The notes under the pieces: model-generated | The model's input: the letters and a program-made list of their open reading frames with translations, nothing else | The model's database searches: none | What the model was told of the DNA's origin: nothing | Position numbers and translations under genes: made by a program | DNA from: a virus | IMG/VR virus record: IMGVR_UViG_3300048837_000718 | Span: 1-23,014 of that record | DNA: 23,014 bases | Reading direction: 5' to 3' (one strand) | Part shown: in pieces, positions 1 through 23,014 of the stretch | Layout of the letters: every line of letters starts with the position of its first letter | Position numbering within the stretch: position 1 is the first letter of the stretch

Positions 1-159
1 GGAAAGCTTCACTGGCTTGCCGATGTCCTTGGTCGAGAAGCGCGGATTATCCGAGGTGGTACCCAGGCGCTCGGTGCGGCCGGGGATGTACGGGTTGATT
101 CTGGGCGCCCGGTTGATTCCCCCGAAGCGTTCCGTTTGGTCTACGACCCAGTTGGACAT
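1..159 (-). CDS. Partial head-module protein, 5' end only
   Basis: An open frame starts at an ATG at 159 on the minus strand and runs off the window edge, giving 53 codons (MSNWVVDQTERFGG, then a Pro/Arg-rich NPYIPGRTERLG segment). A GGAG sits nine bases before the ATG, and the gene follows the protease-scaffold stop at 187 by 27 bases, so it belongs to the same leftward head operon. In lambda-like head clusters the gene after the protease/scaffold is usually a decoration or major capsid protein. That role is inferred from position only, because the visible residues carry no motif I recognise. The opposite-strand frame at 17-310 is a shadow. Confidence 0.65.
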   Translation of the reverse strand, partial: MSNWVVDQTERFGGINRAPRINPYIPGRTERLGTTSDNPRFSTKDIGKPVKLS

Positions 160-186
160 ACTCAATTCTCCGAATTCAAAAGATGA

Positions 187-768
187 TTACTTGACCAGCG
201 CCAACCGCTGCTCGCCCAGGTCAACAGGTGCCCGACTCTCTTCCAGCTCGCTCTGCGCGTGCGCCCCGACCGGGAAGGTCTTCACGAACTGCGCATGCAC
301 CTCTGCGTAGTGGGCAGCCAGCGAGGCCGCAGGCAGGCCCTTGAGCGTGGTCGGCGTCTGGCCCAGGCCCACTTGCAGGCGCTGGATGGCCTGGACGGCG
401 ATCGGTGCGAGCTGCTCTTCGACCGCGGCAAGCTGCTGATTCGCGCCCTTCAGCTGCTGGACTTCGAGGTCCAGGGCTGCTTTGGCATCTCGCAGTTCTC
501 GCAGCTCTGCTTGCAGATATGCCACGAGCCCGCTTTCATCTGCTTTCGGGTCAGTTGGGGCCTGTTGCGACAGCGCAGTCTGGTCTCCCGAGGCTGCCGT
601 TTCGGTCGAAGCAGCCGCCACAGAAGAAGCCTCCACAATCGGATTAACCAATTCGCCATCCGGCACCTCGATCTCGCGCAGCTCGTGCGGCACCGTCGAC
701 AGGTCGACCCCGCTGGCGACCTTGGCGCGGTCCGCTTCACTGAAGAAGACGACCTGTTTCACTTTCAT
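187..768 (-). CDS. Probable nested scaffold protein (internal start in the S49 gene)
   Basis: Met322 of the protease gene (ATG at 766-768, minus strand) is preceded by AGGAG and a six-base spacer, a better ribosome binding site than that of the parent gene. It lies just after the peptidase core and a linker. Translation from it would give a 193-aa scaffold starting MKVKQVVFFSEAD, with a Pro/Ser/Thr-rich linker, a coiled coil and a basic/hydrophobic C-terminus. Lambda and relatives make scaffold (Nu3) from an in-frame start inside the protease gene C, so the arrangement has direct precedent. The separate product is inferred; the start signal is seen. Confidence 0.55.
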   Translation of the reverse strand: MKVKQVVFFSEADRAKVASGVDLSTVPHELREIEVPDGELVNPIVEASSVAAASTETAASGDQTALSQQAPTDPKADESGLVAYLQAELRELRDAKAALDLEVQQLKGANQQLAAVEEQLAPIAVQAIQRLQVGLGQTPTTLKGLPAASLAAHYAEVHAQFVKTFPVGAHAQSELEESRAPVDLGEQRLALVK

Positions 769-1731
769 CAACGGCTCCTGGGTGGAGAGCGCGGCCTGGG
801 CCGCATAACTTGAGCGCCGACCGTAATCGACCGTGCGCGGTTTGGATTCTTGTTTCGAATTGTGCTTTGAAATCAAGCGCTCTACAAGGCCATTCAGGGT
901 GTAAATTCCATCGGCCAGCCCGAGTTGCACCGCTTCTTCGCCGAAGAAGGTCTGACCTTCTGCCCATTTGGATGGCTCGGTCAGTGCGAGCTTCGGCCTT
1001 TGGCTGACCAGATGCTGCTTGAAGAAGCCGTGAAGTTGGTCCATTTTCTCCTGCTGAAGCTTCAATCCCTCCTCGGACAGCGGCTCGGTCGGGTTGAGCA
1101 ACGCCTTGAACTTGCCAGAGCGCAGGGTGACCGTATCGACACCGCTCTCCTTGAGCCGGCGATGGATCGAGGCGATCGTGGAGATCGCGCCGACCGAGCC
1201 GATCTCGGCCATCTTGTCGACGTACAGCTCGGGGTTGTTGTTGGCGAGCCAGTAGCCTGCACTCAGTGCTGAACTACTGGTATAGCTCATCGTGTTGGGC
1301 GCCATTTGCCGTGCGCCGAGCATGACTTCCGTCAGCCCGTTGATGCCGGACGCGTCGCCGCCAGGAGTGGAGAAGGCATGCACGATCGAGTGGATCTCGC
1401 CGTCTGCCTGCATCTTCGCGAGCTTCGTGACCGCTCTGGCGATCACCGGGTAGCTGGTCAGGCCGAAGTAGTCATCGCGCCAAGACTCTTCCGGCACCAG
1501 GGAGCCGGAGATCTGCAGGATGCCGACGCCTTCATGGATCTGGATGCGCGAGTCGACCGCGTAGTCTTCGTCCTCATCTTCGGAATCTTGATCGGAGCTG
1601 TACAGTTTGAGCTGGCCGGCCAGCGCCTGCGGCGGGTACTTGGATGGGTCATCCAGGTACCGGGCATTCGCCATCAGCACCTCGTCCAAGGAGGTCTGCG
1701 TCCCCAGCCAGAAATTTCCCAATCGAATCAT
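187..1731 (-). CDS. S49-family prohead protease with C-terminal scaffold-like region
   Basis: This 514-aa protein is a SppA/lambda-C type serine peptidase that would process the prohead. Residues 64-290 form the peptidase core. STPGG (121-125) is the substrate-binding loop, SALSAGYWLA (154-163) carries the likely nucleophile Ser157, and RSGKFK (204-209) supplies the general base. Lys209 lies 52 residues after Ser157, the same spacing as the Ser-Lys dyads of lambda C and Bacillus SppA. Residues 322-514 are acidic and Gln/Ala-rich with a coiled-coil stretch around 405-450, typical of a scaffold. The start is preceded by AGGTGG, and the gene begins 15 bases after the portal stop, the usual portal-protease-scaffold order. 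A nested in-frame start at 768 may make free scaffold. Confidence 0.9.
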   Translation of the reverse strand: MIRLGNFWLGTQTSLDEVLMANARYLDDPSKYPPQALAGQLKLYSSDQDSEDEDEDYAVDSRIQIHEGVGILQISGSLVPEESWRDDYFGLTSYPVIARAVTKLAKMQADGEIHSIVHAFSTPGGDASGINGLTEVMLGARQMAPNTMSYTSSSALSAGYWLANNNPELYVDKMAEIGSVGAISTIASIHRRLKESGVDTVTLRSGKFKALLNPTEPLSEEGLKLQQEKMDQLHGFFKQHLVSQRPKLALTEPSKWAEGQTFFGEEAVQLGLADGIYTLNGLVERLISKHNSKQESKPRTVDYGRRSSYAAQAALSTQEPLMKVKQVVFFSEADRAKVASGVDLSTVPHELREIEVPDGELVNPIVEASSVAAASTETAASGDQTALSQQAPTDPKADESGLVAYLQAELRELRDAKAALDLEVQQLKGANQQLAAVEEQLAPIAVQAIQRLQVGLGQTPTTLKGLPAASLAAHYAEVHAQFVKTFPVGAHAQSELEESRAPVDLGEQRLALVK

Positions 1732-1746
1732 GATGTTACCACCTGC

Positions 1747-3246
1747 TCAGGGGCGCTGTGCATTGTCTTTGCCTCCGGCCGAACTGGGTGTCTGCGGAGC
1801 GACCTGGCGATTGCGCGAGTTCGCGGCGTTGGCCGGCATTGTGCCCTCGCCGTCGACCCCGGACGCAGCGGCCCCCTTCTTCATGAAGCCGGTGCCGCTC
1901 AGGGGCGTGAAGCCTTCCGGAAGCGACGAGTTGCCAATCTCCGAGTTCGCCTCGTCATCGGTCTTCATGCCCAACGAGAGCTGCTCGAGCACTCGGCTTT
2001 GGCGCATCACCTTGTGCGGCTCCAGCTCCAGATCGGGCCGCAGCTCCACCGGATCGAACTCCAGCTCTACGTAGGCATCGACCCCATAGAGGCGCACCGC
2101 CAACGTCAGCGCCCTGGACAACACCTCTTCAACCGGCTTCTGCAGCATCGCCGCGGTCTTGGTGGAGAGCAGGGCCTCGACACTTGAGGTGTTTTGGGAT
2201 CCACCCAGCCGCAGGCCGAGCATGGTGGGTGAGGACTTCAGCGCGCTCGCCGCCAGGCCAGACAGCTGATCGATGAGCTGAGCGATCTCCGCCTTCTCGC
2301 CCGTGGTGCGAAGTGCTTCGACCTCGGCGGTGGAATAGACGACCAGCGCATCCTCCGGATTCAGGCGCGAAAGGGCATCCTGATGCGCGATGCGCACATC
2401 GTCCAGATAATTCGAGAGCTTGTTCGGGTCGCCCTTGATCTCCGGCGGCGCGGAGGCGACGACCATCTCATAGTTCAAGGAGACGACCAGCCGACTCATG
2501 CCGGCCCGGGTGATGACGCGCCAGGCGTCTTCAAGGAAGGTGTCGTAGTGGAAGACCCGCGAGAGCCCGGAGTGCATCAGCGGCAGCGCGTACTTACGCT
2601 GTGCGGACTTCAGAGACTCGGCAATGAAGATCGTCGGCAGGTCCAAGACGATGTCGTCGCCGCCCTGTGCATTCTTCTGGGTCGGCACTTTCTTGCCTGT
2701 CTTTGCCACCCAAGTCACTGAATCGTAAGGGAAAACGTGCATATCCCTAGGAAGCCGGTACTGGTCCAGGACCAGCTCCAGCCCGACCCCGCCGGTCAGC
2801 AGCGTCTCCAGGCGCATGGTTTCGATCAGGCCTTCCAGGCCGCGCTTGTCCGAATAGCCTTTCGTGTAATCCCAGTCTGTGGCTAGAGACGCGATGACCG
2901 CCTCGGCAGCCACGACTGCCTCACGGGAAAACTCCTCTGTCGCCGTGTAGTACGCCTTGATTTGGAACTTCGTCGCCATCATGGCGAGGTAATTGGTAAT
3001 CGCGGTCGAGACGATCCCGTCTGTCTCGAACAGTGCCCGCATCTTGGTCGCGGCTGCGGACGAGTTGCGGGCGTCTCTGATCGCACGATTTAATTGGATG
3101 TTGTCGTCGCGCCGGATCTGATCTCCCGGCAGCGCCTGGGAGTAGGCCGTCTGTGCGCGTGCCTTGCCGACTTGCCGACGCGGCAACACCACTGAATCCG
3201 TGCCCTTCTGGCCTTGTGGCGGTCTGACTGAAGAGGGCTCGGCCAT
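1747..3246 (-). CDS. Phage portal protein
   Basis: This 499-aa protein lies between the large terminase and the S49 protease, the standard portal position. Portal proteins form the dodecameric ring at one head vertex through which DNA enters and leaves. Consistent features include an N-terminal region rich in charged and Ala residues, a segment with TDGIVSTAITNYLAMMA (about 94-110) and a YDSVTWV turn (about 173-179). A LIDQLSGLAASALKSSP stretch (about 325-341) precedes an LLSTKTAAMLQKPVEEVLSRAL helix (about 360-381), and a charged C-terminal clip or barrel tail follows. The length is normal for the family. The ribosome binding site is weak (an AGG about 14 bases upstream), so the start is likely but not certain. 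No connector gene lies in the 99 bases between it and the terminase. Confidence 0.82.
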   Translation of the reverse strand: MAEPSSVRPPQGQKGTDSVVLPRRQVGKARAQTAYSQALPGDQIRRDDNIQLNRAIRDARNSSAAATKMRALFETDGIVSTAITNYLAMMATKFQIKAYYTATEEFSREAVVAAEAVIASLATDWDYTKGYSDKRGLEGLIETMRLETLLTGGVGLELVLDQYRLPRDMHVFPYDSVTWVAKTGKKVPTQKNAQGGDDIVLDLPTIFIAESLKSAQRKYALPLMHSGLSRVFHYDTFLEDAWRVITRAGMSRLVVSLNYEMVVASAPPEIKGDPNKLSNYLDDVRIAHQDALSRLNPEDALVVYSTAEVEALRTTGEKAEIAQLIDQLSGLAASALKSSPTMLGLRLGGSQNTSSVEALLSTKTAAMLQKPVEEVLSRALTLAVRLYGVDAYVELEFDPVELRPDLELEPHKVMRQSRVLEQLSLGMKTDDEANSEIGNSSLPEGFTPLSGTGFMKKGAAASGVDGEGTMPANAANSRNRQVAPQTPSSAGGKDNAQRP

Positions 3247-3345
3247 GTGTCGAGGGCAACCTAAGCAAAGATTGTCCGAAGCGTAACCCGAAATCTCTGC
3301 CCTTGGAAGGGCTTAGGCCGTATTTTTCTCAGCAGTGGTCTAGGG
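3247..3345. other. Terminase-portal spacer with small hairpin
   Basis: This 99-base spacer between the terminase stop and the portal start holds no usable frame. A short hairpin (GCCCTT, two-base loop, AAGGGC) lies at about 3299-3312. Read on the plus strand it is followed by a short T run at about 3324-3328, ten or more bases later, so it is a poor terminator in either direction. Many lambda-like phages carry a small head-tail joining gene here; this one does not. Confidence 0.4.
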
Positions 3346-5079
3346 CTATGCTGCTGTTTTCATCTTCACGCGGGAGACCAGCAGCGAGCTGGCAGGCTGC
3401 ACGAAGATCTTCGTGTTGTCGTCGCAGAGTTTAGCCGCCAACCAAGCGTAGTATATTGCGAAAAAGAAATGGTTGTCGTCTGAAGAAGTAATCCACTGGG
3501 CTTTTTCGTCCCCAATACCGTCAACATTTACAACGCGCTTCAACTGTTCGAGGTGTGACTTAACCTCTTCCTCAAACTGAAGCCCCATCGGCAACTTGAT
3601 GTACCCTCTGTTCCAGTCAGAAACATACTCATCTATCGTCTTTGTGCGGTTGGCTTTAATAACCCCCTCAGCTTCATCAAGAGTGTACGGCGTCAACGAC
3701 GACTTGCCCTGCCCTCTAATAAAAAAGCAAGCCCACACATTGTTGTACGGCGTTTCTTCTTGAATGCTTTTAGGAATTGTCAGGTCAGGGGCAGCATCGA
3801 CTATTCCCTGAACGGCTCGGTATTGCTTATACCGTTCAATGAACACATTCTTTGTATTATTGCTGCCGTCCTGCACGACCTTCTCCAGGTGAACGATTTC
3901 CAGCAGCTTCCCGTTCTTCTTGCCGATCGCCAAGTGACTGGTCCGGCCCACGTCCATCCCGAGAACCGCGCCGGTAACCGCCCCTGAAAGAGGCCCTTGC
4001 GGTCTAACGGTGAAGCTGTTCTCGATGACCGAGCGCAGGATCATCTCCCCGGCACCCTCTGCCGCGCAGCCCAAACCAAAACGCTGCCAGGTCACGTTGT
4101 CTTTATAGGTTCCGAGGTCCCGAATAAGTCTGGGAGGGTTGCGGATCTGCGGCAGGACCAAGGCGTTTGCATTGTAAGACGCATCTCTTCTGTCAGGGTA
4201 TTCGGCAACCCATGCCCTATATGTCGGCTCTGCCATGTTCGCTACAGTGATTGGCTTCCTGCATTCAGGGCAAAGAATATGGGCCTCGTCTATCCGGTAA
4301 TTAGGATTGGTTAAATCCGAAGGCGACAGCAGTGTGATGTTTTCATCAAAGCCAGGCAGGATAAGATGCTGCAGCAAATCTGGCAATACCCAGCGTCCAC
4401 AAACTGTGTGCCATATCATATAGTGATTGCGCGTACCGTCTTCAAACAGCTTGGTAATTCCTGACCCAGGAAACAGCGGGCTGGAAAAGTAGCGAACAAT
4501 GCGCTCTTCTTCTTTCTGGTGGCCTAACCGTGACGCAAAAATTTTCACGATCTCCGGGTTCAGGAACTCCATTTCGTCCAGCATCAGCATTCTGGCCGGG
4601 GTACTGATGGCCGAGCTTGTCGCGGACCCGCCCAGCAGATGCAGAAATGATCGGCCGATCCGCTTTAGCATTGTGCTGTCGACATCCTTGGCAACAAGGT
4701 TCTTGAGACGGGGGCTCGCTTCGATGATCGGGTCGATGCGCGTGCTTGCGATCTTACTCGCACCGTGTGCGGTCGGCATCACGTAGAGGCCGTGAATCCC
4801 GCGGTACTTCGCCAGAATCGCCAGCGCCTGGCGAATGGATAACTCAGAGAGTCCACATTGCGTGGATTTTTTAATGCTCACAACCGGGTGGTTGTCGTCC
4901 AGAATCGCCCGCTGGTACTCATGGCCTTTGAAGCTGAACCGCTTGTTCGGGTCGACCGGATCGCTGGTGTTGGTTTCGACCCACTTGCTGATGTTGGAGA
5001 GCCCGCCTCCGGTGGTCGAGGCGGATTCGACCTGATCGACCAGGGTCAGGAATAGGTCTTCGTCGAAGTGGACGGACAT
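3346..5079 (-). CDS. terL: Terminase large subunit, GpA family
   Basis: This 577-aa protein has the two-domain layout of lambda GpA-type terminases, the ATP-driven motor and nuclease that cuts and packages DNA. A Walker A-like loop, SIKKSTQCGLSE (68-79), is the degenerate form seen in GpA proteins. The Walker B is RMLMLDE (163-169), with Asp168 and catalytic Glu169. Cys227, Cys270 and Cys273 suggest a metal-binding insert. The RNase-H-like nuclease core shows GMDVGRT (Asp376), IVDAAPD (Asp428) and SSDDNHFFF (Asp534/535), all acidic positions expected for metal binding. Much of the gene looks more AT-rich than the portal and protease genes downstream, hinting at mosaic origin. No small terminase is visible beside it. 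Confidence 0.93.
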   Translation of the reverse strand: MSVHFDEDLFLTLVDQVESASTTGGGLSNISKWVETNTSDPVDPNKRFSFKGHEYQRAILDDNHPVVSIKKSTQCGLSELSIRQALAILAKYRGIHGLYVMPTAHGASKIASTRIDPIIEASPRLKNLVAKDVDSTMLKRIGRSFLHLLGGSATSSAISTPARMLMLDEMEFLNPEIVKIFASRLGHQKEEERIVRYFSSPLFPGSGITKLFEDGTRNHYMIWHTVCGRWVLPDLLQHLILPGFDENITLLSPSDLTNPNYRIDEAHILCPECRKPITVANMAEPTYRAWVAEYPDRRDASYNANALVLPQIRNPPRLIRDLGTYKDNVTWQRFGLGCAAEGAGEMILRSVIENSFTVRPQGPLSGAVTGAVLGMDVGRTSHLAIGKKNGKLLEIVHLEKVVQDGSNNTKNVFIERYKQYRAVQGIVDAAPDLTIPKSIQEETPYNNVWACFFIRGQGKSSLTPYTLDEAEGVIKANRTKTIDEYVSDWNRGYIKLPMGLQFEEEVKSHLEQLKRVVNVDGIGDEKAQWITSSDDNHFFFAIYYAWLAAKLCDDNTKIFVQPASSLLVSRVKMKTAA

Positions 5080-5134
5080 GCGGAGGTCTCTCTGAGGCAG
5101 CGTTGAGGGAGTGTAGCACGAGGCAGCGGTAGGT

Positions 5135-5161
5135 CTCTCCGGACGCTCAGCGTCCGGAGAG
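5135..5161. promoter_or_regulatory. 27-base palindrome between HNH gene and terminase
   Basis: Two 13-base arms (CTCTCCGGACGCT and its exact complement) flank a single C at 5148. The element lies between the HNH stop (5170) and the terminase start (5079). In leftward RNA it would form a very stable hairpin just after the HNH gene, but no U tract follows, so a classical intrinsic terminator is unlikely. It could be an RNA processing or stability element, or a protein-binding palindrome. Confidence 0.6.
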
Positions 5162-5169
5162 CCTCGGCT

Positions 5170-5772
5170 TTACGAACAAGCAGTGCAGGACTTACTCCTA
5201 GCCTCTTCCTTTGGGTTTTTCATGTCTTTAATTGCTAGCGGGACCCTGTCGTGATTGACGTGAAACCCGTATAATTTTTCAGCATATTTTCTAGCCGCAA
5301 TAGCTTCGCTTAGCTCAGTAAAATGCCCAATATTTATTTTCTTGCGATTAACCATTATGTAGGATGCCCACTTTCTTCTGTCAGAAGCCCAAGAGACTCC
5401 AGTTACCCCACTGGAGTTGTTCTTTTTTCGCTGCATGTTTTTACCATTCTCCTTCCTACTGACTATGCGTAGGTTATTCCATGAGTTATCTCCGCGGTTT
5501 CCGTTTATGTGATCTACTTCTTTTTCAACTCCTGGGTCTTCCCCCGTCATAATCAGCCATGCTAGTCGATGTAGTAAATATCCTTCTTTGTTTATTCTGA
5601 CCGTTAAGTATCCGCTTGTTGGAATCTTAGTCCCTACAAGCTCTCCTATACGCCTATTTCTTGCTGACTTGGTTTTTCTAGTGAATAGCCCGGTCTCAGG
5701 ATCATACCGGAACAGCTCATGCAGTCGCTCTTGCGAGGGAAGTGGTTTGCGTGCAGACTTGCGGTCGGTCAT
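5170..5772 (-). CDS. HNH homing endonuclease with AP2 DNA-binding domain
   Basis: From ATG 5772 (GGGAG eight bases upstream, preferred over an in-frame ATG at 5826 that lacks one) the product is 200 aa. The N-terminal part has the FRYDPETGLFTRK strand pair typical of HNH_3 proteins. The nuclease core follows: His68 (LLHRLAW), Asp87-His88 (VDHINGN) and the NNLR motif with Asn100. Residues 122-170 (GVTGVSWASDRRKW onward) match an AP2 DNA-binding domain. Proteins of this build are free-standing homing endonucleases that nick intronless target genes and spread by recombination. The gene looks clearly more AT-rich than its surroundings, as expected of a recent arrival, and it sits immediately upstream of the terminase, a common niche. 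The C-terminus ends in a short Cys-containing tail (SCTACS). Confidence 0.9.
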   Translation of the reverse strand: MTDRKSARKPLPSQERLHELFRYDPETGLFTRKTKSARNRRIGELVGTKIPTSGYLTVRINKEGYLLHRLAWLIMTGEDPGVEKEVDHINGNRGDNSWNNLRIVSRKENGKNMQRKKNNSSGVTGVSWASDRRKWASYIMVNRKKINIGHFTELSEAIAARKYAEKLYGFHVNHDRVPLAIKDMKNPKEEARSKSCTACS

Positions 5773-5980
5773 CTTCGATCTCCCAGATAGATTGAGGTTG
5801 GCAAGTGGCCCAGGTGCCTTCAACACTCTGGGCCGCGTCTCTTATTGTCCCACCGGGAGGGTGGAAGTCAAGGGCTGGTGGCTGGGTTCTGAAGCTGGCA
5901 CAGTAGGACTGGCTAAGTGCTTAGTAAAAACTTGAAAATCTGCTCGGGGTTTTTGGGGGTACAGCGCAGCCCTCTACACC

Positions 5981-5998
5981 TTGGCACGCCAATTGCAT
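5981..5998 (+). promoter_or_regulatory. Sigma-54-type promoter 1 (rightward)
   Basis: TTGGCACGCCAATTGCAT matches the sigma-54 -24/-12 consensus (YTGGCACG, four bases, TTGCW) at every conserved position, with GG and GC exactly ten bases apart. The predicted start is near 6008. It is the best single match in the window. Confidence 0.72.
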
Positions 5999-6008
5999 AG
6001 CGTACGGG

Positions 6009-6026
6009 TTGGCACGTTATGTGCTT
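6009..6026 (+). promoter_or_regulatory. Sigma-54-type promoter 2 (rightward)
   Basis: TTGGCACGTTATGTGCTT has a perfect -24 half and a -12 half (GTGCTT) with the invariant GC, spaced GG-N10-GC. It begins 28 bases after promoter 1 on the same strand. Predicted start is near 6036. Confidence 0.6.
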
Positions 6027-6048
6027 ACACACGAAGCGTGCCAGGTTG

Positions 6049-6066
6049 TTGGCATGCGGTTTGCTT
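6049..6066 (+). promoter_or_regulatory. Sigma-54-type promoter 3 (rightward)
   Basis: TTGGCATGCGGTTTGCTT differs from consensus by one base in the -24 half (CAT for CAC) and has a perfect TTGC at -12, again GG-N10-GC. Its predicted start, near 6076, falls inside the first GTGAC dyad, so binding there could block it. Confidence 0.6.
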
Positions 6067-6116
6067 GTGACGCTTTACGTCACATTGTGACGTTCGATTG
6101 TGACACTCTGCGTCAC
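6066..6116. promoter_or_regulatory. Two GTGAC-N7-GTCAC dyads, likely activator or repressor site
   Basis: TGTGACG, five bases, CGTCACA forms a perfect dyad at 6066-6084. GTGAC, seven bases, GTCAC repeats it at 6100-6116, and a lone TGTGACG half site lies between them at 6086-6092. The dyad centres (6075 and 6108) are 33 bases apart, about three helical turns, so both face the same side of the DNA. They lie roughly 133 and 100 bases upstream of the predicted start of promoter 4, a usual place for enhancer sites of sigma-54 activators. The spacing does not fit a CRP site. The cognate protein is unknown. Confidence 0.6.
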
Positions 6117-6118
6117 CT

Positions 6119-6136
6119 ATGCACCTAGTGTGCCAG
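6119..6136 (-). promoter_or_regulatory. Sigma-54-type promoter 5 (leftward)
   Basis: On the minus strand CTGGCACACTAGGTGCAT gives a good -24 half (CTGGCAC) and a -12 half with the invariant GC, spaced GG-N10-GC. The predicted start is near 6109, pointing toward the HNH, terminase and head genes. The second GTGAC dyad overlaps this start. Confidence 0.58.
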
Positions 6137-6180
6137 CTTAGTTTGTTCGTAAGCTCTTGTTTCTATTCACTATTATTTAC

Positions 6181-6198
6181 TTGGCACATAGTTCGCAT
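6181..6198 (+). promoter_or_regulatory. Sigma-54-type promoter 4 (rightward)
   Basis: TTGGCACATAGTTCGCAT keeps the full TTGGCAC of the -24 half and the GC of the -12 half, spaced GG-N10-GC. Its predicted start near 6208 gives a leader of about 120 bases before the 6328 gene, making it the closest candidate promoter for the right arm. Confidence 0.62.
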
Positions 6199-6327
6199 CG
6201 GTGTGAGTGCCAGTCTGGCAAGGGCTTGAACCCTTCGCCCACTGGCTGGGGTTGATCCGCTTCGGCAGGATCCCCCGACCATAGCCCGACAACCAGACCC
6301 GCAAGGGCCACAACCTGGAGATCCCAC

Positions 6328-6942
6328 ATGGCCGCCAACACCTTCAACGTCAAAACCGCCACTACCGAGCTGCTCGGCTTCGCCGCTCGTCAAGGGGAGT
6401 CCTTGACCAAGCGCGCCAAGCCTCTGGCGGATGCTATCGCCGAGACGCCAGAGTCCGAGCGGTCCGCGTTCGCTCACCAATCTTTCCTCGCTGCGCGTGG
6501 TGAGGTTGTCGCGGCTAAGATCAGCAACGCTAAAGATCGAGCCCGCGCCTTGTCAAAAGCCTGGAACCGTATTGTCGATGCGGTCCGGTATCACCTTGGC
6601 AAAGCTGACCTGTCAGTCACGTTCCCGAACCTCGGGAGCGGCGAAGGTGAAACTGTGGTGCAAACCACGGCTGAAGCTGGCATCGCTCGCAAAGTCAAAA
6701 AGGCTGACCGCGAAGAAGCGGACGCGCAAGCGTTGGAAGCGTTCCAAGCGGAGCGGGCGCAAGCGGAGCTGGACGCGCTCCGCGCGATGTCGCCCGACGA
6801 CTTGACCGCGCAAATCGTCGCCATGCTCGACGCATGGTCCGATGATGCGGCCATGCGCGCCCAAGTCGTCGCCAACGTGCGGAGCGCGGTTTGCCCGACG
6901 ATTGACCTTTTGAGCAAGCGCCCCGAATTGCTCGCCGCTTGA
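6328..6942 (+). CDS. Unknown 204-aa alpha-helical protein, first gene of right arm
   Basis: I do not recognise a family. The protein looks soluble, Ala-rich and mostly helical. A charged stretch at about 120-160, rich in Ala, Glu, Arg and Gln (KKADREEADAQALEAF), is a probable coiled coil. There is no signal peptide or membrane segment. The start is set by AACCTGGAGA six bases upstream, the leader shared by several genes further right. It is the first gene after the sigma-54-type promoters, a position often used for regulators or early takeover proteins. That role is inference. Confidence 0.85.
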   Translation: MAANTFNVKTATTELLGFAARQGESLTKRAKPLADAIAETPESERSAFAHQSFLAARGEVVAAKISNAKDRARALSKAWNRIVDAVRYHLGKADLSVTFPNLGSGEGETVVQTTAEAGIARKVKKADREEADAQALEAFQAERAQAELDALRAMSPDDLTAQIVAMLDAWSDDAAMRAQVVANVRSAVCPTIDLLSKRPELLAA

Positions 6943-6966
6943 TCCCGTCCGACCCGGCCAATAAGT

Positions 6967-6996
6967 CGAACCGATACACCAAGCGTGTACGGTTCG
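6967..6996. repeat. Bulged hairpin after the 6328 gene
   Basis: CGAACCG-A-TACAC pairs with GTGTACGGTTCG around a CAAGC loop, giving a 12-base-pair stem with one bulged A. No T run follows. It lies 25 bases after the stop of the 6328 gene and could be a weak terminator or an RNA 3'-end stabiliser. Confidence 0.5.
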
Positions 6997-7017
6997 CCTT
7001 GCCCCATTGTTTCTAAA

Positions 7018-7062
7018 GTGTTTTTATGGAATCCGTAGATTCTACGGATTCCATAAAAACAC
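7018..7062. promoter_or_regulatory. 45-base perfect palindrome, operator-like
   Basis: Two 22-base arms are exact complements around a single central T at 7040. The inner part, AATCCGTAGATTCTACGGATT, reads as two copies of the AATCCGTA element that recurs at 7293 and 7392. It lies 15 bases before the start codon of the 7077 gene, so a bound protein or the RNA hairpin would affect that gene. No T run follows. Confidence 0.7.
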
Positions 7063-7076
7063 AAGCGGAGCGAACC

Positions 7077-7280
7077 ATGTTGAACCCGGTCTTTCTGCGC
7101 CGTGCGGCGATCGCCGCACGGGAATTCGAACGCGCCAGAATTGCCAAGCAACAAGCGGACCAGCGCCGGCTCGACCGAATGTCGATTGCTGGCGACCTGT
7201 CAGACATCGACGCGCCGGTATCCAAACCCCAAGCTCCACAATGCTGGATCGGGAGCGACGGGAAGCCGTACCGCGGCTGA
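7077..7280 (+). CDS. Small unknown basic protein (67 aa)
   Basis: The frame opens at 7026, inside the palindrome, but GGAG six bases before the ATG at 7077 marks that as the real start. The product is basic in its first half, with an Arg/Ala/Gln-rich helix (RRAAIAAREFERARIAKQQA, about 8-27), then a Pro-rich linker and a short C-terminus ending in GSDGKPYRG. No family is recognised. It is framed by operator-like palindromes on both sides, which suggests tight control. Confidence 0.72.
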   Translation: MLNPVFLRRAAIAAREFERARIAKQQADQRRLDRMSIAGDLSDIDAPVSKPQAPQCWIGSDGKPYRG

Positions 7281-7292
7281 TCCAGCGGATTC

Positions 7293-7305
7293 TACGGAAT
7301 CCGTA
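7293..7305. promoter_or_regulatory. TACGGAWTCCGTA element, copy 2
   Basis: TACGGAATCCGTA is a 13-base palindrome with an unpaired central A. It lies 12 bases after the stop of the 7077 gene and just before a 24-base-pair hairpin. The flank (GGATTC before, AAATTC after) resembles the copies at 7018 and 7392. Confidence 0.55.
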
Positions 7306-7312
7306 AATTCTA

Positions 7313-7363
7313 CGCGCCAGCCCCGCCCGCCCGATCTTCGATCGGGCGGGCGGGGCTGGCGCG
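7313..7363. repeat. Perfect 24-base-pair GC hairpin
   Basis: A 24-base arm starting CGCGCCAGCCCCGCC is followed by the loop TTC and its exact complement. The stem is almost all G and C, so it should be extremely stable as RNA or as a DNA cruciform. The following bases (TGCGTGCAATTCGG) contain no T run, which argues against an ordinary intrinsic terminator. It is bracketed by operator-like copies 2 and 3. Confidence 0.75.
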
Positions 7364-7383
7364 TGCGTGCAATTCGGCCAACC

Positions 7384-7413
7384 GTGAATTTTACGGATTC
7401 CGTAAATTTTCAC
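7384..7413. promoter_or_regulatory. TACGGAWTCCGTA element, copy 3
   Basis: TACGGATTCCGTA (7392-7404) is the core of a longer, slightly imperfect palindrome that opens with GTGAATTT and closes with AAATTTTCAC. It lies about 20 bases before the start codon of the 7433 gene, in a position to act as an operator. Confidence 0.6.
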
Positions 7414-7432
7414 CTGATGCGGAGCAATCATC

Positions 7433-7885
7433 ATGCGTGCCCGTGGCCCGACACTCAAGGTCTCGGATTTCCCGAGCTTCAATTCCGAAAACCCGAATCC
7501 TGCTATTCGCTTTGCTCTTTACCGCCCTAGAAATGGGGCGCAATCGATCGGCACGCTCTGGCGTGACGAGCGCCCCGCACAGCTGCCTGAGCGGCAGTTT
7601 CACGCCCATGCGCCGGGCAAATGCGGATCGGCCGGGCGCACCAACGGGATGCCATGGGACGGCACCTCGCCGATCAACGAATCGACCTTGGTCGAGATCG
7701 GGAAGTCTCGACCTGTCGCGCCCAGGAACCTCGAAAGTCGGCTCGCCCATATGTGGCGCTCCTATGCGCCTAATGAGCTGGTCATAGAGTTGTTGGGCCT
7801 TTCAAATGAGATCAGGCCCTATTCAAGCGAGATCGCCGACGATGTGGCGTGGCTCGCGTCGGTCGCGTGGGAACGCGCAAAATGA
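7433..7885 (+). CDS. Unknown 150-aa protein
   Basis: No family is recognised. The start has GGAG eight bases upstream. The N-terminal two thirds is rich in Pro, Arg, Asn and Gly and looks poorly ordered or extended (ERQFHAHAPGKCGSAGRTNG around 53-72). The last 50 residues (LAHMWRSYAPNELVIELLGL onward) look helical. Its last codons overlap the next gene in an ATGA junction at 7882-7885, so the two are probably translated together. Copy 3 of the operator-like palindrome lies just upstream. Confidence 0.78.
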   Translation: MRARGPTLKVSDFPSFNSENPNPAIRFALYRPRNGAQSIGTLWRDERPAQLPERQFHAHAPGKCGSAGRTNGMPWDGTSPINESTLVEIGKSRPVAPRNLESRLAHMWRSYAPNELVIELLGLSNEIRPYSSEIADDVAWLASVAWERAK

Positions 7886-8055
7886 TTCCCCGCGCCCTCT
7901 TCCACAGACCCGCCAAGGGGCAACCATGGCGGACCAACACAATCGCGCTCGGCAACTACCTGGCCGGGCGCCCGGATGCCGAGCGTGAGAAGATTGTGAA
8001 GCGCACCATCGTTTGGTGCGCGAGGGTTAATCGAAAGCTAAAGCTGGAAAATTAA
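7882..8055 (+). CDS. Small basic unknown protein (57 aa)
   Basis: An ATG at 7882 overlaps the stop of the 7433 gene (ATGA), a classic translational-coupling junction, so this is preferred over the in-frame ATG at 7849. The product is strongly basic, with RPDAEREKIVKRTIVWCARV (about 31-50) likely helical and a Lys/Arg tail. A nucleic-acid-binding role is possible from charge alone. No family is recognised. Confidence 0.68.
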   Translation: MIPRALFHRPAKGQPWRTNTIALGNYLAGRPDAEREKIVKRTIVWCARVNRKLKLEN

Positions 8056-8074
8056 CCCCTGGTCTGCAGTTGTC

Positions 8075-8101
8075 GGCCCCTCCCGATTTCGGGGTCGGGC
8101 C
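8075..8101. repeat. Two-part hairpin before the 8121 gene
   Basis: CCCGA-TT-TCGGG forms the inner stem and GGCCC/GGGCC the outer stem, with small internal loops. It lies in the 65-base gap between the 7882 and 8121 genes. No T run follows. Confidence 0.45.
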
Positions 8102-8120
8102 ACAATCACGGAGAAATACC

Positions 8121-8558
8121 ATGTCCGCGCAACGTCTTTCTGTCCGGCGTCGGCAATGGCGTGACAGCGTTGAGGTCGTCACCAGATACCGCCTAGAAGT
8201 AGAAGGCGTGCGGGTAGCCATCAAGACCCACGCGACGACGTGGGACTCTGGCGAGTCCGAGATCGAGATCGATTTTTGGACCCCGAAGACCCGGTGGGGC
8301 GAGTCGACCAAGATCGCCCTTCAGAGGTGGAAAGAGCCGGTCAAGGCTTTTTCCACGATCTCGCGCGAGATCGAGAACCTGTACCGCGAGCACGCCGAGC
8401 AAGGGTACAACGTGGTGGTCTTCGCCGCGTGCGAGAAGCGGTTGAAGATCTACTGGCGCTGCGCCATGCGCGCCACGCGGGACTTCCACGACATGCACTG
8501 GCGCCCGCTCGTAAGGGAGGACGGAGCTAAGGGCTTCATCATATTCCCTTACTGGTGA
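8121..8558 (+). CDS. Unknown 145-aa protein, probably alpha/beta
   Basis: GGAG seven bases before the ATG at 8121 sets the start; an upstream in-frame ATG at 8070 lies in the hairpin and lacks one. The sequence alternates amphipathic beta-like segments (VEGVRVAIKTHATTW; SEIEIDFWTP) with a charged helix (EPVKAFSTISREIENLYREH) and a strand (GYNVVVFAACEKRLKIYW), suggesting a compact folded domain. Aromatic and charged residues are abundant (FHDMHWRPLVRE near the end). No family is recognised. The stop codon lies inside the first unit of a 31-base tandem repeat. Confidence 0.78.
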   Translation: MSAQRLSVRRRQWRDSVEVVTRYRLEVEGVRVAIKTHATTWDSGESEIEIDFWTPKTRWGESTKIALQRWKEPVKAFSTISREIENLYREHAEQGYNVVVFAACEKRLKIYWRCAMRATRDFHDMHWRPLVREDGAKGFIIFPYW

Positions 8559-8617
8559 GCTATAGGAGCCCCCGCAAGCTTGCGGGTGAGCCATAGGAGC
8601 CCCCGCAAGCTTGCGGG
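8556..8617. repeat. Tandem 31-base repeat, two palindromic units
   Basis: Two 31-base units (8556-8586 and 8587-8617) differ at one base (TGAGCTATAGG against TGAGCCATAGG). Each contains the perfect 16-base palindrome CCCGCAAGCTTGCGGG. In the second unit the palindrome extends outward to 26 bases (8597-8622). The first unit begins with the stop codon of the 8121 gene. Confidence 0.8.
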
Positions 8618-8660
8618 GGCTCCGACAAGCCCATCCCCTAGGGTAGGCTTGTCGGAGCCC
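8617..8660. promoter_or_regulatory. 15-base-pair hairpin overlapping the repeat hairpin
   Basis: GGGCTCCGACAAGCC pairs with its exact complement across a 14-base loop that itself holds CCCTAGGG. Its left arm uses bases that the second palindromic repeat unit also needs, so the two hairpins are mutually exclusive. That is the layout of an attenuator or other RNA switch ahead of the 8738 gene. No T run follows either hairpin, so any switch may act on translation or RNA processing. Confidence 0.6.
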
Positions 8661-8737
8661 TTAGAGGCCCATTCTCGCCCCGTGAGGGGCATTCATCAAG
8701 CTCGGCGAAGGCCGGGCATACTCGGAAGGAGATTCCC

Positions 8738-8917
8738 ATGTCTGACAATTTTGGATGGGCGTACTGGGCCGATAGCCGTCTCGTCTATGAAGACGACGAC
8801 GGCTACCGCACGTTCGCCAAGGACGGATGGCATTGCTGGTGCCCGCCCGGTGTCGAGCCGGGAGACGCGGACAGCGAGGTCCGCAAAGATAACACGATGG
8901 AGGCTCCCGCCTCGTAG
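8738..8917 (+). CDS. Small acidic Trp-rich protein (59 aa)
   Basis: This short frame is supported by a strong AAGGAG seven bases before the ATG. The product is acidic and unusually aromatic for its size: four Trp (7, 10, 31, 34) and a WHCWCPPG motif (31-38) with two Cys. No family is recognised. It is the only convincing gene between 8559 and 9777 and is surrounded by hairpins on both sides. The upstream pair of competing hairpins could control it. Confidence 0.68.
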   Translation: MSDNFGWAYWADSRLVYEDDDGYRTFAKDGWHCWCPPGVEPGDADSEVRKDNTMEAPAS

Positions 8918-8927
8918 GAGCCCTCTT

Positions 8928-8947
8928 GGGCCTCCGCAAGGAGGCCC
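8928..8947 (+). repeat. GNRA-capped hairpin after the 8738 gene
   Basis: GGGCCTCC, loop GCAA, GGAGGCCC: an eight-base-pair GC stem closed by a GNRA-type tetraloop, ten bases after the stop of the 8738 gene. No T run follows, so it is more likely an RNA 3'-end stabiliser than a terminator. Confidence 0.55.
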
Positions 8948-8955
8948 CTCAAAAT

Positions 8956-8995
8956 CCTATGCCCCTTGTCGCCCGTTGCGTCAGGGAGGCATAGG
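8956..8995. repeat. CCTATGCC / GGCATAGG inverted repeat
   Basis: Eight-base arms at 8956-8963 and 8988-8995 flank a 24-base loop. A second inverted repeat (CAGGCC/GGCCTG) follows within 30 bases. They form part of the continuous hairpin series in this region. Confidence 0.45.
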
Positions 8996-9034
8996 AGGCG
9001 TCTCAGGCCCGCCTGTTTTGGCCTGATCTGAGCC

Positions 9035-9069
9035 AGATTATGTCAAGTCATCGCGACTTGACATAATCT
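9035..9069. promoter_or_regulatory. 35-base palindrome: 15-base arms, 5-base spacer
   Basis: AGATTATGTCAAGTC, spacer ATCGC, then the exact complement of the first arm. Perfect arms of this length with a short spacer suit a dimeric DNA-binding protein or a recombinase core site. As RNA it would be a stable hairpin, but only TCTT follows, so termination is doubtful. No recombinase gene is visible in the window. Confidence 0.6.
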
Positions 9070-9132
9070 CTTCGCGCGCCCGTGCGAAAAATACCACAAA
9101 ATTCGCACGAGGCGCTTAGCTTTTCACAAACT

Positions 9133-9280
9133 AAGGAGGCACATCGAAACGTCTCTTCAACAAGCATTGAAAGCAGAAAGCCGAACAAGCTCTGCTTTTC
9201 TTCGTCATCGGAGGCGCCTCGCTAGGCGCTTTCTCGCTTTTCTTTTGAGCAAAGGCCGATCAAAGGAGGCACACGAAACG
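9133..9280. repeat. Direct repeat AAGGAGGCAC...CGAAACG, two copies
   Basis: AAGGAGGCACATCGAAACG (9133-9151) recurs as AAGGAGGCACACGAAACG (9263-9280), one base shorter. The AAGGAGG part looks like a ribosome binding site, but neither copy precedes a usable start codon. A partial third copy, AAGGAGGC, lies near 9709. The repeats bracket the terminator-like hairpin at 9214. Confidence 0.5.
9214..9246 (+). terminator. Possible rightward intrinsic terminator
   Basis: GCGCCT, loop CGCT, AGGCGC is followed by TTTCTCGCTTTTCTTTT. The stem is only six pairs and the T tract is interrupted, so this is a moderate candidate. It would separate the 6328-8917 gene group from the two large genes at 9778. Confidence 0.4.
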
Positions 9281-9390
9281 CCGATTTTTCTTACTTTTTG
9301 TAAAATAAGTTTCGGATTTTCGGCCCGATCTTTTCCTTACAAATAAGAAAATTTTACGGTGTTTTGGCCTTTTCGAGGATTTTCAGCGAG

Positions 9391-9592
9391 TTACAATCCG
9401 TAGGATAACTTCAAGTCCTCGGGAAACATTTTCCTTGAACTGGCGCTTTTATTACAAAGATGCTAGTCGCTCGAATTGTTTCTTAAACTTAAGCGTTTTT
9501 GACAAGGCATCTTAAAAATTTTTTTAGGATCTTCAGAATTTAGTTCAGAGGAAATGTTTCCCGAGGACTTGGAGCGATCCTTAGGATTGTAA
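9391..9592. other. Long foldback: 51-base inverted repeat with 100-base loop
   Basis: Arm 1 (9391-9441) and arm 2 (9542-9592) are complementary at 43 of 51 positions by hand alignment, with an uninterrupted 20-base core (CAAGTCCTCGGGAAACATTT in arm 1). The loop holds a further inverted repeat, AAGATGC/GCATCTT (9457-9463 and 9507-9513), and a TTGACA at 9498. No frame crosses it convincingly. The mismatches are spread along the arms, which fits a stem kept under selection or an old inverted duplication. Structured non-coding RNA, origin and control element are all open. Confidence 0.6.
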
Positions 9593-9777
9593 GTGACTGT
9601 ATTCAAAGGACCTAAGCAAATTGTACTTTTTAGTGAAGGTAACACGGCGTACACCAGCTGTGTTTCCCAAGTTAGGCGCTCAGGGTGCCGTTCTGCGACC
9701 GTGGAAGAAAGGAGGCTTGCCAAAACAAAGGAGCTGCCTTAAACTGCCATCTTCTGCCCCACATTAAGGATTTGAAG

Positions 9778-11544
9778 ATGGCAAAGCGTTTCGACCTCAG
9801 GCATCCAGACACCCACCAAGCCTTAGAGGAGGCGATTCTGTGCGTTTGCTCGGCCGCTGATGCCCTCCTCAGCCTCCCGGCTGAGGAGGGCGCCCTCTTT
9901 CACACGCTCTCGATACCGGGCTACGGCCGAGTTCTGGCTCACGAGAGTGCGATACGGTCTTGGTTTACGGCGGCCTACGAGGAGTACGCCGAGTTCATGG
10001 CCGAGCACCTCCTGACCCGTCCCGAGATGGTCTGGAGCGACATCCTGAGCCTGTCGGTCCCGTTCCGTCCGGACAGGCTCTGCCTGACCCTTGCCCTATC
10101 CCCGAACCAGCCCTCGGAGCCTCAGGGAAGCCCACCGCGAGCGCACGCCTATTGGAACTGGTCCGGGTCCCGAGAAACTTGGGATCCGTCCAAACCAACG
10201 GCGTGCGAAAGGAGGCATCACCTCGTCGGGGAGGGGCCGTCCTTACCGGGACGTGAGAAAGGCCACAGAATCGCCCTGGCCGAGCTGCTGCTCTGCACGG
10301 TGGTCCAGGCCAACAAGGAAAGGCTACCGACCGGCCATAGGCCGCAGGTGACGCTCCTGGAGACGGCCTCGCTGCCGGTCCCCGCCCCTCCGCCGGAGAA
10401 GCGGCCGAATCCGGTCGGAAGGCCGAGAGTCGGAGCGCGCCCTTCGGATACCGAGGGACAACAGGCGGCTGCGCCGTTCGGAGACCCGCGGCTGGTTCAA
10501 GCTGCCCATGAAAGGCGGGCTGAAACGCTTCAGCTTCCGGACGGCCGAGAGGTCGAGATCATCGACTGGTCGGATCTTCAGTACCCCTTCGGAAGGAGAG
10601 TTCAAAGCAAGGTTGCCGCGCTGATGCGAGTCGAGCACCTCAGAGGCAAAGTCTACTGGGAAGAAGAGGAGATCCTTGAAAGGCATCGCCAGAGAGGCAA
10701 GGCGATTCCCGGGCAAGAGATCAAGATGATGCACTTTAAGACGCAGTTCGGGCGGGTTACCCTGAATGCGAAGCAGCTCATCTGGGCGTACTGGACTGCC
10801 GAAGTACCTGATCTGGTAAGGAGGAGGACGTATATCGCTTCCCACGTCCAAGGTGGCCTAAACAGTGTGTACAACATGGTCGCAAAGGGATTCAAGTTCG
10901 GGTCGTTACAGGAGCGAGAGGCGTTTCTGGAAGCCGGGCATGCAGACAAACTAAAGATTTGGAGAGACCTGCAAGGCAACGAAGCGCTGATTGTCCTGCG
11001 AGACCGGTCTTATTCAAAGTCGATAAGCCCCGACTTCAAGGTCAAGCCTGGCACACCGGACCATGAGATTCAGAAGACGAGGAAGCTCCCTGCTTTAATC
11101 GGCAAGCTCTTCGCAAATAAGGTGAAGAGAGGAGAGCTGCAAGCCGCAGAGGCATACCGCCGGGCGAAGATACTCTGTATGGATCATCGCGGATGGGAGG
11201 ACAACGAGGATTTGGAAGTTCCTCTGCCGCAGGAGCAGACCGCAGTGAGAGAGTGGCTGGACAGGGAGACCTCGGAGCGCGCCAAGATGAACGAGGCTAG
11301 ACTCGTCGCTAACTCCAGCAGGGCGTCTGCCGGGCTGCTCAGCATCATGAAGATGAACAACATCGCGGAGGGAGCAGAGGATTACAGCCGATTTGCTGAG
11401 TGGTGGGTGCGTGGAGACGAGAAGGTCTCCAGTATTTTGCAGGAAGAGTTTCGTGTTGTGTTGGCCTTGGCGCCGGAGGATTATGGAGTTGAGCCTATCG
11501 ACATGGAGGCGTTGGCTGATCAGCGCGGGAGAATTCAGCAATGA
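9778..11544 (+). CDS. Large unknown protein (588 aa) with degenerate HNH-like segment
   Basis: The start is set by AAGGAT before the ATG at 9778; the in-frame ATG at 9685 lacks a binding site. Residues 1-120 look helical. About 120-250 is Pro/Arg/Gly-rich and probably disordered. A folded part follows. Residues 282-360 read like the N-terminal half of an HNH_3 protein: LMRVEHLRGKVYW, then RGKAIPG, then KQLIWAYWTAEVPD (332-345), which parallels the HRLAWLIMTGEDP of the HNH gene at 5170. The first His is replaced and no DH or NNLR motif follows, so nuclease activity is unlikely. The C-terminus is charged and helical. The gene ends in an ATGA overlap with the next. Function unknown. Confidence 0.85.
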   Translation: MAKRFDLRHPDTHQALEEAILCVCSAADALLSLPAEEGALFHTLSIPGYGRVLAHESAIRSWFTAAYEEYAEFMAEHLLTRPEMVWSDILSLSVPFRPDRLCLTLALSPNQPSEPQGSPPRAHAYWNWSGSRETWDPSKPTACERRHHLVGEGPSLPGREKGHRIALAELLLCTVVQANKERLPTGHRPQVTLLETASLPVPAPPPEKRPNPVGRPRVGARPSDTEGQQAAAPFGDPRLVQAAHERRAETLQLPDGREVEIIDWSDLQYPFGRRVQSKVAALMRVEHLRGKVYWEEEEILERHRQRGKAIPGQEIKMMHFKTQFGRVTLNAKQLIWAYWTAEVPDLVRRRTYIASHVQGGLNSVYNMVAKGFKFGSLQEREAFLEAGHADKLKIWRDLQGNEALIVLRDRSYSKSISPDFKVKPGTPDHEIQKTRKLPALIGKLFANKVKRGELQAAEAYRRAKILCMDHRGWEDNEDLEVPLPQEQTAVREWLDRETSERAKMNEARLVANSSRASAGLLSIMKMNNIAEGAEDYSRFAEWWVRGDEKVSSILQEEFRVVLALAPEDYGVEPIDMEALADQRGRIQQ

Positions 11545-13163
11545 ATAAGGCGGCACACAAGGCTTTCAAGGAGTTTATACGATCTGTAGGCCAAGAGGCA
11601 GAAGATGTCCGCATCATAGCTCCAGTTCTCAATGCGGAGGGGTCGTTTGATGGGTTACCCCTACCTGACCTATATTCTGCGACGGACTGGTTTGAGATTG
11701 TGGAGCCGCTGCTGTATGGGTATCTATTCAAGGTGCCTGGCGCGCTAATCGAGGGAAAGGCAATCATTGCCGCCGAGGGCATCATCGAGGCGTCTTTCTT
11801 TCATTTGGAAAATCCGGAACAGGAGTATTCCAACTACAAAAAGACGGGAGAGATTTCGAGCGGACAGTACAAGCTGCTGTCATCTAAACTGGTGGTCGGC
11901 CCGCAAAAAGAACCTCTTTTGATAGAGGGAGAGGAGTTCGATGATTGGCTTGAGTTAAGGACTGGGGGCACGGGGTGGAGCATCCCGATTATCCTAAAGC
12001 CCTACGACGAAGCGCTTTGGTTGGTGCAGGACGAGGACGATCCCGATGCAACTCCAAGCCCGGCACTTGCATCGGAAAAGCTCGAGGAGGCAGCCAAGCG
12101 CTGGAGGCAGTTCTGTGAGACAGCTCCTCGGATTCAGCGCAGGGCCGCTGCAAAACTCCTGCGCGACGAGAGAGAAGCGGCCCGCGGAAGAATGAGCAAG
12201 GATAAGATCGCGCAGCGCAGGCAACTCAGGAGGGCGTACCGTCTTGAGGTTCTTGCCGCTCGCCGGATCGACCGGATCGATTTGAAAGATCCGCTGCTGG
12301 TGTGTGCGGTAAGGACGAAAAAGAAGTTTGAAAACAGGGAGTTAGATGAAGGCTCTCCGGCTGTGCAGGTCAAGATTACAAGGATGGCAGAGCGTGCGCG
12401 AAGTCTTGGCCTGGCGCCCAAGAGGGGCCTGCGCACGGTGACTGTCCACAAGCAATGGGAGGGGCCTGCGAAGGAGTGTGGGTTATTGCTCGAGCCTCAA
12501 TACAAGGGTGCTCAATACAAGGGTGCTCAATACAAGGGTGCTCAATACAAGGGTGAGCAGTACCAGGTCAACGAGCGGCCTGTATACTCGGCTCCGAAAG
12601 GAGACTTTCTGTTTGCTGATGAGTTCTTTGACGAGAACGTGCTGGACATGCCATCCCCTCTAATTGCTGGGTTGTGGTCAAGGAATCAGCTGACTAAACC
12701 AGACAAGCGCAAACGAGATAAGAAGCCTGATCTACTGATAGCAAGATCGCTGGAGAGGCGGAGGAGAGATAAGGTTGACGCTAGAAAAAGGCCGCTGTCC
12801 GTCGAGAAAAAGCTCAAGGAGATGGGAGATAAGTACCCATTAGGCACGGAGCCACGAACCTATTTGATCGGCGCTAAGACAGGCAATCTGTATCCGGCCA
12901 AGTTCGTGCGCTACGGCGATCACTTGCAGAAGTATTTGCCGAGCGAGTTTAGAGCGGAATACGGGCACCTATTTACCGACGAGACGGTGCTGGCGAGGTT
13001 GCTTAGGCAGGAGCCGTATTCTGCCGGCACAGATAAACCGTCTTTTATATATCTACCACCTGAAGAGAGGCTTGTGGTTTGTTTTGAAGATGAGCTGGTC
13101 AACGTGGTGCGCGGCCAGGAGAGGATGAAGATGGCGGATCTGCACCGATACCTTGAAACTTGA
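11541..13163 (+). CDS. Large unknown protein (540 aa) with QYKGA repeats
   Basis: Its ATG overlaps the previous stop (ATGA), so the two large proteins are probably made in linked amounts and may act together. Residues 1-170 look like a folded acidic domain. About 175-260 is a long, highly basic helical stretch (AKRWRQFCETAPRIQRRAAA onward), a likely nucleic-acid or partner-binding segment. Residues 320-339 are four QYKGA-type pentamers from a 15-base tandem repeat. A second basic stretch (about 390-430) precedes a C-terminal folded domain with EPRTYLIGAKTGNLYP near 435-450. No family or catalytic motif is recognised. There is no membrane segment or signal peptide. Confidence 0.85.
   Translation: MNKAAHKAFKEFIRSVGQEAEDVRIIAPVLNAEGSFDGLPLPDLYSATDWFEIVEPLLYGYLFKVPGALIEGKAIIAAEGIIEASFFHLENPEQEYSNYKKTGEISSGQYKLLSSKLVVGPQKEPLLIEGEEFDDWLELRTGGTGWSIPIILKPYDEALWLVQDEDDPDATPSPALASEKLEEAAKRWRQFCETAPRIQRRAAAKLLRDEREAARGRMSKDKIAQRRQLRRAYRLEVLAARRIDRIDLKDPLLVCAVRTKKKFENRELDEGSPAVQVKITRMAERARSLGLAPKRGLRTVTVHKQWEGPAKECGLLLEPQYKGAQYKGAQYKGAQYKGEQYQVNERPVYSAPKGDFLFADEFFDENVLDMPSPLIAGLWSRNQLTKPDKRKRDKKPDLLIARSLERRRRDKVDARKRPLSVEKKLKEMGDKYPLGTEPRTYLIGAKTGNLYPAKFVRYGDHLQKYLPSEFRAEYGHLFTDETVLARLLRQEPYSAGTDKPSFIYLPPEERLVVCFEDELVNVVRGQERMKMADLHRYLET
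12498..12557 (+). repeat. Four tandem 15-base repeats inside the 540-aa gene
   Basis: Three identical CAATACAAGGGTGCT units and a fourth ending GAG encode QYKGA three times and QYKGE once. A decayed fifth unit (CAGTACCAG) follows. Near-identity at DNA level points to recent slippage expansion that kept the frame. Confidence 0.85.
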
Positions 13164-13187
13164 AAGAAACAAATTGGAGAGCGGCAA

Positions 13188-13463
13188 ATGAATGTTGCGG
13201 CATGCATTGTCCAAAATCGTCTGTATGAGGTACTTGAAAGCTATGGCCCTAAGAGTGAGGAAGTGGACGCACTCTTGAAAGGTGACGGCGGTAGAAAAAC
13301 AACCGTCACGACCTACGTTCTGAAGTTCCACAACGGGTATGTGATAGAGGTCTACAATAATCGCCTAGCGGCTTTGATTAGCCAAGATGGGCACAAGCGC
13401 CCAATAGGCTACGTGACGTGCAAGACGCTTGCTGATGAGGTAAAGGCCATCGCGAAATACTAG
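13188..13463 (+). CDS. Small unknown protein (91 aa), LKFHN motif
   Basis: The start is preceded by GGAGAGCGGCAA. The product has a central strand-rich part, TYVLKFHNGYVIEVYNNRLA (about 42-61), flanked by helices. The VLKFHNGYVIEV core resembles VILKFHNNYELSV in the gene at 14874, so the two probably share a small domain on either side of the pentapeptide gene. No known family is recognised. It follows the 540-aa gene by 24 bases and may share its transcript. Confidence 0.75.
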   Translation: MNVAACIVQNRLYEVLESYGPKSEEVDALLKGDGGRKTTVTTYVLKFHNGYVIEVYNNRLAALISQDGHKRPIGYVTCKTLADEVKAIAKY

Positions 13464-13547
13464 GCTCCCAATCACCCACCCAAGCCAGGCGAGCCAAGGA
13501 CGAGGCCCGCCCAAACCGACAGTGAACAACCAACCTGGAGAACAGCG

Positions 13548-14810
13548 ATGAAAAGTATGAAGATCAATGGCATCGAGGTGCTTATCGCCCCAGGCGCCGA
13601 CTTGCGAGGCGCCCGCTTGCAAGGCGCCGACTTGCGAGGCGCCCGCTTGCGAAGCGCCGACTTGCGAGGCGCCGACTTGCAAAACGCCGACTTGCAAGGC
13701 GCCGACTTGCGAGGCGCCGACTTGCGAGGCGCCCGCTTGCGAGGGGCCAACTTGCAAAACGCCGACTTGCAAAACGCCGACTTGCGAGGCGCCCGCTTGC
13801 GAAGCGCCGACTTGCGAGGCGCCGACTTGCAAAACGCCAACTTGCAAAACGCCGACTTGCAAAACGCCGACTTGCAATGGGCCAACTTGCAATGGGCCAA
13901 CTTGCAGGAGGCCGACTTGCGAGGAGCCGACTTGCGAAACGCCGACTTGCGAGGAGCCAACTTGCGAGGAGCCAACTTGCGAGGAGCCAACTTGCGAGGA
14001 GCCAACTTGCAGGAGGCCGACTTGCGAGGAGCCGACTTGCGAGGAGCCGACTTGCGAAACGCCGACTTGCGAGGAGCCGACTTGCAGGAGGCCAACTTGC
14101 AGGAGGCCAACTTGCGAGGAGCCAACTTGCCGGGAGCCAACTTGCCGGGAGCCAACTTGCCGGGAGCCAACTTGCGAGGAGCCAACTTGCGAGGAGCCAA
14201 CTTGCGAGGAGCCAACTTGCAATGGGCCAACTTGCAGGAGGCCAACTTGCAGGAGGCCAACTTGCAGGAGGCCAACTTGCAGGAGGCCAACTTGCGAGGA
14301 GCCAACTTGCCGGGAGCCAACTTGCGAGGAGCCAACTTGCAGGAGGCCAACTTGCAGGAGGCCAACTTGCAGGAGGCCAACTTGCGAGGAGCCAACTTGC
14401 CGGGAGCCAACTTGCGAGGAGCCAACTTGCGAGGAGCCGACTTGCGAGGAGCCGACTTGCGAAACGTAAAGATAAGCTACCTGACGACAGGTATGCAGGA
14501 AGCCCCTCAAGGAGAGCTGTTGGGATATAAGAAGGTAATGGATTGTATCGTGTTGTTAAAAATCCCGAGGGAAGCCGCCCGCTCCTGCGCGACATCGCGC
14601 AAGCACAGAGCTGAATATGCAGAGGTGATCTGCATTGAAGACAGTCATGGGCAGGCAGTGGAGAACGTATACAATATCAATTATGGCGTTATGTATAGAG
14701 TCGGCGAACTGGTATTCCCGGACTCGTGGGACGAAGACCGATGGAAAGAGTGCAGTCACGGGATCCACTTCTTCTTGACGGAGGAAGAGGCGCGTGCCTG
14801 GTCGGGTTAA
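13548..14810 (+). CDS. Pentapeptide-repeat protein with C-terminal DUF5758-like domain
   Basis: The start is set by AACCTGGAGA six bases upstream. After 16 residues (MKSMKINGIEVLIAPG) come 58 uninterrupted A(D/N/R)LXX pentapeptides (residues 17-306), which should form a right-handed quadrilateral beta-helix of about 14 coils. The last 110 residues are a separate domain: YKKVMDCIVLLKIPREAARS, a CATSRKHRAEYAEVICIE segment, then VGELVFPDSWDEDRWKECSHG and IHFFLTEEEA. This resembles the C-terminal domain (DUF5758 type) found after pentapeptide repeats in other phage proteins; the domain name is recalled, not searched. Some pentapeptide proteins mimic DNA and bind gyrase, but that function is not established for this type. 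The array is remarkably free of decay. Confidence 0.92.
   Translation: MKSMKINGIEVLIAPGADLRGARLQGADLRGARLRSADLRGADLQNADLQGADLRGADLRGARLRGANLQNADLQNADLRGARLRSADLRGADLQNANLQNADLQNADLQWANLQWANLQEADLRGADLRNADLRGANLRGANLRGANLRGANLQEADLRGADLRGADLRNADLRGADLQEANLQEANLRGANLPGANLPGANLPGANLRGANLRGANLRGANLQWANLQEANLQEANLQEANLQEANLRGANLPGANLRGANLQEANLQEANLQEANLRGANLPGANLRGANLRGADLRGADLRNVKISYLTTGMQEAPQGELLGYKKVMDCIVLLKIPREAARSCATSRKHRAEYAEVICIEDSHGQAVENVYNINYGVMYRVGELVFPDSWDEDRWKECSHGIHFFLTEEEARAWSG
13596..14465 (+). repeat. 15-base tandem array, 58 units
   Basis: Each unit is a variant of GCCGACTTGCGAGGC; CTTGC is almost invariant. Units up to about 13910 mostly use GGCGCC or AACGCC at the junction, while units after that use GGAGCC, CGGGAGCC or AGGAGGCC, so the array has two compositional halves. 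The second half also has a higher-order repeat: the 30-residue block QEANL x3, RGANL, PGANL, RGANL occurs twice in a row. Because 15 is a multiple of three, several other frames stay open; those are artefacts. Confidence 0.95.
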
Positions 14811-14837
14811 GGCTAGTGCCTGGCAGGGTTAAGGCTG
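14794..14837. repeat. 22-base tandem duplication across a stop codon
   Basis: GTGCCTGGTCGGGTTAAGGC at 14794 (plus TA) is followed directly by GTGCCTGGCAGGGTTAAGGC (plus TG), with 19 of 22 bases shared. The first copy contains the last codons and TAA stop of the pentapeptide gene; the second is non-coding. Confidence 0.75.
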
Positions 14838-14873
14838 GTACTTGACAGATCACTAACAACCTGGAGAACAAAA

Positions 14874-15392
14874 ATGAGCGAAATGATGGTTTCTGACCTG
14901 CTCACCACTTACGCCGACATCTCATACCTGATCGCGTCCTACGAAAAGGGAGAGGATGGCGGCGGAGTCATTCTGAAGTTTCATAACAACTATGAGCTGT
15001 CCGTGAGCTGGAGGCCGGGAGCCTACGGCGGGCTGGAAGGCGCGGTGATGCATCCGGACGAAAAGGGTAAATTCGGCTCTCCCATCGTTTACGACACGCC
15101 GATCACTTACGATGTCGTTGGCTGGCTGAATAAGGAGTCCTTGAAGAAGCTGATCAGGGTTGTGGCAGCGTTGCCGGTCAGGACGTACACCGAGGCAACG
15201 GGCTTCTACGAAGAAGTCTGTCGGCATGGGTGGGATGAAGACGGAGCGGCGACCCACAGGCTGGAGGGGCTGGGCGCAGTAGAAGTCGAAGCGCCTGAGG
15301 AAGGATACAGGATGTGGCGCTTCGAGGACGGAAGTGAGATTGTGTTGGATGACTGCGAGTTTTTCGAGAGTCCGCGGCTGAGAATGAAGTAG
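14874..15392 (+). CDS. Unknown 172-aa protein, LKFHN motif
   Basis: AACCTGGAGA lies six bases before the ATG. The N-terminal third contains VILKFHNNYELSVSW (32-46), related to the small protein encoded at 13188. The remainder is acidic, with helices around 85-115 (WLNKESLKKLIRVVAAL) and an acidic beta-rich C-terminus (MWRFEDGSEIVLDDCEFF). No known family is recognised. It heads a tight run of small genes. Confidence 0.8.
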   Translation: MSEMMVSDLLTTYADISYLIASYEKGEDGGGVILKFHNNYELSVSWRPGAYGGLEGAVMHPDEKGKFGSPIVYDTPITYDVVGWLNKESLKKLIRVVAALPVRTYTEATGFYEEVCRHGWDEDGAATHRLEGLGAVEVEAPEEGYRMWRFEDGSEIVLDDCEFFESPRLRMK

Positions 15393-15401
15393 GAGATCCT
15401 T

Positions 15402-15557
15402 ATGTGCTGCAACCTGCTCGTCCTCGTAATCACCTTCCTCTTAATCCGCTTCATCTTGACACTTCCGACAGAGCCATCAGCCAGCGAGCTGATGCAGATT
15501 CAGAAGCGCAAACATGCGTTGAGAAGGAAAGCTGGCCTTAACCCTTTCAAACTGTAG
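15402..15557 (+). CDS. Small single-pass membrane protein (51 aa)
   Basis: AGGAG sits seven bases before the ATG, and the gene begins nine bases after the previous stop. Residues 4-21 (NLLVLVITFLLIRFILTL) form one hydrophobic helix, followed by a short linker and a strongly basic C-terminal tail (QIQKRKHALRRKAG). By the positive-inside rule the tail should be cytoplasmic. Tiny inner-membrane proteins of this shape are frequent in phage accessory regions, where some act in superinfection exclusion or lysis control; nothing here shows which. Confidence 0.68.
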   Translation: MCCNLLVLVITFLLIRFILTLPTEPSASELMQIQKRKHALRRKAGLNPFKL

Positions 15558-15567
15558 GAGAATAGTA

Positions 15568-15927
15568 ATGAGCTACGACATTCGACTGATTCACCCTATC
15601 ACTCGCAAGCCTCTGCACTCCGAGCAGCCGCATCAACTGAAAGGTGGAACTTATGCGCTTGGAGGACCCACTGAGCTGTGGTTGAACGTGACGTACAACT
15701 ACTTCAAGCACTTCCTTAAAGCAATTGATCCAGAGGAAGGGATCAGGAAGCTGTACGGAATGACAGGCGCAGAGTCGATTCCTATTTTGAAGGCTGCGAT
15801 AGCGCAGCTGGGCGACGACGTGGACGAGGATTATTGGAAGTCTACGGAAGGGAACGCCAAGCAGGCGCTGCTGAAGCTGCTGGCGATGGCGCAGATGCGG
15901 CCTGATGGAGTGTGGGACGGTGACTGA
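15568..15927 (+). CDS. Conserved phage hypothetical protein (119 aa)
   Basis: Starting at ATG 15568 behind AGGAG, the protein opens with MSYDIRLIHPITRKPL and contains GGTYALGGPTELWLNVTYNY (about 26-45), TGAESIPILKAAIAQLGDDV (about 70-89), then DDVDEDYWKSTEGNAKQALL and the ending MRPDGVWDGD. I recall very similar unnamed proteins, with the same ending, in other phages and bacterial genomes, so this is probably a conserved family without a known function. No catalytic motif is obvious. The YNY and DYW aromatic clusters suggest a compact fold. Confidence 0.82.
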   Translation: MSYDIRLIHPITRKPLHSEQPHQLKGGTYALGGPTELWLNVTYNYFKHFLKAIDPEEGIRKLYGMTGAESIPILKAAIAQLGDDVDEDYWKSTEGNAKQALLKLLAMAQMRPDGVWDGD

Positions 15928-15956
15928 GAACAAGACTAACCTACTGGAGGTAGCCG

Positions 15957-16214
15957 ATGAAGCTCTACGCATGGCGCAGCAGGGCCTTGAAGAATTATGG
16001 CCTAGGGTGGATGATGGCTATAGCGGCATCTCCTGAAGAGGCGAGGCAACTCGTCTTAAAGAAGTTCGAGGAATATTTCTGGGAGAAGTCCTTCATGGAG
16101 AAGGATGATCCTGACGACCTCAGCATGTATGAAATAGAACTAGGTATGACCGTGGAGGATTTGTCTGCCATTCCGATGGAAACTGAAGCGTTGTTTATTG
16201 CTGGCTCAGAGTGA
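15957..16214 (+). CDS. Small acidic unknown protein (85 aa)
   Basis: The start is preceded by CTGGAGGTAGCCG. The N-terminal half reads MKLYAWRSRALKNYGLGWMM, then AIAASPEEARQLVLKKFEEY. The sequence of a strand, then an SPEEAR-type helix, is common in small phage proteins that convey a tidy alpha/beta fold, but the family is not recognised. The C-terminal half is acidic (EKDDPDDLSMYEIELGM). Confidence 0.75.
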   Translation: MKLYAWRSRALKNYGLGWMMAIAASPEEARQLVLKKFEEYFWEKSFMEKDDPDDLSMYEIELGMTVEDLSAIPMETEALFIAGSE

Positions 16215-16229
16215 CTACTGGAGAAACCA

Positions 16230-16673
16230 ATGAAAAAGATTGACATCGGCAAGGTGAAGACGACCCGTGACGGCAGCGAAGTGCTGGAGCTGCATCGGCT
16301 GGAGCGCCTGCCTGGTTATGCGTGGGCAGGAGTGATCAGACTTAAACATGGATCAGTATCATTGGAGTCATGGACGGAGGAGGGGAAGTATGACCGCCAC
16401 GATGATAGCGACAGCCCTTATGATTTGGTCGAGACCGGCCCTTACGACGGTTGGCAGGTCGACGACAAGGTGTGGGTGAAGACAGGAGCAGGACGCTGGA
16501 TACCGAGATATTTCTCTCGTGTTGATGAAGACGGTATTCCGCGGGTGTTTCACGACGGAATGTCGTCGTTTACGGCTGGGAAATATCCAGCTGAGGTCCC
16601 GATCGATTCAGTAGACGGCTATTTTGTAGAAATCAGGTTGGCTAGCGAGTTCACGCCAGACCAAACTGACTAG
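16230..16673 (+). CDS. Unknown 147-aa protein, beta-rich
   Basis: CTGGAGAAACCA precedes the ATG, 15 bases after the previous stop. The protein is rich in Gly, Asp, Trp and Val (DDKVWVKTGAGRWIPRYFSR around 82-101), which suggests a mostly beta fold. An acidic central stretch (KYDRHDDSDSPYDLVETG) separates two halves. No family is recognised. Confidence 0.78.
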   Translation: MKKIDIGKVKTTRDGSEVLELHRLERLPGYAWAGVIRLKHGSVSLESWTEEGKYDRHDDSDSPYDLVETGPYDGWQVDDKVWVKTGAGRWIPRYFSRVDEDGIPRVFHDGMSSFTAGKYPAEVPIDSVDGYFVEIRLASEFTPDQTD

Positions 16674-16712
16674 GCATGACCGAACCAACTGACAACAACC
16701 TGGAGAATTACA

Positions 16713-16889
16713 ATGGAACGCCAATACAACCAAATCGACGCCTATTCACAAGAGGACTTCGACGCAGCCTTCAGCTGCGCCCTTGAAGAATACGAGGACA
16801 GCCTCTCTTTGAGGCCGCTCAATTTCGAGGATCCGACATACCTTCACGACTTCGAGGTCTCTGAGTACGGAGAAGACTATGCCTACTAA
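16713..16889 (+). CDS. Small acidic Tyr-rich protein (58 aa)
   Basis: This frame was found by its leader: AACCTGGAGA lies six bases before the ATG, exactly as at other genes here. The product is strongly acidic with seven Tyr residues (MERQYNQIDAYSQEDFDAAF at the start, EYGEDYAY at the end). It overlaps the next gene by 11 bases, so its end carries the next ribosome binding site. Small acidic phage proteins sometimes mimic DNA, but nothing here proves that. Confidence 0.68.
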   Translation: MERQYNQIDAYSQEDFDAAFSCALEEYEDSLSLRPLNFEDPTYLHDFEVSEYGEDYAY

Positions 16890-17250
16890 TTCGAAACAGA
16901 CCTGTATGGCACAACAGTTTCACAACGGCCTCCTTCTTGATTATGAAGGGATGATGCGAGGAGAGCTTGGCGAGTTGTGGGAAGGGAAGTTTATCGTCAG
17001 GGTAGAGGACGACACGGTTATCGCCCTGTTTGAGGATGAGAGTTGGTATGCGAGAACACAGGACTCTGTAGAAGGGCACTACATCATCGCAAAGGACGAT
17101 GAAACTTTGGTAGAGACTCTGGAGAGTCTTTATAGGCACAACTCCAGTCTTGCAGAAAAATTCCTCAATCTTTTGGAAGCCTGGGGGCTGGAGGCGCTAC
17201 AGCGAGAGGCGGCAGAGTTGACAAACAGCATGAGTCGGAGACTACAATGA
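16879..17250 (+). CDS. Unknown 123-aa protein
   Basis: ATG 16879 lies inside the end of the previous gene with GGAG six bases upstream. The first half looks beta-rich (GKFIVRVEDDTVIALFEDES around 36-55) and the second helical (LVETLESLYRHNSSLAEKFL onward). No family is recognised. It ends in an ATGA overlap with the coiled-coil gene, so those two are likely co-translated and may form a pair. Confidence 0.78.
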   Translation: MPTNSKQTCMAQQFHNGLLLDYEGMMRGELGELWEGKFIVRVEDDTVIALFEDESWYARTQDSVEGHYIIAKDDETLVETLESLYRHNSSLAEKFLNLLEAWGLEALQREAAELTNSMSRRLQ

Positions 17251-17657
17251 CTGGCAAACTGATCGAAGAATTGTATTCAGAATACGTTGTGTTGCTGCGG
17301 CAGCTCAACAAGAAGCAGGGCAAGCTGATCGAGAAGCTCAGCGAGGAGCTGACTGCGGCGAAGGACGACGTAGCTCGCTTAAATCGTATGCTTAATGAGA
17401 GCCAGGCGATACTCGGGAAGGCCAGGGCCGATATGTCGACGCAGAACCGGGTGATCCAAGAGCTAGCTCAGGAGAAGCTGGCTTTGAAGAAGCAGATCAC
17501 CGAAGAGTCGACGGCCCATCTCTACAAGGTCAAGGCCGATATGACCGAGCAGAACGAAAGGATTCAAGAACTGGCTCGAGAGAATCTTGAGAGAGGGAAG
17601 CAGATTGTTGCGCTGAAGAATGAGCTGGCGCTAGTTGAAGCCCTTGGACCTCCTTGA
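17247..17657 (+). CDS. Coiled-coil protein with internal duplication (136 aa)
   Basis: Nearly the whole protein is a predicted coiled coil rich in Leu, Lys, Glu and Gln. Two adjacent 30-residue blocks are related: KARADMSTQNRVIQELAQE (57-75) and KVKADMTEQNERIQELAREN (91-110), each followed by a KKQI or GKQI segment. It overlaps the preceding gene by ATGA. A structural, adaptor or oligomerising role is plausible; no family is recognised. Confidence 0.82.
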   Translation: MTGKLIEELYSEYVVLLRQLNKKQGKLIEKLSEELTAAKDDVARLNRMLNESQAILGKARADMSTQNRVIQELAQEKLALKKQITEESTAHLYKVKADMTEQNERIQELARENLERGKQIVALKNELALVEALGPP

Positions 17658-17725
17658 TAGAAGCGCGAAACAGGATCAGTTATAGAATCGGCACATAAGG
17701 CTGATCAACAAGAGGGCGAGCGGAA

Positions 17726-17923
17726 ATGACCAGAGAAGAGTTCGAGCTATTGATCGAGAGCCCGACCAGCAACCCGACCAGCAACCCGCTGGAGGCCCTC
17801 AAGGACGAGGCGAGAGCCGAGGGTTACCAGCAAGGCTATCTCGATGCCTTGAACGACATCGAGCTTCGGCTCGGGGAGTTCGAGACGACGGAGCGGCTTC
17901 GCAAGATGGTTCTGTCAAAGTAA
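17726..17923 (+). CDS. Small unknown protein (65 aa) with TSNP duplication
   Basis: The start codon has only a weak binding site (GAGCGGAA), so confidence is lower. The N-terminus (MTREEFELLIESP) is followed by TSNPTSNP, from a 12-base tandem duplication at 17762-17785, then a helix (EALKDEARAEGYQQGYLDAL). The EGYQQGYLDAL pattern resembles amphipathic helices of small phage proteins. It follows a 68-base gap that contains TTATAGAAT, a possible -10 element. Confidence 0.65.
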   Translation: MTREEFELLIESPTSNPTSNPLEALKDEARAEGYQQGYLDALNDIELRLGEFETTERLRKMVLSK

Positions 17924-17943
17924 CCACAACACTGGAGAAACAG

Positions 17944-18273
17944 ATGGATATTCAACGCTTGAGAAATCTCACGACCGGCAAGCTGCACACCACGATGTCG
18001 GATATTTACGAAGACATCGAATGGTTCACGCGATCTGAAGGCATTATGACCCACCAATTGCCGAACGCAGCGCGAGCGCTTCGCGCGTACCTGGAGAAAC
18101 ATCTGGATAGCCGATTCTTTGATGGCCGATACGACCCGTCTCACGTCGGCGATGTCGAGATCTCTCCAATGGACGAAGCCGAGAAGAGGGAATTCCAGAG
18201 GCGGTATGCTGCGCTTCCCAGTCCTTTTCAAAAGATGCGCGAAGACGCAGAAGTTATTGTTGTAAAGAGCTGA
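17944..18273 (+). CDS. Unknown 109-aa protein
   Basis: AACACTGGAGA, a variant of the shared leader, precedes the ATG. The protein is mixed charged and helical (NAARALRAYLEKHLDSRFFD around 40-59) with an acidic/basic C-terminal half. No family or motif is recognised. It lies in the same close-packed run as its neighbours. Confidence 0.75.
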   Translation: MDIQRLRNLTTGKLHTTMSDIYEDIEWFTRSEGIMTHQLPNAARALRAYLEKHLDSRFFDGRYDPSHVGDVEISPMDEAEKREFQRRYAALPSPFQKMREDAEVIVVKS

Positions 18274-18291
18274 CTTTATAGGAGAGACAAC

Positions 18292-18489
18292 ATGAAGACG
18301 GTCACTTTCAAAGACTACCACAGGTTCTTACTGAACAACCCGCACCTAAAGGACCACATCACCGAAGGAACGGAAATCTGTGCCTGCCAATGGGTCGACG
18401 CCGAGAACGTCGTGCAGGCGCAGGCGGTCTATCAGAAGTTCTTGCCGTCCAAGCTAGTAAGCAAAACCTACCAGATCAGAGAGGATTAG
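18292..18489 (+). CDS. Small unknown protein (65 aa)
   Basis: AGGAG lies about eight bases before the ATG. The protein starts MKTVTFKDYHRFLLNNPHLK, then DHITEGTEICACQWVDAENV, and ends in a Lys-rich tail. It looks alpha/beta with one CxC motif (32-34), too little to assign metal binding. The next gene starts two bases after its stop. Confidence 0.7.
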   Translation: MKTVTFKDYHRFLLNNPHLKDHITEGTEICACQWVDAENVVQAQAVYQKFLPSKLVSKTYQIRED

Positions 18490-18491
18490 GT

Positions 18492-18776
18492 ATGACAATT
18501 CTAAGAATTGAACGAGAATATCCGATATGGGGCTCCTCAGATGTGGAGCTTCCAGAGGGAAGAACTTGGCAAGACATCGAGTCGTGGTATGTCAAGTGGG
18601 AGATATTTTTCTATAAATTCAAGGACGAGGAAAAGTGGAGAGAGCATGACCTTTCTACTATAAATATTGAAGATTTGGACTTGAAGCGCCCTAAGCGGGT
18701 AGAGGTAGGCGTCTATGGGGAAGATGACGACCTCCGCGAGGACGCAGCAGTTGTCGATTCTGTAGATAATTGGTAA
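18492..18776 (+). CDS. Small acidic unknown protein (94 aa)
   Basis: The frame is open from 18390, but the ATG at 18492 with GAGG eight bases upstream fits the packing of this operon and begins just after the 18292 gene stops. The protein is acidic with many aromatics (YVKWEIFFYKFKDEEKWREH around 33-52). No family is recognised. Confidence 0.72.
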   Translation: MTILRIEREYPIWGSSDVELPEGRTWQDIESWYVKWEIFFYKFKDEEKWREHDLSTINIEDLDLKRPKRVEVGVYGEDDDLREDAAVVDSVDNW

Positions 18777-18786
18777 GGAGAACAGC

Positions 18787-18909
18787 ATGAGAATCAGCAA
18801 GAGCCGCTGGTATAAGATGGGAGGCTTCCGCAACTCCTACCTATACCGCAGACAGCGGAACGGAGTCTGGCAATACATGGTGATGCCAGAGTACCTTGAC
18901 AGCAAGTAG
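18787..18909 (+). CDS. Very small basic protein (40 aa)
   Basis: AAGGAG lies six bases before the ATG, ten bases after the previous stop. The product (MRISKSRWYKMGGFRNSYLY, then RRQRNGVWQYMVMPEYLDSK) is basic and aromatic. The size is near the limit of what can be called from one sequence, but the strong ribosome binding site and exact fit between neighbours support it. The longer opposite-strand frame at 18794-19474 is a shadow. Confidence 0.6.
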   Translation: MRISKSRWYKMGGFRNSYLYRRQRNGVWQYMVMPEYLDSK

Positions 18910-18925
18910 ACATAGGAGAAACGCC

Positions 18926-19375
18926 ATGGCTTTCATGAGTGCAAGCATCAACCCCAAGAAAGAAGTCTTCGTCATCCACGAAAATCAGGAGTACGGCCCG
19001 GACTTCCTGGGATGCACAAACTTGCCGAGTAAGCTCAAGTCCGGCACCTACAACGAAGATCTCACGCTGGCAGAGATCGTCGACATGGGCCTGGAGTTGG
19101 ATGACCTGGAAGCAATCCAGGACTACCTCAAGGAGAGCCACATCGACGAGTTCGAGGTGACTGAGGCTATGTATTGGGGGTATTTGTCGGCCCCTGGGTA
19201 CATGGACCAGACCGATAAGGTGCTGGGAGAAACGTATGCCGAGGTGGCCCAGCAATTGTTGGATGACTACTTCGACCGAGATCCAGAATACATGGATGAG
19301 GATGAGAAGAGCGATCAAGCGTGGTTGGAGAAGATCGCCGCGGGCGAGGACCCGAAGGAGGCACAAGTAGGCTAG
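18926..19375 (+). CDS. Acidic unknown protein (149 aa)
   Basis: AGGAG eight bases before the ATG at 18926 is preferred to the in-frame ATG at 18896 inside the previous gene. The protein is very acidic, especially in its second half (DDYFDRDPEYMDEDEKSDQA around 118-137), with an N-terminal part that may fold as alpha/beta (KKEVFVIHENQEYGPDFLGC). No family is recognised. Strong acidity again raises, but does not prove, a DNA-mimic role. Confidence 0.8.
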   Translation: MAFMSASINPKKEVFVIHENQEYGPDFLGCTNLPSKLKSGTYNEDLTLAEIVDMGLELDDLEAIQDYLKESHIDEFEVTEAMYWGYLSAPGYMDQTDKVLGETYAEVAQQLLDDYFDRDPEYMDEDEKSDQAWLEKIAAGEDPKEAQVG

Positions 19376-19412
19376 GCTTCCATGAGAAACCATTAAACCT
19401 GGAGAACACCTG

Positions 19413-19871
19413 ATGTCATACCACGAACTCACCGTCACCCTCCCGACCGTCAACGACATCTCCAACGCCATCAATCATGGTGGCAAGAAGGAGTTGACCG
19501 ACGCGACCAGCATTGTCGTCTGCACCCCGCTCGATAATCTGTACGAGATCTGCACCGCTCGCTGGTACATGGGCCGCTCGAGGGAAGCGAGCGTCGTTTA
19601 CTGCTCCCTTTGGGTGCGACGCCCGGCCATCCCTAACTCTGCAAAGACCGGCACCCCCAAGGAGGGAGCCTGGTGGTCAGGCTCGGGCTCGGCCGGCGGC
19701 TACGGCTACCATAAGGGCTCCGCGGCCCTGGACGAGGCGATCCGCAGCGCAGGGATTACCCTGTCGCGGTCGGTGAGTGGCACCGGGGAGTGCGAGCAGG
19801 CGCTGATGGCGATTGCCAAGGCGATGTTCCCGCGGCTCTCGGAGAAGCGGTTCTTGGTCGTGAGGCATTAG
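19413..19871 (+). CDS. Conserved phage hypothetical protein (152 aa), Gly-rich motif
   Basis: The shared leader AACCTGGAGA lies seven bases before the ATG. A Gly/Ser-rich motif, GSGSAGGYGYHKGSAALDEA (about 90-109), is the most distinctive part. I recall similar GGxGYHxxSAA motifs in unnamed prophage proteins, so this is probably a conserved family of unknown role. A Trp/Cys-containing strand region (VVYCSLWVRRP) precedes it. The codon use looks more GC-rich than that of neighbouring genes. Confidence 0.8.
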   Translation: MSYHELTVTLPTVNDISNAINHGGKKELTDATSIVVCTPLDNLYEICTARWYMGRSREASVVYCSLWVRRPAIPNSAKTGTPKEGAWWSGSGSAGGYGYHKGSAALDEAIRSAGITLSRSVSGTGECEQALMAIAKAMFPRLSEKRFLVVRH

Positions 19872-19888
19872 GCCGAGCGGTACTTAAC

Positions 19889-19908
19889 AGGCCGGCGCAA
19901 GTCGGCCT
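19889..19908 (+). terminator. Small hairpin with short T tail
   Basis: AGGCCG, an eight-base loop, CGGCCT, then TTG: a six-pair stem between the 19413 and 19927 genes. The T tail is too short for strong termination, so it may only attenuate. Confidence 0.3.
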
Positions 19909-19926
19909 TTGACCTGGAGAATACCG

Positions 19927-20322
19927 ATGTCAGACTCTCGCTTCTTTATTTGCAGCGACGGAAATTTGTACAAAGACGATAATTTCTCCGAGGCGTTCAG
20001 GGAGAAGTTTCGATTTACCTATGGAGGAATTCATAGCACCAAAGAATTCAAGGCCACTCTCCGCAATGGTCCATATGCCTGGCCCGGCGGCTACCCTCTG
20101 TTCTTCTACATGGAGGATGGAGAAGCGCTCTGCTTCAAATGCGCAAAGGTAGCGGTTTATCAAATCATCGACTCGATCAGAAACAGGTACAACGACGGAT
20201 GGAGAGTGGTCGGTTGCGAAATTAACCACGAGGACGTGCATCTGCAGTGTTGCCACTGCGGCGAGAAGATCGAGTCGGCGTATGGCGAAGACAGCGAAGA
20301 GGGGGTTGACGACAATGAGTAA
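19927..20322 (+). CDS. CxxC/CxxC protein, possible zinc-binding (131 aa)
   Basis: ATG 19927 is preceded by ACCTGGAGA and six bases, so it is preferred to ATG 19909. Two Cys pairs, CFKC (69-72) and CCHC (108-111), could bind one zinc ion. The linking region, DGWRVVGCEINHEDVHLQ, resembles a motif I recall from other unnamed phage proteins (a GWxVVGxxxNxED core followed by ERIESAY or KIESAY). Here EKIESAYGEDSEE closes the domain. Function unknown. The next gene overlaps its end by eight bases. Confidence 0.82.
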   Translation: MSDSRFFICSDGNLYKDDNFSEAFREKFRFTYGGIHSTKEFKATLRNGPYAWPGGYPLFFYMEDGEALCFKCAKVAVYQIIDSIRNRYNDGWRVVGCEINHEDVHLQCCHCGEKIESAYGEDSEEGVDDNE

Positions 20323-20488
20323 ATACAGAGTCGTGGTCAACGAGAGGCGCCAATATAGCGCAATCATAGAGGCAGACTCTGAGGAAGAAGCTCTTGAAGC
20401 CTACGACTGCGGGGTATCGGACGAGAAAAAGCTAGGTTATTTTACGGAAGAAGTGATCTCCACTGATCTGCTGGAGGACCAGGAATGA
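20315..20488 (+). CDS. Small acidic protein (57 aa), DpnD/PcfM-like pattern
   Basis: The real start is most likely ATG 20315, eight bases inside the previous gene, behind GGGGGTTGAC. The pattern KYRVVVNERRQYSAIIEADS followed by EEEALEAYDCG (a strand pair, then an acidic helix) resembles the DpnD/PcfM small-protein family, though I cannot confirm it without a profile search. It overlaps the following gene by ATGA. Confidence 0.7.
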   Translation: MSKYRVVVNERRQYSAIIEADSEEEALEAYDCGVSDEKKLGYFTEEVISTDLLEDQE

Positions 20489-20883
20489 GCACCTACAATA
20501 AAGACATCTCGGAATACTGGCACGAACGCATGCCGGCAGAGATCAAGGAGCTTTCCAGAAAAGCAAACCATGATCTCTACTTCGGACCCTCCTACTACGA
20601 CGCCGACGACAACGAAGTTTCCTGCTTCGATGAAGGCTCCATCCCGTTCGACTTCAAAGCCGCGTGTCGCGCAATCACGGAGTGGTGCGACGAGAACATG
20701 TACCCGTTGTATTTGGAGGACGGATGCGGCATCCTGGAAGAGTTTCCTCCTGAATTCTTTGAGGAAGTAGAAAACGATGACGGAGAGGTTGTACTCGTCG
20801 AGGTCGAGAGACCGTACTACGAGTGGGACATCAGAGACCAGATGAGGATCGTCTTCGGGAAAGAGTTGGCACACTACTTGTAG
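20485..20883 (+). CDS. Acidic unknown protein (132 aa)
   Basis: The ATGA junction with the previous gene and AGG upstream fix the start. The product is acidic and aromatic throughout, for example FPPEFFEEVENDDGEVVLVE (about 89-108). No family is recognised. It ends nine bases before the alpha-CTD-like gene and probably shares its transcript. Confidence 0.78.
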   Translation: MSTYNKDISEYWHERMPAEIKELSRKANHDLYFGPSYYDADDNEVSCFDEGSIPFDFKAACRAITEWCDENMYPLYLEDGCGILEEFPPEFFEEVENDDGEVVLVEVERPYYEWDIRDQMRIVFGKELAHYL

Positions 20884-20892
20884 GAGTCCGTC

Positions 20893-21231
20893 ATGACCAA
20901 GCAGGAAGAACTACAGTGGTTACTGACAATGGAAGAGGAGCTGCTAGGTGAGATCTCAGAGCTGATGGGCAAGCTAAAGCCAGTAAGAGCGAGACTGGCT
21001 GATCTCCGAGCTGAGCAAGTCGCGTGGGATACCGTTCCGATAGAAGAGTTGGAGCTTACGATACGGGCCTACAATGTGTTGAAAGCCAATGGTATTAATA
21101 CTGTTGCTGAGCTTGCAGGCTACTCAAGACCAAAGCTCCTAGCCATGAAAGGGTTTGGCCGGCTTAGCTTAGGGGAGGTCAGGGACGCGCTACATGATCG
21201 AGGTCTTAACTTTGCTAGGGAGGACACATGA
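20893..21231 (+). CDS. RNA polymerase alpha-CTD-like protein with coiled-coil N-terminus
   Basis: Residues 1-45 are a charged, Leu/Glu-rich probable coiled coil. Residues 48-107 match the C-terminal domain of bacterial RpoA: PIEELELTIRAYNVLKANGI, an AELAGYSRPKLLAMKGFG stretch, and LSLGEVRDALHDRGL. Against E. coli alpha the DNA-contact positions Arg265, Asn268, Gly296 and Ser299 are kept (Arg58, Asn61, Gly89, Ser92), while Cys269 is Val, Lys297 is Arg and Lys298 is Leu. The RpoA N-terminal domain is absent, so this is not an alpha subunit. It could bind UP-element DNA or compete with host alpha-CTD for activators. Role inferred. Confidence 0.88.
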   Translation: MTKQEELQWLLTMEEELLGEISELMGKLKPVRARLADLRAEQVAWDTVPIEELELTIRAYNVLKANGINTVAELAGYSRPKLLAMKGFGRLSLGEVRDALHDRGLNFAREDT

Positions 21232-21461
21232 AAAGTCGCACCAAAATCCTGAACAAGCTCTACACTCTCCGCAAGGAGATCGAGCACGCCGAGGCGATGT
21301 CCGAGGCCGCCGAGGATGTCGGCGACATGTACGCATGGGCCGACACCAAGAACACGTTGGAGTCAGAGGCGGTTTGCTTGAGGCAGGCGTTGACGAAGGC
21401 AGGCACGTTCGGCAGTTTTGCCAATCCGGCGAACAGCTATTTGGAAGGGGTGTGGATATGA
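21228..21461 (+). CDS. Small helical unknown protein (77 aa)
   Basis: It begins in an ATGA overlap with the alpha-CTD-like gene. Residues 1-57 form a helix-rich, charged stretch (KLYTLRKEIEHAEAMSEAAE around 10-29); the C-terminus is short and polar. No family is recognised. The coupling suggests its amount is tied to that of the alpha-CTD-like protein. Confidence 0.75.
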   Translation: MKSRTKILNKLYTLRKEIEHAEAMSEAAEDVGDMYAWADTKNTLESEAVCLRQALTKAGTFGSFANPANSYLEGVWI

Positions 21462-21646
21462 ACGAAGAAGATTTCAAGCTGTATAAAGAAATCGTGTTGA
21501 CTCTGTTAGGCAACATCAACCTGACGGAGGGCAAGACCGGGTACGGCTATCACGAGATCGTCGGCAGGATAGAGGACTATGCCAACGAGGTGTTCAACAT
21601 TCTGGTGCGATCCAGAGACGCCGGCAGAGATGAAGAGGAGAACTGA
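21458..21646 (+). CDS. Small unknown protein (62 aa)
   Basis: ATG 21458 overlaps the previous stop (ATGA) and is preferred to the longer frame from 21194, which crosses two real genes in another frame. The product is acidic and helical (MNEEDFKLYKEIVLTLLGNI at the start) with a charged tail (RDAGRDEEEN). No family is recognised. Confidence 0.72.
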   Translation: MNEEDFKLYKEIVLTLLGNINLTEGKTGYGYHEIVGRIEDYANEVFNILVRSRDAGRDEEEN

Positions 21647-21647
21647 G

Positions 21648-21821
21648 ATGGTCAAGTTCCAAGTCCATGAGGCAGACCGACAGCAGTTCCCGGAATGGAT
21701 TGCCGGGCAGTGGGTGTTGTATGTGCCTGGGGAGGGCTACCACTTCAGGGATACAGAAGAGGAGATCGACACATTGAGGATGTCGCGGATTCAGGCTAGA
21801 GAACTGGAGAGGACAAAGTAA
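21648..21821 (+). CDS. Small unknown protein (57 aa)
   Basis: GAGGAG seven bases before ATG 21648 supports this start over the longer frame from 21579. The product starts MVKFQVHEADRQQFPEWIAG and contains QWVLYVPGEGYHFRDTEEEI, a compact strand-turn-helix pattern. No family is recognised. Its stop shares a base with the next ATG (TAATG). Confidence 0.7.
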   Translation: MVKFQVHEADRQQFPEWIAGQWVLYVPGEGYHFRDTEEEIDTLRMSRIQARELERTK

Positions 21822-22051
21822 TGAAGATTTATCGTGTCGTGGTAGAGTGGCCGAACCGCACTAATCCTCTTGACCGAATCCTTTCAGAGATATTCGAGTC
21901 AGAGGAGGCAGCGCGCCAATATGTTAGAGGATTCAGGGAAGACCAGGAGATGTACGGCTTAGAGCCTGGAGAGACGTTGCGCCTTGAGATCTATGATCTC
22001 GCTCCGGCGGTAGTTGAATTTGCCACGTATGAGAAAGAGGATGAGGCATGA
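21821..22051 (+). CDS. Small acidic unknown protein (76 aa)
   Basis: The start overlaps the previous stop (TAATG). The N-terminus (MKIYRVVVEWPNRTNPLDRI) is a strand-rich segment followed by FESEEAARQYVRGFREDQEM, a likely helix. It ends in an ATGA overlap. The strand-then-SEEAA-helix layout resembles the 15957 and 20315 proteins, a frequent small phage fold. Function unknown. Confidence 0.75.
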   Translation: MKIYRVVVEWPNRTNPLDRILSEIFESEEAARQYVRGFREDQEMYGLEPGETLRLEIYDLAPAVVEFATYEKEDEA

Positions 22052-22269
22052 AAGTACAAGACTGGATTGACTCACTAAGCATCCCCGAAAAGTACCCGGA
22101 GGTCACCCTCGGTTGGCCTGACGCAGAACATGGCATCACCCCAGGCGCCTGGATGGACTACTGCGACGAGCTGGCAGAGGATGCAGCCTTTGACGGGGCT
22201 GACTATCAGCCTCTGACCTGGGAGGAGTGGCGCGATCTGCGGCGCGACTCGCTCTGGGAGGACGACTGA
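22048..22269 (+). CDS. Small acidic Trp-rich unknown protein (73 aa)
   Basis: It begins in an ATGA overlap with the previous gene. The product is acidic with six Trp (QPLTWEEWRDLRRDSLWEDD at the end). No family is recognised. Its last codons carry GGAGG, which probably serves the next gene. Confidence 0.74.
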   Translation: MKVQDWIDSLSIPEKYPEVTLGWPDAEHGITPGAWMDYCDELAEDAAFDGADYQPLTWEEWRDLRRDSLWEDD

Positions 22270-22271
22270 AA

Positions 22272-22505
22272 ATGAACTTGATATCAGGAATCGGAAGGGC
22301 TTTACGTTCACTTGAAGAGTACGGAGCGAGCCCGTCTATTTTTGCTTTTGTAGACAATCAAGAGGGCCTGGTTATTGAAATAGATTGGGACCGTCGAACG
22401 AAGCAAGGCGGGGTTAGGTTCACTAAAGAGGAGTTGCAATGGATGACTGACCAGCAGCTAGACGCTAAGTTTGAACGTGAAATTAGACATTGGTTTGGAG
22501 AATAG
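22272..22505 (+). CDS. Small unknown protein (77 aa)
   Basis: ATG 22272 follows the previous stop by two bases; GGAGG lies 11 bases upstream, a little far. The longer frame from 22227 overlaps a real gene and is rejected. The product is alpha/beta in appearance (SIFAFVDNQEGLVIEIDWDR, then FTKEELQWMTDQQLDAKFER). No family is recognised. Its last codons carry the GGAG of the lipoprotein gene. Confidence 0.72.
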   Translation: MNLISGIGRALRSLEEYGASPSIFAFVDNQEGLVIEIDWDRRTKQGGVRFTKEELQWMTDQQLDAKFEREIRHWFGE

Positions 22506-22506
22506 T

Positions 22507-23014
22507 ATGAAAACCATGATCCACAGTTTCGGCTCAGCAAGCATCGCGGTCGCGGCTGCCTTAGCCCTTCAAGCCTGTACAGCAACCCCTTACCAGAGCC
22601 GGCCGCCCCTTGCCCAAGTCGTCCCCGACTTCGGAAGGACCCAAGTCATCCAGCAGGCCGCGACCTACCGGCAAGGACCGACGAACCACGAGAATACCCC
22701 TTCGGTCCGTGAAGACCTCCCGGAGAGGATGGAAAGGATCCGGGCCCGTGCCGAAGCCTCCGTCGACCCCTCGCGACCGATCCAGGCGATTTTCGACGAG
22801 GCCGAGGCGCTGGCCGAGCAAGTGTCGGAGCATGCCCGGCGTTGCTACGTCGAACTCGAGACGCGGGCGCCGGGGCTGCCGGGCTGTGAAGCCTATTCCG
22901 AGGTCGTCGCCGAGTTCCAGGGTGTCAACGAGGCGCTGGCCCCTTTGATGGAGCGCGAGGTGGCACGCAACCCAAAGGGGAAGCTGCAGACCAACGGCGA
23001 GTTCGCGAAGGCGG
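22507..23014 (+). CDS. Lipoprotein, 3' end beyond the window
   Basis: A frame opens at ATG 22507 (GGAG six bases upstream) and stays open for 169 codons to the window edge. Residues 1-23 are a signal peptide, and LQAC (21-24) is a lipobox with Cys24 as the lipidated residue. Thr at position 25, not Asp, predicts outer-membrane sorting in a Gram-negative cell. The mature part is helical and charged (PERMERIRARAEASVDPSRP; AIFDEAEALAEQVSEHARRC) with spaced Cys residues. Base composition looks more GC-rich than in the small genes before it. Phage lipoproteins can block superinfection or act in lysis; the role here is unknown. Confidence 0.82.
   Translation, partial: MKTMIHSFGSASIAVAAALALQACTATPYQSRPPLAQVVPDFGRTQVIQQAATYRQGPTNHENTPSVREDLPERMERIRARAEASVDPSRPIQAIFDEAEALAEQVSEHARRCYVELETRAPGLPGCEAYSEVVAEFQGVNEALAPLMEREVARNPKGKLQTNGEFAKA

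Follow-up and report, generated by a model that had tools for sequence, protein, structure and literature searches.

Which promoters serve the two gene arms of an uncultured phage, and are the repeats crowded between those arms read by a polymerase of the host? The window analyzed here, by which we mean the whole stretch of 23,014 bases, is an IMG/VR virus fragment from a tailed phage. Its left arm runs leftward and carries HNH, terminase large subunit (TerL), portal, and protease genes (phrog and Pfam matches), and its right arm runs rightward from position 6328, with genes that have few known relatives and are probably early or middle genes. The gap between the arms is the only divergent gap of the fragment and holds the cluster of sites (Table 1), which bears out the placement of the cluster, in a preliminary description of this DNA, at the point where both arms diverge.

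Searches of IMG/VR with the TerL, the portal, and a 540-aa protein returned no close relatives of the window. In the phage collection, only distant TerL relatives were found, and the 619-aa and 204-aa proteins had no match; among the TerL matches listed, the best was to the Vibrio phage SHOU24 group (29% identity), and Pseudomonas phage YuA was not among these. The 204-aa protein appeared mostly helical in a low-confidence model (pLDDT 50), which was too poor for use. The right arm also encodes a 420-aa protein composed of ADLRGANLQ-type pentapeptide repeats (13548-14810, plus strand).

Table 1. Genes and sequence elements in and beside the divergent gap of the window (scores and ranks refer to the E. 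coli sigma-54 weight matrix)
Feature	Position	Strand	Remarks
S49-type head maturation protease	187..1731	-	phrog_53, PF01343
Portal protein	1747..3246	-	phrog_3753 8e-70
Terminase large subunit	3346..5079	-	phrog_675 2e-82, PF05876
HNH endonuclease, first leftward gene	5170..5826	-	phrog_99 8e-66, PF13392
R1 sigma-54 site TTGGCACGCCAATTGCA	5981..5997	+	perfect consensus; score 19.9, top in window; predicted start ~6008
R2 sigma-54 site TTGGCACGTTATGTGCT	6009..6025	+	score 14.9, rank 5; predicted start ~6036
Degenerate leftward site CTGGCACGCTTCGTGTG	6028..6044	-	GT replacing GC; score 11.0, rank 9
R3 sigma-54 site TTGGCATGCGGTTTGCT	6049..6065	+	score 16.2, rank 3; predicted start ~6076
Palindrome TGTGACGCTTTACGTCACA, candidate enhancer/operator site 1	6066..6084		perfect inverted repeat
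Palindrome TGTGACACTCTGCGTCACC, candidate enhancer/operator site 2	6099..6117		33 bp from first
L1 sigma-54 site CTGGCACACTAGGTGCA, leftward	6120..6136	-	score 15.1, rank 4; predicted start ~6109
R4 sigma-54 site TTGGCACATAGTTCGCA	6181..6197	+	score 12.3, rank 8; predicted start ~6208
First rightward gene, 204 aa	6328..6942	+	ORF without family match or phage relative

A dense cluster of sigma-54-type sites in the divergent gap

Five aligned sites within about 220 bases, with GG and GC ten bases apart, can be read directly in the sequence as previously described, and the interval is exactly 10 bases in all five. Compared with the sigma-54 pattern YTGGCAC-G-N4-TTGCW, with GG at -24 and GC at -12, all five sites belonged to that class. 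The shared TTGGCAY...TGCWT pattern that had been proposed for them holds in general, with the departures that L1 starts with CTGG rather than TTGG and the site at 6181 has TCGCA rather than TGCA. A degenerate leftward site, missing from the earlier list, lies a 19-bp convergent step from R2.

The window contains four exact copies of TGGCAYN6TGCW, every one inside the same 155 bp; 300 random Markov-1 sequences averaged 0.2 per 23 kb, with a maximum of 2. When the spacing was varied from 0 to 15, the sigma-54 spacing gave four matches, and every other spacing gave 0 or 1. We also scanned both strands of the 23 kb with a weight matrix built from 42 intergenic "sense" E. coli sigma-54 ChIP-seq sites (PMC4591121 Table 1). 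Four gap sites ranked in the top five and the fifth ranked eighth, and the site at 5981 (+), which had been called a perfect consensus match, stood at the top of the ranking. At a score of at least 12 there were 8 matches in the window versus 1.2 expected in random sequences, and 5 of the 8 were the gap sites (E. coli sites on their own matrix have a median of 16.3). The best matches of a whole-window scan, which the preliminary description had suggested, thus cluster in the divergent gap. A sigma-70 scan of this gap turned up no rightward promoter and a single sigma-70-like match, weak and leftward (5871-5844).

Outside the gap, the second-best matrix match of the window, TTGGCACACTACTTGTA at 20866-20882 (+; score 16.3), has GT for GC, like the pspA and pspG sites of E. 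coli, and may be a chance match. It is located just upstream of a gene for a free-standing RNA polymerase alpha C-terminal domain protein (112 aa, 20893-21231, plus strand; PF03118, E 8e-18), related domains of which occur at 36-52% identity in some phage records. This protein could modify the host polymerase; it was looked for in 49 array phages and found in none.

Similar arrays are widespread in uncultured viruses

When IMG/VR was scanned for tandem pairs of such sites, at least 120 stretches were detected, compared to 39 with a spacer one base longer. Three sites in tandem were found in at least 119 stretches of viral contigs versus 17 in 84,980 cellular genomes. The cellular triple arrays were mostly simple tandem repeats, several of them within genes, with diversified sites in three loci (L181, L185, and L187). 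Grouped by shared sequence, the non-redundant viral arrays comprised at least 116 groups with 401 sites. The strict sigma-54 pattern matched in 47 of 50 records, and the reversed-pattern control in 0 of 50.

The retrieved arrays also conform to the sigma-54 consensus where the search left the sequence free. Among the open positions of the pattern, position 8 was G or A in 97% and position 13 was T in 79%, and the E. coli matrix gave viral array sites a median score of 18.9, versus 14.7 with random open positions in the same pattern. The earlier proposal would have been undermined by relatives that keep TTGGCAC and lose the GC ten bases later; in the neighborhoods of the 116 arrays, 145 of the 190 TGGCAY words outside the retrieval were followed by GC at precisely the -12 spacing, with 1-3 at adjacent offsets. 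The phages carrying these arrays have almost no genes in common with the window, and their terminases differ. No arrays were found in the scanned isolates related to the window by TerL, nor in further isolates related to the array phages.

Several of these loci differ in their arrangement. L187 (5215-5485), in a Methylococcaceae bin, has seven sigma-54 sites about 40 bp apart and resembles an integrated mobile element carrying a similar array, because an integrase and a D5-type primase lie beside it and pheT (phenylalanyl-tRNA synthetase beta) adjoins. A large phage (L057, the 147.5-kb record G031), whose TerL falls in the PHROG of the window (1.2e-81), has about 16 sigma-54 sites scattered through 6.5 kb, and many of its operons may use sigma-54. 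In the related contigs L056, L078, L020, and L112, sigma-54 pairs are repeated lengthwise and do not form one cluster.

Arrays lie mostly at divergence points and are closely packed

Among the gaps flanked by genes of 150 aa or more, 69 of 94 array-bearing gaps (73%) were divergent versus 36 of 332 (11%) other gaps; with one array per group, 36 of 57 array gaps were divergent. Terminase and portal genes are present on array contigs. Many arrays have TerL about 1.2 kb away, and in 31 of 32 non-redundant cases this gene is transcribed outward, the layout also seen in the window; other gene families near arrays likewise point outward almost without exception. The direction of the array sites relative to TerL was mixed (59 toward, 64 away), and the array faces the packaging arm in some phages and, in others such as the window, mostly the opposite arm.

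Sites within arrays are spaced with a tandem peak at 26-28 bp and at 18-22 bp and 24-25 bp for convergent and divergent pairs, respectively. Neighboring sites at these distances are too close to hold polymerase all at once, and the array may therefore raise occupancy, let the direction be chosen, or serve in part as a roadblock.

Paired palindromes and the source of the activator

Sigma-54 holoenzyme requires an AAA+ activator, driven by ATP, before it can initiate, and activator sites often lie about three helical turns apart. Exact matches to TGTGACN7GTCAC occur in the window at 6066 and 6099 only, and the centers of these two palindromes are 33 bp, or about three helical turns, apart. The pair at 6066-6117 is a lead to a candidate activator binding site, and our literature search found nothing linking TGTGAC palindromes to a named activator. 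Repeated palindromes were present near 10 of 116 arrays versus 0.8 expected in shuffles, and the palindrome of the window was found near none of the other arrays. Different phages may thus use different activators, since the palindrome motif varies by phage.

One such case is the array of L207 (3799-4075), in which, as in its relatives L109, L196, and L217, opposed sites lie about 20 bp apart. Several ATACCC-TACT-GGGTAT palindromes (ATACCC-N4-GGGTAT repeats) stand beside the array in this group. A gene near the L207 array is 54% identical to a gene of Caulobacter phage S2B, which has no array.

A sigma-54 activator gene (PF00158) was found in 0 of 98 array records, many of which are fragments and several of which exceed 100 kb; for the window, this check consisted of Pfam scans of selected proteins. 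Similarly, a sigma-54 gene (PF04552) was found in 0 of 50 array records, the window included, many of them again fragments. We infer that the host supplies the activator, because no array record searched encodes either protein. A weak predicted sigma-54-like protein of Pectobacterium phage Q19 (PMC7693777; HHpred E = 0.67) was considered and set aside as not relevant here.

A proposed host-dependent switch and its alternatives

The cluster is real and of sigma-54 type, and its sites likely work as host-sigma-54 promoters, as suggested by the consensus match, the exact spacing, the retention of GC in 145 of 190 words, and the open positions that fit the consensus. We consider it quite probable, from sequence comparison, that the cluster is a promoter array for the host sigma-54 (RpoN) polymerase, located where the two arms of the phage diverge. 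Four sites would be aimed at the rightward arm, and one plus the degenerate one at the terminase and structural arm. Sigma-54 holoenzyme would load at them as closed complexes and would fire only upon the action of an NtrC-type host activator that signals host physiology or infection stress, the foremost candidate for its binding site being the palindrome pair at 6066-6117. The predicted starts of R3 (6076) and L1 (6109) would fall inside the palindromes, and R4 would lie about 115 bp downstream of their middle. A protein bound to the palindromes could then block both R3 and L1 and at the same time activate R4, as well as R1 and R2 from the other side, and the region would therefore be a switch. 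Weighing against the promoter reading are the lack of PF00158 and PF04552 matches in the array records searched (98 and 50, many of them fragments), the close packing of tandem sites and of the convergent pairs in other phages, the mixed orientation of array sites relative to TerL, and the failure to find arrays in the known isolates related by TerL.

A different role for the same protein is that the array binds sigma-54 or its holoenzyme mainly to soak up polymerase or to insulate the arms, as a decoy or roadblock. Sigma-54 is able to sit inactive on DNA. The tandem and convergent spacings (26-28 and 18-22 bp) are denser than holoenzyme promoters could use at once, and it is mainly this crowding that keeps the decoy among the explanations; moreover, many sigma-54 binding sites are without known promoter function (PMC4591121). 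We nevertheless regard the decoy as rather unlikely, given that the arrays lie strongly at divergent gene starts, where promoters are needed, that the gap has no rightward sigma-70 promoter, and that the few sites per genome are a low number for titrating sigma-54. The preliminary description had itself raised the alternative that the repeats bind another protein, such as a packaging or replication factor, and that the GC match is coincidental. A terminase small subunit at a pac or cos site, or a replication initiator, would be a protein of this sort. The frequent distance of about 1.2 kb from TerL, the usual place of pac and cos sites, and the regular alternating geometry of some arrays would fit such binding. 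Phage-specific terminases would be expected to have differing sites, each specific to its own terminase, but a single motif, fitting the host sigma-54 consensus at unselected positions, is common to phages with different, unrelated terminases. It is because unrelated phages share this consensus that we consider a packaging or replication protein very unlikely.

Sigma-54 transcripts might instead prime phage DNA replication, with mRNA not their main product, and a noncoding divergent region with short repeats would suit this role; with neither an origin signature nor a replication gene found beside the array in the window, and without any specific support, we give this idea scarcely any weight. 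Chance matches are still less probable, practically negligible for the cluster: single sites such as that at 20866 do occur at near-chance rates, but a stretch of 155 bp has four exact matches, where 0.2 would be expected in the full 23 kb, and 116 other arrays agree. A chance origin of the cluster is refuted by the exact-pattern, spacing, array, and matrix counts.

Beyond the window, we hypothesize, at about even odds, that dense sigma-54 arrays at divergence points have evolved convergently and make up a general class of phage control region, which couples the choice of arm (early versus packaging) to a stress or nutrient activator of the host, the phages encoding none themselves, with the window being a member in which a paired-palindrome enhancer doubles as an operator. 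A main switch under sigma-54 would mean that the phage responds to cues from the host, for example nitrogen supply, envelope stress, or development, because sigma-54 polymerase cannot start without its ATP-driven activator. With at least 116 distinct arrays present in uncultured phages, handing early or late gene control to host sigma-54 would seem to be a common, overlooked phage strategy, and the isolates scanned here had no array. A simple prediction is that the phage outcome would be altered in an rpoN or activator mutant, and for phages represented by metagenomic sequence alone, the arrays may allow physiology, and perhaps also host group, to be predicted.

Comparison with known systems

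Lambda-type divergent switches resemble the window in that two arms are separated by divergent promoters with operator-like palindromes; they differ in using sigma-70 promoters and repressors, whereas the window has sigma-54 elements instead and no repressor gene was seen beside its gap among the phrog and Pfam matches. Bacterial sigma-54 promoters with NtrC-family enhancers (for example glnA, norV, and pspA) share the same -24/-12 sequence and spacing, and the candidate enhancer palindromes of the window are paired about three helical turns apart, much like the sites at such promoters. Cellular sigma-54 promoters are single as a rule. Triple arrays set the phages apart, being rare in cellular genomes (17 stretches in 84,980) compared to the at least 119 in viral contigs.

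The nearest precedent in phages is Pseudomonas phage YuA (Mesyanzhinovviridae), for which dependence of its promoters on host rpoN was reportedly shown with a mutant by Ceyssens et al. in 2008. The YuA record (NC_010116) annotates three -24/-12 promoters of high activity (2000 MU). A scan of this genome with the strict consensus gave no exact match, and one site with one mismatch lies on the minus strand inside the plus-strand annotated promoter stretch 47152-47312. The preliminary description had called RpoN control of phages rarely reported, which holds for the literature searched (most subscription papers lay outside it), where no description of phage sigma-54 arrays came to light; the claim needs qualifying in that YuA is a precedent and arrays are widespread in uncultured phages. 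YuA and the window are alike in having phage promoters of the -24/-12 type served, in the window probably, by host sigma-54; those of YuA are single promoters spread over its late region, whereas the window, from an apparently unrelated phage, has a dense, near-consensus, two-directional array at its divergence point. YuA is the precedent for the use of host sigma-54 by a phage, of which the dense array described here would be a variant.

Follow-up and report, generated by a model that had tools for sequence, protein, structure and literature searches.

The stretch from position 8918 to position 9777 of the window, by which we mean the whole 23,014-base piece of viral DNA that was analysed, is a real, structured and gene-free control region, and it most probably serves as a leader of an ordinary kind. 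It lies directly 5' of a rightward gene set. The reading we prefer, which in our judgement has about an even chance of being right, is that the region comprises a cis-acting promoter and the structured leader of a rightward (early-type) operon, in which a hairpin pairs the start codon of the first gene. This reading rests on the fact that the gap heads a rightward gene set, on its hairpins, on a long foldback within it, and on the placement of the AUG in a stem.

The gene-free stretch and its foldback

The window is the entire IMG/VR record and is probably a genome fragment. Its main features are laid out as follows.

Positions 187 to 1731, minus strand: S49-type head protease
Positions 1747 to 3246, minus strand: portal
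Positions 3346 to 5079, minus strand: terminase
Positions 5170 to 5826, minus strand: HNH nuclease
Positions 6328 to 8917, plus strand: small genes
Positions 6943 to 9069, plus strand: hairpin-rich zone with perfect hairpins between the small genes (7018-7062, 7293-7404, 8565-8623, 8617-8660 and others)
Positions 8918 to 9777: gene-free stretch heading the rightward operon
Positions 9778 to 11544, plus strand: P0001, a 588-aa orphan protein and the first gene 3' of the gap

Relatives of the head genes (terminase, portal and protease) are present in Pseudomonas phages PMBT3 and Lana and in Vibrio phage SHOU24, and the window phage is of one family with them. Downstream of the gap, P0001 heads a long run of plus-strand genes, mostly unknown. 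P0001 had no match in Pfam, PHROGs, the PDB, phages, viral contigs or genome contigs; a 39-residue match of 13.7 bits among 11 records was taken as chance, and the AlphaFold model of the protein was unusable (mean pLDDT, 36). No relatives of a second orphan gene, P0002, were found in viral contigs. P0002 contains a tandem repeat with a 15-base unit (CTCAATACAAGGGTG) at 12496-12570, and the gene at 13548-14810 encodes a pentapeptide-repeat protein with a DUF5758 domain at its C-terminal end.

An earlier reading of the sequence only had noted more than 700 bases without a credible gene, at 9070-9777. This was borne out, and the true stretch is longer: the last small gene stops at 8917, and the next gene begins with the ATG at 9778. 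No open reading frame of coding-like codon use was found in the gap, where the codon-use scores were -0.007 for the minus-strand frame at 9463-9723 and -0.05 for the plus-strand frame at 9685-9777, against about 0.1 to 0.4 for the other genes. The region also is AT-rich, as had been claimed, with a GC content of 0.438 over 9070-9777 compared with 0.557 for the window. The surroundings had been described as densely coded, which holds only in part, since a second stretch at 5827-6327 is likewise gene free and 6943-9069 is filled with hairpins. It is AT-richness (0.44 versus 0.56) together with length, not stability, that sets the gap apart.

The elements recognized in and just upstream of the core of the gap are the following.

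Positions 9035 to 9069: perfect palindrome of 15 bp with a 5-nt loop, overlapping the promoter-like site
Positions 9040 to 9067, plus strand: sigma-70 promoter-like site ATGTCA-16-CATAAT, a consensus match only (9/12)
Positions 9076 to 9115, plus strand: GC-rich hairpin of 13 bp (z -5.0 for 9074-9114)
Positions 9153 to 9162, plus strand: weak boxA-like site CTCTTCAACA, with one mismatch to the 10-nt core and two to GCTCTTTAACAA
Positions 9169 to 9199, plus strand: hairpin followed by a pyrimidine-rich tail
Positions 9210 to 9233, plus strand: terminator-like hairpin with a T-rich tail
Positions 9384 to 9599: long foldback, the main feature (core 9391-9441/9542-9592)
Positions 9745 to 9783, plus strand: 10-bp hairpin with an AAGGA ribosome-binding site (RBS; 9766-9770) in its loop and the ATG (9778-9780) in its 3' arm

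The arms of the foldback (9384-9441 and 9542-9599) are 58 nt long, 81% complementary and 100 nt apart. The 202-base foldback described in the sequence-only reading, with a 51-base repeat and a 100-base loop, was confirmed: 43 of the 51 core positions are paired (84%), and the self-match has an E value of 1.1e-10. Folded alone, the foldback gave z scores of -10.7 on the plus strand and -10.4 on the minus strand, and none of 100 shuffles was equally stable on either strand. The repeat said to be nested within the loop proved to be within chance (z -1.2 on the plus strand, with 15 of 100 shuffles as good).

We also considered whether the foldback has no function and is either an inverted duplication in decay or a small mobile element with inverted repeats that entered the gap. 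Its mismatches would accord with this, in that three would be G-U on the plus strand and three on the minus strand, which reveals no strand preference, as would its absence from all relatives found: searches with the region in phages (near and distant DNA searches) and with the arm sequence in viral contigs returned no relative of the foldback. Twelve contigs carrying a 16-base arm sequence had a single match each, without the inverted pair, and were taken as chance. Against such an origin, there is no second copy within the window, no target-site duplication was seen by eye at the foldback ends, and the mismatches often are neighbouring pairs that form internal loops. We regard this as the least probable of the explanations considered.

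Folding of the whole region (9070-9790) gave z scores of -8.2 on the plus strand and -6.9 on the minus strand (0/20 shuffles on each strand), and 9027-9777 gave -10.1. The 5' part (9070-9383) adds structure to that of the foldback (z -4.4). At 9600-9790 the z score is -1.4, and the start codon is the one structured place in this part. There, the P0001 start region had a z score of -3.3, with none of 100 shuffles matching it; at -17.4 kcal it ranked second in stability among the 18 start regions that were folded, and its AUG is fully paired. The most stable of the 18, that of the gene at 8738 (-19.3), has its AUG free. The promoter-like site at 9040-9067 is found on both strands owing to the palindrome. 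A simple scan found three terminator-like sites, none of them between the foldback and P0001.

Rival readings of the region and a proposed mechanism

The length of the region (700 to 860 nt) and its z scores of near -8 to -10 would fit a large structured RNA that stands alone, like GOLLD or ROOL, with which it also shares a phage context. GOLLD and ROOL are both Rfam families. A covariance search against Rfam gave no match to GOLLD, ROOL or any other family at gathering score anywhere in the window, in agreement with the earlier statement that the region could not be matched to a known class. Matches below threshold in 8560-9800 were to microRNA-type and other hairpin families, lay far below gathering score and were set aside, as any long hairpin scores against such models. 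Also against a free RNA are the unremarkable folding of 9600-9790 and of the loop, that is, of the parts other than the foldback and the 5' hairpins, the lack of any tRNA found in the window, and its cis position before a gene, which differs from that of the large ornate RNAs GOLLD and ROOL (PMC12286853). As no terminator-like site lies between the foldback and P0001, we prefer the cis leader to a free RNA, and we consider the free-standing RNA highly improbable. Of the earlier proposal of a candidate structured RNA or origin, then, the structured RNA is reasonable as a cis leader; the evidence points away from a free-standing ornate RNA, and an origin has no support.

The reading as a replication origin supposes an AT-rich unwinding region with a hairpin recognized by a phage initiator. 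The region is AT-rich, has a strong inverted repeat and adjoins a change in GC skew, and P0001 could be the initiator. However, no TTWTNCACA box occurs in the window (the scanned stretches of eight relatives held only one, at L023:11698), and there are no direct repeats in 8700-10000. The GC-skew minimum of PMBT3, at 46,022, is far from its gap at 82 to 83 kb, and in the window the skew tracks gene direction and is uninformative for a fragment of this kind. An origin is, in our assessment, improbable.

The gene-free stretch closes a hairpin-rich zone that extends from 6943 to 9784. A rival account is that it is simply a spacer of the hairpin type. By that account, transcription would be driven by sigma-54-like promoters located near 6000, with the foldback as the largest processing or termination hairpin of the 6943-9784 series, without a leader function of its own. 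Perfect hairpins do part the small genes, and upstream tiles of 700 nt are more structured than the gap: z was -14.8 for 8401-9100 (plus strand) and -12.1 for 7001-7700 (minus strand), compared with -7.8 for 9101-9800 (plus strand), against a background of 64 tiles with a mean z of -2.1 (standard deviation, 3.1). The equal stability of the foldback on both strands and four sigma-54-type sites at 5981-6198 point the same way. The gap, however, greatly exceeds the other spacers in length, differs from these GC-rich spacers in being AT-rich, and matches in position the leaders of related phages. We consider the spacer account unlikely, though deserving of real weight.

The sigma-54 (-24/-12) consensus is TTGGCACG-N4-TTGCWT. 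The four sites, with 0, 1, 1 and 2 mismatches, are all on the plus strand within 218 bases, upstream of the gene at 6328, and a further site with 3 mismatches lies on the minus strand at 6119-6136. At up to 3 mismatches, the whole window contains 10 matches compared with 3.6 expected. This clustering suggests RpoN-dependent transcription, as predicted from consensus matching. Single sites with 0 or 1 mismatch, all on the plus strand, also occur in Lana and three relatives (L010:15769, L022:60, L025:560 and L029:1039), and those of L022 and L025 fall in mutually alignable stretches. The perfect hairpins of 20 to 25 bp between the small genes (7018-7062, 7293-7404 and 8565-8660) lack U tails, and the motif TACGGAWTCCRTA occurs three times among them, at 7038, 7288 and 7387.

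In the preferred reading, that of a promoter and cis-acting leader, transcription would start near the palindrome at 9035-9069, which probably would also serve as an operator, and would proceed rightward through the gap into P0001. The leader transcript would pass the terminator-like hairpins, perhaps with the help of Nus factors at the boxA-like site at 9153. The 58-bp foldback would serve for processing of the RNase III type or for RNA stability, and translation would be kept low by the hairpin covering the P0001 AUG until this is opened. Against this reading count the lack of strand preference in the foldback mismatches, the promoter-like site close to the first gene of the relative L062, the lack of a match in the window to three covariance models of the relatives' leaders, and the absence of such a gap from the available flank of 11 of 20 relatives.

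Such an arrangement has a known counterpart. The N leader of phage lambda comprises PL, nutL, an RNase III hairpin and the N start. In the order of its elements, the window shares with it a putative promoter, a boxA-like site, a large double-stranded stem and a first gene whose start would be controlled by a hairpin. It differs in that no boxB-N system was identified in the window, the downstream gene encodes a 588-aa orphan, and the foldback is larger.

Leaders of related phages

Alignments of the portal gave 22 and then 67 loci, including those of PMBT3, Lana and SHOU24. Where loci are called distinct below, near-identical ones were dropped (L024 and L026 for L022, L017 for L016, L073 for L072, and L099 for L078). 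Gene-free gaps of at least 420 bases upstream of the portal were found in 9 of 20 loci examined (L016, L061, L062, L078, L087, L093, L094, L097 and L098); the gap reaches the locus end in L087 and L094, as does one of the gaps of L062. The remaining 11 had no gap in the available flank, among them L105, which still has a leader of the type described below. An apparent gap in L012 was rejected, as it belongs to a 327-aa reading frame that the locus end truncates.

The closest long relative with synteny to the window is L062 (48% portal identity), in which an HNH nuclease is followed by a homologue of the gene at 6328 (E value, 3.7e-15) and a weak homologue of the gene at 7433 (3e-4). L062 also has intergenic hairpins, and one hairpin is repeated threefold at the place that matches the 7018-8660 hairpins of the window. 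Inspected by eye, L062 has a sigma-70-like promoter only about 70 to 80 nt before the first gene, and the greater share of its gap may thus lie outside any leader.

In the seven relatives that were aligned, the gap contains CTCTTTAACA or its one-mismatch form twice, together with a promoter-like site and with conserved helices that continue as far as the first gene's start. We take CTCTTTAACA to be the rrn-type boxA core. Two boxA sites with at most 1 mismatch, 250 to 420 nt apart, were found on the early strand in 12 of 38 loci and on the late strand in none of the 38. The 12 loci represent 10 distinct ones, with the near-identical L024 and L026 removed, and in these the two sites are about 300 to 370 bases apart. 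The structured leaders with two boxA sites are at L008:16097-17001 and L010:18536-19442 and in the gaps of L022, L023, L025, L028, L029, L093, L097 and L105. In these 10 distinct relatives, the gap clearly reads as a leader with predicted antitermination signals.

Five of the leaders, and then seven after PMBT3 and Lana were added, were aligned, and covariation was counted on these 7 of the 10 distinct leaders (L093, L097 and L105 are outside the alignment). Across three helices, covariation was 0.442, compared with 0.171 ± 0.031 in shuffled controls and at most 0.158 in slid ones; for the hairpin just before the RBS of the first gene, it was 0.420 compared with 0.122 ± 0.036. Because the helices were chosen from a fold of this very alignment, their paired percentages lean upward, and double changes are the stronger evidence; long-range pairs in the A3-wide consensus fold were not relied on. 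The covarying hairpin (A5, in the seven relatives) ends just before a AATAAGGA RBS. A model of this hairpin, R1, matched only these leaders in 420 kb. In PMBT3, the leader has an exact boxA at 82,680 and a one-mismatch site at 82,380, and these are the only boxA sites with up to 1 mismatch on both strands of its 87 kb. The leader heads a minus-strand run from gp110 to gp34, about 48 kb long, within which gp106 is on the plus strand.

The boxA2 pattern gave 11 matches, of which three were left out as leaders: L051, where the boxA-like site lies directly 3' of a small gene and which we take to be a nut-type site, and L053 and L057, which have the same local sequence. The literature searched yielded no description of boxA in these phages; by text search, the terms "boxA" and "antiterminat" were absent from the PMBT3 genome paper (PMC8421299) and from the Lana genome paper (PMC7368026).

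The window compared with the leaders of its relatives

The region in the window resembles these leaders in that it heads the early-side gene set, and also in its length, its AT-richness relative to the flanks, its early-strand structure and the hairpin near the first gene start. The distance from the -10 element (9062-9067) to the boxA-like site also is similar, at 85 nt in the window compared with 83 to 90 nt in the five of seven aligned relatives measured (L028 and Lana were left out, TAGTATT being absent there). A boxA-like site 60 to 110 nt after the promoter-like site arose in 4 of 2,000 shuffles, for a spacing match that was noticed post hoc. A boxA-like site alone, which in the window is without the leading G, arose in 106 of 2,000. 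Among 23 relatives' loci without the dual site, 10 boxA-like matches were found compared with 5.3 ± 2.7 in shuffled sequence, and an enrichment of single sites was rejected as not above chance. The boxA-like site at 9153, with the spacing of the relatives, is suggestive only.

Unlike these leaders, the window has no exact boxA and no second boxA, and it has the long foldback, which was not found in them. Its two boxA-like sites, at 9153 and 9895, are 742 nt apart, and the second lies within P0001. The R1 model had no match in the window; with filters off, the highest scores in 8900-9900 were 3.4 bits for the model of the boxA1 region (R2) and 4.1 bits for that of the boxA2 region (R3), too low to count as matches. 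By these sequence tests, the window's copy is not a member of the dual-boxA leader family.

The relatives' leaders also resemble the bacterial rRNA operon leader, in that their sites carry the rrn-type boxA core CTCTTTAACA; they differ from it in that no rRNA is encoded here, and the window's own site is degenerate. The rRNA leader uses boxB-boxA-boxC antitermination (PMC10250234). Tentatively, then, a non-lambdoid siphophage family may have copied the rRNA strategy: an untranslated leader of about 700 nt, bearing conserved helices and rrn-type boxA sites (usually two), would yield a Nus-modified, termination-resistant host RNA polymerase able to read about 50 kb with no lambda-N-like protein acting there. 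In the window this leader would have diverged and acquired a lock on the start codon as well as the 58-bp foldback of the RNase III type. We think this full scheme unlikely to hold as it stands. Gene-free gaps in phages, even large ones, often go unannotated, and the rRNA-type antitermination sites in the relatives' leaders suggest a means by which very long operons may be expressed in phages of this kind through the host polymerase. The dual-boxA leader of the ten phages probably is a more interesting object than the foldback of the window.

Single boxA-like sites were observed on the minus strand in two relatives with gaps, at L061:5876-5847 and L087:836-773, with a CACGGGGA/ACGGGGAAG motif 29 and 63 bases later, respectively. 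This motif resembles one that follows boxA1 in the Lana-type leaders, and the pairing possibly reflects a wider element composed of boxA plus CGGGGA.
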